From NCBI RefSeq assembly GCF_000981585.1, contig NZ_LN831776.1, positions 1,627,001 through 1,691,000 of the forward strand: a stretch of 64,000 nt of DNA, written 5' to 3'. The notes below the pieces were generated by a model. It was not told the DNA's origin. It was given only the letters and a program-made list of their open reading frames with translations, and made no database searches. A program made the translations under genes and the position numbers. Of the stretch, positions 1-64,000 are shown one piece after another (position 1 is the stretch's first letter; every line of letters begins with the position of its first letter). The stretch is from Paenibacillus riograndensis SBR5 (GTDB lineage: Bacteria; Bacillota; Bacilli; Paenibacillales; Paenibacillaceae).

Positions 1-339
1 GGCGTATACACGCATCCAGTAACAGCCCTCACCGCTGACCCGGTGCAGCTCGGCCACACTTCCATGCTCCAGGGCAAATTTTTGAAAAAGCGGATGCGCT
101 TTGTTGGAGCTGAGGAACACGGTAATCAAAGCGTGAATGTTCTGCCCGAGCTTTTGCGGATTCCAGCGTACCGTATAGCCCTCGATAATCTCCAGCTCCC
201 GCATTCTGCGGATTCGCGCGCCTACAGCCTGCCCTGTCATGTGTATTTTCTCCCCAATTTCCTTATGGCTCAACCGGGAATCTTCTATTATATAGTGTAG
301 GATTCTGTAGTCTATATCATCTATTGCGTAGTTTTCCAT
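1..339 (-). CDS. Lrp/AsnC family transcriptional regulator (3' end cut by window edge)
   Basis: Reading leftward from an ATG at 337-339, 113 codons stay open to the window edge, so the C-terminus is missing. The first ~60 residues form the winged helix-turn-helix of the feast/famine family (IDDIDYRILHYI start, then SHKEIGEKIHMTGQAVGAR and RRMRELEIIEGY). The following residues begin the RAM/AsnC ligand-binding domain. Proteins of this family bind amino acids or related small molecules and act as local or global regulators. A weak AAAGGAT ribosome binding site lies about 10 nt upstream. The gene is divergent from the MBL hydrolase that follows, so it could regulate that gene; this is inference. 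The family call is firm, the target is unknown. Confidence 0.85.
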   Translation of the reverse strand, partial: MENYAIDDIDYRILHYIIEDSRLSHKEIGEKIHMTGQAVGARIRRMRELEIIEGYTVRWNPQKLGQNIHALITVFLSSNKAHPLFQKFALEHGSVAELHRVSGEGCYWMRVYA

Positions 340-470
340 TTTATCGCGAAATCCTTTCCGGGTGAAAGCAAAAATGATGAATCTCTTTCGCCGCACAATG
401 TATTTTGAACGAAGCAGCTCTTATACTTAGATTGTAGCAGAAGACAGGATAGATGAAAGAGGTGTTTATA

Positions 471-1223
471 TTGAAAATTCAGCTCATCCGCAACGCGGCC
501 CTATGGCTGGAATACGGCGGTATAACTTTTCTGGTAGATCCCATGCTCAGCGAACAAGAGGCGAATCCGCCCATTCCGAATTCTCCCAATGCACGAAGAA
601 ATCCGCTGGTGCCCTTGCCGGGGCCTGTTCAGCAATGGCTCGCACCTGACGCTGTACTCGTTACGCATTTGCATCAGGATCATTGGGATGAAGCGGCAGT
701 GTCTCTTTTGCCCCATGAACTTCCCGTGTTATGCCAGGACGGAGACGAAGGGACTTTATCGGCACAGGGCTTTGGGCATGTATCTGTGGTTGAGGACCAT
801 GCGGCGAAGAACTTCCGGGGGGTGACTTTGAAGCGGACCGGCGGCCGGCATGGCACAGGAGAAATCGGGGAGCTTATGGGCAAGGTGTCAGGTTTTGTGT
901 TCCGAGCCGAAGGCGAGCCGGTCTTGTATGTGGCCGGTGACACGATTTGGTGCGATGAAGTGAAAGTAGCCCTGGATGAACACAAGCCGGAGGTCATCAT
1001 CGTTAATGCCGGGGGAGCACAATTCCTGACCGGAGGCCATATTACCATGAATGAGCAGGACATTATAGAGCTGTGCCGCTATGCGCCGGAAGCATCAGTG
1101 ATTGCTGTGCACATGGAAGCCATCAACCATTGCCTGGTTACCCGTGAACAGCTTGCCGCCCGGCTGGAGCAGGAGGGATTGCTGGGGCGTGTCAAGATTC
1201 CGGCGGACGGGGAATGGTGTTGA
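471..1223 (+). CDS. MBL-fold metal-dependent hydrolase (UlaG-like)
   Basis: The product is about 250 residues with the metallo-beta-lactamase signature THLHQDHWD (HxHxDH) near residue 70, later metal-ligand stretches around GGRHGTGEIG and YVAGDTIW, and a terminal HMEAINH that would supply the last histidine. This fits the UlaG/RNase Z-like branch of MBL hydrolases; the substrate cannot be told from sequence. The start chosen is TTG 471, because AAAGAGGTG at 456-464 sits 6 nt before it. An in-frame ATG at 453 has only a weak site. It is transcribed away from the Lrp-type regulator, and tRNA-Asn follows about 105 nt after the stop. The fold is well supported, the function is not. Confidence 0.82.
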   Translation: MKIQLIRNAALWLEYGGITFLVDPMLSEQEANPPIPNSPNARRNPLVPLPGPVQQWLAPDAVLVTHLHQDHWDEAAVSLLPHELPVLCQDGDEGTLSAQGFGHVSVVEDHAAKNFRGVTLKRTGGRHGTGEIGELMGKVSGFVFRAEGEPVLYVAGDTIWCDEVKVALDEHKPEVIIVNAGGAQFLTGGHITMNEQDIIELCRYAPEASVIAVHMEAINHCLVTREQLAARLEQEGLLGRVKIPADGEWC

Positions 1224-1327
1224 ACAGGGCATTGGCCAGGGGAGACTGAAAACGATCTCAAAAATATTGAGTTATGCTTGACTAGACCACAAAATCATGA
1301 TAAATTATTTCTTGTTCATGTTAATGT

Positions 1328-1403
1328 TCCCTGATAGCTCAGTTGGTAGAGCACTCGACTGTTAATCGAGTTGTCACAGGTTCGAGTCCTGTTCGGGGAG
1401 CCA
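1328..1403 (+). tRNA. tRNA-Asn(GTT)
   Basis: A cloverleaf is visible with acceptor TCCCTGA pairing to TCGGGGA (one G-U), anticodon GTT at 1361-1363, T-arm ACAGG/CCTGT around TTCGAGT, discriminator G and encoded CCA at 1401-1403. Confidence 0.95.
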
Positions 1404-1410
1404 TTTTCTT

Positions 1411-1499
1411 GGAGAGATACCCAAGTGGCTATAAGGGGACCCTCTGCTAAGGGGTTAGACTGCGTAAGCGGTGCGAGGGTTCGAATCCCTCTCTCTCCG
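1411..1499 (+). tRNA. tRNA-Ser(GCT)
   Basis: Acceptor GGAGAGA pairs with TCTCTCC. The anticodon is GCT at 1446-1448, a long variable arm (GCGTAAGCGGTGC region) marks it as class II, and the discriminator is G at 1499. CCA is not encoded. It follows tRNA-Asn by 7 nt and is probably cotranscribed with it. Confidence 0.93.
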
Positions 1500-1520
1500 T
1501 TGTGAAGTACTTCCCTGTTA

Positions 1521-1583
1521 GGGATGAGAACCCTGGGTGGTTCGTTGGAGCATAAGCCTCGTTAGGATTGCATCGCAATCTCG
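1521..1583 (+). repeat. Post-tRNA repeat element, copy A
   Basis: This 63-bp stretch starting GGGATGAGAA and ending GCAATCTCG, found 22 nt downstream of tRNA-Ser, recurs downstream of tRNA-Glu at 7658-7719. Shared blocks are GGGATGA, GGTTCGTTG.AGCATA, CGTTAGGA and CGCAATCTCG. No reading frame is conserved. Both copies begin shortly after a tRNA 3' end. Confidence 0.6.
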
Positions 1584-1603
1584 CATAAATGATTTCATAC
1601 AAA

Positions 1604-1632
1604 AAGAGCTTCCGGCGGAGGTTCTTTTTTTT
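1604..1632 (+). terminator. Intrinsic terminator after tRNA-Asn/tRNA-Ser
   Basis: AAGAGCTTCC (1604-1613) pairs with GGAGGTTCTT (1617-1626) through a 3-nt loop with two G-U pairs and runs into eight T. It ends the tRNA transcript. Confidence 0.8.
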
Positions 1633-1839
1633 GTTGTCCGGGAAACTGAACTATACGTAAAATGTGGATTACTTGAACGCTTCAGATGATAAACTGTAGG
1701 CGGTGCGGAGGCGAATTAGACCATTCTGCTAAGTGAAGCGGACTGAGATGGCGATATTTTGCGAAAAAGGTTAGAGAGGAAATCAGGCGTGGGGAGTTGC
1801 AGGATGATAATGGTGACAAGAAGAAGTTGAGCATGCGCT

Positions 1840-2075
1840 AGTTGGAAAAAGTGAACTTATTTCTCTCCAAAATCCAACAATTATTAGGTTTAAGTGGAAA
1901 AAGGAAACTTAATTGAGCAATATTACTCTGTCAGAGGCGGAATGAGCTAAATTAGTTAACCTTTTTCCACTTAACAGCGGAGCAGAGGGTGCCATGAGCC
2001 AATTAGTTAACCTTTTTCCACCTAACAGCGGGGCAGAGGGGGCACAAGCAATTTAGTGATCCTTTTTCCACCTGG
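1840..2075 (+). repeat. Intergenic CCTTTTTCCAC repeat cluster
   Basis: The core CTTTTTCCAC recurs at 1961, 2012 and 2062, inside units of 50-51 bp that also share AATTAGTTAACC and TAACAGCGGGGCAGAGGG. An inverted copy, TAAGTGGAAAAAGG, lies at 1891-1904. A weaker relative (GTTGGAAAAAG) lies at about 1841. No protein-coding frame explains it. The rest of 1640-2460 shows no gene that can be supported. Confidence 0.65.
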
Positions 2076-2460
2076 AATTCGCAGAATTCATGGAGAGCTT
2101 TCCAGGCACCAGCTGACATCTAAAACGGCGCATCGTCCAGTGAAGGTTGCCGCAGCCCGTTTGTTCTGCTTTCTAAGCTAAAAAGCTCCTCTCCGCCCTC
2201 CGCAAGTTTCCCTATAATCGAACAAAAAAATCTGCTGATGCAACCCATTACCCCTTTAATAAATTGAAGGATTGATGCTGTAAAGAGACAAATGTTATAT
2301 TATTTGCGGAAAAATAAAGTATTGTATTAGAAAAGGAAACAAATTCAAAAAAATGACGTGCTTCAAAAACCTCCGTTTTTCTCCGTTTCTCTCGGTTATT
2401 ATTCATTCTCGCTGAATTACCTCACTTGCAAATTACCGTCAAGGTCATATAACCTTACAT

Positions 2461-2475
2461 AAAATTCTGAAATTT
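2461..2475 (+). promoter_or_regulatory. CodY-box-like palindrome upstream of liv operon
   Basis: AAAATTCTGAAATTT matches the CodY consensus AATTTTCWGAAAATT at 12 of 15 positions and is itself close to a perfect dyad. It lies about 200 bp before livH. CodY represses branched-chain amino-acid genes in many Firmicutes, so the location fits; binding is inference. Confidence 0.45.
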
Positions 2476-2560
2476 GTATTACATTGCATTTTTGTTAGTG
2501 ACTAGGATAGGGCTATGTGTTAATATAGGTGACATCAAAGAGCTGGGAAATGAAAAGCAT

Positions 2561-2628
2561 GTAAAGAATGCGAAGCTGTAACGAATGTGAAGGTGCAAAG
2601 AATGCAAAGGTGCAGAGAATGCAAGGCA
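2561..2628 (+). repeat. Four 17-bp tandem repeats in livH leader
   Basis: Four degenerate units of 17 bp lie at 2561, 2578, 2595 and 2612. Each has the form G(T/C)A.(A/C)GAATG.(G/A)A. They lie just upstream of the Shine-Dalgarno AAAGGGGAT (2632-2640). Confidence 0.65.
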
Positions 2629-2645
2629 GAGAAAGGGGATTTAAA

Positions 2646-2696
2646 ATGACTATGGGGAAAAGAGGATGGCGATGGAGTATTTCATTCAGCAATTAA
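2646..2696 (+). CDS. Possible 16-codon leader ORF overlapping livH start
   Basis: An ATG at 2646 has a better-spaced ribosome binding site (AAAGGGGAT, 5 nt upstream) than the livH start and encodes 16 residues (MTMGKRGWRWSISFSN) before TAA at 2694-2696, inside livH. Translation here could expose the livH start (coupling) or simply compete with it. No sequence homologue is claimed and it may be fortuitous. Confidence 0.3.
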   Translation: MTMGKRGWRWSISFSN

Positions 2697-3577
2697 TTAA
2701 CGGGATTTCCGTAGGCAGTATCTACGCTCTGATCGCCCTTGGTTACACTATGGTTTACGGTATTATCAAGCTGATCAATTTTGCACATGGGGATGTATTT
2801 ATGGTGGGGTCGTTTATTGGACTGTATAGTGCCAAATATCTGACAGATGCAGGTTTTCCTCCGGTTGTCGTTCTGATTCTGTCGCTTGTCATCTCCATGA
2901 CGATCAGTGCGCTGCTGGGCATAACGATTGAACGGTTGGCTTACAAGCCGCTGCGCAAATCCACACGGATTGCTGCACTGATTACAGCCATAGGTGTATC
3001 CTTTCTGCTTGAATATACCGGAGTGCTCATTCTCGGGCCGCAGGCTCAAGGCTTCCCGGACATTATGGACAAGAAACAGTTCACCCTCTTCGGATCATCT
3101 ATCCAAGTGGAATCGAATCAGGTAATGATTCTTCTAACAACGATAATTCTTATGATTATTCTACAGTATATTGTCCGTTTCACCAAAACCGGCAAAGCCA
3201 TGCGTGCGGTATCGTTTGATGTGGAGGCGGCGCGCTTGATGGGGATCAACGTAGATCGCACCATTTCGGCAACCTTTGCTATCGGTTCAGCGCTTGCTGC
3301 CGCAGCCGGGGTGATTTTCGGGATGACCTACAATTCTGTTGATCCTCTAATGGGTGTTATGCCTGGGCTTAAGGCTTTTGTTGCTGCTGTACTTGGTGGC
3401 ATCGGAAGTATTCCGGGTGCGCTTGTAGGCGGGCTGCTGCTGGGGACGGTAGAGACGGAAATTTCCTCGCTCGGGTTTTCCTCCTGGCGTGACGGTGTAG
3501 CTTTTGCTGTATTGATTCTGATCCTTATCTTCAAACCATCCGGGCTGTTTGGCAAAAATGTCCGGGAGAAAGTGTAG
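2672..3577 (+). CDS. livH: Branched-chain amino-acid ABC transporter permease LivH
   Basis: About 301 residues of an all-membrane permease of the LivH type. The hallmark early segment GSIYALIALGYTMVYG.IKLINFAHGD is present in pieces at residues ~15-45, followed by about eight hydrophobic helices and a C-terminal FKPSGLFGK. It forms the inner-membrane channel with LivM and is powered by LivG and LivF. The start chosen is ATG 2672 because AGAGG at 2661-2665 lies 6 nt before it. An ATG two codons upstream (2666) has no room for a ribosome binding site. First gene of a five-gene operon; livM follows after 12 nt. Confidence 0.93.
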   Translation: MEYFIQQLINGISVGSIYALIALGYTMVYGIIKLINFAHGDVFMVGSFIGLYSAKYLTDAGFPPVVVLILSLVISMTISALLGITIERLAYKPLRKSTRIAALITAIGVSFLLEYTGVLILGPQAQGFPDIMDKKQFTLFGSSIQVESNQVMILLTTIILMIILQYIVRFTKTGKAMRAVSFDVEAARLMGINVDRTISATFAIGSALAAAAGVIFGMTYNSVDPLMGVMPGLKAFVAAVLGGIGSIPGALVGGLLLGTVETEISSLGFSSWRDGVAFAVLILILIFKPSGLFGKNVREKV

Positions 3578-3589
3578 GAGGGGATTGGC

Positions 3590-4558
3590 GTGAAGAAGCT
3601 GAATACAAATTTCTGGGTAGGCATTATTGTTGCCCTGGCCTTTTACGGAATCGTTCAAGTTCTTTTAACAACGGGAATCTTTAGTGATGTAACGAGATCT
3701 ATGCTGCTGCTGATTGGTGTGAACATCATGCTGGCGGTATCGCTTAATCTGATTACCGGGATTACCGGACAGTTTTCCATCGGTCATGCAGGCTTTATGT
3801 CGGTAGGAGCGTATACCTCGGCTATCCTGACGCTGGATTATAACGTTCCCTTCATTCCGGCCATCCTTGCCGGAGGTGTGCTGGCGGCTGTGTTTGGCGT
3901 ATTGATCGGCATGCCGACACTCCGCCTGAACGGTGACTATCTGGCTATTGCTACCCTTGGCTTCGGTGAAATTATCCGCATCATCATGCTCAACACGGAA
4001 TATGTCGGCGGAGCTTCAGGACTGAGCGGGATTCCGGCCAAAACCACATGGACCATGCTGTTCCTGTTCACCCTGATTACAGTGGTAGTGATCAACAACT
4101 TCATCGGATCTACACACGGCCGCGCTTGTATCGCCATCCGTGAGAATGAGATTGCCGCAGAGGCAATGGGGATCAACACCACCCGTTACAAAATCATCGC
4201 TTTTACCATCGGTGCCTTGTTTGCCGGTATGGCCGGCGGGTTGTCAGCCCATACGTTCTATGTTATTACTCCGGGCAGCTTCAACTTCCTGAAGTCGTTC
4301 GAAATCATCGTAATGGTTGTACTCGGTGGACTTGGCAGCACAGCCGGTTCCATCGTCGGAGCGGTTTTCGTTACTCTGCTCTATACTTACTTACGCGAAT
4401 TTCCGGAATGGCGGATGATTATCTATTCAATCGTTCTGATCCTGATGATGATCTTCCGTCCAAGCGGCCTGCTTGGCAAAACCAAATTTTCTCTGGGCAA
4501 GCTCGGCAAAAAGGAGGCCAAGGCAAATGACGCAATCAGCGAAAGCAGTGCTTCTTGA
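3590..4558 (+). CDS. livM: Branched-chain amino-acid ABC transporter permease LivM
   Basis: 322 residues, with GTG start 3590 preceded by AGGAGGGGAT. The LivM signature is present: SLNLITGITGQFSIGHAGF near residue 55, the EAA-like cytoplasmic loop ENEIAAEAMGIN near 185, and ending FRPSGLLGK before a hydrophilic tail. It is the second membrane subunit of the LIV-type importer. Its last 32 nt overlap the start of livG, whose ribosome binding site lies inside livM, so the two are translationally coupled. The C-terminal ~20 residues (lysine/serine rich) extend past the usual family end. Confidence 0.93.
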   Translation: MKKLNTNFWVGIIVALAFYGIVQVLLTTGIFSDVTRSMLLLIGVNIMLAVSLNLITGITGQFSIGHAGFMSVGAYTSAILTLDYNVPFIPAILAGGVLAAVFGVLIGMPTLRLNGDYLAIATLGFGEIIRIIMLNTEYVGGASGLSGIPAKTTWTMLFLFTLITVVVINNFIGSTHGRACIAIRENEIAAEAMGINTTRYKIIAFTIGALFAGMAGGLSAHTFYVITPGSFNFLKSFEIIVMVVLGGLGSTAGSIVGAVFVTLLYTYLREFPEWRMIIYSIVLILMMIFRPSGLLGKTKFSLGKLGKKEAKANDAISESSAS

Positions 4559-5309
4559 GGTTAAAGAGGCCAGCCGTTCTTTTGGCGGACTTAAAGCCCT
4601 TAGCGAAGTTTCCCTTTATATCGGCAAAGGCGAGCTTATCGGTCTGATCGGACCCAACGGTGCAGGCAAAACAACACTGTTTAACCTGCTGACCGGGGTT
4701 TATCCGCCCTCTACAGGCAGCATCATCCTTAACAATGAATCGATCGGCGGCATGAAGCCCTACAAGATTAACCATAAAGGGGCGGCGCGCACTTTTCAGA
4801 ACATCCGGCTGTTTACATCCATGACCGTGCTGGAAAATGTGAAAATCGCCTTCCACCAGCATGCCAGGCATTCCCTGTTCACCTCGATGCTCCGGCTGCC
4901 GAAGCATTTCAAGGGAGAGGATGAAATCACGCAGAAGGCTATGGATATTCTGAAAATATTTAATCTCGCCGGTCAATGCGGTGAGGTTGCCAGCAATCTC
5001 AGCTACGGGAACCAGCGGCGTCTTGAAATTGCGCGGGCTCTGGCCGCAGGGCCGAAGCTGCTGCTCCTGGATGAACCGGCAGCGGGTATGAACCCGAATG
5101 AAACCCGTGATCTGATGAATCTGATTGCCTGGATCCGCAAGGAATTCGATCTTACGATTCTCCTGATTGAACACGATATGTCTCTTGTTATGGGTGTGTG
5201 CGACCGGATCTATGTGCTGGACCGCGGCATGCTGATTGCGAATGGCACACCCTCGGAGATCCGGAGCAATCCGAAGGTCATCGAAGCGTATTTGGGACAG
5301 GAGGCGTAA
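4527..5309 (+). CDS. livG: Branched-chain amino-acid ABC transporter ATPase LivG
   Basis: 260 residues counted from ATG 4527, which has AAGGAGG 10 nt upstream. A longer in-frame extension into livM has no ribosome binding site. Walker A GPNGAGKTTLFN is near residue 45, the signature LSYGNQRRLEIARAL is present, and Walker B LLLLDEPAAGMNP is followed by the switch histidine in LLIEHDMSLV. Its long insert between Walker A and the signature is typical of LivG. It hydrolyses ATP at the membrane together with LivF. livF begins 5 nt after its stop. Confidence 0.94.
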   Translation: MTQSAKAVLLEVKEASRSFGGLKALSEVSLYIGKGELIGLIGPNGAGKTTLFNLLTGVYPPSTGSIILNNESIGGMKPYKINHKGAARTFQNIRLFTSMTVLENVKIAFHQHARHSLFTSMLRLPKHFKGEDEITQKAMDILKIFNLAGQCGEVASNLSYGNQRRLEIARALAAGPKLLLLDEPAAGMNPNETRDLMNLIAWIRKEFDLTILLIEHDMSLVMGVCDRIYVLDRGMLIANGTPSEIRSNPKVIEAYLGQEA

Positions 5310-5314
5310 GGGGG

Positions 5315-6016
5315 ATGCTCAAAGTACAAGGAATCAACGTTTATTATGGAGCGATCCACGCTCTGAAAGACCTTAGCATTGAAGTGAAGCAAGGGGAGAT
5401 TGTGACCTTAATCGGTGCCAACGGCGCCGGCAAGTCGACACTGCTCAAAACACTATCCGGCCTGCTGAAGCCAAAGACAGGCAGCATTGAGTTTCTCGAT
5501 AAATCCATTACGAACCAGAGTGTCCAGTCGATTGTGAAGCAGGGATTGATTCATTGCCCGGAAGGGCGGCGCGTATTTGCCAATATGTCGGTAGAAGAAA
5601 ATCTTGAGCTTGGCGCTTATTTGCAGAATCCGTCCAGTCTGGCGGCTGATTTTGAGAGGGTCTACAAGACTTTCCCGAGACTTCTGGAACGCAAGAAACA
5701 GCAGGCCGGAACGCTGTCCGGCGGCGAGCAACAAATGCTTGCTATGGGCCGTGCGCTTATGGGGCACCCCAAGCTGCTGCTGCTGGATGAACCGTCCATG
5801 GGGCTTGCTCCGCTTCTCGTGCAGGATATTTTTAAAATCGTCAAAGAAGTGAACGCTGCCGGCACAACCGTGCTGCTAGTAGAGCAGAATGCGCATCAGG
5901 CCCTCAAAATCGCCCACCGCGCTTATGTGCTGGAAACCGGCAGAGTCGTGCTGGAAGGCGACGCCAAGGAACTGGCGGATTCCGAAGAGATTAAAATGGC
6001 TTACCTCGGGCACTAG
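5315..6016 (+). CDS. livF: Branched-chain amino-acid ABC transporter ATPase LivF
   Basis: 233 residues from ATG 5315, directly after TAAGGGGG. Walker A GANGAGKSTLLKTL is near residue 37, the signature LSGGEQQMLAMGRAL and Walker B LLLLDEPSMGLAP are followed by VLLVEQNAHQAL. The short length and the HCPEGRRVF stretch identify it as LivF rather than LivG. It is the second nucleotide-binding subunit of the importer. The binding-protein gene follows after 77 nt with its own ribosome binding site. Confidence 0.94.
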   Translation: MLKVQGINVYYGAIHALKDLSIEVKQGEIVTLIGANGAGKSTLLKTLSGLLKPKTGSIEFLDKSITNQSVQSIVKQGLIHCPEGRRVFANMSVEENLELGAYLQNPSSLAADFERVYKTFPRLLERKKQQAGTLSGGEQQMLAMGRALMGHPKLLLLDEPSMGLAPLLVQDIFKIVKEVNAAGTTVLLVEQNAHQALKIAHRAYVLETGRVVLEGDAKELADSEEIKMAYLGH

Positions 6017-6093
6017 GTCCGGGCTGACCTGACATGCGGCATCATGGAAACAACATATAAAAAATTCAATTATTCGGGAGGCTGAGAGAAACA

Positions 6094-7293
6094 ATGAAGA
6101 AAATTGGGGCCATTATTTTGTCGGCAGTACTGACAGCAGTATTAGCTTCGGGCTGCGGCAACAACAACACAGAGAACAGCGGCAACTCTGCAAGCGGCGG
6201 GAACACTACCGGGGACACAATCAAAATCGGTGCTGACCTTGAGCTCACAGGCGGCCAGGCTTCTTTCGGCGACTCCGCATCAAAGGGCGCGAAGCTGGCT
6301 GTCCAGCAGATTAACGACGCAGGCGGTATTCTTGGCAAGAAGCTCGAACTGGTTGTAGCCGATAATGCCTCGAAATCTGAGGAAGCTACACAGGTAGCGC
6401 AAAAATTGATCACAACGGATAAGGTCGTTACCATTATTGGCGCTTCCACATCAACCAACACCCTGGGCATCGTTCCAGTAGCAACCGAAAAAGAAATCCC
6501 GCTCGTCTCAGTAGGTGCCACCAACCCTAAGGTTACTGTTGACGAACGCACGAGCAAAGTGAACGACTGGGTATTCCGCGCTGCCTTCATTGATCCATTC
6601 CAGGGCCAGGTCATGGCTAACTTTGCCGTTGATTCCCTGAAAGCCAAAACGGCGGTCATCTACACAGATACGTCGAGTGACTATTCGAAGGGATTGCAGA
6701 AGTTTTTCGAAGAAACTTTCAAATCCAAAGGCGGAGAAGTGCTGAGCCAAGAGTCCTACCAGCAGAAGGATTCCGACTTCAAAGCCGTACTGACCCGTAT
6801 CAAAGCCGCCAACCCGGATGTGATTTACCTCCCAGGCTACTATGAAGAAGTAGGTAAAATCCTGAAACAGGCACGTGAAATGGGCATCACTGCCCCCTTC
6901 CTGGGCGGAGACGGCTGGGATTCGCCGCAGCTGGCTGAAATCGCCGGTGCAGATGCCCTGAACGACACGTACATGTCCAATCACTACTCGCCCGAAGATA
7001 CAGCTACTGAAGTTACCAGCTTCGTAGATGCCTACAAAGCAGCTAACGGCGGGGCAGTACCTGACGGTATGGCCGCACTGGGTTATGATGCACTCAAGCT
7101 GGTTGCCGATGCAATCACTCGTGCCGGAGCCGCAGACCCTGCTAAGATCAAAGACGCTTTGGCAGCAACCAAAGACCTGCAGCTGGCTACCGGTAAAATT
7201 ACGCTGAACGAGACACATGACCCGGTAAAAGCGGCTGTTGTGCTGAAGTTCGTTGACGGCAAGCAGACGTTCGAAACGAAGGTTAATCCTTAA
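6094..7293 (+). CDS. livJ: Branched-chain amino-acid ABC transporter substrate-binding lipoprotein
   Basis: 399 residues. The N-terminus is a lipoprotein signal (MKKIGAIILSAVLTAVLASGCG), with the lipobox cysteine near residue 21 and an Asn/Ser/Gly-rich linker behind it. The body is a periplasmic-binding-protein type I fold of the Peripla_BP_6 family: DTIKIGADLELTGGQASFG, then AVQQINDAGGILGKK, and the hinge region IIGASTSTNTLGIVPVA. It delivers leucine, isoleucine, valine or a related amino acid to LivHM; the exact ligand is inferred from the operon. Last gene of the liv operon, followed 36 nt later by a strong terminator. Confidence 0.92.
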   Translation: MKKIGAIILSAVLTAVLASGCGNNNTENSGNSASGGNTTGDTIKIGADLELTGGQASFGDSASKGAKLAVQQINDAGGILGKKLELVVADNASKSEEATQVAQKLITTDKVVTIIGASTSTNTLGIVPVATEKEIPLVSVGATNPKVTVDERTSKVNDWVFRAAFIDPFQGQVMANFAVDSLKAKTAVIYTDTSSDYSKGLQKFFEETFKSKGGEVLSQESYQQKDSDFKAVLTRIKAANPDVIYLPGYYEEVGKILKQAREMGITAPFLGGDGWDSPQLAEIAGADALNDTYMSNHYSPEDTATEVTSFVDAYKAANGGAVPDGMAALGYDALKLVADAITRAGAADPAKIKDALAATKDLQLATGKITLNETHDPVKAAVVLKFVDGKQTFETKVNP

Positions 7294-7329
7294 GCTGACT
7301 TTGCGTGAGATTAAATAAATTTAACTGCT

Positions 7330-7367
7330 GAAAAGAAAGGCTCATTAAAGGGTCTTTCTTTTCGCAT
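7330..7367 (+). terminator. Intrinsic terminator of liv operon
   Basis: GAAAAGAAAG (7330-7339) pairs perfectly with CTTTCTTTTC (7354-7363) across a 14-nt loop. The stem is A/T rich and the downstream T tract is short and part of the stem. Confidence 0.7.
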
Positions 7368-7500
7368 TCTAATACACTGCAGGCTTATACCCTCATCACA
7401 TCAAGGAGGCGATGAAATGCCAGGCAGAGTGGACCGGAAATGACAGGGGACTGTATTTGCAAACGGATGCAGCTCCCTGCAATTTTATTAAAAAAACTTC

Positions 7501-7529
7501 TTGTCAAAAATCATTGTGTTTGATATACT
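7501..7529 (+). promoter_or_regulatory. Promoter for tRNA-Glu/tRNA-Leu
   Basis: TTGTCA (7501-7506), a 17-nt spacer and TATACT (7524-7529) form a near-consensus housekeeping promoter 37 bp before tRNA-Glu. Between it and the liv terminator (7368-7500) there is only an unexplained stretch with an AAGGAGG followed by an 8-codon frame at 7417, which I do not call a gene. Confidence 0.75.
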
Positions 7530-7566
7530 CATTTTTGTTGTGACAAACACGTAAGTTATCAATCAT

Positions 7567-7641
7567 GGCTCGTTGGTCAAGGGGTTAAGACACCTCCCTT
7601 TCACGGAGGTAACATGGGTTCGAATCCCATACGAGTCACCA
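7567..7641 (+). tRNA. tRNA-Glu(TTC)
   Basis: Acceptor GGCTCGT pairs with ACGAGTC. The anticodon is TTC in the CCTTTCACG loop, the T-arm is ATGGG/CCCAT, the discriminator is A and CCA is encoded at 7639-7641. Confidence 0.94.
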
Positions 7642-7801
7642 TTTCTTCTGCGAGTTCGGGATGAAAATCCATAGGGTTCGTTGAAGCATAGGCTGCGTTA
7701 GGAATACTTCGCAATCTCGTAACGGAGTGGAGAGTATCCCATACGAGTCACCATTTCTTCTGCGAGTTTGGGATGAGAATCCATAGGGTTCGTTGAAGCA
7801 T
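7624..7801 (+). repeat. 112-bp tandem duplication including the tRNA-Glu 3' end
   Basis: The 66 bp at 7624-7689 recur at 7736-7801 with two substitutions, an offset of exactly 112 bp. The repeated part begins inside the tRNA-Glu T-arm (ATCCCATACGAGTCACCA), so the second copy carries an orphan tRNA-Glu 3' tip. Confidence 0.85.
7658..7719 (+). repeat. Post-tRNA repeat element, copy B
   Basis: This is the second member of the element seen after tRNA-Ser at 1521-1583. Shared blocks are GGGATGA, GGTTCGTTG.AGCATA, CGTTAGGA and CGCAATCTCG. Confidence 0.6.
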
Positions 7802-7807
7802 TATTAT

Positions 7808-7890
7808 GCGGTAGTGGTGGAATGGCAGACACGCTATCTTGAGGGGGTAGTGGGTGTATACCCGTGGAGGTTCGAGTCCTCTCTACCGCA
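7808..7890 (+). tRNA. tRNA-Leu(GAG), copy 1
   Basis: Class II tRNA of 83 nt. Acceptor GCGGTAG pairs with CTACCGC, anticodon stem CTATC/GGTAG encloses TTGAGGG with anticodon GAG at 7841-7843, and the variable arm GGGTGTATACCC is a perfect hairpin. The discriminator is A and CCA is not encoded. Its last seven bases are repeated 12.5 kb downstream, which marks it as the integration site of the island. Confidence 0.93.
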
Positions 7891-8020
7891 TACAGTTAAT
7901 TAGCAAAAAGAACCTTGATCATCCAAGGTTCTTTTTGCTTTTTTTGTTTAAGCATAAAGGTCAGAATCATAAGTTCGGAGAGTGCAGGTCTGCTATTTGT
8001 ATAATGAAGAAAAGATATAA
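7884..8020 (+). repeat. Left direct repeat of island (attL-like)
   Basis: This copy starts TACCGCATACAGTTAATTAG and contains the tRNA terminator and a TATAATGAAGAAAAGA tail. It matches 20355-20490 except for about five substitutions and a 1-nt indel. Confidence 0.85.
7902..7945 (+). terminator. Intrinsic terminator after tRNA-Leu copy 1
   Basis: AGCAAAAAGAACCTTG (7902-7917) pairs perfectly with CAAGGTTCTTTTTGCT (7924-7939) across a 6-nt loop and ends in a run of seven T. Confidence 0.92.
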
Positions 8021-8199
8021 CAGTATTACGATCGTTATATTGCAGAGGCGGATATCAAAGTAATCGCTGCCGAAGGCTTCAACTCTATTAGACTTCCGAT
8101 TAATGCACGGTTTCTATTAGATGATGAGGATGAGCCCCTTCGGGGAAAGAAGTTCATTTGGCATATGTCGACCGGATGATCAGCTGGTGCAGAGACCAC
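8021..8199 (+). pseudogene. GH5-like cellulase fragment
   Basis: One frame reads QYYDRYIAEADIKVIAAEG, then FNSIRLPINARFLLDD, typical of the region of family-5 glycoside hydrolases that precedes the catalytic residues. After GKKFI the frame must shift by one base to continue HLAYVDRMISWCRDH. The fragment has no start, no catalytic glutamates and no C-terminus, and at about 8196 it runs straight into a flavoprotein fragment. It is a remnant left by deletion. The family call rests on these motifs only. Confidence 0.6.
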
Positions 8200-8435
8200 A
8201 GATAATCATGGCTGGGAGAGCGATATCGACTGATAGAGCCACCCAAGGCTCTGCCCGGGTAATGCCGAATTGCTTCGCGATGGGTGAAGCCGCAGGTACG
8301 GCTGCAGCAATCCTGGCTGGGAAAGGTTCGTGCCAAACACGCAGTATCGATGTAACTACCCTGCAGAGCAGGCTTGTCCGTCAGGGCGCATGGTTAGGAG
8401 ATGATATTAATGAGCGGTACCGGGAGGAAGGATAA
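8196..8435 (+). pseudogene. C-terminal fragment of an FAD-dependent oxidoreductase
   Basis: Residues read IIMAGRAISTDR, ARVMPNCFAMGEAAGTAAAIL and end LVRQGAWLGDDINERYREEG. This matches the last ~80 residues of the intact flavoprotein at 11328-12704 (VAGRSISCDRR, VRVMPVCLAMGEAAG), that is, the C-terminal FAD-binding strand of the family. The N-terminal three quarters is gone and the fragment is fused at its left edge to a glycosidase scrap. Nonfunctional. Confidence 0.8.
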
Positions 8436-8457
8436 ACAATCAGTAGAAATAAACTGC

Positions 8458-8539
8458 ACAGGGGGTATTTTCTTTTGATGACGGATGAAATGGGCCTGTA
8501 ACCCTGGAAACGGATATTTTGGTGGCGGGGGAGGCGTTT
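8458..8539 (+). pseudogene. 5' stub of an FAD-dependent oxidoreductase gene
   Basis: 82 bp including ribosome binding site, start codon and about 25 codons duplicate the beginning of the intact gene at 8655-8738 with a few changes. One change introduces a stop (GGGCCTGTAA). It then joins directly to the regulatory region of the intact gene. It is the 5' end of a lost paralogue. Confidence 0.8.
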
Positions 8540-8546
8540 ATGCAAT

Positions 8547-8617
8547 GAGTCAAAATAATGCACGTCAGCGGGTTGTAAAACTATACCGTACTTCACTAAC
8601 CCCCTTGCTACAATAAG
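8547..8617 (+). promoter_or_regulatory. Conserved regulatory block upstream of FAD oxidoreductase gene (copy 1)
   Basis: The block has GAGTCAAAATA.TGCAC, then TATACCGTA.TTC, then CTTGCTACAATAAG. It recurs before the second oxidoreductase gene at 11198-11268 with the same internal spacing (67 bp from GAG to the end of TACAAT). TACAAT (8609-8614) looks like a -10 box with no good -35, which suggests an activator-dependent promoter. Confidence 0.6.
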
Positions 8618-8671
8618 ACCCATAGAAGAATTCTGTGCTGAGATTCAATTATAGACAGGGGGTATTTTCTT

Positions 8672-10510
8672 TTGATGACGGATAAAATGGGCCTGATAAC
8701 ATTGGAAACGGATATTTTGGTGGCCGGGGGAGGCGTTTCCGGGGTGTCGGCGGCGCTCGCGGCAGTCCGGAATGGAGCTAGGGTTGTGCTATGCCAGGAT
8801 CGTCCTGTACTTGGGGGCAACGCTTCTTCAGAAATTCGGATGCACATTGTAGGTGCGGCCAACTCCAAACGAGGAAAAGCTCTGGAAACGGAGGCGCGGG
8901 AAGGCGGCATTCTGGAAGAGATCCTGCTGGAAAATGCCGTTCGAAATCCCCAGCGAAGCGCCTCCATGTTTGACTTGATCCTATACGAGAAGTGCAGAGC
9001 TGAGCCGAATTTGACGCTGCTGCTGAATACCACGGTCATTGACGTGGAAGTGGATAAGGGACGGATCGTTTCCGCTCTGGCGGTTCGAGAGAGCACGGAG
9101 CATCGGTTTCGCATTTCTGCAAAAGTGTACATGGATTGCACCGGGGACGGGCGGCTTGGTAAGGAAGCGGGCGCGCTATATAAGATCGGGCGCGAGGCAG
9201 CAAGCGAGTATGGTGAGACGCTCGCGAATGAGGACGCGGATTTGTATCGGCAAGGGTCGTCGCTCTTGTTCACCACCCGGGATATGGGCCGGCCCATGAC
9301 CTTTACACCGCCCTCTTGGACGCGCAAATTCTCGGAGGAAGACCTGAAATTCCGTAACCATTCCACGTGGGAATATGGCTACTGGTGGGTGGAGTTCGGC
9401 GGGATGATGGACACGATAGCTGATAATGAGGCCATTCGAGATGAACTTCTGGCGATTATGCTGGGTGTCTGGGATCATATCAAGAATAGCGGCAATCATC
9501 CTGAGTCGGAGAATTGGGCTTTGGACTGGTTCGGATTTGTTCCGGGAAAAAGAGAGTCGCGCCGCTTTATCGGAAAATACCTGCTGACCCAGACGGATAT
9601 TGAGCAAGCGACACACTTCGATGACGTGATTGCCTACGGAGGGTGGCCAATGGATACGCATCCGCCTCAGGGTATTGATGCCACCGAGCTGAACCCAGCC
9701 CATCAGCCGTTTAGCCGGTATGTGTACGGCATTCCGCTCAAGGCGCTGATCAGCGCTAATGTGGAAAACTTAATGTTCGCAGGACGTAACATATCGGCAA
9801 CACATATCGCCTTCTCCAGCACGCGGGTAATGGGAACCTGCGCCGCCATGGGACAAGGCGCAGGAACGGCAGCCGCGTTGGCCGTTCAATCCGGATTAAC
9901 GCTGGATGACGCCCTCCATGATATAGAGTTCATCCAGCAGGTTCAGCACAAGCTGTTGAAACAGGACGCCTATTTACCAGGCATCACGCCGGCTAGAGAT
10001 AATTTGGCATCAAGCGCGATTGTCCGCGCCTCTTCGGAACAGCAGGAAGGCAAGGCCGCCTACATCACCGATGGTTATACCCGGGCGATGCATGGAGTGG
10101 GCGGCGCCAGACCAGAGCTGGCCGTACCCGGAACGCACCGCTGGATGTCCCAGACGGGCGACCCTGCGCCATGGATTGAGCTAGAGTGGATAACGCCGGT
10201 GTCCATTGGCAAGATCGAGATCGTATTTGATACGGGAATGCACCGCAGACTGACTCTGACCCATTCGGACGAAGTATTGAAAATGATGGAGTGGGGTCCC
10301 CAGCCGGAGACGGTTAAGGATTTTCGGGTGACGGCGTTTTTCGCCAATCCAGAGATTCCAGCCCATCAAGTAGTATCAATTCAGGATAACTACCAGCGGC
10401 AAATCGCTTGCCAGGTGAACCTGGAGCATATCGTGAAGCTGCGCGTGGATATCGCCAACACCAACGGACTGGACCATGCCCGCATATTTGAGATCCGCTG
10501 TTACGAATAA
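8672..10510 (+). CDS. FAD-dependent oxidoreductase with C-terminal carbohydrate-binding-like domain
   Basis: 612 residues. The N-terminus holds a Rossmann dinucleotide fold ([17 protein letters not shown], residues ~15-31) followed by [15 protein letters not shown], typical of the FAD_oxidored (Pfam 12831) family. The C-terminal FAD contact is [20 protein letters not shown] with [11 protein letters not shown] near residue 390. Residues ~450-612 form a beta-rich domain resembling discoidin/galactose-binding modules ([20 protein letters not shown], ending [11 protein letters not shown]). Substrate unknown; the island context points to a sugar or glycoside. Start TTG 672 of this kilobase (8672) or ATG 8675, both behind CAGGGGG. 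Downstream is a large hairpin. No signal peptide, so likely cytoplasmic. Confidence 0.82.
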
Positions 10511-10546
10511 ACGCTATAAGAATAAGTTAGATCTGCCATACGGCGA

Positions 10547-10586
10547 AACCAGAAATGCAGGGAGTACTCTCCCTGCATTTCTGGTT
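10547..10586 (+). terminator. Large perfect hairpin after oxidoreductase gene
   Basis: AACCAGAAATGCAGGGAG (10547-10564) pairs over 18 bp with 10569-10586 across the loop TACT. There is no T tract on either strand, but its place between convergent units suggests transcription termination or mRNA end protection. Confidence 0.6.
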
Positions 10587-10596
10587 AGAGACGACC

Positions 10597-11158
10597 TCAG
10601 AGTCTGGGATGAAGAATCTGATTCACTTGCAGCAAACGTTCCTTCAGCTTTTTGTACTCTACCTCTTGCACAGTCACTTGGTCTGACATGGATATGGACG
10701 CTGCAACAGCCGCAGATTGTCCGAGGACCATAAAGACAGATTCCATTCGGATCGAACCGAATGCAATATGGGAGGAAGAAAGACATACTGGAACTAACAG
10801 GTTTGTGCACTCCTCACCTTTTGGAATGATAGAATGGTATGAAATCGGATACGGCGAGGCTGCATCAACCTCCACGTTTCCTTCATTCACACACCGCCCA
10901 TCCACAACGATCCCCCACGCTGACATTTCCTTCCGGACATGTTGTGGCACTCGCTCATCATTGGACAGGAAATAGAGCATGCCTAGATTGTAATTCAGAT
11001 TAAACTGGAATTCCGCACTCTTCCAACCTCTTTTTAAAAATCAGCTCGTCAACGTGAGGTTCAAAGGTCCACTCGGCCGTATCCTTGCCGTAGCAACTTA
11101 TTTCAACACCCTATTTAAGAAGCACACCAGTGTGACCCCAAGGCAGTACCGGATCACA
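10597..11158 (-). pseudogene. Degenerate FAD-dependent oxidoreductase remnant
   Basis: Read leftward, 11158-10990 gives ...GHTGVLLK, a stop, then GVEISCYGKDTAEWTFEPH and VDELIFKKRLEECGIPV, the mid-N-terminal part of a Pfam 12831-type flavoprotein. A stop and an internal deletion of several hundred codons follow. Then 10980-10597 gives LYFLSNDERVPQHVRKEM and TNLLVPVCLSSSHIAFGS..., the C-terminal part with its FAD-binding strand. The two halves are in the right order, so this is one gene with a large internal deletion. It runs opposite to all other island genes. Confidence 0.75.
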
Positions 11159-11197
11159 CGGTAATTTTCCTATACAAATTTATGGCTCAATTGCTCT

Positions 11198-11268
11198 GAG
11201 TCAAAATATTGCACATCAAGGAGTCGGAAGGTTATACCGTAATTCCAAAAGCCTCTTGCTACAATAAG
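11198..11268 (+). promoter_or_regulatory. Conserved regulatory block upstream of FAD oxidoreductase gene (copy 2)
   Basis: Same block as at 8547-8617: GAGTCAAAATATTGCAC, TATACCGTAATTC and CTTGCTACAATAAG, with TACAAT at 11260-11265. It lies 60 bp before the start of the second oxidoreductase gene. Confidence 0.6.
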
Positions 11269-11327
11269 CTCATAGACGAACGGCAGGCCGATAGGCAAGC
11301 TTCGGCTGCCGGGAAAGAGAGGATCAT

Positions 11328-12704
11328 ATGGATAGATATACGTTGAAAAGCAAGGAAATCCCGCTCAATTCTTCTTTTGATGTCATCGTAGTCGGAGGAG
11401 GCCCGGCGGGCTGTACTGCGGCGGCTGCGGCGGCCCGGGAAGGCGCGAGCACGCTATTGATTGAAGCGACCGGAAGTCTTGGCGGAATGGGAACCTCGGG
11501 TTTGGTTCCGGCCTGGTGCCCGTTCTCCGATAAGCAAAAGATGATCTACCGTGGTCTTGCCGCCAAGGTATTCGATACCCTGAAGGGGCAAATGCCGCAT
11601 GTGCATGCAGATGCGCTGGACTGGGTTCCGATCGAGCCGGAGAAGCTGAAACGGGTCTATGACGATCTGGTGACAGAAGCCGGCGCCAGTGTGTTGTTTC
11701 TGACAACGCTTGCCGATGTGGAAAGAGATGAGGACGGCAATGTGACAGCAATCGTGGTGCTGAACAAGGGTGGACTGCAGGCGTTTCGCGCGAAGGTCTA
11801 TGTCGACTGCACTGGAGATGGTGATGTTGCCGCATGGGCGGGGGCGGAGTACCAGAAAGGGGACGCGGTAACCGGAGAACTGCAGCCGGCTACACATTGC
11901 TTCATTCTTGGCAACGTGGATGATTACGCCTATTTGAACGGGCAAAATCTGCACGCAGAGAATCCCCTGAGCCCGATTCATGAGGCCTACCAGTCAGGAG
12001 CCTATCCTGGCATTCCGGACACGCACCTGTGCAATAACCTGGTTGCACCTCGCTCTGTGGGCTTCAATGCCGGCCATCTGTGGGGCGTCGATAACACGGA
12101 TACGTTTACTGTTTCGAATGCGATGATCGAGGGCCGCAGGATGGCGGCAGCATACCGCGATATGCTAGCGGCTGTTCAGCCTTCCGCGTTCGGAAACGCC
12201 TTCGTGATGAGCACAGGCACGCTGATAGGCACCCGCGAATCGCGGCGGATCATCGGCGACTATATACTGACAGCGGAGGATTATATCGGACGAAAAAGCT
12301 TCGAGGACGAGATTTGCCGCAACAGCTATTTCCTGGATATTCACGGTAATCAGGAGGAACAGCAGAACGGTACAGGCTCCAGTCTTTCGATCACGTTGTA
12401 TGGCCCGGGTGAATCGCATGGCATTCCGTACCGCTGCCTTACGCCGCGGGGGTTGCGCAATGTATTGGTAGCCGGACGCAGTATTTCATGCGACCGCCGG
12501 GTGCTGGGAAGTGTTCGGGTAATGCCAGTATGTCTGGCGATGGGGGAAGCGGCCGGACTGGCGGCGGCGCTGGCCTCAGGCCAGGCGGAGAATGATGTTC
12601 ACGCCGTAGACGTTGCCTTGTTACGCAAACGGCTGAAGGAAGAAGGAGCCTACTTGCCGGATATCGAAGCGGAAGCCGTGGAGGTGGAAACGAGTGAGCA
12701 GTGA
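11328..12704 (+). CDS. FAD-dependent oxidoreductase
   Basis: 458 residues. Rossmann FAD motif VIVVGGGPAGCTAAAAAARE is at about residues 19-38, with the second GG motif SLGGMGTSGLVPAWCPF. Mid-protein VYVDCTGDGDVAAWAGAE is the family GD box, and LVAGRSISCDRRVLGSVRVM is the C-terminal FAD contact. It belongs to the Pfam 12831 family but lacks the C-terminal beta domain of its neighbour at 8672. Substrate unknown. ATG 11328 follows AGAGAGGA. Its last 11 nt overlap the permease gene, so it heads the transport operon. Cytoplasmic by lack of signal peptide. Confidence 0.82.
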   Translation: MDRYTLKSKEIPLNSSFDVIVVGGGPAGCTAAAAAAREGASTLLIEATGSLGGMGTSGLVPAWCPFSDKQKMIYRGLAAKVFDTLKGQMPHVHADALDWVPIEPEKLKRVYDDLVTEAGASVLFLTTLADVERDEDGNVTAIVVLNKGGLQAFRAKVYVDCTGDGDVAAWAGAEYQKGDAVTGELQPATHCFILGNVDDYAYLNGQNLHAENPLSPIHEAYQSGAYPGIPDTHLCNNLVAPRSVGFNAGHLWGVDNTDTFTVSNAMIEGRRMAAAYRDMLAAVQPSAFGNAFVMSTGTLIGTRESRRIIGDYILTAEDYIGRKSFEDEICRNSYFLDIHGNQEEQQNGTGSSLSITLYGPGESHGIPYRCLTPRGLRNVLVAGRSISCDRRVLGSVRVMPVCLAMGEAAGLAAALASGQAENDVHAVDVALLRKRLKEEGAYLPDIEAEAVEVETSEQ

Positions 12705-13629
12705 ACCACTCATTGTAGAGAAGACGGTTCCGAAGAGAACGTACTGGACGCGCAAAAAGAGGGAGCAGTGGGCTGGATGGATTTTTATCGCGCCTGAGGT
12801 TTTCGGCTTGATTCTCCTCTCCGTGTTCCCATTGCTGTTCAGCCTCTTCCTGAGCTTTACCGAATGGAATCTGGTGGGCGGGCTGTCGGCAATCCATTTC
12901 ATCGGGCTGGACAACTTCGTTAATCTATTTAAGGATAATCACTTTATCCTGGCACTGAAGAACAATGTGTTGTTTACAGTCGGCACGGTGCCGCTGACCA
13001 TGCTGCTCGGCATCGTCCTGTCGGCGCTGATCCATAAGAAGCTGTACGGCAAGGCGTTTTTTAAAGTGGCGTTCTTTATCCCTTATATCTGTTCGACGGT
13101 AGCGATTGCAGCTGTGTGGCAGGCGTTGTATCATCCCTCCAAAGGCCCGCTGAACCAGATGCTGATGGAAATGGGGATCTCCAGCCCGCCTCATTGGCTG
13201 GTTGACACGAGCTACTCGCTGATTGCAATTATGATTATTTATATCTGGCAGGTTCTAGGATACCAGATGATTATTTTCCTGGCGGGAATGACGAATATCC
13301 CGGAAGAGCTGTATGAAGCGGCGACGATCGACGGGGCTACGGGCATCCAGCAGTTCCGGCGCATTACCGTGCCGCTGCTAGGTCCGACTACCTTTTTCCT
13401 GGCGATTACGAGCACGATTTCATCCTTCAAAGTGTTTGACATGATCAAGTTCCTGACGAATGGCGGCCCAAACTATTCAAGCACGGTTATTGTGTATCAG
13501 ATCTATGAGGAAGGGTTCGAGCGCTTTAAGATGGGGTACGCCTCGGCCATGTCGTGGGTGCTCTTCCTGATTATCATGCTCGTAACGTCGATTACCTGGA
13601 TTACGCAAAGCCGGAAAGTCCACTATTAG
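12694..13629 (+). CDS. Carbohydrate ABC transporter permease (MalF/UgpA-like)
   Basis: 311 residues with GTG start 12694 behind GGAGGTGG. Six hydrophobic helices are visible, starting WAGWIFIAPEVFGLILLSVFP near residue 25. The EAA loop is YEAATIDGATGIQQFRRITVPLL near residue 210. This is the MalF-like member of a CUT1 sugar importer. It pairs with the following permease and the binding lipoprotein. No ATPase gene lies in the island, so a shared MsmX-type ATPase elsewhere would be needed (inference). Confidence 0.88.
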   Translation: MSSEPLIVEKTVPKRTYWTRKKREQWAGWIFIAPEVFGLILLSVFPLLFSLFLSFTEWNLVGGLSAIHFIGLDNFVNLFKDNHFILALKNNVLFTVGTVPLTMLLGIVLSALIHKKLYGKAFFKVAFFIPYICSTVAIAAVWQALYHPSKGPLNQMLMEMGISSPPHWLVDTSYSLIAIMIIYIWQVLGYQMIIFLAGMTNIPEELYEAATIDGATGIQQFRRITVPLLGPTTFFLAITSTISSFKVFDMIKFLTNGGPNYSSTVIVYQIYEEGFERFKMGYASAMSWVLFLIIMLVTSITWITQSRKVHY

Positions 13630-13653
13630 TCCCATGTGAAAGGAACCCATGCG

Positions 13654-14490
13654 ATGTCACTCAAAAGAATAAAGACAAGCAACCTGATCCTGACCATTCT
13701 CTTCGCCTTACTGTCCGTCTTTTTCCTGCTGCCCCTGATCTGGATGCTGTCCGCCGCTGCAAAAACGGAACGGGATGTCTGGACGTTTCCAATCCAATGG
13801 ATTCCAAAGGAGTGGAATCTGGTCAGCAATTTTAAAGAGGTGTGGATGGGCGACGTTTCTTTCGGCTTGTTCTATATGAACTCGATCAAGCTCGCGGTGA
13901 TCTCTACGCTGGCCACAGTGATCATCTCGTCGATGGCTGGTTATGCCCTATCCAAGCTGGAATTCAAGGGCCGGGGAATCGTGTTCAGCCTGATGTTGGC
14001 GTTCATGATGATTCCGGAGCAGGCAACACTCGTCCCGCGCTATATTATGATCAAAGATTTCGGGCTGTACGACTCACACGCCGCACTGATTCTTATGGGG
14101 ATGTTCTCGAGTTATTTTGCCTTCCTGCTGAAGCAGTTTATGGCAGGGATCCATAATGATCTGCTGGAAGCGGCAGAACTGGACGGCGCCGGATTCTTTC
14201 GCATTTACCGGAGCGTGATGCTTCCGCTATGCCAGCCGATTCTGGTGACGGTAGGGATTATCAAGTTCATCTGGACCTGGAACGATTACCAGGGTCCGCT
14301 GATCATGCTGAACTCGACGAAGCTGTATACGATTCCGCTTGGCATGCAGTTCTTTCAGGAGGAGTTCGGCACGCGCATTTCGGTTATGATGATGGCTTCC
14401 GTTGCAGCAATTATTCCGTTGCTCGTGCTGTTCCTGGCGTTGCAGAAGCAAGTCATTGAGGGGATCGCTATCGGCGGAGTCAAGGGGTAA
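13654..14490 (+). CDS. Carbohydrate ABC transporter permease (MalG/UgpE-like)
   Basis: 278 residues from ATG 13654, with AAAGGA 9 nt upstream. An in-frame GTG at 13636 lacks a site. The protein opens with a helix LILTILFALLSVFFLLPLIW and has the MalG-type first periplasmic segment, five further helices and the EAA loop LEAAELDGAGFFRIYRSVMLPL near residue 180. It is the second membrane subunit of the sugar importer. A long inverted repeat separates it from the binding-protein gene. Confidence 0.88.
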   Translation: MSLKRIKTSNLILTILFALLSVFFLLPLIWMLSAAAKTERDVWTFPIQWIPKEWNLVSNFKEVWMGDVSFGLFYMNSIKLAVISTLATVIISSMAGYALSKLEFKGRGIVFSLMLAFMMIPEQATLVPRYIMIKDFGLYDSHAALILMGMFSSYFAFLLKQFMAGIHNDLLEAAELDGAGFFRIYRSVMLPLCQPILVTVGIIKFIWTWNDYQGPLIMLNSTKLYTIPLGMQFFQEEFGTRISVMMMASVAAIIPLLVLFLALQKQVIEGIAIGGVKG

Positions 14491-14537
14491 GCCGGCTTTG
14501 TCGGCACTTCCAAAGGACCAGCTAAGGTCAAAATTGT

Positions 14538-14592
14538 CTACGCGCATACCGCAATTCTGTACACGGTAGGCGCGTAGATGAGATAGTATAAT
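14538..14592 (+). promoter_or_regulatory. Long inverted repeat and -10-like box before the sugar-binding lipoprotein gene
   Basis: CTACGCGC...TACCG (14538-14551) pairs with CGGTA...GCGCGTAG (14564-14577) with one mismatch, a 13-bp dyad. TATAAT lies at 14587-14592, ten bases behind it, with no good -35. It may be an operator for an island regulator, or an RNA hairpin that raises binding-protein expression over the permeases. There is no T tract, so a terminator is unlikely. Confidence 0.5.
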
Positions 14593-14627
14593 GAGTCTGC
14601 AGCAACCATTATAAGGGGGAATTGATT

Positions 14628-15974
14628 TTGAAGAAAACATCATTATTGCTGATCTGTATGTTAATGATGCTCACTGTTACCGCTTGCGGAAGCAATAGCG
14701 GCAACAACAATGCATCTGCGACGAACGCGCCGACAAATGCTGAGCAGAAAGAGCAGTCCGCAGGCAAGGAGAAGATCAAATTCTACACATTTAAGGCGAA
14801 CAAGCCGGATGAGCCAATCTATCAGGCCGTTCAAGCGTACAATGAGTCGCAGGAGAAGGTGGAAGTGGAATATGTCTCACTTGTGCAGAACAGCGATAGC
14901 ACGGATTTCATGAAGAAGCTGGACATTCTGATCAGTGGCGGCGAAGTGGTCGATGTGTTCGCAACCGGCAATGAAGAAGAACTGCTTGAACGTGCTTCGC
15001 GCGGAGTTGTGGAACCGCTTAACTCATTCTTCGATAAGGAAGGCATAAAGCCTGAAGATGAATATAATAAAGTTATCAAACTGGACGACAAAATCTACGG
15101 ACTTATGCCCAGTTCGACCCAATGGCTCACCGTATTCAACCGCGATCATTTGGAAAAGGCAGGCTTGAAGCTCCCTGAGATGGGCTGGACATGGGATGAC
15201 TTCCGTAATTATGCCAAGAAGCTGACGATGGACGGACACTACGGAACCTACTTCCACACTTGGGGAGAATACGCTAACATCATCGCTTATACCGAACGTC
15301 CGAATCCGCAACTGGATGCCAATCTGAACCCGATCTTCGATGATCCTTCCTTTAAGTATTTCTTCGAACTCCGCCGGGCAATGGAGAAGGAGGACAAGAG
15401 TGTTGAACCGTATGCGGACGTGCTCGCTTCCAACTACCATGTACTGCAGCAGTTCTTTGCCGGAAACGCAAGCATGCTGGTTGTGCCAAGCTATGTAGTA
15501 AGAGCAGGCTTGAACCTGGAAAAATTTCCTCATGAATTCCAGATGGTGTACGCACCGGTACCGCGTTCGGTCGATTCGACAGAAGTTGGCATGACCAATA
15601 TTTCAGGCGGTGGCATGGCGATCGGCGCCAAATCAGAGCATAAGCAAGCAGCGTACGACTTTGTAAGATGGATGACGAAAGAGTCTTCAAAGTATACGCA
15701 CGAAATCCCTGCTTACAAAGGTGTCGACGGTACTGCACTGATCAATGAATTTTTTAAAGAAAATAAGAACCTGATCGATACTGAATCCTTGTCCGAAACA
15801 TTGTTCGACTCACGCAACAAAGTTCCGAATACCTTCAGCGTGCCTTATGGCTCTGAATTGAAAACGATCGTCGAAAATAGCTTAGCCAGCTATATGCTTG
15901 ATAACCGAAGTTTTGATGAAGTGAAGACCGAGATGACAGACGAAGTGAAAAAAGTCGTCGAAGCTAACAAATAG
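14628..15974 (+). CDS. Carbohydrate ABC transporter substrate-binding lipoprotein
   Basis: 448 residues from TTG 14628, which is 8 nt behind AAGGGGGA. The in-frame TTG at 14622 is too close to that site. A lipoprotein signal (LLLICMLMMLTVTACG) places the cysteine near residue 20. The mature part is an extracellular solute-binding protein of the SBP_bac_1 type (KIKFYTFKANKPDEPIYQAV, MGWTWDDFRNYAKKLT, GGGMAIGAKSEHKQAAYDF). It should capture an oligosaccharide or monosaccharide for the two permeases upstream. The ligand is not known. Confidence 0.87.
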   Translation: MKKTSLLLICMLMMLTVTACGSNSGNNNASATNAPTNAEQKEQSAGKEKIKFYTFKANKPDEPIYQAVQAYNESQEKVEVEYVSLVQNSDSTDFMKKLDILISGGEVVDVFATGNEEELLERASRGVVEPLNSFFDKEGIKPEDEYNKVIKLDDKIYGLMPSSTQWLTVFNRDHLEKAGLKLPEMGWTWDDFRNYAKKLTMDGHYGTYFHTWGEYANIIAYTERPNPQLDANLNPIFDDPSFKYFFELRRAMEKEDKSVEPYADVLASNYHVLQQFFAGNASMLVVPSYVVRAGLNLEKFPHEFQMVYAPVPRSVDSTEVGMTNISGGGMAIGAKSEHKQAAYDFVRWMTKESSKYTHEIPAYKGVDGTALINEFFKENKNLIDTESLSETLFDSRNKVPNTFSVPYGSELKTIVENSLASYMLDNRSFDEVKTEMTDEVKKVVEANK

Positions 15975-16054
15975 AAGATAATGTAAGGGCAATAGCGGCG
16001 GTAGGAGTTTATAATAAAAGTAAAATGGACACTCTGGACAAGGATGATTTCATC

Positions 16055-17806
16055 ATGGAATGGTTAAGACTATTTTCTTTCCATCGTAAACTGCAGTTAT
16101 CGTTCCTGATCCTTATACTTTTTCCTTTTATTGCTGTAACCATCTGGTCGTATTCTTCTGTGAAACAAAATGTAAGCGATAAGCTTGCCCGCTCGAACGA
16201 AGAGACACTTACGGTTATTGCGAATCAAATCGGGAAGACGATTGACACCATTTCTTTCGCTTCAGTTTATTTCTCACAACTGAATAATCCGGATATTCTG
16301 GAAAGCTTTCGGCATCTGAAGGATGCCGAAAGCTTTGCTGATTTTGAGACTTATGTCCATTATTCCCGGCTGAATTCCATGGCCGATATTTTGTCGATGC
16401 AGTCAATGGATGCCGACTTGAAGATGATGATCGTCAACAAGCAGAATCGAATTATTATAGGAGATAGTTACGCTGCCATATTCTCGGGGCTTTCGGAACG
16501 TTTTGTACGGGAAAGCCGCAAACTTGATGATAAGGAAACAACTTCACTGCAGTGGTTTCCTTCCGGTGAGGAAGGCGCCGCTCCTGACTATTATTACGCT
16601 TCCCGTTTTATCATCGACCCGAGCAACCATGAGAAGCTGGCGACGCTGTTCATCGGGATCCCGAAGTCGTATTTTCACAACTTGCTGGATACCGGGAACC
16701 CCGACATCATCTTCTCACTCGCCGACCGCTCAGGGGAGATTATCGCCGTTAAGGGCCGGAGCGAAACCTCCGCTTCAGGCGGCATGCTGGTTAGTAAAGT
16801 TTCTATTCCAAAGACCGGCTGGTTGCTTTCCGAGGAGATGCCCCGAAAACTTATCGACAGCCAAATTAACCGGGAATTCTTTGTGACGCTTTCAGTGGTG
16901 GGTTTATTTTTTTTGGCGTTTCTGATCCTTTCCATGCTCTGGGCGGGGCACATCAACAAGCCGATCAGCCTGCTGCGTTCCAGCGTCAAGCAGTATGTCG
17001 GCGGGAAGCGGGATGTCCGAATTCCGGTGAAGGGCAAAGACGAGGTCGCCGTTCTGTCTGCCGCGTTCAACCAGATGCTGGACGATATTAACGGGCTCCT
17101 ACATCAGGTGGAGAGTGAGCAGGAGGAGAAGCGGCTTCTGGAGCTTCAGGCGTTGGCCGCACAGATCCGGCCGCATTTTCTGCTCAATACACTGAATTCG
17201 ATCAAGGTTAGCTTGTTGCTGGTCGGAGATGAGCCGCATGGCACCATGATTGATGCGCTGATGAGGCTGCTTCGCGCATATGTCCATGTTGACGAGCCGC
17301 TTAAGCTGGCCGAAGAATGCAAGGTGCTAGGAAGCTATGTTCAGGTCATGCAAATCCGCAATCGCTTGAATATTGAGTTTAATTATGAGTTGGGTGAGGG
17401 GACAGAGTTGATTGAGCTGCCAAGGCTACTGCTGCAGCCGATCGTGGAAAATGCGATCTATCACGGATTTTCCTCCAGACCGGAGAATCCAGTCATTGAG
17501 CTGCGTACAGCCCTTCATTATCAGAAGCTTGAGATTACCATCAGCGACAATGGCAAGGGCATGCCAGAAGAAGCGATTGTGCGGCTGAACCGGCGGCTTC
17601 TTGGGGCAGAGGACGAGACTCCCCGGCAGCAGGATAAAGGCGTGGGATTGATTAACACGGCGCGGAGGCTGCAGGTGCTATTCGGATACCAGGCCCGTCT
17701 AACAGCGGCTTCCCGCGAGGGCGGCGGCATGAGTTTCACCCTATACATTCCGATGGTAAGCGGCAAGGAGGCGATTATTAATGATGACTGTAATGCTAAT
17801 CGATGA
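16055..17806 (+). CDS. YesM-type sensor histidine kinase
   Basis: 583 residues from ATG 16055 (AAGGATG about 9 nt upstream; an ATG ten codons earlier at 16025 has a distant site). An N-terminal helix (LSFLILILFPFIAVTIW), an extracellular sensor region of about 240 residues, a second helix (FFVTLSVVGLFFLAFLILSM) and a HAMP domain (INKPISLLRSSVKQY) come first. A His_kinase domain follows, with AAQIRPHFLLNTLNS holding the phospho-histidine, then a HATPase domain with DNGKGMP and KGVGLINTARRL. YesM kinases sense extracellular carbohydrates and signal to AraC-type regulators. It overlaps the regulator gene by 26 nt. Confidence 0.9.
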   Translation: MEWLRLFSFHRKLQLSFLILILFPFIAVTIWSYSSVKQNVSDKLARSNEETLTVIANQIGKTIDTISFASVYFSQLNNPDILESFRHLKDAESFADFETYVHYSRLNSMADILSMQSMDADLKMMIVNKQNRIIIGDSYAAIFSGLSERFVRESRKLDDKETTSLQWFPSGEEGAAPDYYYASRFIIDPSNHEKLATLFIGIPKSYFHNLLDTGNPDIIFSLADRSGEIIAVKGRSETSASGGMLVSKVSIPKTGWLLSEEMPRKLIDSQINREFFVTLSVVGLFFLAFLILSMLWAGHINKPISLLRSSVKQYVGGKRDVRIPVKGKDEVAVLSAAFNQMLDDINGLLHQVESEQEEKRLLELQALAAQIRPHFLLNTLNSIKVSLLLVGDEPHGTMIDALMRLLRAYVHVDEPLKLAEECKVLGSYVQVMQIRNRLNIEFNYELGEGTELIELPRLLLQPIVENAIYHGFSSRPENPVIELRTALHYQKLEITISDNGKGMPEEAIVRLNRRLLGAEDETPRQQDKGVGLINTARRLQVLFGYQARLTAASREGGGMSFTLYIPMVSGKEAIINDDCNANR

Positions 17807-19385
17807 CGATGTTCCGATGCTGGAGTATGTGGCGCATTTGCTGGGTTCGCTTGATCTGGAACTGAAGCTTGTCGCTTCGGCTTCCAGCAGTGATCAAGCT
17901 CTGGTGGACTTCCACGAGATGCTGCCGGATCTCGTGGTCATCGATATCGGACTGCCAGGAATGAACGGGCTTGAGCTGGCAGAGGCATTTCGGATCACCA
18001 AACCGGAGGTCCGGCTTATCTTTCTGACTTGTTATGAGGATTTCCAATATTCCAAGCGGGCGTTCCAACTCGAAGCCGACGATTATCTAATCAAGGACGA
18101 ACTATCACCCGATCAGCTTAAGGTCAGTCTGGGCAAGGCGGTAGACCGCTTCCGTACCCGGGAGGAACTGCTGGAGCGTTTTTCGTTCCGGCAGGCGATT
18201 GAACGTAATAAAGAGGTACTGCGGCAGAGCTTCCTGAAGCAATTGATCTCTCCGGGCAGTGATGCAGCCCATACTCTCTTATTGGGCGAACGTTTGGACA
18301 TCTCATGGAAACTGCCCTATTTCCGTCAAGGCTTCATCCATATCGATGCCGCTTCCCTGACAGAGCGCTACAGCTACAGGGACATACCGCTGATTCATTT
18401 TGCTGTGAACAACATTGCTATGGAGTTATCTGCGGGGGCGGCGGCGATTACGCCGATCATGACCGAGGATATAGGGATCTATCTAATTTGGAATGTGTCC
18501 GAACCGGATGCTTCGTACCAGCCCATGATTGATTTCATGGAATCGGTCCGGGAAAAAGCAAAGCAATATTTGAAGATTAAGGTACTGGGGTTCTATTTGG
18601 CACAGACCGTATTGATGCAGCATATCGATACCGTATATAAAACGCTGAGCGATTGCCGGGACGACAGCTTCTACGGGAAAATTACAGCAGTTACCGCTGT
18701 GGAGCCCCGCGCTGTTTTTCAGCAAACGCCGGAACGGAGATGGGATCAGGAACGTACACGACTGTCACTGGCGCTCGAGGAGGGGAATGCCGCCTGGATC
18801 GATATGGCGGTAAATTCGTGGATTCAGTATGTCACCTCCGAGCGGCTTCTGCCCCGGCTGGTGAAGGAAATGTGCGGCGACCTTGTCCGTCAGATGGTGT
18901 TTGAATCGGGCGGAGTTGCCGAGAGCAGCTTTTTTATCTGGCTCAGCCAGGCCGTGCATATCGATGAAGCAGTTCGTTTGACCAAGCGGGAACTGCGTAA
19001 TCTATGGCGACAGCATACGCTGGCTCCGACTTCTGCTCAGGGTAAGGATATCCGCCTGTTAGCGATCGATCAGTTTCTCGACGAGCATGTCGACCGGATG
19101 ATCACCTCCTTGGAGATGGCGGAGCATCTGCATTTAAATGCCAGCTATTTCTCCAGATACTTCAAAAAGCTGGCGGGCGTTAATTTCACCGATTACGTCA
19201 ACCAGTACAAAATTAATTTGGCGATTACAATGCTGAGCCGGCAGCACGAAACGGTGGAGAATGTGGCGTATACCCTCGGGTTCTCCGACCGGGCGTATTT
19301 TTCCAAAGTATTCAAGAAATACAGCGGCAAGAGCCCCAGTGAATACAAAAATCAGGTTTCCACTTGCTTCGAAACAGAGGAATAA
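17781..19385 (+). CDS. YesN-type response regulator with AraC DNA-binding domain
   Basis: 534 residues. The receiver domain occupies residues 1-120, with acidic pocket D8-D10, phospho-acceptor D55 (VVIDIGLPGMNGLEL) and lysine in YLIKDELSP. A ~280-residue middle region of unclear fold follows. The C-terminal ~100 residues are a double helix-turn-helix AraC domain (MAEHLHLNASYFSRYFKKL, then ENVAYTLGFSDRAYFSKVFK). AAGGAGG lies 9 nt before the ATG. It should activate island promoters on phosphorylation by the adjacent kinase; the repeated block before the two oxidoreductase genes is a plausible target. Confidence 0.9.
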   Translation: MMTVMLIDDDVPMLEYVAHLLGSLDLELKLVASASSSDQALVDFHEMLPDLVVIDIGLPGMNGLELAEAFRITKPEVRLIFLTCYEDFQYSKRAFQLEADDYLIKDELSPDQLKVSLGKAVDRFRTREELLERFSFRQAIERNKEVLRQSFLKQLISPGSDAAHTLLLGERLDISWKLPYFRQGFIHIDAASLTERYSYRDIPLIHFAVNNIAMELSAGAAAITPIMTEDIGIYLIWNVSEPDASYQPMIDFMESVREKAKQYLKIKVLGFYLAQTVLMQHIDTVYKTLSDCRDDSFYGKITAVTAVEPRAVFQQTPERRWDQERTRLSLALEEGNAAWIDMAVNSWIQYVTSERLLPRLVKEMCGDLVRQMVFESGGVAESSFFIWLSQAVHIDEAVRLTKRELRNLWRQHTLAPTSAQGKDIRLLAIDQFLDEHVDRMITSLEMAEHLHLNASYFSRYFKKLAGVNFTDYVNQYKINLAITMLSRQHETVENVAYTLGFSDRAYFSKVFKKYSGKSPSEYKNQVSTCFETEE

Positions 19386-19426
19386 AGTCGATATAAATTA
19401 GCAAACAGTGTTAAAGGAGGAAAACC

Positions 19427-19533
19427 ATGAGTGAAATGTCGGTGAGCTTCAGCGCGAGCTGGTGAGGGAAGGCGCCTGGCTAGGCGAAGAGCTAGCCTCG
19501 GATTATAAGCTGCTAAGGAGTGATGTCAAGTGA
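19427..19533 (+). pseudogene. Remnant of a fourth or fifth FAD oxidoreductase gene
   Basis: An excellent ribosome binding site (AAAGGAGG) and ATG at 19427 open a 12-codon frame that stops at once. A different frame at 19447-19533 reads LQRELVREGAWLGEELASDY, the C-terminal end seen in the other flavoprotein fragments (LVRQGAWLGDD). The 5' and 3' ends of a gene are thus joined by an internal deletion. Its stop overlaps the GTG of the next gene. Confidence 0.65.
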
Positions 19534-20135
19534 AGAGAAGCAGCAAATTCGTTTTGCCCCTGCTTATTCTCGTCAGCCTACTTCTGACGAGTCTGGTGTC
19601 AGGTGCAGCAAGCCCAGTCGCCGGGGCAGCGGGCACCACATATTACGTGGATTCCGCCCTGGGTAATGACAACGCGGCGGGTAATAGCGAAACGTCGGCA
19701 TGGAAGACGTTGACCAAGGTGAACACGGTAACCTTTAACCCCGGCGATCGCATTTTGCTTAAGGCTGGGGGAGTGTGGAGCAATCAGTATTTAGATCTTA
19801 AGGGCTCGGGTACCGAAGGAAGCCCGATTGTTGTAGATGGAAGCGGTTCCAAACCGTTGATCCATTTCGGGAATACTAGTGTAAACGGGGAGGGGTTTGG
19901 TGTTCGGCTGCGAAATGTATCTTATTGGGAAATCAATAACCTGGAGATTACGAGCGGCGAGCAGCTAACAGACATGAGAAGGCAAGGCGTCCTTGTAGTG
20001 GGTGAAGGAAGCGGTGCCGGTAACTTCAGGCATATCTACATCAAGAACCTCAACATCCATGATATTTTCGGCACGGACCGCCGGACGGGAGGCATCAATT
20101 TCCATTGGCCGGCGTCGTCTGAAGCGTCATCATGA
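19530..20135 (+). pseudogene. Secreted right-handed beta-helix protein, truncated
   Basis: GTG 19530 (AAGGAG 10 nt upstream) opens a 201-residue frame with a signal peptide (LPLLILVSLLLTSLVSGAAS, cleavage near AGAAG). The next stretch, TTYYVDSALGNDNAAGNSET then SAWKTLTKVN and NPGDRILLKAGG, is the usual N-terminus of pectate-lyase-like beta-helix proteins of Paenibacillus. Family members run to 500 or more residues. This one stops after about six coils, close to the right boundary of the island, so it is very likely truncated. It could still be secreted but probably has no enzyme activity. Confidence 0.7.
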
Positions 20136-20354
20136 TGTTCTCGCAGCCGGCGATGGCTTACACGTATAGGTGAAATCGAAGGAGGACGAATTCTGGTGAA
20201 CAGCGTTACCGTCAAAGAACAGACGTATTTACAGTTTCAGCGGGACTTATGCGTATCTCGCATGGACGAACGGTACGGTGAAAAAATCAAGAGATGGAAT
20301 GCGGCCTCAGCTCATTGGTTCCGTGGTAACCGTATTAGAACACATGAACAAGTA
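20136..20354 (+). other. Unrecognised coding remnant at right end of island
   Basis: A frame at about 20235-20370 reads FSGTYAYLAWTNGTVKKSR and ends inside the right direct repeat. It has no start or ribosome binding site of its own and looks like the tail of a lost gene. I do not recognise the family. Confidence 0.3.
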
Positions 20355-20490
20355 TACCGCATACAGTTAATTAGCAAAAAGAACTTTGATCATCCAAGGT
20401 TCTTTTTGCTTTTTTTGTTTAAGCATAGAGATCAGAATCATAAGTTCGGAGAGTGCAGGTCTGCTATGCTATAATGAAGAAAAGAAATAA
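20355..20490 (+). repeat. Right direct repeat of island (attR-like)
   Basis: This copy starts with the seven-base tRNA-Leu tip TACCGCA and includes a second copy of the terminator hairpin (one arm with a G-U pair). It ends in ATAATGAAGAAAAGA.AATAA, directly before the promoter of the first XRE gene. About 130 of 137 positions match the left copy. Confidence 0.85.
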
Positions 20491-20503
20491 TAAGAGTTAA
20501 TTA

Positions 20504-20540
20504 TATACTTATTTACGTTATTTTGCGATAAAAATAACGT
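20504..20540 (+). promoter_or_regulatory. -10 box and operator palindrome of XRE gene 1
   Basis: TATACT (20504-20509) is followed 5 nt later by a 26-bp palindrome (20515-20540) with perfect 10-bp arms ACGTTATTTT/AAAATAACGT around GCGATA. The same arrangement precedes the paralogue at 21689-21725. Position over the transcription start fits autorepression. Confidence 0.65.
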
Positions 20541-20578
20541 TTTTGCGTAAAAATAATTTGGGCGGAAGGCGGTTTGCT

Positions 20579-20947
20579 ATGCACTCTATCTACGAACGAA
20601 TTGAATATCTGATTAAACGGCAAGGACTTACCAAAAAAGCTTTCTCTGAGCAGCTGAAAATTAGCACCGGCAACATGGGGGACTGGAAGCGGGGCAAGTC
20701 GACACCCGGCACGCATAAGCTGATTGAGATCGCCGCTTTTTTTGATGTCAGCCTTGATTGGCTGATTCTGGGCAAACAGAATGCAAACACACTGAAAGAA
20801 AGTGGAGAGGATTATTTTTTTGGCCAAATACGGCAACCGAATTGCCAAACGGACGAATTGCTGCCGAAGGAGAAGGAATTTATCAAGGAATATATTGAAT
20901 TTACTAATTACCGTAAGCATAAGGCGAACGGGGAAGGTTCTTTATGA
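20579..20947 (+). CDS. XRE-family helix-turn-helix regulator 1
   Basis: 122 residues from ATG 20579, behind AAGGCGG. Longer in-frame starts run through the operator palindrome and lack a site. The N-terminal ~65 residues are a Cro/CI-type helix-turn-helix (GLTKKAFSEQLKISTGNMGD, KSTPGTHKLIEIAAFFDVSL). The C-terminal part has a conserved DYFFGQ box and charged helix but no peptidase or dimerisation domain that I recognise. About 70% identical by eye to the protein at 21767. Each of the two sits directly upstream of a tRNA-Leu copy. Confidence 0.85.
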   Translation: MHSIYERIEYLIKRQGLTKKAFSEQLKISTGNMGDWKRGKSTPGTHKLIEIAAFFDVSLDWLILGKQNANTLKESGEDYFFGQIRQPNCQTDELLPKEKEFIKEYIEFTNYRKHKANGEGSL

Positions 20948-21006
20948 GTATATTAATATTTATCCTGCCTGGGGTCCAGCCCATTGAAAATTCTTAAGCG
21001 GGCATC

Positions 21007-21035
21007 TTTACTTTTTGCTGCAATGGATTTATAAT
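21007..21035 (+). promoter_or_regulatory. Promoter for tRNA-Leu copy 2
   Basis: TTTACT (21007-21012), a 17-nt spacer and TATAAT (21030-21035) end 45 bp before the tRNA. Confidence 0.5.
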
Positions 21036-21080
21036 ATTGAATGTTGGCCTCAAACAAAGCTTTAAATTTGTACACACTGC

Positions 21081-21163
21081 GCGGTAGTGGTGGAATGGCA
21101 GACACGCTATCTTGAGGGGGTAGTGGGTGTATACCCGTGGAGGTTCGAGTCCTCTCTACCGCA
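21081..21163 (+). tRNA. tRNA-Leu(GAG), copy 2
   Basis: Identical over 83 nt to copy 1 (7808-7890), with anticodon GAG and no encoded CCA. It follows XRE gene 1 by 133 bp. Confidence 0.93.
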
Positions 21164-21170
21164 TAACATT

Positions 21171-21212
21171 CAACAAGAAAAAAACCTTGATTAATCAAGG
21201 TTTTTTTTGTTG
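21171..21212 (+). terminator. Intrinsic terminator after tRNA-Leu copy 2
   Basis: An A-rich arm ending AAAACCTTG pairs with CAAGGTTTT, loop ATTAAT-like, followed by eight T. Its sequence differs from the copy 1 terminator although its shape is the same. Confidence 0.88.
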
Positions 21213-21337
21213 AATTCTGTAAAACCGTCTTTGATAGATGTAAAAACAAGGTGAAGGTATTGTGCCAGAGCGTTATGACCAGCTTCCTCTGGTACTTTCT
21301 GTCTGTGAAACGAATTGTACACCTCTGCGGGTCCCTT

Positions 21338-21386
21338 AAGCCGCTCCTGAATCAGAGTACTTCATCTGATGAGGAGCGGCTTTTTG
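21338..21386 (+). terminator. Intrinsic terminator (intergenic)
   Basis: AAGCCGCTCCT pairs with AGGAGCGGCTT around an inner ATCAGA/TCTGAT stem, then TTTTT. No recognised gene ends just before it (21213-21337), so it may mark a lost gene or serve as a bidirectional barrier. Confidence 0.75.
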
Positions 21387-21420
21387 TATACAAAGATTGC
21401 TGCCGCGTGATGTCCAAAGC

Positions 21421-21618
21421 TTAGGATGGGGGCAAACCCAAAAGCTCTGAAACCTGGCGCCGGTAGCGTTCCGCTTTGCGGGTGCCATGGATCAGGTTGG
21501 ATAGGCGATAAGGCGGGATGTTGTAGATCTCACAGAATTTTTTCTGATCCAGATGCAGCTCTGTCAGCCGTTGCTTGATTGCCCAGCCGTAGGGAGTGAT
21601 GGGACGTTTACTGTTCAA
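21421..21618 (-). CDS. Small XRE-like DNA-binding protein
   Basis: 65 residues (ITPYGWAIKQRLTELHLDQK, NIPPYRLSNLIHGTRKA, ending SELLGLPPS). This is a single minimal helix-turn-helix domain of the Cro type without any other module, of a kind common in Bacillales prophages and islands. On the minus strand an AGGTGAGCCCC stretch about 7 nt before the ATG gives a usable ribosome binding site. It is divergent from XRE gene 2, so it may share that gene's regulatory region. A phage or island origin is inference. Confidence 0.7.
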   Translation of the reverse strand: MNSKRPITPYGWAIKQRLTELHLDQKKFCEIYNIPPYRLSNLIHGTRKAERYRRQVSELLGLPPS

Positions 21619-21688
21619 AAGGGGCTCACCTCTTATCGACTATCCAGCCGTATGATATAATGGGATAAGGCATAATAATAGTTAATTA

Positions 21689-21725
21689 TATACTTTTTTA
21701 CGTCATTTTACAATAAAAATTACGT
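21689..21725 (+). promoter_or_regulatory. -10 box and operator palindrome of XRE gene 2
   Basis: TATACT (21689-21694), a gap of 5 nt, then 26 bp at 21700-21725 with arms ACGTCATTTT/AAAATTACGT (one mismatch). Geometry is identical to that before XRE gene 1. Confidence 0.65.
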
Positions 21726-21766
21726 AAATAAGTGCTTTTTTAAATACATTGGAGGGCGGTTAGCCG

Positions 21767-22132
21767 ATGCAGTCCATCTATGAACGAATTGAATACCTGA
21801 TTAAGCAAAAGGGAATCACTAAGAAAAAGTTTTGCGAACAGTTAAATATCAGCACAGGGAACATGGGGGATTGGAAACGGGGTAAGTCAACACCAGGGAC
21901 GCATAAGCTGATTGAGATCGGGGCGTTTTTTCAAGTGAGTCTGGATTGGCTGATCTTAGGCAAAAAGACACCTGAAATGGTGCGTGAAGGATCGGAGGAT
22001 TATTTTTTTGGCCAATTACGGCAATTGAATTGCCAAAGCGATGAGCTGAAGCCGGAAGAGCAGAATTTCATTAAGGAATACTTCGAATTTACCCAATACC
22101 GCAAGCAAAAAGAAACGGAAGAAAATTCTTAA
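21767..22132 (+). CDS. XRE-family helix-turn-helix regulator 2
   Basis: 121 residues from ATG 21767 behind GGAGGGCGG. N-terminal Cro/CI helix-turn-helix (GITKKKFCEQLNISTGNMGD, LIEIGAFFQVSLDWLIL), then the same EDYFFGQ box and charged C-terminal helix as in XRE 1. It lacks any protease or metallopeptidase partner in the neighbourhood. Its stop is only 14 bp before tRNA-Leu copy 3, with no promoter or terminator between, so the tRNA is probably cotranscribed with the regulator. Confidence 0.85.
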   Translation: MQSIYERIEYLIKQKGITKKKFCEQLNISTGNMGDWKRGKSTPGTHKLIEIGAFFQVSLDWLILGKKTPEMVREGSEDYFFGQLRQLNCQSDELKPEEQNFIKEYFEFTQYRKQKETEENS

Positions 22133-22146
22133 TACAACATCACCGC

Positions 22147-22229
22147 GCGGTAGTGGTGGAATGGCAGACACGCTATCTTGAGGGGGTAGTGGATGTATAT
22201 CCGTGGAGGTTCGAGTCCTCTCTACCGCA
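22147..22229 (+). tRNA. tRNA-Leu(GAG), copy 3 (variable-arm variant)
   Basis: 83 nt, identical to copies 1 and 2 except in the variable arm, where GGGTGTATACCC becomes GGATGTATATCC. The two changes compensate (G-C to A-T), so the stem is kept. The downstream flank keeps TAATTAGCAAAAAG, the left arm of the copy 1 terminator, and then diverges. Confidence 0.92.
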
Positions 22230-22299
22230 TAACATGTAATTAGCAAAAAGCCCTCATTCTTACAATTACTCCGATAAAAAATGACAGCAACTAGCGCGT

Positions 22300-22410
22300 A
22301 TGCCGGACAACATCTGCCTTACCGCTGATGCTTTAGCCCTGCAGCGTTCGCCGAAAGACAGCTATTATTGGCACAAAAAAGGTATTGGAAACGGGTGGCT
22401 GGAGGTTTAA
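22300..22410 (+). pseudogene. Possible GH1 beta-glucosidase C-terminal remnant
   Basis: A 36-codon frame reads ALALQRSPKDSYYWHKKGIG then NGWLEV. This resembles the last residues of family-1 glycosidases (PKxSYYWYKK pattern). Everything upstream is missing and the left neighbour is tRNA-Leu copy 3. The match is short, so the call is tentative. Otherwise 22230-22607 holds only hairpins and no gene. Confidence 0.4.
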
Positions 22411-22417
22411 TTTAATT

Positions 22418-22451
22418 AAGCATGCGAAGAATTTCCTTCGCATGCTTTTTT
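22418..22451 (+). terminator. Intrinsic terminator
   Basis: AAGCATGCGAAG (22418-22429) pairs perfectly with CTTCGCATGCTT (22436-22447) and ends in six T. It follows the glycosidase remnant, as expected for the 3' end of the lost gene. Confidence 0.88.
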
Positions 22452-22500
22452 ACGTTGAAGTCACACTGCCTTGCGCGGTTTTTTTTGACTTAAGGGCTGC

Positions 22501-22531
22501 CCAAAAGGGCAGAATCCGCGTGCCCTTTTGG
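22501..22531 (+). other. Strong hairpin upstream of MMPL gene
   Basis: CCAAAAGGGCA and TGCCCTTTTGG form an 11-bp stem with a 9-nt loop and no T tract, 77 bp before the MMPL start codon. It may be an operator or an mRNA leader structure. Confidence 0.45.
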
Positions 22532-22607
22532 ACGATGGCAGGAGATCTCCCGAGCTATAGGATAGGTACATAGAGAAAACATTTAGCTAAGAGGAGACGA
22601 TACTGAA

Positions 22608-24818
22608 ATGGCAAAAATATTATACAGACTGGGGTTTTGGTCGGCGAAAAACCGGCTAAAAGTCCTTCTGGGCAGCATTACGCTTTTAGTGGCGGCGGCG
22701 ATTGTAGCGTTATCGATGGGAGTTCATTTTGGTGAGGAGACTTCCATCCCCGGACTTGCCTCGCAAAAAACACTCGAGGTTATGGAAAAGGAATTTCCAA
22801 ACCCGCAAAGTGGACTCGGTAAAACCCAACTGGTGCTGAAGGCTCCGGACAATGAAAGGTTATCCTCTGAGACTGCAAAGCAGCTCGTTACCGCCAAACT
22901 CAAGGAAGTGGCAGCAGATCCGGAGGTGACATCAGTAGTAAGTCCATATGACAATCATTCATTGAATGCGGACAGCACCATCGGTTACGCAACAATTACC
23001 TATGCGGTACCAGGCGATGAAGTAACGGATGAATCCAAAGATTCAGTTAATGAGATTGCAGAGAGCCTTCGTGATGCCGGCTGGCAGGCTGAATTGATTG
23101 GAGACGGCTATGTAAAAATGGCGACCAGCAGTCCGACCGAAGCGCTCGGCGTGCTTCTGGCCCTGGTAATCCTTGCTGTTGCACTAGGTTCCATCCTTAC
23201 CGGTGTCCTTCCGATTGTGACGGCAGGTTTAGGGCTCGGATTTGGTATTATGCTGATTATCATCGGAACCAGTTTCCTGGACGTTCCTTCGTTTGCTTTA
23301 TCACTGGCAGGTATGCTTGGATTGGCTGTAGGTATTGACTATGCTTTGTTCATTATCGCCAGATACCGCCAGCAGCTTGCAGAAGGTTATGAGCGGCGGG
23401 AAGCGATTGCCATCGCGAACGGCACGGCTGGGAGTGCGGTTGTGTTTGCCGGAGTAACGGTTATTATCGCTCTGGTCGGTTTTTCCTTCGTTGGAGTACC
23501 GTTCCTTACGGCTATGGGTATGGCTGGTGCACTTACTGTATTTACCGCAATACTTATGACGATATTCGTTGTACCGGCAATTTTGGACCTGCTGGGGGGC
23601 AAGGTTAAAGCGCCTGCCAAGCGGGCAGGAAGCAAGCAGAAGCCGGCGGGCCGCAGCAATCTGTGGGGGAGATTCGTTACCGGTCATCCTTTAGTGGCTG
23701 TCCTGCTGGGAGTAGCGCTGCTTGCAACCATTGCTCTGCCATTCTTCCACATGGAGACAGGTCTTGGAAATGATGGCCATAAATCGCCGGATAAAACCGA
23801 ACGCCGGGCCTATGATCTCCTTTCCGAAGCCTATGGCGAAGGGTATCATGGACCGTTAGTGCTTTTGGCTGAAACGGATGGCGGGAAAGAGGCTGCAGCC
23901 AATCTCAATAAAGTGATTGAGGAAGTAAAAACTTATCCCAACGTCGCGATGGTAAACCCGGCGGTCACCGCGCCTTCCGGAAAAGTATCGCTGATTACGG
24001 TTATGCCGGCAACAGGCCCCAATGATTCAGCAACCATTGACCTTGTCCATTTAATTCGTGATAAGGCACCCGAAATAGAGCAGCAGGATCATATTAAGAT
24101 TGGTGTGACCGGCAGCACGGCTGTCAATATCGATATCACGCAGAAGTTGAATCAGGCCTTACCTGAATTCTGCCTAATCATTGTCGGCTTGGCCTTTGTA
24201 CTGCTTATGCTGGTATTCCGTTCAATTCTGGTTCCGATCAAGGCCGTACTTGGATTTATTCTTTCACTTGGCGCAACTTTGGGATTTGTTACTTACGTCG
24301 TTCAGGACGGCCACTTCCAAAAATTATTCGGATTCTATGCCGAAGCACCGGTGTTTAATTTCTTGCCAATCATTGTAGTCGGCGTCCTGTTCGGTTTGGC
24401 TATGGACTATGAAGTGTTTCTGGTCAGCCGGATGCGCGAGGAATTCAAGAAGAGCGGAGATGCCAAAAAATCCGTTCTTGCCGGTATCCGCCACAGCGGC
24501 GGAGTCGTGACCGCAGCAGGGCTCATCATGGTTGCCGTCTTTACCGGGTTCATTCTGGCAGAGGAGCCTATGGTTAAGGTCATGGGGCTGGCGCTTGCCT
24601 TCGGTGTTCTCTTTGATGCTTTTATCGTCCGGATGCTCATTGTTCCCGGGGTGATGACCTTGCTTGGGAAGTCGGCCTGGTATTTTCCAAAATGGCTGGA
24701 CCGCCTGCTTCCGAATCTCGACGTGGAAGGTGAGGGAGTGATGGAGGAAGTGGAGAAAAAACAGCGGGAATTTACGAAGGAATCTAACATCAGATTATTG
24801 GCTAAGCCATTAGAATAA
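22608..24818 (+). CDS. MMPL/RND-family membrane transporter
   Basis: 736 residues. A first helix (VLLGSITLLVAAAIVALSMG) is followed by an extracellular loop domain, then five helices including GMLGLAVGIDYALFIIARYR near residue 240, which carries the conserved G.DYALFI acid. A second such half has GVLFGLAMDYEVFLVSRMRE near residue 590. This two-fold arrangement is the MMPL/YdfJ type of proton-driven exporter for lipids or drugs. GAGGAG lies about 10 nt before the ATG. The glycosyltransferase and the two-component pair follow in the same direction, so the unit may be a regulated envelope-stress or resistance operon; that is inference. Confidence 0.9.
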   Translation: MAKILYRLGFWSAKNRLKVLLGSITLLVAAAIVALSMGVHFGEETSIPGLASQKTLEVMEKEFPNPQSGLGKTQLVLKAPDNERLSSETAKQLVTAKLKEVAADPEVTSVVSPYDNHSLNADSTIGYATITYAVPGDEVTDESKDSVNEIAESLRDAGWQAELIGDGYVKMATSSPTEALGVLLALVILAVALGSILTGVLPIVTAGLGLGFGIMLIIIGTSFLDVPSFALSLAGMLGLAVGIDYALFIIARYRQQLAEGYERREAIAIANGTAGSAVVFAGVTVIIALVGFSFVGVPFLTAMGMAGALTVFTAILMTIFVVPAILDLLGGKVKAPAKRAGSKQKPAGRSNLWGRFVTGHPLVAVLLGVALLATIALPFFHMETGLGNDGHKSPDKTERRAYDLLSEAYGEGYHGPLVLLAETDGGKEAAANLNKVIEEVKTYPNVAMVNPAVTAPSGKVSLITVMPATGPNDSATIDLVHLIRDKAPEIEQQDHIKIGVTGSTAVNIDITQKLNQALPEFCLIIVGLAFVLLMLVFRSILVPIKAVLGFILSLGATLGFVTYVVQDGHFQKLFGFYAEAPVFNFLPIIVVGVLFGLAMDYEVFLVSRMREEFKKSGDAKKSVLAGIRHSGGVVTAAGLIMVAVFTGFILAEEPMVKVMGLALAFGVLFDAFIVRMLIVPGVMTLLGKSAWYFPKWLDRLLPNLDVEGEGVMEEVEKKQREFTKESNIRLLAKPLE

Positions 24819-24881
24819 GTTGGTTTAAGAAGCGTGGTGAGGAATCAGCAATCAAATTCAATGACAGAGAGGTGTCGCTTC

Positions 24882-25586
24882 ATGACCCGGCTTTCAGTGG
24901 TCGCACCTGTGTATAACGAAGAGGGGAATATTTATGATCTTTATTTAAGCATCACTGATGCGTTGAAAGGGAAAATAGAGAGCTATGAAATCCTGTTAGT
25001 GAATGATGGAAGCAAAGATCGGAGTGCAGTGCTGCTCAATGAGATCGCTCAGATGGATAAGTCTGTAAAGGTCATCCACTTCGAGAAGAATTACGGACAA
25101 ACGGCTGCGGTCTGGGCCGGAATAAAGAACTCAACAGGTGAATTAATCGCCCTTATGGATGCCGATCTGCAGACAGATCCCAGGGATATTTTTAGATTAA
25201 TGCCCTTTATCGGGCGGATAGATTTTGTGAACGGGAAACGGATAGACCGTAAAGATACCCTGCTTAAGAAAATATCTTCACGTATCGGGAATGGAATCCG
25301 CAATTGGATCACCGGAGATTCGATTTATGATACAGGCTGTCCCATGAAGCTCTTCACACGGGAGGTAGCCGACAGCCTTTATTTATATAACGGGATGCAC
25401 AGGTTTTTGCCGACATTAGCAAAGATGAACGGCTTTTCGGTCATCGAAGTCTCGGTAACCCATCAGGAAAGGAAACATGGGGTATCCAAATACAGGGTGT
25501 TGAACCGCGCATATGCAGGATTCATGGATGCCCTTGTGATCGGCTGGCTCAAAAAAAGAGTAATCCTGTACCGGATTAAGGGATGA
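24882..25586 (+). CDS. Family 2 glycosyltransferase (DPM1/ArnC-like)
   Basis: 234 residues from ATG 24882, with AGAGAGGTG 7 nt upstream. An in-frame GTG 16 codons earlier has no site. The GT-A nucleotide-binding start is SVVAPVYNEEGN, with VNDGSKDRS and the metal-binding LMDADLQTDP (DxD-like) near residue 90. GISKYR-type basic residues (HGVSKYRVLNRAY) close the domain. Family members transfer a sugar from a nucleotide sugar to a polyprenyl phosphate or similar acceptor at the membrane. This one lacks the two C-terminal transmembrane helices found in ArnC-type relatives. It follows the MMPL gene by 63 nt. Confidence 0.85.
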   Translation: MTRLSVVAPVYNEEGNIYDLYLSITDALKGKIESYEILLVNDGSKDRSAVLLNEIAQMDKSVKVIHFEKNYGQTAAVWAGIKNSTGELIALMDADLQTDPRDIFRLMPFIGRIDFVNGKRIDRKDTLLKKISSRIGNGIRNWITGDSIYDTGCPMKLFTREVADSLYLYNGMHRFLPTLAKMNGFSVIEVSVTHQERKHGVSKYRVLNRAYAGFMDALVIGWLKKRVILYRIKG

Positions 25587-25671
25587 TGCTATGTGTACAG
25601 GTGCAAGTCCGGGGGTGTAAAAGGTATACTTGAGAACATAGGTCATCATGTTACAGCTTAGGGGGAGAATA

Positions 25672-26862
25672 TTGAACGAAAAAAACGGCATGCAAAATAT
25701 TAGTGATTTATTCGCTTCAAGGCTGCCGACACTAATTTGGGTATCCATTGTATATGTTGGAACTATAGTATTGCAATTTCTTAGGGAACATTTGATTTTA
25801 GAGAGTGCTGTATTTACAGGCTTATTTACAATTCATGTATTATTGCATTGGAATTCCTACAGAGTCACCTACAAAAAATTCTGGATTTACTTCTCAGTTC
25901 AAGCAGCTTTAATCTATTTGTGTGCCATTTTAATGCGTGACGGGTATCAGGCGGTTTTAATCGGGCTGCTGCCTATACTGATAGCTCAGACCCTTAGTTA
26001 TTCATTCCGTGTGAAGAGAGTAGTGTTCGTTTCACTGATCAGTATTATTGTTTTTTTTGATTCTGCTCTGACTGTGGGGGATAGGGATGAACTGATCGTA
26101 TTTCTTCCTATATTTCTTCTGATGCTTATTGTTGTGCTGGCTTATGCAATATTATTCTTCAAGCAGGTTCAAGAGCGGCTCAGAATTCAGAGTTTTCTGG
26201 AGGATTTAAGAGAAGCCCATGAAAAGGTAGAGGAATTAACCCTTGCCAATGAACGCCAGCGGATGGCGCGGGATTTGCATGATACACTGGCACAAGGTGT
26301 CGCCGGACTGATTATGCGGCTGGAGGCTGCAGATGCCCATATGTCACAAAATCATCCGGAGAGGGCACAGGAAATTATCAGGCAGTCTATGCAGCAGGCA
26401 CGCCGGACATTGGCTGAAGCCCGGAGAGCGATTGACAATTTGCGGTTAAAGTCAGCTCCAGAGATGGATTTCAAAGAGGCCATTGCTGATGAAATTGAAC
26501 ATTTTAGAGAGGCTACGGGTATCGTCGTATCCACAGATTATCGTTTGAACAAACGATTATCCAGGCTGCAGATGGAACACAGCTTGCATATTGTTAAAGA
26601 ATGTCTGACGAATATTGCCCGCCATGCAAAGGCGGATAAAGTATGGGTATTTGTTTCTACGCAAAACGATAAACTAATCATTGAAATTCAGGATAATGGT
26701 ATCGGATTTAAAACGGATGATATCGGCAAGGATGCCGGACACTATGGACTGCTGGGAATTAAAGAGCGGGTACGGCTAATTGGAGGAGAAATTTACGTGA
26801 ACAGTAACTCAGAAGGAACCCGTGTTAAGCTGGAGACACCCTTCATTAGAAGGAGAACATAA
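25672..26862 (+). CDS. NarL-type sensor histidine kinase
   Basis: 396 residues from TTG 25672, 5 nt behind AGGGGGAG. Five or so membrane helices fill residues ~15-155 with no large extracellular loop. A short coiled linker (FLEDLREAHEKVEELTLANE) leads to the HisKA_3 box RMARDLHDTLAQGVAG, with the phospho-histidine in DLHD. A HATPase domain follows (IVKECLTNIARHAKADKV, IQDNGIGF, GLLGIKERVRLIGG). A membrane-embedded sensor of this build suits detection of envelope or membrane changes. The regulator gene begins at the next base after its stop. A TATACT at 25625-25630 could be its own -10 box. Confidence 0.9.
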   Translation: MNEKNGMQNISDLFASRLPTLIWVSIVYVGTIVLQFLREHLILESAVFTGLFTIHVLLHWNSYRVTYKKFWIYFSVQAALIYLCAILMRDGYQAVLIGLLPILIAQTLSYSFRVKRVVFVSLISIIVFFDSALTVGDRDELIVFLPIFLLMLIVVLAYAILFFKQVQERLRIQSFLEDLREAHEKVEELTLANERQRMARDLHDTLAQGVAGLIMRLEAADAHMSQNHPERAQEIIRQSMQQARRTLAEARRAIDNLRLKSAPEMDFKEAIADEIEHFREATGIVVSTDYRLNKRLSRLQMEHSLHIVKECLTNIARHAKADKVWVFVSTQNDKLIIEIQDNGIGFKTDDIGKDAGHYGLLGIKERVRLIGGEIYVNSNSEGTRVKLETPFIRRRT

Positions 26863-27516
26863 ATGATTGTATATAAGATTCTGATTGTAGATGATCATTT
26901 GGTTGTCCGGGAAGGCCTAAAGCTGATTCTGGAGACAAACGAGCAGTTTCAAGTGGTTGGTGAAGCTGAAAACGGTGCAGAGGCGCTGCCAATGATTAAG
27001 GAACTGCATCCTGATGTGATCCTGATGGACTTGAATATGCCAGTTATGGGCGGACTGGAAACCATGCAAGAGTTAAAAAAACAAGGGTCTTCGATTCCGG
27101 TAATCATCCTTACAACCTATAACGAAGATGATCTAATGATAAGCGGACTGGCCATGGGAGCGAAGGGTTATTTATTAAAAGATACCAGCCGTGAGAATCT
27201 GTTCAGAAATATTGAGTCGGCAGTACGTGGAGAAACCTTGCTGTCGGCAGACATTATGGAACGCGTAATTACAGCCCGGGCGCAGCAGAAAGATTCAATC
27301 TCTCCTCAAAATGAAGCCGCTCGTTTGACCGATAAGGAAACAATTATTCTGCAGGCTGTTGCCCGGGGTTTCAAAAGCAAAGTTATTGCCATTGATATGG
27401 GAATCTCCGAACGTACAGTAAAAGCACATTTAACGGCTATTTATAATAAACTTGGAGTGGATTCACGTTCTCAAGCGGTAGCTGTTGCACTTGAGCGGGG
27501 GATTTTGGAAATGTAA
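26863..27516 (+). CDS. LuxR/NarL-family response regulator
   Basis: 217 residues. The receiver domain has D10/D11 in LIVDDHLVVREG, phospho-acceptor D56 (VILMDLNMPVMGG), and the conserved T and K in ILTTYNED and YLLKDTSREN. The C-terminal ~65 residues are a LuxR helix-turn-helix (LTDKETIILQAVARGFKS, ISERTVKAHLTAIYNKLGV). AAGGAGAA lies about 6 nt before ATG. It is the cognate partner of the kinase just upstream. Its likely targets include the MMPL/glycosyltransferase unit, by proximity only. Confidence 0.92.
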   Translation: MIVYKILIVDDHLVVREGLKLILETNEQFQVVGEAENGAEALPMIKELHPDVILMDLNMPVMGGLETMQELKKQGSSIPVIILTTYNEDDLMISGLAMGAKGYLLKDTSRENLFRNIESAVRGETLLSADIMERVITARAQQKDSISPQNEAARLTDKETIILQAVARGFKSKVIAIDMGISERTVKAHLTAIYNKLGVDSRSQAVAVALERGILEM

Positions 27517-27603
27517 ACGGTCTAGTGGATGACAAGCTGGCTGGCTACTATGTGCTGCATCCGAATAATATTGGCAGATGCAGTCATAGATACTTGTAAG
27601 ATG

Positions 27604-27653
27604 AAAAAGACTCTTCACACATGGCATTGGGCTGTGCATGAAGAGTCTTTTTT
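27604..27653 (+). terminator. Bidirectional terminator between the regulator and gpx
   Basis: AAAAAGACTCTTCA pairs with TGAAGAGTCTTTTTT, with a second inner pairing CACA..TGTG. T tracts are present in both directions, which suits the convergent genes on either side. Confidence 0.88.
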
Positions 27654-27667
27654 GGCTAACCGTGTAA

Positions 27668-28150
27668 TTATTGCTCAAGCAGCTTGGCGATATCCGCCTC
27701 GATCTGGTCTGGTGTGGTCTGCGGGGCGAACCGTTTCAGCACACGGCCCTCCTGGTCTACCAGGAACTTGGTGAAGTTCCATTTGATGCTTTTGGAGCCC
27801 AGCACGCCCGGTGCTTCCTTGGAGAGGTATTTGAAGAGCGGATGCGCCCCGTCACCCTTCACATCAATCTTCTCGTACATCGGGAAGGTTACTCCATAAT
27901 TAATTTCGCAGAACTCTGCGATGTCTTCACTCTCGCCCGGCTCCTGGCCTGCAAACTGGTTGCTTGGAAAGCCGAGCACTTCAAAACCGCGGTCCTTGAA
28001 TTTATCGTACACTTCCTGGAGACCCTTGTACTGGGGAGTAAAGCCGCATTTGCTGGCTGTATTGACGACGAGCAGCACTTTGCCTTTGTACTTGGATAGG
28101 GATTCTTCCTGACCGCGCAGCGTGTTGGCTTCATAATCATAAATACTCAT
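27668..28150 (-). CDS. Glutathione peroxidase family protein (thiol peroxidase, BsaA-like)
   Basis: 160 residues from the ATG at 28150-28148 (minus strand), behind GGGAGGT. The peroxidatic residue is cysteine, C35 in [12 protein letters not shown]; there is no selenocysteine. The resolving region [12 protein letters not shown] and the WNFTKF tryptophan/asparagine motif complete the active site. In Firmicutes such enzymes reduce peroxides with thioredoxin rather than glutathione. It lies beside ohr, divergently, making a small oxidative-stress pair. Confidence 0.93.
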
Positions 28151-28178
28151 CAATGATACCTCCCGAACATTAATTTAT

Positions 28179-28195
28179 CACAATTTAATTTTACA
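28179..28195 (+). promoter_or_regulatory. OhrR-box-like sequence between gpx and ohr
   Basis: CACAATTTAATTTTACA resembles the TACAATT-AATTGTA core of OhrR operators with a few mismatches. It lies in the shared intergenic region, nearer gpx. No ohrR gene is in the window, so the call is weak. Confidence 0.25.
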
Positions 28196-28321
28196 CTATT
28201 TATCGTAAGAAGCAAGCCGTAAGGTTATAACAACATTGCATCTCCGTTTCAAACCATGTCTAATGTTTAAGTAAAAAGTATGTGCAGTTAAAATTTGGCT
28301 TGAAAAAGGAGAGAATGGACG

Positions 28322-28756
28322 ATGACAGCATTAACAATGAAACCTTTGTACACAGCTTCTGCTACGGTCCGCGGCGGACGCGAAGGGTCGGTGGAATCCT
28401 CGGACGGTGCTCTGAAGCATGATCTCAAAATGCCAAAAGAGCTGGGAGGCCCGGGAGGTACGGGAACGAACCCGGAGCAGCTGTTCGCAGCAGGTTATGG
28501 CGCTTGTTATGAAAGCGCTCTGGCGAATATCGCCCGTAAAGAGGGCGTGAAGCTTCAGGATGTGGTTGTGACCTCCAACGTGCTGATCGGCAAGGATGAA
28601 AGTGACGGAGGCTTCAAGCTGGCGGTAAAACTGGATGTAAGCCTGCCCGGCATTGAACGCGCAAAAGCAGAGGACCTTGCCCGCAAAGCTCATGAGTTCT
28701 GTCCCTACTCCAAGGCAACCCGCGGCAATATTGAGGTTGAACTGAACGTATTGTAA
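28322..28756 (+). CDS. ohr: Organic hydroperoxide resistance protein Ohr
   Basis: 144 residues with the OsmC/Ohr fold. The first catalytic cysteine lies in GYGACYESALANIA near residue 60 and the second in AHEFCPYSKATRGN near 125. The N-terminal PLYTASATVRGGREGSVES pattern is that of Ohr rather than OsmC. It reduces organic hydroperoxides in the cytoplasm using lipoylated protein thiols. AAGGAGAG lies 9-10 nt before the start. Expression is usually induced by peroxides through OhrR. Confidence 0.94.
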   Translation: MTALTMKPLYTASATVRGGREGSVESSDGALKHDLKMPKELGGPGGTGTNPEQLFAAGYGACYESALANIARKEGVKLQDVVVTSNVLIGKDESDGGFKLAVKLDVSLPGIERAKAEDLARKAHEFCPYSKATRGNIEVELNVL

Positions 28757-28935
28757 ACCGTATTTTTTGGAAAAAATGTCTAAATAGAGTCGGGAATTTC
28801 AGGCCGGGCCATAAATCGCAGGCGGGAGCGTCCGCTTTGGTTGACATCACCCCCAAAATTCTTTAATATGTCTAAGTATCTGTTAATGTCGCGCGTGCAA
28901 TTAACTACCAAAAATTTAAATAATGGGTGATGAAG

Positions 28936-29214
28936 ATGTCTTACAGACCGAATATTACGAATGTGACCAAAGCCAGCAGCAACGATAAGGAAGGATTATA
29001 CGAGTTCATTATCAAGCTTGCTGACGGAACGGAGTGCCGCGCGTTCTACAATCGGTTTCCGGAATGGAAAATGACGAACATCAGCCGCCTGCTTAAGACG
29101 CCATGTCCGGTGTGCCGCAAAGACTTCATCTGTAAATGCATGGAAGCTTTCACAGCTGATTTCGAAGGGCAGATGCTTGGGAACGAATGGATCGACAAGG
29201 CAATCGCAGAGTAA
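28936..29214 (+). CDS. Small Cys-rich protein of unknown function
   Basis: 92 residues from ATG 28936, with GGTGA 5 nt upstream; two earlier in-frame starts are too close to any site. The C-terminal half has CPVCRKDFICKC (CxxC-x6-CxC), likely one metal site or redox-active cysteines, and the C-terminus is acidic. No signal peptide and no membrane segment. It lies between ohr and a DCC-family thiol protein, so a redox role is possible but unproven. I do not recognise the family. Confidence 0.65.
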   Translation: MSYRPNITNVTKASSNDKEGLYEFIIKLADGTECRAFYNRFPEWKMTNISRLLKTPCPVCRKDFICKCMEAFTADFEGQMLGNEWIDKAIAE

Positions 29215-29235
29215 ATTGAACGGACGGTTTTGAAG

Positions 29236-29269
29236 GCGTGGGAGCTTATCCCGCGCTTTTGTTTTTTTT
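29236..29269 (+). terminator. Intrinsic terminator
   Basis: GCGTGGGA pairs with TCCCGCGC around GCTTA, followed by a 13-nt T-rich tract. It ends the small Cys-rich protein gene. Confidence 0.82.
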
Positions 29270-29317
29270 CGGGGAGGATTCTGGATATACTGTGACTATC
29301 TGAAGGGGGAGGGCAAT

Positions 29318-29737
29318 GTGAAAGTACAAGAGGAAGCTCTAACAAACAAATCTGTCGTACTGATTGACGGGGTCTGCCATCTGTGCCAGGGGCTGGTGCG
29401 GTTCATTATCCCCCGTGATCCCCAAGGCCGGATTCTGTTTGCCCCTTTACAGAGTGAGATTTCCCGTAAGCTGACGAATGACAGCGGTCTTGTGCCCGGG
29501 CAGCTCAGCACGGTTGTCCTGCTGGAGAACGGCGTCTGCTATACGGAATCGGCTGCAGTGCTGCGGATCGCCCGCAAACTGCGTTTTCCGTGGCCTGCTG
29601 CTTATTTGCTTATCATTATCCCCCGTCCGCTGCGGGACGCCCTGTACAGGTTGGTTGCGAGGAACCGTTACCGCTGGTTCGGCCGGGATGAACAATGTAT
29701 GGTTCCGACGCCGGAGATCCGGAAGCGGTTTCTGTAG
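29318..29737 (+). CDS. DCC-family thiol-disulfide oxidoreductase-like protein (DUF393, YuxK-like)
   Basis: 139 residues from GTG 29318 behind GGGGGAG. The family signature is VVLIDGVCHLCQGLVRFI, a DGxCxxC box near residue 20, followed by PRDPQGRILFAPLQSE and the AAVLRIARKL helix. Members are small cytoplasmic proteins presumed to have a thioredoxin-like redox activity; no substrate is established. Usual family length is 120-140 residues, so it is complete. Confidence 0.88.
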   Translation: MKVQEEALTNKSVVLIDGVCHLCQGLVRFIIPRDPQGRILFAPLQSEISRKLTNDSGLVPGQLSTVVLLENGVCYTESAAVLRIARKLRFPWPAAYLLIIIPRPLRDALYRLVARNRYRWFGRDEQCMVPTPEIRKRFL

Positions 29738-29748
29738 AAGACATTACA

Positions 29749-29787
29749 AAGCGCAGCGGGTGCTCCGATAGAGCCCTGCTGCGTTTT
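29749..29787 (+). terminator. Terminator between convergent genes
   Basis: An imperfect hairpin of AAGCGCAGCGGGTGCTC with GAGCCCTGCTGCGTT is followed by five T. Confidence 0.7.
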
Positions 29788-29812
29788 TGGTAACAGAGAA
29801 TGTCAAAATTGC

Positions 29813-31000
29813 CTAGTTGGTCAGCGGTTTCACGCTAAGGCTGTAGGTTTGTACCAGCTTCCACTTGCCATCTGCCGATTTCTTGACGGTTGTGACGGTT
29901 TCACCCCGGTTATCGGTGAACTGTGGACCCTTAAGCTTTTTGGTGGTCATAACGGCATAAATCGCGGCTTCATTATCATTGTAATAAATAACTTTGGATG
30001 ACTCCAGTTTGGATTCCAAATCATAGGAGTTAAAAAGCTGCTTGTAAGTCTGCCCGCTCAGCTTGTAGGCTGGAGAGGACTCGTCTATGGTAGACAGTAC
30101 GCCAGTCAGATCTTCTTTGTTGGTGTAATCCGTATTCGCCTGCAGCACGGCCTTGATCTGCTCTTCATCGGCTGCCGGAACGGTGATTTTGGCTTCAAGC
30201 GCTCCTGCCGGGAGGGAATACTGGACAGCCTGGATTTGCACATTGCTGATCAGCCAGCTGGAGCCGGAATCATTTTTGGTAAGCGAATAAATGTATTCTG
30301 CAGTACTGTTCGGTATGAAGGCCCCGCCGGTTCTTTCCGTTGTTTCCACAACGTCCACAGTTGCTTCCTTCTCCTTGATATCGATAATGTCCATTCTGGA
30401 AATTGTTGTGGTGACGTCGTAAGCTGCCATCTGCTCCTTAAATGCCGTTGCGGCTGCGGCCAGCGGTGACTTCGGATCGATCAGACTTATAAATCCCTCG
30501 TAATCTTCTTTGTTGGAATAGCTGACGTATTGGTCAAAAAGCTTGGAAATCCCCTTGTCGTCCGCGCTGTTCAGACTGCTTTTGATTTCTACGGAATTGG
30601 CTTTGGCGTTCCAGACTACACTTTTGCCTGTTGCTTCGCCCACGAAACGGAGCGGGACATAAGTAACGTTGTTGACCATTTTTGGAGCGGTTGCGAGCTG
30701 CTTTACGGTTCCGTTCACGGTCGCTTTTTTGCTGCCGAGCTGCAGAGTGATTGTCAGGCCTTCCTTAGAGGCTGTGATGGTGCCTGTCTTGGAATTCCAC
30801 ACCAGGGTAAGGCCCAGCTTCTCAAAAATCGGACGCATGGGAACGAGAATGGAACCTTGATCCTTGACTGGCGCGCTGCTGCTCAGGTTCAGTTTCTGCT
30901 GATCAACGGTTACGGTGATAGGCTGCTCTGCCGCTGCTGCCGATACGCTGATAACACCGGATATGGCTACAGCGGCAAGAAAACCGGGTACAAATTTCAT
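29813..31000 (-). CDS. Secreted protein with copper-amine-oxidase-N domain and two NTF2-like repeats
   Basis: 395 residues from the ATG at 31000-30998 (minus strand), behind AAAGGAGATTTTCGACAC. A longer upstream reading frame crosses the promoter region and is not credible. Signal peptide is FVPGFLAAVAISGVISVSAA with cleavage near AAAAEQ. Residues ~25-120 form the Cu_amine_oxidN1 domain (ILVPMRPIFEKLGLTLVWN, VPLRFVGEATGKSVVWN) common in Paenibacillus exoproteins. Two similar ~110-residue repeats follow (LFDQYVSYSNKEDYEGFISL and VLQANTDYTNKEDLTGVLST), resembling NTF2-like folds. Role unknown, probably cell-surface. Confidence 0.82.
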   Translation of the reverse strand: MKFVPGFLAAVAISGVISVSAAAAEQPITVTVDQQKLNLSSSAPVKDQGSILVPMRPIFEKLGLTLVWNSKTGTITASKEGLTITLQLGSKKATVNGTVKQLATAPKMVNNVTYVPLRFVGEATGKSVVWNAKANSVEIKSSLNSADDKGISKLFDQYVSYSNKEDYEGFISLIDPKSPLAAAATAFKEQMAAYDVTTTISRMDIIDIKEKEATVDVVETTERTGGAFIPNSTAEYIYSLTKNDSGSSWLISNVQIQAVQYSLPAGALEAKITVPAADEEQIKAVLQANTDYTNKEDLTGVLSTIDESSPAYKLSGQTYKQLFNSYDLESKLESSKVIYYNDNEAAIYAVMTTKKLKGPQFTDNRGETVTTVKKSADGKWKLVQTYSLSVKPLTN

Positions 31001-31138
31001 GTGTCGAAAATCTCCTTTGTTATATGTTGGGGGGCGGCAAATGATGGACGTATAAATTATACAGGACAATAATGGTTCGGGGAATATCCTGTGCTGGATA
31101 TAAGAGCTGACGGAATTTTGGGAAAGTAAAAAAAGGTA

Positions 31139-31167
31139 TTGCTGTGATCTCATATATATGCTACTAT
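31139..31167 (+). promoter_or_regulatory. Promoter of the first Tad operon
   Basis: TTGCTG (31139-31144), a 17-nt spacer and TACTAT (31162-31167). Transcription would start near 31174 and give a leader of about 100 nt. Confidence 0.6.
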
Positions 31168-31189
31168 AGCTGTAAATTATAGGAATAGT

Positions 31190-31243
31190 AACGGAAGTAC
31201 CGTTCAATGACCGTATCCCACGGTTATTGGCGGTGCTTTTTTT
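31190..31243 (+). terminator. Attenuator-like terminator in the leader of the first Tad operon
   Basis: AGTACCG..CAATGACCG (31196-31213) pairs with CGGTTATTG.CGGTGCT (31221-31237) and is followed by seven T, a strong intrinsic terminator only ~30 nt before the first start codon. A short alternative stem, AACGG (31190-31194) with CCGTT (31200-31204), uses part of the same left arm, so the two are mutually exclusive. Confidence 0.65.
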
Positions 31244-31273
31244 GTTGTCTTTTTGCAGAAAGGAGAGTGTGAC

Positions 31274-32443
31274 ATGGCAGCGAGAATCGTTCTCGCAGTA
31301 CGCGAAAGCCAATACATTGAGCCCTTGCTCCACTATATACACCATAGTGAATATGGAGGGATGCTGCGGGTCAGCGCGTTCAGCATGCTGGATGCCTTTA
31401 TGGAATTTATGCAGGGGGAGGAAGTCCCGGACGCGGTTGTAGGAGATCCTTCTTTTATTGAGGCGTGGCTGGTGGAAGGGAGGAATTCAGTGCCGTGGGC
31501 AGTTCTTAGTGATGATGGGGACATCCGCGGCAATCCCTCCGGGAGTCTGGCGGGCGGACAAATGATTATCAAGTATCAGGCGCTGCCTTCCCTGCTGGAG
31601 TCCATACTTCAGCTATGTGATCTGAAGCGAAGCCGGATGGCGTCCGTGCCCAAGGAGGAGACGCTGCTGCTGGGTGTGGTCTCAGCCAGCGGCAGCAGCG
31701 GCAAAACCACGCTTGCGCTCAATATGGCGAAGCAGCTTGGGGGGCTGGGGTTGTCCGTTTTTTATCTGAATCTGGAAAGTGTGGACAGCAGCGGATTGTT
31801 CCTGCGCTTGCCGGACGGCAGCGCCCCCGGTCTGGAGCGACTGCTGTATGAACTGAAGGCAAGCGCAGGAGAGGGGGGCCTAGCGCAATCAGGAAAGATG
31901 GAGCTTGAACAGTATGTGATCCGGCATGAAAGTCTGCGAAGCGAGGCCTTCAGACCGGTAGACAATCTTAAGGAAAAGCTGGAGATGACGCTGACGGATA
32001 CACTGGATGTGCTGGAAGAGCTGTCCGGGGCGGGGCGCTATGATGTTGTCATTGTAGATACCGGGGGCATTGAGGAGCAGCAGACCCAGGCCGTTCTGCA
32101 TAGATGCGGCCTCCTGCTCTGGGTGCTGACGGGGGATAAGAACAGCATGCACAAGACCGGGCGATGGCTGGAGCATTGCAGTAAACCCCACTCAGGCAGA
32201 CTGCAGGAGGTACAGGGCAAAAGCAGGTTTGTGCTGAATTTTGCAGCCGATGCCAATAGCGGAGGGGTTCTTCCTGAGGGGGTGGAAATGGATGCTGTGC
32301 TTCCTTATATCTCTTCCTGGGCCGTACAGCACCACGGGGAGCTGTGCCTGAATTCCCCGCAATTCATCTTCGGGATACAGCAGCTCTGCTCGGGAATCAT
32401 TGAGCCCGCGCTGCCGCGTGTCTTTACAGGGAATGGTATATGA
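31274..32443 (+). CDS. TadZ/CpaE-like pilus-locus ATPase
   Basis: 389 residues from ATG 31274 behind AAAGGAGAG. The N-terminal ~125 residues look like the degenerate receiver-type domain of CpaE/TadZ proteins. The MinD/ParA-like part starts LLLGVVSASGSSGKTTLALN with an intact Walker A lysine (residues 138-147), then LSVFYLNLESVDSSG and the Walker B-like YDVVIVDTGG near residue 260. TadZ places the Tad machine in the cell. It overlaps the CpaF gene by 4 nt (ATGA), so the two are coupled. First gene of a ten-gene operon. Confidence 0.82.
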   Translation: MAARIVLAVRESQYIEPLLHYIHHSEYGGMLRVSAFSMLDAFMEFMQGEEVPDAVVGDPSFIEAWLVEGRNSVPWAVLSDDGDIRGNPSGSLAGGQMIIKYQALPSLLESILQLCDLKRSRMASVPKEETLLLGVVSASGSSGKTTLALNMAKQLGGLGLSVFYLNLESVDSSGLFLRLPDGSAPGLERLLYELKASAGEGGLAQSGKMELEQYVIRHESLRSEAFRPVDNLKEKLEMTLTDTLDVLEELSGAGRYDVVIVDTGGIEEQQTQAVLHRCGLLLWVLTGDKNSMHKTGRWLEHCSKPHSGRLQEVQGKSRFVLNFAADANSGGVLPEGVEMDAVLPYISSWAVQHHGELCLNSPQFIFGIQQLCSGIIEPALPRVFTGNGI

Positions 32444-33672
32444 ATGAAGAGATGTTCCGGCTGCTCCGCAGTGACATCCGTTCCGGACTGGACCTGACCT
32501 CCGCTGTCGGCAACCGTGAGCTTACCGCTTATATAGAGCAGACGGTTCTTGCGCGGGACAGCCTGCGGCATCTGACCGCTCAAGAGAAGCATACCCTGGT
32601 CAAGAAGCTGTTCGATTCATTCCGGGGGCTGGATGTGCTGCAGCCGCTGGTGGATAATCCGGCGATCACCGAGATTATGATCAACAGCCATGATGAGATT
32701 TTTGTCGAGGAGAACGGGCTGATCCGCCGCCTCCCGCTGGCCTTTGAGTCCAGCAGCCGGTTGGAGGATATTATCCAGTCGGTGGTCTCCGGTGTTAACC
32801 GGGTGGTCAACGATTCCTCGCCGATTGTGGATGCACGGCTGAAGGACGGGTCCCGGGTCAATATCGTTCTGCCGCCGGTAGCACTGAAGGGGCCGGCGAT
32901 GACTATCCGCAAGTTTCCCGAAACGCCGATGACGATGAACGAGCTGATCCGCCGGGAAACTGTAAGTATGGAGGCTGCCGAGCTTCTGCAGATGTTAGTG
33001 GCGGCGAAATACAATATTTTTATCAGCGGCGGCACCGGCTCAGGCAAGACAACCTTTCTAAATGCATTGTCGCAGTTCATCCCACCGCAGGAGCGTGTGA
33101 TTACGATAGAGGATTCAGCCGAGCTGCAGATCGTCACCGTACCGAATCTCGTTTCGCTGGAGACGAGAAATGCGAATACGGAAGGCCGGGGAGAGATCAG
33201 TATCCGTGATCTGATCCGTTCCTCGCTGCGGATGCGGCCGAACCGCATTGTGGTGGGCGAGGTTCGGGGAGCGGAATGCCTCGATATGCTTCAGGCGATG
33301 AATACAGGTCATGACGGCTCGCTGAGTACAGGGCACTCAAACAGTGCCCGGGATATGGTCAGCCGTCTGGAAACGATGGTACTTAGTGCTGCCGATCTGC
33401 CAGTGGCGGTTGTCCGGCAGCAGATCGGGTCTGCGATTGATATCTTCGTGCATCTGTCGCGGCTGCGTGACCGTTCCCGCCGGGTGACGGAAATCTGTGA
33501 GGTTGCCGGGGTCAAGGAGGGGGAGGTGGTGCTGAATCCGCTCTATGAATTCCGTGAAACGGGGGGGACGGACGGACATGTTCAGGGCGGTCTGATCCCC
33601 AGCGGGAACCCGATGCTGCATACCGGCAAGCTCAGGATGGCCGGAATCCACTGGAAGGGGGAAGTGCTCTGA
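32440..33672 (+). CDS. cpaF: CpaF/TadA-type secretion ATPase
   Basis: 410 residues. An N-terminal helical part is followed by the PilT/VirB11-type fold: VDNPAITEIMIN near residue 75, Walker A GGTGSGKTTFLNAL (197-210), the Asp box ERVITIEDSAELQI, Walker B RIVVGEVRGAECLDML and the His box GHDGSLSTGHSNS. It hydrolyses ATP in the cytoplasm to power pilin assembly through the TadB/TadC platform. The family length of ~400-450 is matched. The short C-terminal tail (HTGKLRMAGIHW) is poorly conserved. Confidence 0.93.
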   Translation: MNEEMFRLLRSDIRSGLDLTSAVGNRELTAYIEQTVLARDSLRHLTAQEKHTLVKKLFDSFRGLDVLQPLVDNPAITEIMINSHDEIFVEENGLIRRLPLAFESSSRLEDIIQSVVSGVNRVVNDSSPIVDARLKDGSRVNIVLPPVALKGPAMTIRKFPETPMTMNELIRRETVSMEAAELLQMLVAAKYNIFISGGTGSGKTTFLNALSQFIPPQERVITIEDSAELQIVTVPNLVSLETRNANTEGRGEISIRDLIRSSLRMRPNRIVVGEVRGAECLDMLQAMNTGHDGSLSTGHSNSARDMVSRLETMVLSAADLPVAVVRQQIGSAIDIFVHLSRLRDRSRRVTEICEVAGVKEGEVVLNPLYEFRETGGTDGHVQGGLIPSGNPMLHTGKLRMAGIHWKGEVL

Positions 33673-33722
33673 TCTCGTTAAAACAGAAGGGGCAGCATCT
33701 CCGAAATAGCGGTGCACACAGG

Positions 33723-34532
33723 TTGGGTATGAACAGCAGACCGCTCCCGGGGAGCGTTGCGCCGAAGGGGAATCCCGGTGCGGCGGCGCAACTGCCGGAT
33801 TATACCGTGTACGTATTGGCTTCCTGGCACAAAATCACAGCAATGCTGGTTGGCGGAACGCTGCTCTGGGCGATTGGCTACCTATTTTACCACAATGGGC
33901 TGCTGTCCCTGCTGCTGGCTCCGGGCGGGGCTTATGCGCCGCGAATACTGCGGGATTATCTGCACCGGCGGCGGCGTGCCGCACTTAATCTGCAATTTAA
34001 GCAGATGCTGTTTTCGCTATCTTCTTCATTGTCCGCCGGCCGCTCTGTGGAGAATGCTTTTCGCGAAGCGGTGCAGGATCTGCTGATGCTTGACCCGGAG
34101 GGTGACAGCGATATGATCTCTGAGCTGAACATTATCTGTGCACGCATGGAGTATGGACAGCCGGTTGAAGAAGCGTTGAATGATTTCAGCAAACGGGCAG
34201 GCATGGAAGATGTCGAACGGTTCGCCGATGTCTTCTCCGTCTGTAAACGGACCGGGGGCGACCTGGTAGAAATCGTGCGGCGCACTTCAACCATTATCGG
34301 GGAGAAACTGGATATGCAGCAGGAGATTGCTGTCAGCATTGCCCAGAAGAAATTTGAGGCCAAGGCTTTGCTGGTTTCACCGCTCATCATGGTGACATTC
34401 ATGAGTCTGACAGCGGGGGATTATATGCAGCCGATGTATACAGGTGCAGGTATTGCGATCTCTACACTGGCTCTTGGACTGCTTTTTCTATGCTGCCTGT
34501 GGACTTCCAAAATCATGAATATTCCACTGTAA
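33723..34532 (+). CDS. tadB: TadB-like inner-membrane platform protein
   Basis: About 270 residues of T2SSF type. An N-terminal helix pair (TAMLVGGTLLWAIGYLFYHN, LLSLLLAPGGAYAP) precedes a cytoplasmic helical domain (FKQMLFSLSSSLSAGRSVEN, VFSVCKRTGGDLVEIVRRT), which leads to two final helices. The start is uncertain: TTG 33723 or ATG 33729 have only a weak GG-containing site, and the frame is open further up to the CpaF stop. It forms the platform through which the pilin passes, together with the next protein. Confidence 0.85.
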   Translation: MGMNSRPLPGSVAPKGNPGAAAQLPDYTVYVLASWHKITAMLVGGTLLWAIGYLFYHNGLLSLLLAPGGAYAPRILRDYLHRRRRAALNLQFKQMLFSLSSSLSAGRSVENAFREAVQDLLMLDPEGDSDMISELNIICARMEYGQPVEEALNDFSKRAGMEDVERFADVFSVCKRTGGDLVEIVRRTSTIIGEKLDMQQEIAVSIAQKKFEAKALLVSPLIMVTFMSLTAGDYMQPMYTGAGIAISTLALGLLFLCCLWTSKIMNIPL

Positions 34533-34546
34533 AGGAGGTGAAATGA

Positions 34547-35419
34547 ATGAACTGGCTATGCGGCGCCGCCGCGCTGGTGCTGGCACTTGGCTGGGTGCTG
34601 CTCCGTCTGAAATGCGGAAGCCGTTACGCTGTACTGCGCACGCTTCCTATGGAGGGGCTGCGGCTAAGAGGGCTGGGTGAGCCATTTCTCTGGATGATTG
34701 AGAGATGGAAGCCCGGAAGATATTTTCCCTCGGTCATGTTCAGGATTCAGCGCTCACTGCAGCGTACCTACGGAACGCGTTATAGCGCAGAGCGGACATT
34801 GCTCTTTATGGGGGAAATGGTCAGCTACAGCTGGCTGTTCCTGACAGCCGGAAGTGTGCTGACGGTGTTAAGCGGGGAGACAGCCGGAACCGTGCTGGGA
34901 ACATTTCTGGCGGTAATGCTTCCCGCTGCCCTGGTTAGCGATCTCCATAAGAAGGTACGGCTGCGGGAGCAGAATATCAGCTTTGAGCTGCCGGAGCTGC
35001 TGAACAGCATTGTGCTTCTCGTAGGTGCAGGAGAAACAGTGCAGCGGGCGATCATCCGCTGTGTGGACAGCCGCAAGGGGGACACATCGCACCCGCTCTA
35101 TAAGGAACTGCACCAAATGACAGCTGAGTGGGACAGCGGCTATTCGTTCCAGCAGGCTTTTGAGAATTTCAGCAAACGCTGTGCGGTGCAGGAGGTCTCG
35201 CTGTTCACCACCACGGTGCTGCTTAATTACCGCAGAGGCGGAGCTGATTTTGTCCTGGCGCTGCGCGATCTCTCACGGATGCTCTGGGAGAAACGGAAGG
35301 CGATCAGCCGGACGCGCGGGGAACAGGCATCCTCGAAGCTGGTTTTTCCGATGGTAGTCATCTTTTTAATTGTCATTGTGCTGGTAGGGACGCCGGCGTT
35401 CATGATGCTCAAAATGTAG
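34547..35419 (+). CDS. tadC: TadC-like inner-membrane platform protein
   Basis: 290 residues from ATG 34547, 5 nt behind AAAGGAGGTG. A T2SSF domain lies in the C-terminal half: ISFELPELLNSIVLLVGAGE then the helical stretch FQQAFENFSKRCAVQEVSLF and FVLALRDLSRMLWEKR. One helix pair lies before it (SWLFLTAGSVLTVLSG, VLGTFLAVMLPAALVS) and one helix at the very end (VVIFLIVIVLVGTPAFMM). It is the partner of TadB. Its start is 14 nt after the TadB stop. Confidence 0.87.
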   Translation: MNWLCGAAALVLALGWVLLRLKCGSRYAVLRTLPMEGLRLRGLGEPFLWMIERWKPGRYFPSVMFRIQRSLQRTYGTRYSAERTLLFMGEMVSYSWLFLTAGSVLTVLSGETAGTVLGTFLAVMLPAALVSDLHKKVRLREQNISFELPELLNSIVLLVGAGETVQRAIIRCVDSRKGDTSHPLYKELHQMTAEWDSGYSFQQAFENFSKRCAVQEVSLFTTTVLLNYRRGGADFVLALRDLSRMLWEKRKAISRTRGEQASSKLVFPMVVIFLIVIVLVGTPAFMMLKM

Positions 35420-35432
35420 AAGGAGGAAGCTG

Positions 35433-35624
35433 ATGATGAGTTCAATGATGGCGGGAGCTGTACAAAGCTTTTGGAAGGACGAGGAAGGACTCGGTACGCT
35501 GGAGATGATTATGATCATTGCTGTGCTGATTGCGGTCGTCCTTCTTTTCAAAGACAAGATTCAAGAGGTAGTTGAAGCTCTGATTGAGACGGCTGGTGAA
35601 AAGAGCCAGAAAGTATTCGATTGA
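35433..35624 (+). CDS. flp: Flp-type pilin
   Basis: 63 residues from ATG 35433 behind GAAGGAGGAAG. The prepilin site is EEG-LGTLEMIMIIAV: cleavage after G19 would leave L20 as +1 and put the required glutamate, E24, at +5. The following ~18 residues are strongly hydrophobic, and the rest is a short amphipathic tail. This is the shape of Gram-positive Flp/Tad pilins. It is the likely major subunit. It overlaps the next gene by 4 nt (TTGA). Confidence 0.88.
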   Translation: MMSSMMAGAVQSFWKDEEGLGTLEMIMIIAVLIAVVLLFKDKIQEVVEALIETAGEKSQKVFD

Positions 35625-36268
35625 GCACGCCTCGGAAAGACGAGGGCAGTTTTACTATAGAAGCCTCTCTATTGCTGCCGATTATAATGTGCATCACGAT
35701 GCTGCTGCTGTTCTTCTGCTTGTACAGCTATCAGAAGTCAATGCTGCTGCAGATCGCTTCAGCCACTACGGAGCGTGCGGCTTACAACTGGGATAACACT
35801 CACAAAGAAACGAAGGGTGCCTATCCCATTGGCGAATACGACCCGCTATATTGGCGCATTGGCGATGATGCTCTGCTCTCCTCTTTATTCGGCATCGGCT
35901 CGCCTGATGGTAGAGCAGCCATTACGCTTCCTGCCGCAGGGGATGGAGGCACATTGCCTGTGGTCAAGCTGGAGCATGCCTCGGGTATGGTCCCGGCAAA
36001 TATGCCGGGTGAGATGAGATATGCCTATAGCCCAGCAGGCCGGCAAATCAGCGCAGAGCTGAAGCGGATGCTGAATTTGCCTGTGCTGGATGGGATTCTC
36101 TCCGATAAGGCCATGCCGGTAGTGCAGGCCCGGTCTGTGGTTGCTGAACCGGTTGAATTTATCCGTACCGTTGATCTTATGCGTTATTACGGCGCCAAAT
36201 TCAAAGGCGGTCCAGACAGTGGGATGGATAAGAAAAACGCGGAGATCATGTTGAAGAAGCTGCACTGA
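35621..36268 (+). CDS. TadE-like pseudopilin
   Basis: 215 residues from TTG 35621. GSFTIEASLLLPIIMCITML at residues ~9-28 is a class-III-like pseudopilin segment with the glutamate at +5 of the cleavage glycine. A hydrophilic extracellular region follows with no recognised domain. TadE proteins are minor pilins that initiate or cap assembly. It overlaps the Flp stop, so it is translated with it. Confidence 0.8.
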   Translation: MSTPRKDEGSFTIEASLLLPIIMCITMLLLFFCLYSYQKSMLLQIASATTERAAYNWDNTHKETKGAYPIGEYDPLYWRIGDDALLSSLFGIGSPDGRAAITLPAAGDGGTLPVVKLEHASGMVPANMPGEMRYAYSPAGRQISAELKRMLNLPVLDGILSDKAMPVVQARSVVAEPVEFIRTVDLMRYYGAKFKGGPDSGMDKKNAEIMLKKLH

Positions 36269-36338
36269 GCAAGAGGGGTAGGCCGGAGCGGAAATGATAT
36301 TTTGGGAGCAGCGGATAAGGCCAGAAAGGAGGACCCGC

Positions 36339-38597
36339 TTGAAGTCTGAGACTAAGCATGTTTTTGCGGGAGCCAAAAGGTACAGGATTGACAGATATAC
36401 CCGATCTGATGGTTCAGTTTCTATCTTTTTAATTATGGTGCTGGCATTTGTTTTCCTGTTTACCGCTGTGCTCATTGATTATGCGCGCATTGCCGCTGTA
36501 AATGTACAGGAAGAGCGTCTGGCCAGGGCGGCTGTCCGTTCAGTCATGTCAGCTTATGATCTTGAACTGAAGGACAAATACGGACTTTTTGCTTATGGCG
36601 GCAATGACGGCGACCAGCTGCTGGCCAGTGTACTGAATGATAATTTGTATGAGAGCGGACGCGGCGATGCCTTTAACCTGCTGCCTTCGGATCTGGATTC
36701 TTCTTCTTTAAGCTGGAGCCGGCCGCTTGGAAACTATGATATTTTCCGCCGCCAGATTGTAGAAGAGATGAAATACAAGGCGCCGGTTGATTTTGCCCTG
36801 GAGCTGGCCGGCAAGTTCAAGCCGCTGTCTGCGGCAATGGGTGAAGCTTCACGGACGACCAAGGTGCTAGGCAAGCTGCAGCCTTTGTATGACGAGCGGG
36901 AGGAAGCGCTGGATCAAATGCTGAAGTCGCGGAAACAGGCGGCAGAGAGCGGAAAAGCACTGCAGGCGCTGATCATGAATCCGCCAGGTGACACTATCGT
37001 ATTCACTGCGATAGGCAGCATTACCGCTGCTGCGGATATCCCGGCCATGTATGGCGACTATGTAGGAAAATATCATGCCGATATGCAGCGCAGGGCTGAG
37101 GGCAGAACTGCGTGGTACGAGAGTCTTTTAAAGTCTTATTTACAAGAATCCGCTGAATTGCTTGAGCAGGTTTCAGGCAGTCAGGCCGCTTATCAGGAAG
37201 AGCAGCAACGCTATATGGAAGAGGCAGCGGCTGCGCTGGAACGGGTCAAATCTCTGAATGTTCAAATGAAAAGCCTGCTGGAGCAGTCCCGGAACAGCGG
37301 GCCGGAAGATGCACAGGACCCGGCGCGGAGCTGGGATATTCCAGGCGGTACAGCTGAGCTGAGCGCAGATCCGATCCATAAGCTGCGCGAGCAGGAGGAT
37401 TCGCTTATCCTCGCGGCAAGTGACATTAGTACGCTGGAGAATAGCTTATCGGAACAGCAGGCAGCTTCGCAGGCCGTAGTACAGCAGGTCGCACTCTTGC
37501 CCGGAAGCCTGAGTCCGGCAACGGGGTTGAATGCCGACGTCTCCGCCATGATGGCCAGTGTCCTGGGTGCATCGCAGACAATTGACAGCTATATGCGCAA
37601 TTATGGAAATGACGGCGTGCTCATTGCTGCTGACAGAACACGTATAGAGACGCACCGCACTTTCGACAGCCAGCGCAAGCAGACGGAGCAGGAGGCCAAG
37701 GGCAAGCTGGGCGATGCCATGAAGCTGCTGGACCAAATCCGCGGGCTTGGCGCTGGCGCCGGGGAGGCTATGGAACGTTATCAGACGCTGCGTAATTATT
37801 ACAATGGCAATATAGCGTTTAACAAGGGTTTGGACCAGGAGCCAGAGACGGGTGCGGCAGATCAGAACCTCTATTCTGCCGGAAGCTCCTCCATGGTCAA
37901 AGTGGACGGACTCTATGCTGCAATGGGCAATGTGCTAGAGGGAGCCAGAGACAGGCTTTTTCAGACTGAATACTCGGCGCTGTATTTTCCTCCCTTTGAT
38001 ATCTCGCAGCTGTCCGGGTTAGCTTCAGGCTCCATAAATGACGCAGCAGAGAAGCTGGCTGATCAGCTTGATCCTACGGCTCAGGAATTGGAGTATGTTT
38101 TGTATGGCTTCTACAATCCAGCCGGGAATATAGCGGCAGCTTATGGGGAGATTTTTGCAGTGCGCCTGGCTATACGTACCATGGAGGGTTTTACAGAGCG
38201 CGCAAACCTGGGCAATCCGCTGCTGGTATTGGCTTCGGCACTTCTATACGGAGTCGAGCAGGCCGTGCAGGATATGCTGCTGTTATGCAAAAATGGTGAA
38301 ATTCCGCTCTCTAAATACATATCCGCCAAGCTGAGTTACCGGGATTACCTGCGCTTGTTTCTGGTGCTGCATGGAGGCGGGGACGTCCAATTATCGCGGA
38401 TGCTGGCTTTAATCCGGCTGAATACCGGAAGTAATCCGGATGAGATTTTCACATACGCAGCAGCAGATATCAAAATGGCTATGCCCTTATGGTTTTTGCC
38501 GGGAGTAGTGAAGCTGCTGGATTACGGCGGCGGTCTTTCGGGTGATGTGCAGGGCAAATTATACTACCGGACTGTACAGGCGGATTTTTCTTATTAG
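36339..38597 (+). CDS. TadG-like protein (DUF5702 family)
   Basis: 752 residues from TTG 36339, 6 nt behind AGAAAGGAGGA. An in-frame ATG at 36294 has no good site. One N-terminal helix (SVSIFLIMVLAFVFLFTAVL) precedes a conserved stretch ARIAAVNVQEERLARAAVRS and DLELKDKYGLFAYGG, which is the DUF5702 hallmark. The remainder is mostly helical, with a coiled-coil-like Gln/Glu-rich part at ~270-330. Members occur in Firmicute Tad loci next to TadE genes, and their mechanism is not known. The protein would face outward, anchored by its N-terminal helix. Confidence 0.78.
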   Translation: MKSETKHVFAGAKRYRIDRYTRSDGSVSIFLIMVLAFVFLFTAVLIDYARIAAVNVQEERLARAAVRSVMSAYDLELKDKYGLFAYGGNDGDQLLASVLNDNLYESGRGDAFNLLPSDLDSSSLSWSRPLGNYDIFRRQIVEEMKYKAPVDFALELAGKFKPLSAAMGEASRTTKVLGKLQPLYDEREEALDQMLKSRKQAAESGKALQALIMNPPGDTIVFTAIGSITAAADIPAMYGDYVGKYHADMQRRAEGRTAWYESLLKSYLQESAELLEQVSGSQAAYQEEQQRYMEEAAAALERVKSLNVQMKSLLEQSRNSGPEDAQDPARSWDIPGGTAELSADPIHKLREQEDSLILAASDISTLENSLSEQQAASQAVVQQVALLPGSLSPATGLNADVSAMMASVLGASQTIDSYMRNYGNDGVLIAADRTRIETHRTFDSQRKQTEQEAKGKLGDAMKLLDQIRGLGAGAGEAMERYQTLRNYYNGNIAFNKGLDQEPETGAADQNLYSAGSSSMVKVDGLYAAMGNVLEGARDRLFQTEYSALYFPPFDISQLSGLASGSINDAAEKLADQLDPTAQELEYVLYGFYNPAGNIAAAYGEIFAVRLAIRTMEGFTERANLGNPLLVLASALLYGVEQAVQDMLLLCKNGEIPLSKYISAKLSYRDYLRLFLVLHGGGDVQLSRMLALIRLNTGSNPDEIFTYAAADIKMAMPLWFLPGVVKLLDYGGGLSGDVQGKLYYRTVQADFSY

Positions 38598-38614
38598 CTG
38601 GGAGGTGGAACAAG

Positions 38615-39646
38615 GTGAAGCAAAGATTCCGGAAGCGGAGAAGAGCGGCGTGTGAAGGCAGCATGGTTGTGGAAGCTGCTATGGTCCTCCCTATGTTTTT
38701 GCTTTTTGTCCTGTTCCTGATCTTCATCGTGCAAATGTCCTTATACTCGACGGCTCTGCAGAGTACAGCTTCGGATACGGTGAAGGTCATCTCGGCCCAT
38801 ATGTATCCTGCTGCACTGGCTGTGCAGAAACGGGAAGCTGGTAAAGAAGGAAACGCTGCCGGAGGCTCAGACGGAGGGACAGAAGCTTCTGGAGCTTCTG
38901 GAGCTGCCGGATCTTCGGATAAATGGAGCATCCCCCGGCTCTCGCTTGAGGAGTGGAGTGACAGCTATGTGGCAGACCTTCCGGAACCGGTCGCTGGTTG
39001 GGTCCGTTCAGCCGTGAAGCGGGGAGAAGACCCCTTGCAGAAATTGCAGGCAGAGGCATCTGAAGGAGCGCTGGATCTGGCGCTCAAGCCTGTAATGAAG
39101 CCCTATCTTTCAACAGACTGGCTGGAATATGACCGCATTCATGTTTCGAATGTGATTGTCCCGGACCTTAAGACAGGGTCGCGGCCATACTTTGGACTTG
39201 TGGTGAGCTATGAACTGCCGATGAAGGTGCCTTTTCTGAATCAGCGAATCGTGCTGGAGGCCAGTGCGGTGGAGCGTCTATGGATCGGAAATACGGATGC
39301 TGAGGATGGAGAGGACAGTTCAGGGGGCGGGGAAGAGCAGAACTCCATTGTTATTCTGGAGAAGCCAAGCCCCGGAGTGGCCAATCATCAGGGCAGGATT
39401 CGGGTCAAGATTCCGCCCAATGCTTCAGCCAGCTTGTCCATCTTCTATAAAAGCGGCCAGAGCACCGCCAAATACCTGGGGTGGAAGCAGGCGGATGAGA
39501 ATGGATATCTCGATTGGGAATGGAAAATCGGGGTGAATACTACGCCGGGCACATGGCGTTTTGTTATCCAGCTGCAGGATGGCACCTCGCTGGAGGCAGC
39601 TTTTACAGTGGTGAAAAAAATTCAGGCGGAAGAAGGGGAAAAGTAA
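38615..39646 (+). CDS. TadE/TadF-like minor pilin
   Basis: 343 residues from GTG 38615 behind GGGAGGTGG. GSMVVEAAMVLPMFLLFVLF at residues ~15-35 is the pseudopilin segment with a +5 glutamate. A Gly/Ala/Ser-rich stretch (residues ~75-100, GASGASGAAG) may be a flexible linker, and the C-terminal part is mixed beta. It is the third protein in the locus with such a prepilin-like site. It overlaps the peptidase gene by one base. Confidence 0.75.
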   Translation: MKQRFRKRRRAACEGSMVVEAAMVLPMFLLFVLFLIFIVQMSLYSTALQSTASDTVKVISAHMYPAALAVQKREAGKEGNAAGGSDGGTEASGASGAAGSSDKWSIPRLSLEEWSDSYVADLPEPVAGWVRSAVKRGEDPLQKLQAEASEGALDLALKPVMKPYLSTDWLEYDRIHVSNVIVPDLKTGSRPYFGLVVSYELPMKVPFLNQRIVLEASAVERLWIGNTDAEDGEDSSGGGEEQNSIVILEKPSPGVANHQGRIRVKIPPNASASLSIFYKSGQSTAKYLGWKQADENGYLDWEWKIGVNTTPGTWRFVIQLQDGTSLEAAFTVVKKIQAEEGEK

Positions 39647-40155
39647 TGGCGGTATGGGCATTTTGGAGCTGTCTGCCATTCTTGGCAGCGGCGTTCCTTA
39701 CAGATATCCGCTTCATGAGGATACCGAACTGGATCACGCTCCCGCTGCTGATGGCCGGGCTGATTGTACAGGGGATGATGAACGGCCGCCAAGGATTTCT
39801 GGTGTCCATATGCGGTGCAGGCACAGGCTTTCTCCTCCTGCTGATCATGCATCTTCTGGGTGCGGTTGGCGCAGGAGATGTGAAGCTTTTTACGGGAATC
39901 GGTGCTTGGACGGGGATACTGTTCACCTTGCAGGTTACTGTCTATTCTGTATTGTTCGGGGCAGTGATCGGATGGATCATTGTTCTTTCCAGACGGGAAA
40001 CGGGAAGGCGCATCCGGGGAATTATCAGCAGGAGTGCCGGATTTTTAATGCTCCGGGAACCCCGGCTATTGAAGAGGCGAAGCGATGATCTGTTGAAATT
40101 CCCTTTTATGCTGGCGGTTGTTCCAGGGTTCATCTGTGCCTATTTGTACTTATAG
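39646..40155 (+). CDS. cpaA: CpaA/TadV-type prepilin peptidase
   Basis: 169 residues from ATG 39646, which overlaps the stop of the upstream gene (TAATG). The two catalytic aspartates of class A24 peptidases are D20 (LTDIRFMRIPNW) and D78 (GAVGAGDVKLF, a GxGDxK box). Five or six helices surround them. It cleaves the leader of Flp and pseudopilins at the glycine. It is the only prepilin peptidase seen in the window, so the second locus may rely on it or on none. Confidence 0.9.
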   Translation: MAVWAFWSCLPFLAAAFLTDIRFMRIPNWITLPLLMAGLIVQGMMNGRQGFLVSICGAGTGFLLLLIMHLLGAVGAGDVKLFTGIGAWTGILFTLQVTVYSVLFGAVIGWIIVLSRRETGRRIRGIISRSAGFLMLREPRLLKRRSDDLLKFPFMLAVVPGFICAYLYL

Positions 40156-40172
40156 TGGAGAGGTGAGGCGTA

Positions 40173-41825
40173 TTGTTTGGATTAAGCCGTGATTTTGTAC
40201 AGCGGGACGGCATCTCGATGCTGCTCAGCAGGCCCGGGGGACTGAAGCCGGATGAGCTCAATATGGTGCAGGCCCGTATGCTGATGAATATCGGGATTCC
40301 CCATCATCTTCGGCTGCAGCTCAAAGAGATCAATTTGCAGGTAACCCTTGATTATGCGCTTTCCCGCCGGAAAATGCTCAGCCATCTTCTGAAGGGGGAC
40401 AAGCTGGGCATGCCCGATTTCTTCGGACTGCTGCTGCAGATTGCGGTAGGGATGGAGGAGGGACGGTTATATATGCTGAGTGCCGAGCAGTATGTGCTGC
40501 ATGAGGATTATATTTTTATCGATGGACCCCTGCGCAGCGGCAAGGTGTATCTTACTTATCTTCCTTTGCAGGCTGAATTTTCGGTGAATGCCGGAGAAGG
40601 GCTGAAGTCACTGATTATGGCCCTTATGGCGTCTGTAAAAGAATTGTCCGGTGATGGAGTGCAAAGACTGCTGCAATATTGCGGGGAAGAGGAGTTCACT
40701 CCGGCCGGATTGAAGGAACTGCTAGCCGAACTGCTGACGGACGGTGAGGGGGCAAACAGGTTCACAGATACTGCACGGGCTGTGCCAAGCTCTATTTGGC
40801 CGGATACAAATGGGCCAGCAGAGAGAGGCATTCGGGAAATGACTGGCACAGCGCCAAACATTGCATCTGCTGTTCCTGAACAGAACCGGACGGGGGAGGG
40901 ATTCGGGAATGCAGGATCAGAGATTCAAAAGTCTGCTCCATGGATGAGTGGTTATCCGCGACTCAAGCTAAAAGAGCCGCCGCCACTGCAGCAGCCGGAT
41001 GATGGGGATATGGAGAGCAATACGGCTCCCGCCTCCTCTGCCTACAGAACTTATACGGTGCTGGGCGGGGTTTTGGCTGATGCGGTATTGTGGAAGTTTC
41101 TTTATCTGAACAATCCTAAGCCGCTTTGGATGGCCGTTTGCGCAGTGGCGACGCTGGCATTGGGTGTATTTTGCTGGCTGGTCTGGAGCGGAAGACTGAT
41201 TTTAGGTGGTGAGAGACAGGAAGAAGGGACTGAAGACGGTATGGAGGTTATGCGCCGGAGAAATCACAAGGAGCTGGAATGGGATTTTGGCCGGCCTCCC
41301 GCAGTGTCCTCTGTATCGGCTGCTGTTCCCGGCATTAAAGTGTCTTCACAGCAATTAGAGATTCCTGCCTATGCTAATGCTCAAGCTGCGCTTACGAAGG
41401 GGGCGCTGCAGGAAAGAAGCCAACTCAAAATTCAATCGCCAATGCCAGTAGAAGCTACAGCTCTGCTGCAGCAGGATCTGCCTTCTGAGAATGAGAGAGT
41501 CCAGAGAGGAGGCCCTACAGTACCCTATCTTGAAAGAGTCCATGAGAATGAGGGCGGGCTTCCGGAAAAAATCGAACTGAACCGCCCCAGCTTTCTTATT
41601 GGCCGATCTCCAGACGTAGCGCAATATGTGGAGAAGTCCGAAGGAGTTTCGAGAGTGCATGCGGAGATCCTCAAAAGCGGGGGAGGATATATCCTGAAGG
41701 ATCTGGACTCCAGAAACGGCACGTTGTTTCAAGGGAAGGCGATGATCCCTTACAAGGAATATCCGCTGACCGAAGGGGCCGTGTTCACGATAGTAAAAGG
41801 CTGCTACACTTTCCGGTCAGCTTGA
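40173..41825 (+). CDS. DUF6382-like/FHA domain protein of Tad locus
   Basis: 550 residues from TTG 40173 behind GGAGAGGTGAGG. The N-terminal ~180 residues resemble the DUF6382 domain that occurs with Tad genes. A long, low-complexity region follows, with one membrane helix near residue 300-330 (LGVFCWLVWSGRLILGG). The C-terminal ~75 residues form an FHA domain (SFLIGRSPDVAQYVEKSEG, VSRVHAEILKSGGGYILKD, LDSRNGTLFQG), the fold that binds phosphothreonine. This suggests control of pilus assembly by Ser/Thr phosphorylation; no kinase lies nearby. Confidence 0.78.
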   Translation: MFGLSRDFVQRDGISMLLSRPGGLKPDELNMVQARMLMNIGIPHHLRLQLKEINLQVTLDYALSRRKMLSHLLKGDKLGMPDFFGLLLQIAVGMEEGRLYMLSAEQYVLHEDYIFIDGPLRSGKVYLTYLPLQAEFSVNAGEGLKSLIMALMASVKELSGDGVQRLLQYCGEEEFTPAGLKELLAELLTDGEGANRFTDTARAVPSSIWPDTNGPAERGIREMTGTAPNIASAVPEQNRTGEGFGNAGSEIQKSAPWMSGYPRLKLKEPPPLQQPDDGDMESNTAPASSAYRTYTVLGGVLADAVLWKFLYLNNPKPLWMAVCAVATLALGVFCWLVWSGRLILGGERQEEGTEDGMEVMRRRNHKELEWDFGRPPAVSSVSAAVPGIKVSSQQLEIPAYANAQAALTKGALQERSQLKIQSPMPVEATALLQQDLPSENERVQRGGPTVPYLERVHENEGGLPEKIELNRPSFLIGRSPDVAQYVEKSEGVSRVHAEILKSGGGYILKDLDSRNGTLFQGKAMIPYKEYPLTEGAVFTIVKGCYTFRSA

Positions 41826-41829
41826 GAGG

Positions 41830-42735
41830 CTATTCTCCTTTCAGATGCTCCAGCGCCGGCTGCAAGGTTGGATAAGTAAAAGTAAATCCGTGTTCCAAGG
41901 CCTTGGAAGGGAGCACCCGCTGGCCTTTCAGGAGGATTTCCGACAGCTCGCCTACGGCTGTCTTGAGCAGAAAGGCAGGAATGGGGAACCAGTGTGGGCG
42001 ATGATAGACCCTGCCGATCATTTTGCCGAACGCCTCATTGGTCACGGGGTGCGGAGCAGTGGCGTTAACAGGGCCTTCAATGCCGGGAGTTTGAACGCAG
42101 AAATCGATTAGCCGGACGATATCGGTGAGACTGATCCAGGACAGCCACTGCTTCCCGCTGCCGATTTTACCGCCAAAGCCAAGCATGTAGGGCAGCTTCA
42201 TCTTGGGAAAAGCACCGCTCTCGTTGCCCAGCACCACGCCAGTGCGCAGCTTGACTACCCGCACACCCTTGTAGGCTTCGTCTGCAGCCCCTTCCCAGGC
42301 TTCCACAACCCCGGACGGGAAGTCCATCACTTGGGCTGGAGAGGTTTCGTCATAAGTATCCTCCAATGAAGTGCCATAGATAGCAATTGCGGAGGATTGA
42401 ATCACCACGGGAGGCTTGTTTTGCAGCGCGTTCAGCAGCCTGGCTGCCGCTGAAACGGTTTCAAGCCGGGACTGCATAATGGACTTCTTGCCGCTTGGAC
42501 TCCAGCGCTGGCTTAATGAGGAACCGGCAAGGTTGACCAGGGCATCCGCGCCATAGGCAAGCTCCGGATGTGAAGCCAGACTGTCCCAAGTAAGGAAGCT
42601 TAGGGCCGGATGGGCAGCGGTCCGGGCTTCAGGCTGTTTGCGGCCGACAACAATGATTTGATGTCCACCCTGCAGCCAGTATTCGGTAAGCTCACGTCCG
42701 ATGAAGCCGCTGCCTCCACAGATTAGGTATTTCAT
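41830..42735 (-). CDS. TIGR01777-family NAD-dependent epimerase
   Basis: 301 residues. The Rossmann motif GGSGFIGRELTEYWL lies at residues ~7-21. SDR-type ALVNLAGSSLSQRW and a family C-terminal domain (LKGQRVLPSKALEHGF) follow. Family members (YfcH, SDR39U1 in human) are short-chain-type epimerases with unknown substrates. It is convergent with the Tad operon, and there are only 4 nt between the stops. Confidence 0.87.
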   Translation of the reverse strand: MKYLICGGSGFIGRELTEYWLQGGHQIIVVGRKQPEARTAAHPALSFLTWDSLASHPELAYGADALVNLAGSSLSQRWSPSGKKSIMQSRLETVSAAARLLNALQNKPPVVIQSSAIAIYGTSLEDTYDETSPAQVMDFPSGVVEAWEGAADEAYKGVRVVKLRTGVVLGNESGAFPKMKLPYMLGFGGKIGSGKQWLSWISLTDIVRLIDFCVQTPGIEGPVNATAPHPVTNEAFGKMIGRVYHRPHWFPIPAFLLKTAVGELSEILLKGQRVLPSKALEHGFTFTYPTLQPALEHLKGE

Positions 42736-42752
42736 AAGGATCGCTCCTCCGG

Positions 42753-43217
42753 TTATTTAATCAGGTGCTGATAAAGAGAGTAGTCGATACCGTTTTTCTC
42801 CAGAAAGCTGATCAGAAAACGGTTGTCGCGCCGTGGTGTAGCCACGATATATCCTCTGATGCAGTGCTCGCGGGTAACCTCCGGCGCATGGCTTTCTACA
42901 GCGATCTTGCCAATCTCGGCAGCAATGGAATGCTTGGCGATATCACGGAAAGGGCTTGGCACAGGCTGAACGAGCTGATCCAGAAAAGCCTTCATCTCAT
43001 CGCTCCACAGTGGACGGCTGCGTTCGACCCAATAATTCTGCCAGTCCAGCTTGGATTTGCCATCGGCTTTGGGCAGCACTTTTAGGAATTTGCGGAACAT
43101 GAAATAGCCGCCGATGCACATGCAGCCCAGCAGCACAAAAGTCCAAAATGCGATGGAGTTCATAAACCAGTTGCTCGGTGTTGCGGACAGCAAGCCTAAG
43201 CTTGATTTTGAAAACAT
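42753..43217 (-). CDS. DUF2621 membrane-anchored protein (YneK-like)
   Basis: 154 residues from the ATG at 43217-43215 (minus strand), behind AAAGGCGGTG. A longer upstream frame has no site. One helix (IAFWTFVLLGCMCIGGYFMF) is followed by LPKADGKSKLDWQNYWVER and an acid-rich helical region, ending NGIDYSLYQHLIK. This is the DUF2621 layout. Function unknown. It is in the same direction as the epimerase gene, 17 nt upstream of it. Confidence 0.8.
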   Translation of the reverse strand: MFSKSSLGLLSATPSNWFMNSIAFWTFVLLGCMCIGGYFMFRKFLKVLPKADGKSKLDWQNYWVERSRPLWSDEMKAFLDQLVQPVPSPFRDIAKHSIAAEIGKIAVESHAPEVTREHCIRGYIVATPRRDNRFLISFLEKNGIDYSLYQHLIK

Positions 43218-43388
43218 GAATACACCGCCTTTGACAATGATGATTGTCACAAACTTAATGCTCATCTAAAGTATAGCGCATTTCCAAAGTTTTGCGAAGC
43301 GGAAGCAGGCGCTAAGAGCTTGCCTAGATTTATTTTCCCGATCACGGTAGAATAAGGGTTAATTCGTGAAGGAAAGAGGGAAAAAGGT

Positions 43389-44516
43389 ATGCTTAAAATA
43401 GGTTCACATGTGTCCTGTGCGGACAAGGGTCTCCTGAGTGCGGCCAATGAAGCAAATGAGTACGGATCGACCTCGTTTATGATATATACGGGTGCGCCGC
43501 AGAATACGCGCCGCAAGCCTATTGAATCGATGTATCCCGCCGAAGGCAAGCAGGCGATGAAGGATAATGGTGTGGAGGAAATTGTCGTCCATGCTCCTTA
43601 CATCATCAACTTGGGTTCTTACAAGGACAGCACGTATCAACTGGCTGTTGACTTCCTCCAGGAGGAAATCCGCCGTACGCATGCGCTTGAGGTGAAGCAT
43701 ATCGTACTGCACCCGGGAGCATACACTGACAAAGATGCTGAATATGGAGTGCAGCGGATTGCAGACGGTCTGAACGAGGTGCTTGGCGGTACGAACGAGA
43801 CGGAAGTGCACATTGCTTTGGAGACGATGGCCGGTAAAGGAACGGAAGTTGGCCGCAGCTTCGAGGAAATTGCCTCCATTATCGACAAAGTCGTTCATAA
43901 CGAGCGGCTGTCCATTTGTCTCGATACCTGCCACATCCATGATGCCGGTTATGATATTGTCGGCGATCTGGATGGTGTGCTGCAGCAGTTTGACCAGATC
44001 ATTGGTCTGAGCCGGCTGGGCGTAATCCATATCAATGACAGCAAAAATCCGCGCGGGGCGGGCAAGGACCGCCATACGCCGATTGGCTCGGGCTACATTG
44101 GCTTTGAGACTATCAACAAGGTAGTCCATCACGAAGCCCTTGCAGGTCTGCCGTTCATTCTGGAGACGCCTTGGATCGGAAAAGATGCGAAGAAGCTGCG
44201 CCCGATGTATGAGGTGGAAATTGCCCTGCTGCGCGGCACCGTGGCTGAGCGGTTCGGGGCGGAGTTTCTGAATGAGGTGGAAGAGCTGCATGCTTTTTTT
44301 GCCAAGCAGGAGTTTGATCCCCGCCAGTACGTGCTGAATGTATGGGAACTGCTAAAGAACGATGCCAAGGCCAAAAAAGCTGATCCGCGTGAACCGCTGG
44401 AACGTCTATATGATACGGTTGCTGCCGCACAGCTGTTTCCTCAGCTCAGTGAAGAAGCGGTCAATCAAAGGCTGATCGCTTGGCTGGCAGGCAAGCAGCT
44501 GCTCGTGAACGCTTAA
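43389..44516 (+). CDS. nfo: Endonuclease IV (Nfo) with C-terminal extension
   Basis: 375 residues from ATG 43389, behind AAAGAGGGAAAAAGGT. The AP-endonuclease TIM-barrel motifs are [50 protein letters not shown] and [18 protein letters not shown]. These supply the three-zinc site that cuts DNA at abasic sites. Nfo enzymes are usually ~280-300 residues. Here ~85 more follow ([18 protein letters not shown], then [16 protein letters not shown]), so an extra domain of unknown role is attached. The reading frame is open throughout. Confidence 0.9.
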
Positions 44517-44564
44517 AGCCAAATTATAGATTGCGCATGCAGATGAGAGGATGGAACGAGAATT

Positions 44565-45461
44565 ATGGAATTGCATGTAAAAAGAGAGCATTCGTTAAGC
44601 GGACAATACCCGAACCGGGCGCGGATGCTGATCTCCTGTCCGGACGGACCGGGGATTGTGGCTGCTGTATCGCAATTTCTATACCAGCATGGCGCGAACA
44701 TTGTCCAGTCGGATCAATACACCATGGACCCGGATGGCGGAATGTTTTTTATGAGAGTGGAGTTTGACCTGCCCAAGCTGGCCGAGCGGATTGACGAAGT
44801 GCGTTCAGTCTTTAGCGGGGTTGCGGAACGGTTCAAGATGAACTGGCAAATATTCAATGTAAGCCAAAAGAAACGGCTGGCTATCTTTGTCTCCAAAGAA
44901 GATCATTGTCTGGTTGAACTGCTCTGGCAGTGGCAGGCCGGGGATCTGGATGCCGATATCGCTCTGGTTGTCAGCAACCATACAGATATGCAGGCCTATG
45001 TGGAGTCCTTTGGCATCCCGTTCTACCATATTCCGGTAACGGCGGATACCAAAGCAGAAGCGGAGCAGCACCAGCTTAAGGTCATCGGAGATGACATTGA
45101 CGTTATTATTCTGGCGCGCTACATGCAGATTATCTCGCCCTCGTTCATAGAGCATTACCGCCATCGGATCATCAACATCCATCATTCATTCCTTCCGGCG
45201 TTCGTAGGCGGCAAGCCCTATGCCCAGGCCTATCAGCGCGGGGTGAAGATTATCGGTGCAACGGCCCACTATGTCACTGAAGAGCTGGACGGCGGTCCGA
45301 TTATCGAGCAGGATGTGCAGCGGGTAAGTCACAGTGATGATGTAAATGAGCTGAAACGCATCGGACGCACGATCGAGCGGGTTGTATTGGCCCGGGCAGT
45401 CAAATGGCATATCGAAGACAGAATTCTTGTCCATCACAACAAAACAGTGGTTTTTAATTAA
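44565..45461 (+). CDS. purU: Formyltetrahydrofolate deformylase PurU
   Basis: 298 residues. An N-terminal ACT domain (RMLISCPDGPGIVAAVSQFL, QSDQYTMDPDGGMFFMRVEF) precedes the formyltransferase-like catalytic domain. The catalytic stretch is ILARYMQIISPSF then INIHHSFLPAFVGGKPY, with the Asp box ATAHYVTEELDGGPIIEQD. It hydrolyses 10-formyl-THF to formate and THF. AGAGGA lies about 14 nt before ATG, a weak and distant site. Seems to be a single-gene unit. Confidence 0.93.
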   Translation: MELHVKREHSLSGQYPNRARMLISCPDGPGIVAAVSQFLYQHGANIVQSDQYTMDPDGGMFFMRVEFDLPKLAERIDEVRSVFSGVAERFKMNWQIFNVSQKKRLAIFVSKEDHCLVELLWQWQAGDLDADIALVVSNHTDMQAYVESFGIPFYHIPVTADTKAEAEQHQLKVIGDDIDVIILARYMQIISPSFIEHYRHRIINIHHSFLPAFVGGKPYAQAYQRGVKIIGATAHYVTEELDGGPIIEQDVQRVSHSDDVNELKRIGRTIERVVLARAVKWHIEDRILVHHNKTVVFN

Positions 45462-45471
45462 TTGAATCATC

Positions 45472-45527
45472 TCCGGTGAACCTGCGCAGCCTTTTCTCTG
45501 CATGGACAGTGTGTGCCGTTCACCGGA
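45472..45527 (+). terminator. Possible terminator after purU
   Basis: TCCGGTGAAC (45472-45481) pairs with GTTCACCGGA (45518-45527) around a 36-nt loop that could hold a second stem. No T tract follows. Confidence 0.35.
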
Positions 45528-45706
45528 ATCCTTCTTCTGCCGGGAGCCTGCTCCCGCGGTTATCCTCAAGCTCCGTACCTCACAATGATAATCTAATACT
45601 TTTCTCAACTACTATTAGGTAAAAAAGCATTTTACCAGCATTTTGGCGCTCTCTGCCAAGGTGTGTTTTGTCGTGCTCATAAATGCATTTATAAGGGGGT
45701 AAAGGC

Positions 45707-46570
45707 TTGGCTTCTCAGCGGGGACATCTCTTAAGACGCAATTATTTATTTGCTTTTCTCATTCTGGTTATCGGCTTCGGCGGCCTGCTCGGCTACGATC
45801 TGTATTTCAAGCCATACGTGCTGTCGCAGACTGTGGTCAAGATCAAAGTGGCCGAGGGTAGCTTTTTGCCCAAAAATTATGAACTTAAACCAAGTGATCT
45901 TTACCTGGACTCCGTCCAGACCAAGGATATTCCTTCAGGGGTGATCACAGATGTCAGTCAGGTGGAGCATAAGATTACAAATGTAATATTAACGAACGGT
46001 AGTATTCTGACGGCATCGCTGGTGGATGTCAGTGACCTGGAGCCACAGCAGGACGAGGGGATTTTTCCTATTCCCAAGGAAGCCATCTATGCAATTAACG
46101 GTTCGCTGCGCAGTAGAGACAAAGTGGATATTTATCTGGTTGAAGGTGATTCAGCAAATCAAACGCGGAGTGGTGGCGGGTATAGCTCTGCAACAGCAGG
46201 CAGAACAACCTCTGGCACTGCCGGAACAACAGCGGGGGCAGGAACAGCCCCAGAAACAGCAGCAACTGCAGGAGAAACAAAAACTGTTGGAGCCGCAGGG
46301 GCAGCAAAAACCGTAGGAGCTGCGAATACTGCAACCCCGCAGCCTTCCGCGCCTGCACGCAAAGTATTCCTAACTGGAGTCACAGTTAATTATGTAAGAA
46401 CGGAAGACAACAACGATGTTCAGGACTCGGAGAACGGCAACACGAACAACCGCTTTACTTCAACCGGCAAGGTGGCAGCACCTGAGCTTAAGCTGAAAAA
46501 AAGCGACGGCGAGCTGCTGGGACAATATTTGGAGCAGGGGAAGAAGCTGTGGATTGTACGTGTAGAGTAA
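45707..46570 (+). CDS. CpaB/RcpC-type SAF-domain protein of second Tad-like locus
   Basis: 287 residues from TTG 45707 behind AAGGGGGTAAAGG. One N-terminal helix (YLFAFLILVIGFGGLLGYDL) is followed by the SAF-like domain (AEGSFLPKNYELKPSDLYLD, IPSGVITDVSQVEHK, NGSILTASLVDVSD). Residues ~145-215 are Ala/Gly/Thr-rich with a repeated KTVGAA. A C-terminal part resumes a predicted fold (RKVFLTGVTVNYVRTE). CpaB proteins guide the pilus through the wall or outer membrane; this version starts a gene cluster that is otherwise unlike the first Tad locus. In Gram-positives the wall is the likely site. Confidence 0.75.
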   Translation: MASQRGHLLRRNYLFAFLILVIGFGGLLGYDLYFKPYVLSQTVVKIKVAEGSFLPKNYELKPSDLYLDSVQTKDIPSGVITDVSQVEHKITNVILTNGSILTASLVDVSDLEPQQDEGIFPIPKEAIYAINGSLRSRDKVDIYLVEGDSANQTRSGGGYSSATAGRTTSGTAGTTAGAGTAPETAATAGETKTVGAAGAAKTVGAANTATPQPSAPARKVFLTGVTVNYVRTEDNNDVQDSENGNTNNRFTSTGKVAAPELKLKKSDGELLGQYLEQGKKLWIVRVE

Positions 46571-46591
46571 AAGTGAAAGGAGGCCAATGTA

Positions 46592-47656
46592 ATGAAAATA
46601 TTCAGTTTTGGGATGGATCAGCTGACGGTTAATGAGATCAAGCTTGCCGGGTTCACGGTAGTTACGCAAAATGTCCTGCCTGAACCTTCCCAGACTCAGG
46701 GGCAGATGTTGATGGTTACCAGTGAACAGGTCCCGGTGACAGCTTTGAGCGAGCTGCGGCAGGGCTATCCGAACTCCTCCATATTATATGTTTACCGGCA
46801 AAAGGGGGTAAGGAGCTATCAGGCTATCCATATGTTCTGCGAAAGTCTGGGGATTTTCTTCATCCCGCCGCGTTCTACTTCTTCAGCGATTGTGGAGAAG
46901 CTGCGTTACATTCTGGAGGAGGAACGTGAGGAGCGGGGCAATCTTGTCGGTTTTTTCGGCTCCGGCCCGGGTATTGGCTGTACCAGTGTAGCCAAGCTGT
47001 TCGCCCGGCGGATTGCCGCTGCGGGACAACGTGTGATTCTGCTCGGCCTTGATCTGTACGATCCCGGATTCGACCGCAAAACTGCGATCAGCCTCGACAG
47101 GCTGCGGCCCCGGATGACCGGCAAAATGCTGCAGCCCGCAGACTTTGAAGGTTTGGTAAAGCAGGAGGGTTACGCTTATCTTCCTGGGAATTTTGACTTC
47201 TTAAGCGTTCAGGACTACCAGGAAGAGGAAATTGAATATCTGCTCGCCCAGGCTGCTGAGAATGCCGATGTGGTGGTTGCTGATTTCGGATCGGTTCCCG
47301 AGAGTGCAGCATGGTATGTGGGGATGCAGAAATCCGCCTTGCGTTTGATTGTCACACACCCGAGACACGAATACCGGCTTCAGCCGCTGATGGAGCTTGC
47401 CGGGCATATGGATCTGTATCCGCAGGATTTCCAGTGGATCATCAACCGCAGCAATGTGGAGGAAATGACCTCGCCCAAGAATCTGGCGCTCCGCTTTGGC
47501 AGTGAGATTTTACTTGAACTGCCCTATTATCAACCGTTTCAGGATAGTCTTCCGCTGGGCAAAAGAGAGCTTCAGCATGTAGATGACAAGGTACATGCGC
47601 TGCTGGTATCCCTGGGCCTGGCACCGGAAGCCCGAAAGAAGGGGATTTTTCAATGA
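46592..47656 (+). CDS. TadZ-like protein with a degenerate P-loop
   Basis: 354 residues from ATG 46592 behind AAAGGAGGCC. An N-terminal ~110-residue domain resembles the TadZ receiver-like domain. The ParA/MinD-like part begins NLVGFFGSGPGIGCTSVAK, where the Walker A lysine is replaced by Cys130. Then VILLGLDLYDPGF and DVVVADFGSVPESAAW follow. Compared with the first locus (GSSGKTT), nucleotide hydrolysis is unlikely. It overlaps the next gene by 4 nt (ATGA). It should act as a localisation or scaffold factor of the second Tad machine. Confidence 0.75.
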   Translation: MKIFSFGMDQLTVNEIKLAGFTVVTQNVLPEPSQTQGQMLMVTSEQVPVTALSELRQGYPNSSILYVYRQKGVRSYQAIHMFCESLGIFFIPPRSTSSAIVEKLRYILEEEREERGNLVGFFGSGPGIGCTSVAKLFARRIAAAGQRVILLGLDLYDPGFDRKTAISLDRLRPRMTGKMLQPADFEGLVKQEGYAYLPGNFDFLSVQDYQEEEIEYLLAQAAENADVVVADFGSVPESAAWYVGMQKSALRLIVTHPRHEYRLQPLMELAGHMDLYPQDFQWIINRSNVEEMTSPKNLALRFGSEILLELPYYQPFQDSLPLGKRELQHVDDKVHALLVSLGLAPEARKKGIFQ

Positions 47657-49197
47657 TTGAATACCGGCAAGAGGTTTTACGCGCGAAATGGAATCAAGCC
47701 CAGATTCAACGTGAAGAACAAGGGATGGGGCAGATCCATAAGGCGATATGGCTGCCGAATCCTCAGGACAACCGCAGGCTGTTCTCCCTGAAACAAAGCG
47801 TGCTTCGCACCAGCAGGCCAGGCAAAGATGATTTTTACGGCTTCCTGCAAAAAATGAAAAGCGACATGAACGCCGAGCTGGAGCGGGAGGATGACGGGTA
47901 CTTTGAACTTAATGCGAAGGCGCTGATCGGCGACCCGCAGGCAGTCAGCTTTTTCATGAATGAGATTGAGAAATATCTGCGCAAAACACCGTTTACCGGT
48001 AAGGTACCGGAAGCATACGGGACAGCAGCAGAAGCGCTGTTTCACGAATGGAAGGGATTTGGCCCCGCGTACCGCTGGTTTACCGACCGGGCCTACAGCG
48101 AATCTACCGGGCTGCAGATGATCGGACGGCAGATTTTTTACAATCACCGGGGCAAGTTTGTGGTGTATCCCTATGAGATGCCCTCACTGGACCGGGTGGA
48201 GCAGCTCAAACGCTCTTTGCTGAAAAGCGACCCTGATAAGAAACTCAACAAGGACAATCCTTCTGTAGAGTTCAAAATGGATGATCCGCTCTGGCCCGGC
48301 CGCTTCATCCGGCTTGCGATTTGGGTGTCTCCCAGAGTGTGGGAAGGCTTCACCACGATTTCACTGCGGCGGCAGGTGGTCGAGTTTCTGGATCTGGAGG
48401 ATCAAGCCGGTACGGGATGTATTCCTGCGGAAGCCATTGAGCTGATCCGCGCCCTGTCGGGTACGTTCCGCAACACCATTATTGCCGGAGCGGTCGGATC
48501 AGGCAAAACTACCTTTGCCAACACTGTTGTAGGTGAGCAGCTGCTTGGATCTTCTTCGTGTATGGGAGTAGTGATGATTGAAAAGCATCCGGAGTCGATT
48601 TTGCCGTACCAGATCAAAGGCCATCGGATTATTCCGATTCAGGCAGCCAACGAGGAATTAATGGAGGTCGGGGTGGAGTCGCTGCGGCATGATCCGAACA
48701 TTCTCTATATGACTGAAATGCGCTATAACGAATGGGAATTTTATCTGTGGAGCGGCGAAAAAGGCTATGACGGCATTACAGGCACCTTTCATACGGTGGA
48801 TTCGGAGGATATTCCTTATCAGGGAGCTTTTGCGGTATCCACGCGGATCGGCGGCAGTCTGAAAGGCCATCTGATCTCTGCGCTTAAATCCTGTGAGCTG
48901 GTATTTATTCTGGAGAGCGTAGCGGACGGAAAAAAACGGCTGGCCCGGATCTCCGAGGTGTATTATGACGAAGCTGCAAATTCCGTATTTGCCAATGATC
49001 TGATGCGCTGGGAAGAAGAACAATCCGCCTGGAGCTATAATGACAAGCTGACAGCTGGCCTTATGCGCAAGATGAAGAAGAAAAATCCGCGCGCTTCACG
49101 GGTGCTTTTGCAGGAGCTGGGACATTTAGCTGCGCAGAAACCGATGGATGAGCCGCTGAAGGAGAGCCTCAAATCAAAGATTGTTTTGAACGAATGA
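47653..49197 (+). CDS. Divergent CpaF/VirB11-like ATPase
   Basis: 514 residues. The N-terminal ~250 residues are not obviously related to canonical CpaF. The nucleotide-binding fold begins TIIAGAVGSGKTTFANTVVG (Walker A 278-287). It continues GVVMIEKHPESILPYQIK (the Asp-box position, here Glu), VESLRHDPNILYMTEMRYNE (Walker B-like) and GITGTFHTVDSEDIP (the His box). Divergence from CpaF in the first locus (410 residues) is large. It would power assembly of the second pilus or a secretion channel. Start ATG overlaps the upstream stop. Confidence 0.8.
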   Translation: MIEYRQEVLRAKWNQAQIQREEQGMGQIHKAIWLPNPQDNRRLFSLKQSVLRTSRPGKDDFYGFLQKMKSDMNAELEREDDGYFELNAKALIGDPQAVSFFMNEIEKYLRKTPFTGKVPEAYGTAAEALFHEWKGFGPAYRWFTDRAYSESTGLQMIGRQIFYNHRGKFVVYPYEMPSLDRVEQLKRSLLKSDPDKKLNKDNPSVEFKMDDPLWPGRFIRLAIWVSPRVWEGFTTISLRRQVVEFLDLEDQAGTGCIPAEAIELIRALSGTFRNTIIAGAVGSGKTTFANTVVGEQLLGSSSCMGVVMIEKHPESILPYQIKGHRIIPIQAANEELMEVGVESLRHDPNILYMTEMRYNEWEFYLWSGEKGYDGITGTFHTVDSEDIPYQGAFAVSTRIGGSLKGHLISALKSCELVFILESVADGKKRLARISEVYYDEAANSVFANDLMRWEEEQSAWSYNDKLTAGLMRKMKKKNPRASRVLLQELGHLAAQKPMDEPLKESLKSKIVLNE

Positions 49198-49210
49198 AGG
49201 GGGACAACTC

Positions 49211-50257
49211 ATGGAGCTGTTATTTTATGTGCTTCAGATTGCCTTTCATTTATTGATTGCCGGTGGCTTGTGGCTGCTGGTGAAGCCATTCATTGAGAGG
49301 CATCTGCGCCAGCTTGGGCAAAAGATCGACCAGCGGATGAGCCTGCGGATCAGTCTTTTTGGTCAAAAAGTCAGCAATAAGCAAAGGAGGTGGCTGTACC
49401 GGCATTTGGACGATCTGCTCTATTTTGCCCAACGAAAATATGAGCCGGGAATTAGTGTTATGCGTTTTTCCATCCGGACTCTGTTGGTGTTCATCACGGT
49501 TTTTCTCTCAGGACTGCTTACTCTAAGAGAGCTGCCGGGGCATTTGAGCTTCAGCAATCCTTTCTTGGAAGGTATCAACTTCGATAACCAGCTTCCCGTT
49601 CAGGGATCTTGGCGGTTTCCGCTGTTTGTGGCAGTCATCGCAGCCAGTATTCCTTATCTTCGGACGAGATATCTCTTCGCGCAGCGCAAGGTGCATGGAA
49701 GTTATGATCTGCTGGATGTAATCAAAATTGCGACCAAATTCACACACCTGTCGGTGGACTCCATTTTATCTAAGACGGCTGACTTCCTGACAGAAGAAAG
49801 TGTGCTGAAGACTCCGCTCAGACTGCTTGGAGCCGCATTTGCCAACTACAGCAATGAACGGGAGCTGACCCTTGAGGCAGAGCGGTTTGCAGGAGCTATC
49901 GGAACCACCTTTGCTGTGGAATTTGTCTCGGATTTGCTGTATTTCGAGAAAGAAGGCACCCGTTACCTGAAGAACACGCTGATGATGCTAAGCCGGTCCA
50001 TGGAGCAGCAGCGGGAGACGATTCTTACAGTGAAGGCAGGGAGCCGGGATGCGATCAGTCTGGGGCTGTACGGCAATCTGGTGGTGCTGGTATCATCCGT
50101 CGGAACCTTTATTTATATGCTGAAGCCGGATGTCTATTTCAAACTGCAGTTTCAGACTACTGTCGGCCTAACCTTTTTGATGATTATTATATCCGGGCTG
50201 TTCATTTCTTTCATGATCAGTACCATACTCGCCAGGCCAAAGCTGGACTACCACTAA
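49211..50257 (+). CDS. TadB-like membrane platform protein of second locus
   Basis: 348 residues from ATG 49211 behind AGGGGG. Helices at the N-terminus (LIAGGLWLLVKPFI), at ~95-115 (TLLVFITVFLSGLLTL), at ~140-155 and two at the C-terminus (GNLVVLVSSVGTFIYMLK, LTFLMIIISGLFISFMIS) frame a cytoplasmic helical domain (VIKIATKFTHLSVDSILSKT). The topology fits TadB/TadC proteins, although T2SSF motifs are weak. The call depends on position directly after a CpaF-like ATPase. Confidence 0.65.
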   Translation: MELLFYVLQIAFHLLIAGGLWLLVKPFIERHLRQLGQKIDQRMSLRISLFGQKVSNKQRRWLYRHLDDLLYFAQRKYEPGISVMRFSIRTLLVFITVFLSGLLTLRELPGHLSFSNPFLEGINFDNQLPVQGSWRFPLFVAVIAASIPYLRTRYLFAQRKVHGSYDLLDVIKIATKFTHLSVDSILSKTADFLTEESVLKTPLRLLGAAFANYSNERELTLEAERFAGAIGTTFAVEFVSDLLYFEKEGTRYLKNTLMMLSRSMEQQRETILTVKAGSRDAISLGLYGNLVVLVSSVGTFIYMLKPDVYFKLQFQTTVGLTFLMIIISGLFISFMISTILARPKLDYH

Positions 50258-50268
50258 GGTGATGAATT

Positions 50269-51138
50269 ATGGATAGATTTTTACTTTTGATTGCGATACT
50301 GGGACTTGTATATCTCGCATTGCTGGTTTTTGTGAGCAGCAGCACCAGGCAGGAGCGTTATTTTCTCCGGTTGGGTGCCAGATGGAAGACACTGGGGGAG
50401 CGCATGCACAATGAGCGGCTGCAGCAGCTTCTTTATAACAGCGGCCTCACCATTTCCGCAGGCAAAATCACACTGTTCCGCTATTCGGCGGCACTGATAT
50501 ATGTGCTTGTTCAAGCGGCAGGGGACTTCCTGCGGTCCGCGCCTTTTTCCATCTACGATCTGCTCGTCGCCGTTCTGATTTTGTTGATTACCAGTCCGCT
50601 GAGATATCTTCCGCTGGGGTGGCTGCTGGCTTGGATGCATCAGAAGTCACTTATTCAAAAAGACGGGGAGCTGATCTCCTTTATCCGCCTCTATGAAAAT
50701 AACCGGCTGCGCAAACGGGGATATGTGCAGTTTGGGGCCTTTTGCGCCGGAACGGCAGGGCATTTCAACTACATCCGTCAGGATTTGTATGAGCTGTCAG
50801 AGCGGGCAGTGGATGAGGGGACGGAACGGGCCATTGAATGGTTTTGCGGTAAATTTCCGGACAACCATGCGTTCATCAACGACATTCGTTCGATTCTGCT
50901 GGCTACGGAGGGGATGGACGACGATACGGAAGCGGCCAATTATCTGCGGGAGCAGGGGAAGATTATCACCAAGATCTCCAGCGATCAATATTTGAAAAAA
51001 TGGTCCTTCATCGGCGATGTCTCCACCATCATCAACGTCATCCCCTCCATCGCCACTTTTCTGATGATCGTATCGATGGCGATGCAGTACATTTTGCTGA
51101 TCAAAGGGAATTTTAATGGGGTGGGGCTGTTTCAGTGA
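50269..51138 (+). CDS. TadC-like membrane platform protein of second locus
   Basis: 289 residues from ATG 50269 behind AAGGTGATG. Helices are visible at the start (LLLIAILGLVYLALLVFV), ~75-125 (YDLLVAVLILLITSPLRYLP) and the end (IATFLMIVSMAMQYILLI). The central helical part (ISFIRLYENNRLRKRG, FCAGTAGHFNYIRQDLYELS) resembles the T2SSF cytoplasmic domain only in outline. It pairs with the upstream gene, 11 nt away. Confidence 0.6.
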   Translation: MDRFLLLIAILGLVYLALLVFVSSSTRQERYFLRLGARWKTLGERMHNERLQQLLYNSGLTISAGKITLFRYSAALIYVLVQAAGDFLRSAPFSIYDLLVAVLILLITSPLRYLPLGWLLAWMHQKSLIQKDGELISFIRLYENNRLRKRGYVQFGAFCAGTAGHFNYIRQDLYELSERAVDEGTERAIEWFCGKFPDNHAFINDIRSILLATEGMDDDTEAANYLREQGKIITKISSDQYLKKWSFIGDVSTIINVIPSIATFLMIVSMAMQYILLIKGNFNGVGLFQ

Positions 51139-51197
51139 GTTTTTTGTTATATTCAAGAATCCAATAAAAACATAAAATAAAAAGGGAGATATTAACA

Positions 51198-51410
51198 ATG
51201 AAAAAAGACGCTATTTCTACTGGATTGTTCATCGCTATCGGGTTTCTGTGTGTTGCCATCGTAATTGCCATTTTGATTCCGGTTGTGCGGGATGTTATTA
51301 ACGCTGCGGACGACAACAGACCGACAATACCTGGAGTAACTATGGTTCAACCGGCAGAGTTAGCTCCATCCGCCACAGTCGCCAATACTGAGTTACATAC
51401 TGCGGTCTAA
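51198..51410 (+). CDS. Tiny pilin-like protein 1 of second locus
   Basis: 70 residues from ATG 51198 behind AAGGGAG. A short basic N-terminus (MKKDAIS) leads straight into a ~22-residue helix (TGLFIAIGFLCVAIVIAILI), and a ~40-residue Pro/Ala-rich tail follows. There is no glycine plus +5 glutamate cleavage site of the Flp kind. It is a paralogue in tandem with the next gene (both start MKKD.IS and share AIGF). Likely a major or minor pilus subunit; inference. Confidence 0.6.
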   Translation: MKKDAISTGLFIAIGFLCVAIVIAILIPVVRDVINAADDNRPTIPGVTMVQPAELAPSATVANTELHTAV

Positions 51411-51414
51411 GACG

Positions 51415-51558
51415 ATGAAAAAAGACTCGATCTCAGTTGCCATGTTTCTGGCGATCGGTTTTGTGATTGCGGGAATGTTCATCGCGGCGGCAACGAATAT
51501 CATCGGCAGCAGCCAGGACGACATCATCACACACACCAAACAAGTCGAGCAGTATTAA
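51415..51558 (+). CDS. Tiny pilin-like protein 2 of second locus
   Basis: 47 residues from ATG 51415, four bases after the upstream stop. The start is MKKDSISVAMFLAIGFVIAG and the helix is followed by a short polar tail (SSQDDIITHTKQVEQY). It is too short for ordinary gene finding, and no strong ribosome binding site precedes it, so translation probably depends on coupling with the first. The shared MKKD.IS...AIGF pattern with the preceding protein argues that both are real. Confidence 0.6.
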   Translation: MKKDSISVAMFLAIGFVIAGMFIAAATNIIGSSQDDIITHTKQVEQY

Positions 51559-51573
51559 AAGGGGGCGTGCGCA

Positions 51574-51954
51574 TTGAAGGCTACCGTCCTCCGGGCATTA
51601 TTCATGTGGCTTGTCCTGTTTATAATCCTGCAGCCCATCTTCACTTATATTGATTACCTGCTAGATTTGCAGGTCAAGGCTAACACATCCTACATCACTC
51701 AAAAAGCGGCAACGGAGGGTATGGTCACGGCTTCAATGAGGAATGAGGTCATCTCTAACCTAAAAGCTGTCGGATTTCCTGAAGGTTCTATTCAAATCAC
51801 AAGCAGCACAGAAACCTTGCAGGAACGCAAGCAACGCATGGATGTGTATATTTCTGCACCTAGAATGAATCTGTTTCCTTACAATTTTTCCGGTGTGTCA
51901 CAGCCCTCGCGTTATTACGGGCATGGGTCAATCATGAGTGAGTATCTCGACTGA
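51574..51954 (+). CDS. Minor pilin-like membrane protein A
   Basis: 126 residues from TTG 51574 behind AAAAGGGGGCG. One N-terminal helix (LFMWLVLFIILQPIFTYIDY) precedes a small extracellular domain with SNLKAVGFPEGSIQITSS, mixed alpha-beta in outline. The size and topology match TadE/TadF-like minor pilins, but I do not recognise a defined family. It lacks a clear glycine cleavage site. Confidence 0.5.
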   Translation: MKATVLRALFMWLVLFIILQPIFTYIDYLLDLQVKANTSYITQKAATEGMVTASMRNEVISNLKAVGFPEGSIQITSSTETLQERKQRMDVYISAPRMNLFPYNFSGVSQPSRYYGHGSIMSEYLD

Positions 51955-51974
51955 TTAAGGGATGAACCTAATCT

Positions 51975-52472
51975 ATGGACTATATTATTAAGCTTGCATT
52001 TGTTCTGCTCATCTTCATCTATTCCTGGTTTTTTCAGATTCAGAATCAGGAATGGGACATGCTGCGCAGCATGCTCAAGGATGCCAATAACATTGCTGTT
52101 CATGACGCATCACAGGAGTTGAATGAGTCCGCACGGGCACAAGGCCGTCTGATTATCAAACCCGCTGAAGCTTTTGCCGCCTTCCGGCAATCTCTTCAGG
52201 CAAATCTGGGACTGGACGACGGCCTGTCCCCCCTGGCGGGGAGCCGGCTGCAAACTCAAGTAAAAATCGTGAAGTTCGACATTGTTGATCAGTCTAGCGG
52301 AGTCACCTTTCCTTTTCTCTATGAGGACAGCAATTATGGCATTACCAAATACATACAAGGTCCTTCCGTGATTGCCGTCATTGAGACGGCTCACCCGGTA
52401 TTAATCTCCCGTGCGAAAGTCCAGGAGGCCATAATTGTGCCTGCCGTGCAGGAGTACAAAATGAATAAGTGA
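51975..52472 (+). CDS. Minor pilin-like membrane protein B
   Basis: 165 residues from ATG 51975, 9 nt behind AAGGGATG. One N-terminal helix (IIKLAFVLLIFIYSWFFQI), then a soluble domain (MLRSMLKDANNIAVHDASQE, ending VPAVQEYKMNK). The DASQEL segment recalls TadE-like proteins in Gram-positive loci. Same orientation and tight spacing to the gene before it. Function inferred from context only. Confidence 0.5.
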   Translation: MDYIIKLAFVLLIFIYSWFFQIQNQEWDMLRSMLKDANNIAVHDASQELNESARAQGRLIIKPAEAFAAFRQSLQANLGLDDGLSPLAGSRLQTQVKIVKFDIVDQSSGVTFPFLYEDSNYGITKYIQGPSVIAVIETAHPVLISRAKVQEAIIVPAVQEYKMNK

Positions 52473-52649
52473 TTTAATGAAGCGTGCGGATTTTTTGGCT
52501 CTGGCCGCTTTTGATCCAGCGTGCCATTATCGGTTGGATTGGCAATTGCGCTCCGGCATATCCGATGAGCATTAATTGAAATGGTTAACCTGATCCGAGG
52601 CGAGCCTTAGCAGCCGCATCCAAATTCATTCTTAAAGGAGAGAATCTAA

Positions 52650-53252
52650 ATGAAAAAGACAATTCTGAAAGTAACTCTGGCAATAACAATGATGTTCGGC
52701 TCCATATTGATTCAAGGAGCAGTAATTAATACAGCATCTGCAGCAGCCAGCCAGTCACAACCAGTAATGACAGACAATCTAATCAAGTATGGTTTGAAGA
52801 AGGACGTGGAGCTGCCGGTTACCGTAACTGCTGGTGGTCTTAGTTACACGCTGGAGAAGATCATGATATATGATGCCAAGTCGAAGGATGCTCTGGCGCT
52901 GGCCAAGAAGTACGGTTATGACCTGAACAACGCTAAGTATTTTGTTTGGACAAAGATTACCGTGGAGAATAAGAGTGGGAACGTTGTTCAACAGAATGCT
53001 AAGGATCTACGAGATAAATGGCGTCTACGTTTTGGGGATTTGCCGGAGGAGGAAGCTTCTGCTGCTATGCCGGAAGTAAGCTATTACAAACCAAATAGCA
53101 AAGAAGCGCTTTGGGATTGGAGTTTAAAGCCAGGGGAGAAGCTTACTACCTATCAAGGACTACGTTACACTGGAAAACTCAAATATTTTGAGCTAAGTGT
53201 AGATAATAAAAGAGAATCTAGCTTCGCAAATATTGTGAAATGGAAAGAGTAG
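52650..53252 (+). CDS. Secreted Ig-like/DUF4352-like protein
   Basis: 200 residues from ATG 52650, 8 nt behind AAAGGAGAG. Signal peptide is LKVTLAITMMFGSILIQGAV with cleavage near ASAAAS. The remainder is a single beta-rich domain (YTLEKIMIYDAKSKDA, FVWTKITVENKSGNVV, WDWSLKPGEKLTTYQGLRY) like the TRF2-fold/DUF4352 proteins that modify or sense at the surface. It precedes the large adhesin-like genes by 7 nt. The 177 bp upstream (52473-52649) hold no recognised gene or riboswitch. Confidence 0.6.
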   Translation: MKKTILKVTLAITMMFGSILIQGAVINTASAAASQSQPVMTDNLIKYGLKKDVELPVTVTAGGLSYTLEKIMIYDAKSKDALALAKKYGYDLNNAKYFVWTKITVENKSGNVVQQNAKDLRDKWRLRFGDLPEEEASAAMPEVSYYKPNSKEALWDWSLKPGEKLTTYQGLRYTGKLKYFELSVDNKRESSFANIVKWKE

Positions 53253-53259
53253 CATACTG

Positions 53260-55533
53260 ATGGGAAAAAATAAACTATGGATAATTGCTCTTATTGTCTC
53301 TTGCTTGGTATTTATGCCGACCATAAACTATTCTGCACAAGCAGAAGGTGCCAAGCAAGGCAGCGTCAGCGTGCCGGTGACAAGTGGCTTAACGGGATCG
53401 GCCAATAGTGCGAAGACCTTTTATCTTGATTTGCCTAGCGGAGTCTCCAGTTCCGCGATAAAGACGGGCACTCTCAAATACTCTGGAAGTAATAGTGTCG
53501 TAGGGGCGATCAGCATTGAGAACGGGAAAATAAAACTTACGCTGAAGGGGACGGCAAAGGATGAAACGTTCCCTGTAGAAGGCAAAGATCAAAGTTTCAA
53601 TCGTCCATTTGTAACCAACCCAGGAAATTCAATCTGGCGGTATGCGGATGGACGCCGCTGGCAAATTAATAACTATGATGAATACAGAGACGTCAATACA
53701 TTCTATAATGCAGCTGCAACTGATTACAGTACACCCTCAACTAATCCGCCAACTAAAAATGTATCTACTAAATCTATTACCATTGTACCGCCCAATTCGG
53801 CAACATGGTTTCGGAAGGACCAAACAGTGGTTCCCTTTAGTTCTGTCAATGAATCAAGTATCAAGATGCAACTAGGAACGCTTTTAGATGGGGCTAAAGG
53901 GGCTGGTGGTCTCAAAAATGGGAAAATCGTCATTACATATCAAGTTCCCACAGCAAACGTAAGGCCTGAACAAGTTTCTGATAATTTTGAAAAAGGACAG
54001 TGGGTTGAAGGACGTCTATATTTTGTCAAACAACCTTACTACTACGAAGCCCAAGCCAAACTCACCTCCTACAGTTACGCCGGTACAGTCACCTTCGACT
54101 ACTCCCCACCCGACCAAGCTACACTAAACGGAACGGCCACTTTGGAGAAGCCAAGCCCGAACCCGATCAAGCTGGAAGGCAGTAAGGTGGATGTGAAGAT
54201 TAACGTCAAAGGGGAGCTATTAGGTTACACGGATTCCTCTAACATCGAAGAATGGGTGTTTTACGCCAAGGAAAAGAACGGTACCGCCAAGGCCGACATG
54301 AAGAAAGAGTACAGCAAGCAACTTACTGCATCAAAAAGCTTTGACTTCGCAATCCCGGCCAGTCGGGTCGTCAATGATAATTTCAAGCAAGACTATACCC
54401 TGACAGTCGTAATCCGGTTCAAGAAGCCTGTGGTTACCAAGACCGGAACTATAACATCACTGGAGCAGAGCATGGAAGTCTCTGCCGGGGTGTACAAGAA
54501 GGATAACCCGGTCAGCTATCCATCTGTACCGAGTACACCGCCCAAGCCGGAAGGCAAACCGCCTATTGCCCGAATCACTGCACCTAAGTACATCAAAGCC
54601 GGTTCTGACATGATGGTATACGGGGGCAATTCCTCCGATCCGGACGGATACATTACTGACTATGCTTGGGGAACTCCTGGAGCAGAAGGCGGGATTGAAA
54701 ATACGGCCAGAGGTTATGTCTGGTATACCCGGGATAAGGTCGGAGAGACTTTTCCCATTACCCTGACCGTCGTTGATAATGACGGCATGACCGGAAGCAC
54801 CAGCACGGAAGTGACGGTCATCGAGCCGAGGCCATCGGCAGATCTCGAAATTAGCGGCTCGCTCAAGCAGAACCGGAAAACCACATTGACCAACAGCAGC
54901 TCAAGTCCGACCCGGTTTCCGATCATTAAGTCCAGGACGCAGGTCACGATTAGTGCAGTCAGCGGTGGCACGAATGCGGACATTAAGTACAGTGGCAGCT
55001 TGGCCGAGCTGGAGAGTAAAGATGTACTTTTTAGGATACCAGGGAAGTATAGGGCGACGATTCACGTGGAGAATACGGCCGGGTATGCTTCAGACAAGGA
55101 GATTACCTTCGATATCGCTCCCGATGAATCCCCAGTTGCCTACTTTGCAATGCCCATAGGGGCCTATAGGGACCCGACTAATGGAAATAAAGCAGTCATT
55201 TCCATTGATGATATGTCTTTTTCTTCAGACAAAGATAATATTACGAGACGGATTTGGGAATACCGCTACGATTCTAATAACAACGGAAGTTTTACAGATG
55301 AAGGCTGGGTACAGTTCAGTAGCGAAAACAAAACTCGCCTAAATTTGGAACTGTATCAGGTCGGGAAGTATGAAGTACGTGTTACCGTTATTGAAGAGTT
55401 CGGCCAGCCGACGATTGAGGATTTTGTCACCGATGCCGATAGGCTGCGGACGAGCTCTGAGGCTACCCAGAATGTTATCGAACGAATAGTAGAAGTGAAT
55501 AACCGCCCGCCTGAAGTAGATTGGGATTTTTAA
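53260..55533 (+). CDS. Large secreted protein with PKD domain
   Basis: 757 residues from ATG 53260, 7 nt after the previous stop. Signal peptide (LWIIALIVSCLVFMPTINYS, cleavage near SAQAEG). A beta-rich N-terminal region has no recognised family. A PKD domain follows at about residues 430-520 (PPIARITAPKYIKAGSDMMV, GGNSSDPDGYITDYAW, DGMTGSTSTEVTV), and a second, similar module may lie near the C-terminus, ending NRPPEVDWDF. No LPXTG or other anchor is seen. It resembles the next gene in domain type, so they may form an extracellular complex with the pilus. Confidence 0.7.
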   Translation: MGKNKLWIIALIVSCLVFMPTINYSAQAEGAKQGSVSVPVTSGLTGSANSAKTFYLDLPSGVSSSAIKTGTLKYSGSNSVVGAISIENGKIKLTLKGTAKDETFPVEGKDQSFNRPFVTNPGNSIWRYADGRRWQINNYDEYRDVNTFYNAAATDYSTPSTNPPTKNVSTKSITIVPPNSATWFRKDQTVVPFSSVNESSIKMQLGTLLDGAKGAGGLKNGKIVITYQVPTANVRPEQVSDNFEKGQWVEGRLYFVKQPYYYEAQAKLTSYSYAGTVTFDYSPPDQATLNGTATLEKPSPNPIKLEGSKVDVKINVKGELLGYTDSSNIEEWVFYAKEKNGTAKADMKKEYSKQLTASKSFDFAIPASRVVNDNFKQDYTLTVVIRFKKPVVTKTGTITSLEQSMEVSAGVYKKDNPVSYPSVPSTPPKPEGKPPIARITAPKYIKAGSDMMVYGGNSSDPDGYITDYAWGTPGAEGGIENTARGYVWYTRDKVGETFPITLTVVDNDGMTGSTSTEVTVIEPRPSADLEISGSLKQNRKTTLTNSSSSPTRFPIIKSRTQVTISAVSGGTNADIKYSGSLAELESKDVLFRIPGKYRATIHVENTAGYASDKEITFDIAPDESPVAYFAMPIGAYRDPTNGNKAVISIDDMSFSSDKDNITRRIWEYRYDSNNNGSFTDEGWVQFSSENKTRLNLELYQVGKYEVRVTVIEEFGQPTIEDFVTDADRLRTSSEATQNVIERIVEVNNRPPEVDWDF

Positions 55534-55552
55534 GTGGAGAAAGGAAAGACAT

Positions 55553-58500
55553 ATGAAACGTTTATTGAAGGAAAGCATCATACTATTCCTTTGTTTTGCT
55601 TTACTGCTCCCTTTCTTGCCACGACCAGCATTAGAGGTGGTAGGGTTAGGAACAGTCGTGCAGGCCGCAGAGGACGACATCATTTATTACCGGGATATCA
55701 ACTTTGAAGCCGGACAAGGGAGTCACGGAAACCAGGATAATGCGATCACTTTAGACTTTCCAGCCCTCAAGGTTATCAATCTTAAATACAATAAAATCAC
55801 TAAAAGATTGACCTATGATGTTGCGCCTGGGGCCAACCTGCGGGTCCATTTGAATAGTAGTTATGGTACAGAACGAATTATGACCAAGATGTGCTCTTCT
55901 ATTTATACCAAAAAGGGGTATGAATACGAAAAAATGGATCAGTATGGGGAAGACCAGTCCTGGTTTTGTCGTGAAAACCCATACTCTTACTACGATGATC
56001 GTTATTGGCCAGCGGATTTCGGAAACTTGTATAGTTTTGTCCCTTATGAGGAGCGGTATAAACCTTATGTTGATTTTGATTTATCTAACATAAGAGAGAA
56101 AATGAAAGTAACAGCACCGAACGTATACTTTCAAGGTTCTAACGACCTTCAAGAACAAGACATACGTCCAGGATTAGCTGGCGATCCGGAATTGTTCAGA
56201 ATTAGAATAGTTGTTCATACAGATTTTCTTGCGGGGGACCCTTACGGTGTCGGCTATACACCGGCCTACTGGACTCCATATATGACAAGGACGGCTGAAC
56301 TCATACCGAATCATCCACCCTCTTTATCCGTGGGTACACCTAATGGAATAACGTTAGTCAATGCTCCCAATTTGAGCGGAGTTAATATTGAGGGATATGT
56401 CAGTGATCCGGATAACGAAGATGTAACGGTAACCGCTGAAATCCCTAATGTTTTCTACAAGAAGACCGTTGTACCTCAAGCCAAATTTTCAAAAAATTTC
56501 AGTATACCGATAGACGCAATTCAAGACTCTTTGCCGCCAGGGGCGTACACGATGAATATCACGGCATCCGACCCCTCTGGAATGACAGCCAAGGCATCGC
56601 TCACGATTAATGTCAAACAGCAAATGAGGAACAAGTCCTTTGTGCTCGTCAATACACCTGTAGAAACGAAAACAAAATTCTTTGACTCGGAGGGCGATGC
56701 TAAACATGGAGAGCGCTACAGATTCGATCATGATCCATACTTTTTTGATAATTCCATGGGCATCATCGGAGACTCCGGGTTGTGGCGCAGTTCTGTCTAC
56801 CCTTCCTTCCCTTATAGTGGAGTATATGTGGCTACTTTTCAGGGCCGGGACAACCCCAAAAACGATGACCGGTTCGACGTTTACCGGAAATGGAGCCGGG
56901 ACAATTTGTCATCCATGACTTTCCATGTGCACCGCAAACCGATTGCCTTGTTCAGCGCCAAGCTGATGGGCGGATGGTTACAGATTACCGACAGCTCGTA
57001 CGATTTAGATCATATTACTGCATCCAATAAAGGGCTGATGGATTGGCAATGGCAATATAAGAAGACAGAAGGGCAAGTCTGGACGGACGGGTTTCCTCCG
57101 GCACAGCTACCGGGCAATGACCAGTATGATATTCGCTTAAGAGTGAGAGACGTAGATGGTGAAAATGGGGCTGGTGTGTGGAGCGATTGGTCGCAGCAAA
57201 CCGTAGGAGCGGCCTATAACTTACCCCCAGTTGCACTGTTTACGGTGGAGCCGAGCATCGTGTCTTACCGGAAGGCAACGACGATTATAGACAAATCCTT
57301 TGATCCGGATAATGACCCGCTGGATGTTTATAATTGGACCGTAATTAAGGATGGCTGGCAGCAGGTATGGAGTCATTGGGGCGGTGCTACTACACCGCCG
57401 AACATCGCCGCATACGGAGTCGGGACCTATCAGCTCACCCTAAAGGTTCATGATAACCGCGGGCTTTGGTCGGAGCCATACAGCCAAACCGTACAGGTGA
57501 TTAATCATCCTCCGGCAGCTGCTTTTAGCATGCCAACGGAAGTGTACCGGGATACGGTCATTACCATGGAGAATATGACACCAGATCCAGACGAAGACGG
57601 CGATGTATTAAGCTACGCTTGGAACGCAAGAATCAATAACAGTTCATATTATTATTCTGGAGGCAACCGAAATCAGGTCATGACCATCCGGGACCTGATC
57701 GCACGCAGCGGCATTACACAGCAGCAAGCCATATCAGATGGCTGGGAAATGCGCCTGACCGCTTCAGACGGAACACTTTCCTCTAATGCAACCAGAAATT
57801 TTACTGTTTTGAACCATGTTCCGACAGCAGCCATTAACGGGCCTGCAACGGTGTATCAGTTCGACACAAAACAGTACACATCGTCTGATAATGATGGAGA
57901 TCCATCCGATATGGCCAGTCTTCAATATTTTTGGAAGGTGACGGACAGTGACGGGGCCACCAAATTATACAAGACTCCTAGCATCGAGGTCAGTTTCCCG
58001 AATTCAGGTATTTACACCCTGGAGCATTGGGCCGTAGACCAGATCGGGGCCAAGTCGAACATCGACACGCTAAAGGTCAATGTACTGAAGAACCTGGCAC
58101 CATCGATGACGATAACATCCCCTGCTGGCACATCGGAGAACCCCTCCGTGCTGGATGCAGAGAAGCAAGGAGATCCGTTGGTCGAGTGGACATACTCCGA
58201 TCCGGAGAATGACCCGCAGGAAAAGTACCGGCTGGAGTTTTTTACAAAGGAAGGTATCTTGGAAAAAAGCGTGGAGAACGCAGATAACACCGGCTTGATC
58301 CGCCAGTATCAGGTCCCTAATCCAACGTTTAATCGCTTCGAATATTTCACTGTATTGGGCCGGGCGTATTCTAAGGGTTCCTGGTCAGAGATTTCGAATG
58401 AAAAAATGTTCATCATCGACAACCCTCCGAAGCCTGGATTTAGTTTATTGACGGATACAGGAAAGGATGCCACAAAGGTACCGATCTATCGGACGGATGT

Positions 58501-59437
58501 TCTTAGCATCAAAAGCACGGCTACAGATCTGGACGAGCCGAAAGGAGATTCTATCAGCTATAAATATACTCTTAAGCCCGAAAACGGAACGGAAGGACTC
58601 GCCGGCACCCAGGGCGATTTCACGAAGAAATTTGCTTCCAATGGAATTTTTACGTATCGTCAGGTCGTTACGGATTCGCTGGGACTCTTCCGTGAGATTA
58701 CACATAGCCTCACGGTTGTAAACCGTCTCCCGAAAGTGAATATCACGTATCCGACTAGCGGTAACCAGGCCAAGCCCACCATCGTCAGCACGCTTACGCC
58801 GATCGTCAAATGGGATTATCAGGATGAGGATGGAGACCAACAGCAGCGGTATAAAGTAAGAATCATCAATTTAACAACTGGCGCAATAAAGGTGCAATCA
58901 GGTGAACAGGTTTCAAGTGCTAAGCAGTGGCAGGTGCCCGCTGGAGCGCTTGCAGAGTATGAGAAGTATGCGGTAGAGGTTGAGGCTTTCGACGGCTTTG
59001 ACTGGAGCGCGATTTCTCCGCGGAAATATTTTATGGTCAATCTGTTGACGGTAAAGGGCGGAGTCAAGCACACCGAGGAATGGAACGCTAACCGCCAAGC
59101 CTATAATCTGAAGCAAAGCGGAGATCCGGAAAGTCCGCGCGCTTATAACGTGTACTGGGCAGGAGAAGCCTTCGTGCTGCAGGCAAAGACAACCGGTCTT
59201 CCGGATACGGTTCAGGTAACGATGACGGGAGGGTATACAACGCAGCTCACCCCGGCTGATAGTGACAAGCTCATTTGGGATGGACAACTCACTGATCCTT
59301 CCTTTGAGAAATTACCAAATGGGCCGGTTACGTTCACCTTCACGGCAACGAATGAATATCAGACAAAGGTAGATACGGTGACAGTAGTCATTTCTGAGGA
59401 TTGGACGGAGTATTTCCGCAGTCATAGAATAAAGTGA
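55553..59437 (+). CDS. Giant secreted multi-PKD/Ig-like protein
   Basis: 1294 residues from ATG 55553, 9 nt behind GGAGAAAGG. Signal peptide (ESIILFLCFALLLPFLPR, cleavage near VQAAED). At least five PKD/Ig-like modules are marked by recurring (N/D)xPPxAxF and SDPDNEDV or DPDNDPLD blocks (near residues 265, 560, 660, 750, 860), and two further repeats with a YSDPENDPQEKYR and YQDEDGDQQQRYK pattern near 885 and 1085. It has no LPXTG, SLH or membrane anchor at its end (WTEYFRSHRIK). It is the last gene of the second Tad-like locus. Likely an extracellular adhesin or substrate of that machine. Confidence 0.72.
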   Translation: MKRLLKESIILFLCFALLLPFLPRPALEVVGLGTVVQAAEDDIIYYRDINFEAGQGSHGNQDNAITLDFPALKVINLKYNKITKRLTYDVAPGANLRVHLNSSYGTERIMTKMCSSIYTKKGYEYEKMDQYGEDQSWFCRENPYSYYDDRYWPADFGNLYSFVPYEERYKPYVDFDLSNIREKMKVTAPNVYFQGSNDLQEQDIRPGLAGDPELFRIRIVVHTDFLAGDPYGVGYTPAYWTPYMTRTAELIPNHPPSLSVGTPNGITLVNAPNLSGVNIEGYVSDPDNEDVTVTAEIPNVFYKKTVVPQAKFSKNFSIPIDAIQDSLPPGAYTMNITASDPSGMTAKASLTINVKQQMRNKSFVLVNTPVETKTKFFDSEGDAKHGERYRFDHDPYFFDNSMGIIGDSGLWRSSVYPSFPYSGVYVATFQGRDNPKNDDRFDVYRKWSRDNLSSMTFHVHRKPIALFSAKLMGGWLQITDSSYDLDHITASNKGLMDWQWQYKKTEGQVWTDGFPPAQLPGNDQYDIRLRVRDVDGENGAGVWSDWSQQTVGAAYNLPPVALFTVEPSIVSYRKATTIIDKSFDPDNDPLDVYNWTVIKDGWQQVWSHWGGATTPPNIAAYGVGTYQLTLKVHDNRGLWSEPYSQTVQVINHPPAAAFSMPTEVYRDTVITMENMTPDPDEDGDVLSYAWNARINNSSYYYSGGNRNQVMTIRDLIARSGITQQQAISDGWEMRLTASDGTLSSNATRNFTVLNHVPTAAINGPATVYQFDTKQYTSSDNDGDPSDMASLQYFWKVTDSDGATKLYKTPSIEVSFPNSGIYTLEHWAVDQIGAKSNIDTLKVNVLKNLAPSMTITSPAGTSENPSVLDAEKQGDPLVEWTYSDPENDPQEKYRLEFFTKEGILEKSVENADNTGLIRQYQVPNPTFNRFEYFTVLGRAYSKGSWSEISNEKMFIIDNPPKPGFSLLTDTGKDATKVPIYRTDVLSIKSTATDLDEPKGDSISYKYTLKPENGTEGLAGTQGDFTKKFASNGIFTYRQVVTDSLGLFREITHSLTVVNRLPKVNITYPTSGNQAKPTIVSTLTPIVKWDYQDEDGDQQQRYKVRIINLTTGAIKVQSGEQVSSAKQWQVPAGALAEYEKYAVEVEAFDGFDWSAISPRKYFMVNLLTVKGGVKHTEEWNANRQAYNLKQSGDPESPRAYNVYWAGEAFVLQAKTTGLPDTVQVTMTGGYTTQLTPADSDKLIWDGQLTDPSFEKLPNGPVTFTFTATNEYQTKVDTVTVVISEDWTEYFRSHRIK

Positions 59438-59455
59438 AATGTGAGGGGAACGTAC

Positions 59456-59494
59456 AGCGGGTGGAGGGGCTTTAGACGACTCCCTCTACCCGCT
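59456..59494 (+). terminator. Hairpin between the giant gene and the amidase
   Basis: AGCGGGTGGAGGG (59456-59468) pairs with CCCTCTACCCGCT (59482-59494) over 13 bp with one G-U. It overlaps the stop of the convergent gene. No T tract. Confidence 0.5.
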
Positions 59495-60116
59495 CTTCCT
59501 GCAGCCGCATCATTCGTGACGCAACAGAGGCAGGAGCTGCAGATCCCGAATTATGTAGACCAGAAGTATGGGCTGTCTTTCCGTGCACTCTGCGCATGTA
59601 ATAGGAGAGCTTGCCGCTGAAGATTTTATGCGCGCGCAGCGAAGAGGCGAAATCTTCGGGTGTTACGAAGCAGGAGGGCTTGGCAACGGGATGAACCGCA
59701 GATTTTTCGAATACAGAAGCGACAAAATGGGAGCAGAAATAGGCATCTTCCCGGTTGATTTCCACATTGAGCAGAACACCGATTAAGCCTAGCAGATGGT
59801 ATTTGTAGCGGTCCTGCTGCTCCATCATGCCTTTCACGTGGTTGTACATCTTCTCATATTCTGTTTTGCTCACACTGAGCTGATAGATTGCGCAGTCCGC
59901 ACTGTTGTAAAAAGGGTGCACAAAATCCTCGCGGATCAGCCCTGCGGCAAAGGGGTTATATGCTTTTTTCCGTCCAAAGCTGTACACCTCACTCAGCTCC
60001 CTGTCAAAAGCAATCGAAGCGTGATTAAGTTCAGCTCTGGTAAACCATTTAATAATTCCGCTAAAAGCAGTGCCCGTTCCGGTAAGCACAACATAGATAT
60101 TTCGGTTTGCATTCAT
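59472..60116 (-). CDS. Permuted papain-like (YiiX/NlpC-P60-type) amidase-like protein
   Basis: 214 residues from the ATG at 60116-60114 (minus strand). IIKWFTRAELNHASIAFD holds the active-site histidine near residue 32, and DAYFCSHFVASVFEKS holds the cysteine near residue 128. This His-before-Cys order is that of the permuted NlpC/P60 (YiiX/YaeF) clan. Members cut amide bonds, often in cell-wall or lipid-linked substrates. There is no signal peptide. The AGAAAGGGAT stretch just upstream gives a usable ribosome binding site. The substrate is unknown. Confidence 0.75.
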   Translation of the reverse strand: MNANRNIYVVLTGTGTAFSGIIKWFTRAELNHASIAFDRELSEVYSFGRKKAYNPFAAGLIREDFVHPFYNSADCAIYQLSVSKTEYEKMYNHVKGMMEQQDRYKYHLLGLIGVLLNVEINREDAYFCSHFVASVFEKSAVHPVAKPSCFVTPEDFASSLRAHKIFSGKLSYYMRRVHGKTAHTSGLHNSGSAAPASVASRMMRLQEERVEGVV

Positions 60117-60454
60117 CTTTGAGATCCCTTTCTGCTGGAAATAGTGTTGTCCGGTTAATCGCTTGCTTAAGTAATTCCATCTTACTGTATATTCCAGCGT
60201 TGTAAAACAAACTTTAGTCTTATTCAGTTACTGGACCAAAGGCTAAGTCGGAAACTGGTCCTATGCACGTTGCAGGGATTATCAATGGGTTATGGATGAG
60301 TCAGGTACAGTTCAAAGTACAGCGCTTTCATTATTTCTATCATACTCTACATTTGCTGAAGCGGCTTTTTATTTTCATAGGAAGAAAATAAATGAATAGA
60401 TTAGGCTGAACCCGCAAAAAATAAGCTGTTCAAACATAGGGTCTGTAAAAACAA

Positions 60455-60484
60455 TTGGAATTGCTTCCACATTAGTGTTACAAT
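60455..60484 (+). promoter_or_regulatory. Promoter of transketolase gene
   Basis: TTGGAA (60455-60460), an 18-nt spacer and TACAAT (60479-60484), 44 bp before the start codon. In the remaining stretch 60117-60454 I see no gene and no recognised RNA. Confidence 0.55.
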
Positions 60485-60527
60485 AATAGTCAAAATGACA
60501 TTCTTGATTACGAGGAGGATTATTTTC

Positions 60528-62576
60528 ATGACTGAACAGGCAAAAGAACAAGCAATCCATAAAGAAGAAAACTCCACTGTGGATAACCTGGCCATCACGA
60601 CGATCCGCACGCTTGCCATTGACGCGATTGAAAAAGCAAATTCCGGTCATCCGGGAATGCCGATGGGTTCAGCTCCAATGGGGTATCAGCTGTTTGCGAA
60701 GACTATGAATCATAATCCGGAGCACCCGACTTGGGTTAACCGTGACCGTTTTGTGCTGTCCGCAGGACACGGTTCCATGCTGCTGTACAGCCTGCTGCAC
60801 CTTAGCGGCTATGATCTGCCAATGGAGGAGCTGAAGCAATTCCGCCAATGGGGAAGCCTGACACCGGGACATCCGGAGTTCGGTCATACTGCAGGTGTTG
60901 ATGCAACTACAGGTCCGCTTGGACAAGGTATCGGTATGGCCGTAGGGATGGCGATGGCTGAAGCCCAGCTTGGCGCTACTTACAATAAAGGCGATCATAA
61001 TGTAATTGACCACTATACGTACGCAATCTGCGGCGACGGCGATTTGATGGAAGGGATTTCCTCCGAGTCTGCTTCGCTTGCCGGTCATTTGAAGCTGGGC
61101 AAACTGATTGTGCTCTACGATTCCAATGATATTTCGCTGGACGGCAAGCTGAACCTGGCGTTCTCCGAAAATGTAGCCAAACGTTTTGAAGCTTACGGCT
61201 GGCAAGTTCTGCGTGTGGAAGACGGCAACGACCTTCCGGCAATCAGCCAGGCGATTAGCGAGGCGCAGGCCGAGAGCGGCAAACCAACCTTGATCGAAGT
61301 GAAGACCGTCATCGGCTACGGCAGCCCGAACAAGCAAGGTAAAGGCGGCCACGGCGGTACTCACGGTTCCCCGCTGGGAGCAGAAGAAGCGAAGCTGACG
61401 AAGGATTTCTACAAATGGGTATACGAAGAGAATTTCTATGTGCCGGATGAAGTCCGTGTACGTTTTGCTGAAGTGAAGGAAAAAGGTATTGCAGCCAACA
61501 AAGCATGGGATGAGAAATTCGCTGCTTACAAAAAAGCATACCCTGAGCTTGCGGCTCAACTGGAAAGAGCGCTGAACGGCGAGCTTCCTGAAGGCTGGGA
61601 TGCTAACCTTCCGTTCTACAAAGCTGAAGACAAAGCGGTTTCCACACGTGTTGCTTCCGGTAATGCTCTGAACGGGCTAACGGCTGGTGTTCCGCAGCTG
61701 GTGGGCGGTTCCGCCGACCTCGAAAGCTCGACAATGACCCATCTGAACGGTCTTGACCAATTCACTCCGGATTCCTACGGTGGCCGCAATATCTATTTCG
61801 GCGTCCGCGAGTTCGGTATGGCTGCGGCGATGAACGGGATTGCCCTGCACAGCGGCCTTAAGGTATTTGGCGGCACCTTCTTCGTATTCACCGACTACCT
61901 CCGTCCGGCGGTTCGTCTGGCTTCGATTATGAAACTGCCGGTAACTTACGTGCTGACGCATGACAGTATCGCTGTCGGTGAAGACGGTCCTACCCATGAA
62001 CCGATTGAGCAGCTTGCATCCCTGCGCATCATTCCGGGTCTGACGGTTATCCGTCCGGCTGACGGCAATGAAACTTCTGCAGCCTGGGCATATGCGATGG
62101 AAAATACATCAAATCCGGTAGCGCTGGTGCTTACCCGCCAAAACCTGCCGATCCTGCAAGGCACCGTGGACGGAGTACGCGACAACATCAAACGCGGCGG
62201 TTATGTGATTTCCGATTCCAAGAACGGAACACCACAGGCACAGATTATCGCAACAGGCTCTGAGGTTCAATTGGCCGTAAAAGCACAGGCCGCTCTTGCC
62301 GAAGAAGGCATCGATGTCCGTGTCATCAGCTTGCCGAGCTGGGATCTGTTCGAGAAGCAGGATAAAGCTTACCGTGATTCCGTTATCCTCCCTGAGGTCA
62401 AAGCCCGTCTGGCTATCGAAATGGCGCAGACCTTCGGCTGGGAACGTTACACTGGTGATCAGGGCGATATTCTTGGCATTACAACCTTCGGTGCTTCTGC
62501 ACCTGGCGATACGGTAATCAAAGAATACGGCTTTACCGTAGAAAATGTAGTCAGCCGCGTCAAAGCCCTGCTATAA
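60528..62576 (+). CDS. tkt: Transketolase
   Basis: 682 residues from ATG 60528, 7 nt behind GAGGAGGAT. The N-terminal TPP-binding domain has [31 protein letters not shown] and [13 protein letters not shown] (the GDG..N-like motif), with [10 protein letters not shown] at ~290. The middle domain carries [20 protein letters not shown] with the catalytic glutamate. Length matches other bacterial transketolases (~660-690). It transfers two-carbon units in the pentose phosphate pathway. It appears to be cotranscribed with the small gene that follows. Confidence 0.95.
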
Positions 62577-62610
62577 TAGACGGATTAAGGACAAAGGGGA
62601 GAATGAGCAG

Positions 62611-62928
62611 ATGAGTCAGTTCACCAACGCGACAATTCAAAAAGCAGCTAATATTTATTACGATGGAAAAGTTACCAGCCGCACGGTTACTTTGCAGGAT
62701 AGCACTAAGGTGACGCTTGGCATCATGCTGCCTGGAGTATATGAGTTTGGTACGGAAGGTCCCGAGACGATGGAAATTCTGTCCGGCGAGCTGAAAGTAC
62801 TGCTTCCCGGTACAGATGTCTGGAAAGAAATCAAAGGCACAGATACCTTTCACGTTCCCGGCAACTCCAAGTTTGCGCTGGAAGTATTTGCATTAACTGA
62901 TTATTGCTGTTCTTACCCGGTTTTGTAA
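62611..62928 (+). CDS. ppnP: Pyrimidine/purine nucleoside phosphorylase PpnP (DUF1255)
   Basis: 105 residues from ATG 62611 (GGGGAG upstream). A single small cupin-like domain: ANIYYDGKVTSRTVTLQD, GIMLPGVYEFGTEGPETMEI, LSGELKVLLPG and FHVPGNSKFALEVF. This is the YaiE/PpnP family, about 95 residues in enterics. It phosphorolyses a range of nucleosides. Position after transketolase fits ribose-1-phosphate salvage into the pentose phosphate pathway. Strong terminator 23 nt downstream. Confidence 0.92.
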   Translation: MSQFTNATIQKAANIYYDGKVTSRTVTLQDSTKVTLGIMLPGVYEFGTEGPETMEILSGELKVLLPGTDVWKEIKGTDTFHVPGNSKFALEVFALTDYCCSYPVL

Positions 62929-62950
62929 TTGAATCTTTAGGATGATATGA

Positions 62951-62986
62951 TGTCCCGGCGGCTTTGGCTGCTGGGACACTTTTTTT
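62951..62986 (+). terminator. Intrinsic terminator after ppnP
   Basis: TGTCCCGGCGGC (62951-62962) pairs with GCTGCTGGGACA (62967-62978) with two G-U pairs, loop TTTG, followed by seven T. Confidence 0.88.
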
Positions 62987-63106
62987 GATCACATAGATGA
63001 ATCTACCAATTATTAATATTGACGGCTTAAGTTACGTTCTCATATACTTCCACTAGCTACTAGAGAGATTAACACGTCTCAGGCAGATTGAATGGGGGAT
63101 GGGAAT

Positions 63107-64000
63107 GTGGTAAGGTTACGCTTTTGCAAGGAAATACATAAGGTTACGATTGTTTTTTTCAGTTTTATATTACTAGGTTCATTATTCATCATTACAGGAT
63201 CAGTACAGGCAGCGGCAAACATTGTGAACCCCAATCAGGTATATTCCTATACTGTGATGCAAAGGGATATTGAAAGATTAGTGAAGGAATATCCTGATCT
63301 GGTATCTACAGAATCGCTGGGACAAACTGCTTATGGACGGCAGCTGTGGGCGGTGAAGCTAGGCCGGGGAGAATCCGTGCTGTTTCTTAACGGGTCGCAT
63401 CATGCCAGAGAATGGATGACAAGTGCGTTGCTGATGAAAATGATCGATACATATGCCCAAGCCTATTACAGCAATGGAAAAATTGCGGATTATAACGTAC
63501 GAAGCTTATTGGACGAAGTCAGCATCTGGGTCGTTCCGATGGTAAACCCGGATGGTGTTACTTTATCCCAGCAGGGTACAGCGGGGCTGCCGGTGAATCT
63601 GGCCCAAACGCTGCGCCGGTATAACGGAAACAGCACTAATTTTAACCGCTGGAAAGCAAATATGCAGGGAATTGACCTTAACCGCCAATATCCGGCGAGA
63701 TGGACTACGATTCAGGATGCGGTCAAGTATCCCTGGTATCAGAACTACAAAGGACAGAAGCCGGGGCAAGCTCCTGAAGTGCAGATGATGATGGATTTTA
63801 CACATAAAGTTGATCCGGAAGTTACAATTTCCTACCATAGCTCCGGGGAAATCATATTTTGGCACTTCAATACTTTGAACAGCAATCTGGCCCGTGATAA
63901 AACCATGGCCCGGGCCCTTGGCAACCTGACGGGATACTCTCTGGTGATTCCACAGAAGAATCCTTCAGGCGGCGGTTATAAAGACTGGTTCATTCAGGAG
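63107..64000 (+). CDS. M14 zinc carboxypeptidase, secreted (3' end cut by window edge)
   Basis: 298 codons stay open to the window edge from GTG 63107, behind AATGGGGGATGGG. A signal peptide (VTIVFFSFILLGSLFIITGS, cleavage near VQAAA) precedes the M14 fold: SLGQTAYGRQLWAVKLGRG, the zinc motif HHARE (H99 and E102), DLNRQYP and the third zinc ligand in ISYHSSGE near residue 245. Such enzymes trim C-terminal residues from peptides or cell-wall stem peptides outside the cell. The remaining active-site glutamate would lie beyond the window. Confidence 0.87.
   Translation, partial: MVRLRFCKEIHKVTIVFFSFILLGSLFIITGSVQAAANIVNPNQVYSYTVMQRDIERLVKEYPDLVSTESLGQTAYGRQLWAVKLGRGESVLFLNGSHHAREWMTSALLMKMIDTYAQAYYSNGKIADYNVRSLLDEVSIWVVPMVNPDGVTLSQQGTAGLPVNLAQTLRRYNGNSTNFNRWKANMQGIDLNRQYPARWTTIQDAVKYPWYQNYKGQKPGQAPEVQMMMDFTHKVDPEVTISYHSSGEIIFWHFNTLNSNLARDKTMARALGNLTGYSLVIPQKNPSGGGYKDWFIQE

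Follow-up and report, generated by a model that had tools for sequence, protein, structure and literature searches.

Within the 64,000-nucleotide stretch analyzed here (the window), from the chromosome of the soil bacterium Paenibacillus riograndensis SBR5, positions 45707–59437 hold one co-directional run of Tad-like genes with two PKD proteins at its end. All of these genes are closely spaced open frames on the forward strand, and verification of frames, coordinates and strand bore out the description given in a first-pass annotation of this DNA. We call this Tad-like machine T2, and the neighboring Flp-type Tad locus (31253–41825, forward strand), a separate system that provided a positive control, T1. 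The two are separated by 3.9 kb (41825 to 45707), rather than the 5 kb first given. Plasmid-borne relatives, absent leaders, cassette exchange and a common C-terminal domain, all described below, are observations beyond that annotation.

Motor and platform genes of T2 and the neighboring Flp-type locus

The run opens with a CpaB/RcpC-like (SAF) protein of 287 aa (45707–46570), which is also the first core gene in other loci, followed by a TadZ/CpaE-like ATPase of 354 aa (46592–47656), a TadA/CpaF-type ATPase of 514 aa (47653–49197) and two membrane platform proteins, one in the TadB position (348 aa, 49211–50257) and one in the TadC position (289 aa, 50269–51138). The T2 motor matched the TadA model TIGR03819 with an E value of 4.3e-12, below that model's own cut-off, and T2SSE with 24.3 bits when searched alone, just under the cut-off, or 25.1 bits with its neighbors in the frame. 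A profile of its family (alignment A2) matched solved CpaF structures at 8.5e-43, and the Walker A motif GAVGSGKTT is retained, as expected of the TadA/CpaF-type ATPase of a Flp/Tad pilus. Profile matches of the CpaB-like protein (TIGR03177, E = 0.0087) and the TadZ-like protein (TIGR03815, E = 7e-4; alignment A7 of 14) were weak, and both assignments agree with gene position and with the annotation of plasmid relatives, several of the CpaB-like proteins being labeled "SAF domain" and some of the TadZ-like ones "ParA family". The P-loop of the TadZ-like protein lacks the usual lysine (GSGPGIGCTS). Searched alone, the two platform proteins of the window matched no relevant family, T2SSF included; the pair of T2SSF-type platforms is recognized through relatives only, by 3/15 aligned relatives for the TadB position (best 5.9e-7) and 1/14 for the TadC position (2.3e-4).

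T1 comprises TadZ, TadA, TadB, TadC, Flp, TadE, a 767-aa protein, a TadE-like protein, TadV and an FHA protein. Its Flp-like frame (35433–35624) has the prepilin motif G|xxxxE, TadE was matched twice, and the 767-aa protein, previously called TadG-like, had a sub-threshold DUF5702 match. The A24 peptidase of T1 (39670–39972) is the only one found in the 7.92-Mb genome. Profiles of the T2 CpaB-like protein found no match in T1. T2 resembles the Flp/Tad (type IVc) pilus in its CpaF-type motor, two platforms, weakly matched TadZ-like and RcpC/CpaB-like proteins and tiny helical candidate pilins, whereas it carries a PKD cassette and has neither a Flp pilin with a G|xxxxE site, nor TadV in the locus, nor a TadE match. 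The first-pass annotation had likewise noted that Flp, prepilin peptidase and a TadG-like protein are present in T1 and missing here, and our searches of T2 recovered no Flp motif, A24 or TadE match.

Pilin-like proteins and the prepilin leader

Four small genes follow on the same strand: tiny1 (70 aa, 51198–51410), a putative leaderless pilin with one N-terminal hydrophobic helix, its tandem relative tiny2 of the same type (47 aa, 51415–51558), and the minor-pilin-like, leaderless mp1 (126 aa, 51574–51954, with a TTG start) and mp2 (165 aa, 51975–52472). Cleavage of the prepilin is regarded as one of the steps that define type IV filaments. The motif G|xxxxE was absent from all 47 mp1, 47 mp2, 31 tiny1 and 31 tiny2 proteins and present in 1/26 distant tiny proteins, while the positive control returned it in 3/3 proteins of the neighboring Flp locus. 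In the window, stop codons lie 2, 6, 11 and 18 codons upstream of the starts of mp2, mp1, tiny1 and tiny2, respectively, with no in-frame ATG, GTG or TTG in between; among tiny1 frames, 17/31 have an in-frame start upstream of the conserved Met.

Some deeper relatives do have leaders. The full motif occurs in one tiny protein of locus L067, in mp1 of L069, and in mp1 and five tiny proteins of L070, and an A24 peptidase gene adjoins mp2 in L067 and L069. In these three loci, the mp2 residue just past the glycine that ends the leader is the one aligned with Met1 of the leaderless mp2. These three mp2 proteins failed the motif test, lacking Glu at +5, so their leader was judged from the charged N-terminus and the glycine. 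L070 has leaders, yet no A24 gene in its stretch, so that joint loss of leader and peptidase was not uniform. Pfam TadE did not match mp1 or mp2. An AlphaFold2 model of mp2 (pLDDT 90.8) has a helix at residues 2–46 followed by five strands, and comparison with solved structures gave no pilin match. mp2 is the most widely found T2 marker, in 60/398 Bacilli genomes and 48/398 phylum genomes.

Could the tiny and mp proteins instead be processed by the neighboring TadV at an atypical site, making T1 and T2 one bipartite system? In 22/22 genomes listed with both, the T1 and T2 ATPases are encoded on one strand at a distance of 14.7–15.6 kb, the two loci are likewise neighbors in L059 and L063, which belong to other families, and the sole A24 peptidase found sits in T1. 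However, almost nothing precedes the hydrophobic stretch of mp1 and mp2 (median start index 3), with the upstream stops as close as stated above, and some T2 loci lie on plasmids whose retrieved stretches, the only sequence covered, contain no A24 gene. We regard joint processing as quite improbable.

Tad-like loci lacking a prepilin motif have precedent in the Gram-positive "No Flp" operons, in which, as described, no prepilin motif is apparent and the biosynthetic genes are distant (Imam et al., 2011; PMC3244431). In the available portion of that study, the "No Flp" operons of five named species are reported to contain tadV, in contrast to the T2 locus, and the plasmid module, giant cassette and leader-loss series of T2 are not described there. 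The pilin-like genes without a prepilin leader look new. A widespread branch apparently without prepilin cleavage would make the need for cleavage directly testable.

The cassette of giant PKD/Ig-like proteins

Downstream of mp2 lie sec200 (200 aa, 52650–53252), the first cassette gene, PKD757 (53260–55533) and PKD1294 (55553–59437), all on the forward strand and all with a signal-like N-terminus. The PKD/Ig-like repeats first ascribed to both giants were recovered as PKD in PKD757 (K319L-like_PKD and PKD_4, above cut-off), while PKD1294 fell just under the PKD_4 cut-off (26.6 vs. 27) and exceeded that of the Ig-like Rha78A_N. PKD1294 begins with about 240 variable residues before its PKD/Ig-like repeats and ends in a C-terminal Ig-like domain (59195–59437; alignment A3, class search and model), the model of its last 120 aa having a pLDDT of 73 and a low-confidence tail (..EYFRSHRIK; residues 110–120 under 50). 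Elsewhere, single giant proteins align collinearly with PKD757, which matches an earlier part, and with PKD1294, so the two proteins first presented as a pair are probably a single giant that has been split. The first-pass annotation also took the PKD pair for the pilus or secreted product of a distinct Tad-type machine; the machine part of this reading stands, whereas the product part fared less well, since both proteins begin with a Sec-type signal sequence (judged by eye) and the tiny proteins are likelier fibre subunits. Export of the PKD proteins could be independent of the machine.

Compared with the copy on a Paenibacillus sonchi plasmid, DNA identity is 64–77% in pieces of the machine and 88.9% in the cassette (6,837 columns, window positions 52632–59449). 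In its sequence relationships, sec200-PKD757-PKD1294 behaves as an exchangeable cassette, which looks new, and in some other loci an SLH protein stands in the place of sec200. The cassette boundary can serve as a natural experiment to learn which surface proteins a given machine will accept. PKD genes were linked to machine genes in 20/20 chromosomal regions examined. PKD757 relatives occurred on seven of 72,556 plasmid records, five of which also had a T2 ATPase (hypergeometric P = 1e-16), 4.6–10 kb upstream of the PKD match. This answers one question raised by the first-pass annotation, which had made the unity of the locus depend on such linkage.

The C-terminal domain is common to giants of some other T2 loci. 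It was found in 22/398 Bacilli genomes, 21 of them also with mp2; in genome G306 the domain is present and mp2 absent. Seven genomes with the domain lie outside both the alignment and the genus; of these, only G300 has mp2 nearby, as a fragment. Outside the named chromosomal set, the domain was not found in 8/18 loci with a frame of at least 600 aa within 7 kb downstream, and of the 10 with it, eight supplied profile rows or copy such rows.

Such a machine might also work as a type II-like secretion system. Its tiny and mp proteins would then form a short pseudopilus, rather than an extended pilus, and this would drive the PKD proteins out of the space between membrane and wall. The giants come after mp2 in many loci, their common C-terminal domain could serve in sorting, and each locus has just one to five tiny genes, all of them small; these points would fit. 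However, eight core-bearing loci of branch C (L044, L045, L047–L052) have no frame of at least 600 aa within 7 kb downstream, which also weighs against the reading favored below, and some domain-bearing giants have no machine gene nearby. Known systems, moreover, use CpaF-type motors and SAF proteins as pilus components. We consider this secretion function unlikely.

Conservation, plasmid-borne relatives and a candidate role

The T2 ATPase is present at 82% identity or more in 36/43 sampled genomes of the same genus, and genes 1–11 are in order in 28/30 named loci, including two whose frames are broken (L014, L031). The conserved genes encode the SAF protein, the TadZ-like protein, the CpaF-type motor, both platforms, one to five tiny single-helix proteins, mp1 and mp2, and in Paenibacillus loci the exchangeable three-gene cassette comes after them. 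A core of seven genes is found in various Bacilli, often carried by large plasmids near VirD4-like genes; it was complete and in order in 11/20 loci found through mp2 and in 11/11 plasmid loci, and none of these core-order loci (20 distinct of 22) contributed to profile building. Loci in which fewer core genes were found never had them out of order. ATPase, platform and tiny genes thus remain together in other genomes, the other point on which the unity of the locus had been said to turn, and this co-occurrence supports the earlier proposal of a distinct Tad-type machine. Judged by gene content and order, T2 is one conserved system.

The window locus lies on a 7.92-Mb chromosomal contig, and in this it departs from plasmid-borne conjugative type IV pili. 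In the ATPase tree, which covers one gene and has weak nodes, the chromosomal clade is sister to the copies of the P. sonchi plasmid and P. ihuae L030 (nodes 0.958 and 0.971); a direction from plasmid to chromosome is not given by this tree alone. Of 14 T2 plasmids, 13 have a VirD4-like gene, which in 10 lies upstream on the same strand and within 10 kb, while relaxase-like and VirB4-like genes each occur in 11 (VirB4-like over cut-off in seven). The VirD4-like protein of P. sonchi was found at 80% coverage or more on nine other plasmids, none of which belongs to the 32 T2 records. T2-related genes mark large Bacillales plasmids that are mostly typed non-mobilizable (29/32 records with an ATPase relative), and hint at a contact device serving these plasmids.

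The nearby VirD4-like coupling protein and the non-mobilizable typing, which implies that the usual transfer parts go unrecognized, would also suit a DNA-transfer channel of plasmids, of which the chromosomal copy is a relic. However, the frequent VirB4-like genes point to a separate T4SS, and the chromosomal copy is retained with open frames in many species; we regard a channel as very improbable.

We favor, with a probability of roughly 0.5, the reading that T2 is a Tad-derived type IV filament machine without prepilin processing, with a contact or adhesion role and a probable plasmid origin; we infer the filament, its leaderless assembly, the plasmid origin and the mating role from sequence. 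The tiny proteins would be made already in "mature" form and stacked by the motor and platforms into a short filament or pseudopilus, which the SAF protein would guide through the wall and mp1 and mp2 would prime or cap. The giant PKD/Ig protein would exit by Sec, and its C-terminal Ig-like domain would dock it on the machine or the wall, perhaps with the small cassette protein helping to anchor it, so that its variable N-terminal part would face other cells or surfaces. Originally, T2 was probably borne by a large plasmid that also had transfer genes, and there the device would most likely promote donor-recipient contact, as do PilV-bearing type IV pili on IncI2 plasmids. A copy would have become chromosomal in one Paenibacillus clade, 15 kb from the normal Tad locus, as an adhesion or contact device. 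More tentatively, and with more doubt than confidence, T2 may represent a new type IV filament subclass whose pilins are translated mature after loss of leader and peptidase; it would be a recipient-gripping device with exchangeable giant-adhesin cassettes, spread on large Bacillota plasmids and domesticated in a Paenibacillus lineage.

As in pili with a variable adhesin, the cassette proteins of T2 vary and cassette exchange is seen; recipient binding is putative. Plasmid R64 has a type IVb pilus with a PilV adhesin, as does TP114. On the transmissible plasmid TP114, a variable PilV adhesin of a type IVb pilus is reported to select recipients (PMC9045228); as presented in the available portion of that work, this pilus is type IVb, enterobacterial and equipped with a shufflon, whereas T2 is Tad-like and known from its gene setting alone. 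Closer in setting is a linear plasmid of Cutibacterium acnes, where, as in T2 relatives, tad genes lie on a Gram-positive plasmid with conjugative-transfer signatures (PMC5696575); Flp pili are predicted and a PKD cassette is not mentioned in the accessible text of that report, and T2 differs in both respects. In the Myxococcus Kil Tad pilus, several tip gene clusters serve one pilus and are held to recognize prey (PMC12075869, available portion); these tips are pilin-fold minor pilins, whereas the variable proteins of T2 are PKD/Ig proteins with signal-like N-termini.

Gene content and conservation of the T2 locus

The locus studied here (T2, positions 45707–59437) lies on a 7.92-Mb single contig and comprises twelve genes in one direction, in the order CpaB-like, TadZ-like, CpaF-type ATPase, two platform proteins, two tandem small putative pilins (tiny1 and tiny2), two minor-pilin-like proteins (mp1 and mp2), and a cassette of sec200, PKD757 and PKD1294. 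The first-pass annotation had proposed that these genes form one machine whose order should recur in other genomes, and this was borne out: the first eleven genes occurred in order in 28 of 30 named loci, two of these 28 (L014 and L031) with broken frames. T2 is one system. One named locus, L023, was truncated by the end of its contig, and L026 departed from the usual arrangement, encoding instead a protein of 423 aa and a PKD fusion of 1686 aa. The purU gene was directly upstream in 27/30 named loci; L023 and L031 begin near a contig end, and L030, a copy in P. ihuae, is located elsewhere. In a second set of 20 chromosomal regions, some from the same genomes as the 30 named loci, sec200, PKD757 and PKD1294 were always followed by transketolase (20/20). 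A search of 295 genomes of the family recovered T2 ATPase orthologues (82–100% identity) in 36 of the 43 same-genus genomes included, and the nearest named relative found was Paenibacillus jilunlii (ATPase 97% identical).

The ATPase matched TIGR03819 (4.3e-12), marking it as TadA/CpaF-like, and its family profile matched solved CpaF (8.5e-43). T2SSF models did not match either T2 platform protein searched alone, and were matched by some relatives of these proteins. In the predicted structure of mp2, five strands come after a long helix at the N-terminus, which agrees with what would be expected of a pilin-like subunit; no solved pilin structure matched mp2. The TadZ-like protein (46592–47656) has a P-loop that, by eye, lacks the usual lysine, as in 13 aligned relatives.

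The neighbouring Flp-type Tad locus (T1, 31253–41825) encodes the one A24-family prepilin peptidase (TadV) found in the whole genome, and CpaB profiles from T2 had no match within it. T1 ATPase matches occurred in 61/61 same-genus genomes searched, the best match in genome G657 being only 35% identical. In all 22 genomes listed with both loci, the two ATPase genes were on the same strand and 14.7–15.6 kb apart. T2 genes were not found in seven same-genus regions beside T1 (L079–L085, of which L081 stops at a contig end), and the four of these genomes included in the family ATPase search all lacked a T2 orthologue. In L059 and L063, from two other families, a T1-type Tad locus adjoins a T2 core, with a gene between them that is protein-kinase-like by eye; this arrangement suggests repeated co-location of T1 and T2.

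Prepilin leaders and the wider family

Prepilin sites (G|xxxxE) were scored with a simple motif test. The motif was found in none of the mp1 (0/47), mp2 (0/47), tiny1 (0/31) or tiny2 (0/31) sequences, 31 of each set belonging to type A. It was found in 1 of 26 distant tiny proteins, and in all three T1 controls (one Flp-like and two TadE-like proteins). For mp2, mp1, tiny1 and tiny2 of the window, the stretch between the start and the upstream stop (2, 6, 11 and 18 codons, respectively) contains no ATG, GTG or TTG codon. Across the tiny1 set, 17/31 frames have an upstream in-frame start.

Among deeper relatives, the full motif was present in one tiny protein of L067, in mp1 of L069, and in mp1 and five tandem tiny proteins of L070. 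An A24 peptidase gene adjoins mp2 in L067 and L069; L070 has no A24 gene within its stretch. The mp2 proteins of these three loci carry a charged N-terminus ending in glycine, without Glu at +5, and in the alignment Met1 of the leaderless mp2 corresponds to the residue after this glycine. L065 and L066 look like intermediate forms. We infer that the leader was lost, together with the peptidase, in the branches that include the window. At 8514–10349, L070 has a tandem array of five Flp-like genes with the full motif, next to a T2-like pair of mp1 and mp2 genes.

Imam et al. (PMC3244431) had earlier described tad-like loci of Gram-positive bacteria in which no protein carries a prepilin motif; T2 resembles them in this respect, but differs in that tadV is present in those loci. 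Since two defining features of the Flp/Tad pilus family, an Flp pilin with a prepilin site and a TadV peptidase in the locus, were looked for and not found, we file T2 as a Tad-like variant outside that family.

Distant ATPase matches and mp2 matches led to 40 additional regions. All seven core families were present in order in 11 of the 20 regions found via mp2; of the others, L061 and L062 are cut at contig ends, L071 lacks an ATPase match, and in L067–L070, L072 and L073 one or two core families were not found with these profiles. The core order was complete in all plasmid loci (11/11). mp2 was present in 60 of 398 Bacilli genomes, with matches, counted by match alone, in 48 of 398 genomes across the phylum. 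Branch C (L044–L052) has a bare core, with no giant protein in the eight loci reaching mp2. This bare version consists of the core and one or two tiny proteins, and in L049 a Peptidase_M24 gene comes next.

The giant-protein cassette

PKD757 and then PKD1294 align consecutively to single giants in L026, L086, L087 and L116, and this collinearity indicates that the pair in the window is probably one giant that was split. Cassette proteins are far more variable than machine proteins, with identities to the window over 20 genomes of 43–93% (PKD757), 53–95% (PKD1294, least conserved in its first ~240 residues) and 38–82% (sec200). Compared with the P. sonchi plasmid region (L077), the machine aligns in pieces at 64–77% DNA identity, and identity rises to 88.9% over 6,837 alignment columns at 52632–59449, a block close to the sec200 start (52650) and the PKD1294 stop (59437). 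Given this rise, we read the cassette as having been recently exchanged as a unit between the two machines, whose ATPases are 67% identical.

Giants in several T2 loci share a similar C-terminal domain of ~79 aa with a basic tail. Outside the named chromosomal set, 18 loci have a frame of at least 600 aa downstream of mp2. The domain profile matched in or beside 10 of them, eight of which supplied profile rows or are copies; it had no match in L039, L041, L042, L056, L065, L070, L076 and L088, the last with a PKD gene that runs beyond the stretch. A less circular class-wide search found the domain in 22/398 genomes, singly in each except G578 (two mp2 matches), and mp2 was also present in 21 of these 22. 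Seven matches lay outside the query alignment and genus; six of these genomes contained mp2 somewhere, and only G300 had it nearby, as a fragment without other core genes. In L120 the domain gene is beside another Tad-like locus. In L116–L119 it is paired with a smaller protein whose N-terminus is of signal-like or membrane type, with no machine alongside; such pairs may represent orphan cassettes, or the domain may serve an unrelated use there.

Plasmid-borne relatives

T2 ATPase relatives were found in 32 plasmid records, 29 of them typed non-mobilizable. PKD757 relatives occurred in 7 of 72,556 plasmid records, five of which also had the T2 ATPase; the others were from Lysinibacillus and Vallitalea, and in the former a different T4P-type ATPase is flanked by genes for an SLH protein and a giant Ig-like protein. 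Eight T2 plasmid regions were available with annotation (L077, L078, L086–L088 and L090–L092). In these, at least one smaller protein comes after mp2, with a gene for a PKD protein or another giant beyond it; the PKD match of L090 spans the record start. A VirD4-like gene lies upstream of the core in all except L090 (7/8). Over 14 plasmids, domain matches were found for VirD4-like (13), relaxase-like Replic_Relax (11) and VirB4-like (11) proteins, or 13, 9 and 7, respectively, above curated cut-offs. In 10/14, the T2 ATPase was preceded within 10 kb by a VirD4-like gene in the same orientation, versus ~0.5 expected under random placement, the plasmids not being fully independent. Plasmid type IV pili are reported to select recipients (PMC9045228), and C. 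acnes plasmids to carry Tad genes with transfer signatures (PMC5696575); by analogy, a mating role is a candidate function for T2.

The 256-kb P. sonchi plasmid carries the whole type-A set, including the cassette. A second copy, L030 of P. ihuae, is on a 187-kb contig that is likely a plasmid, its neighbours being plasmid-like by eye. The ATPase tree places the P. sonchi and P. ihuae copies as the sister group of the chromosomal clade, and given the wider plasmid setting of T2, we infer that the locus moved from plasmid to chromosome. In the P. sonchi plasmid, TadZ, the TadB-position platform protein and PKD1294 are each split in two frames, through decay or sequencing error.
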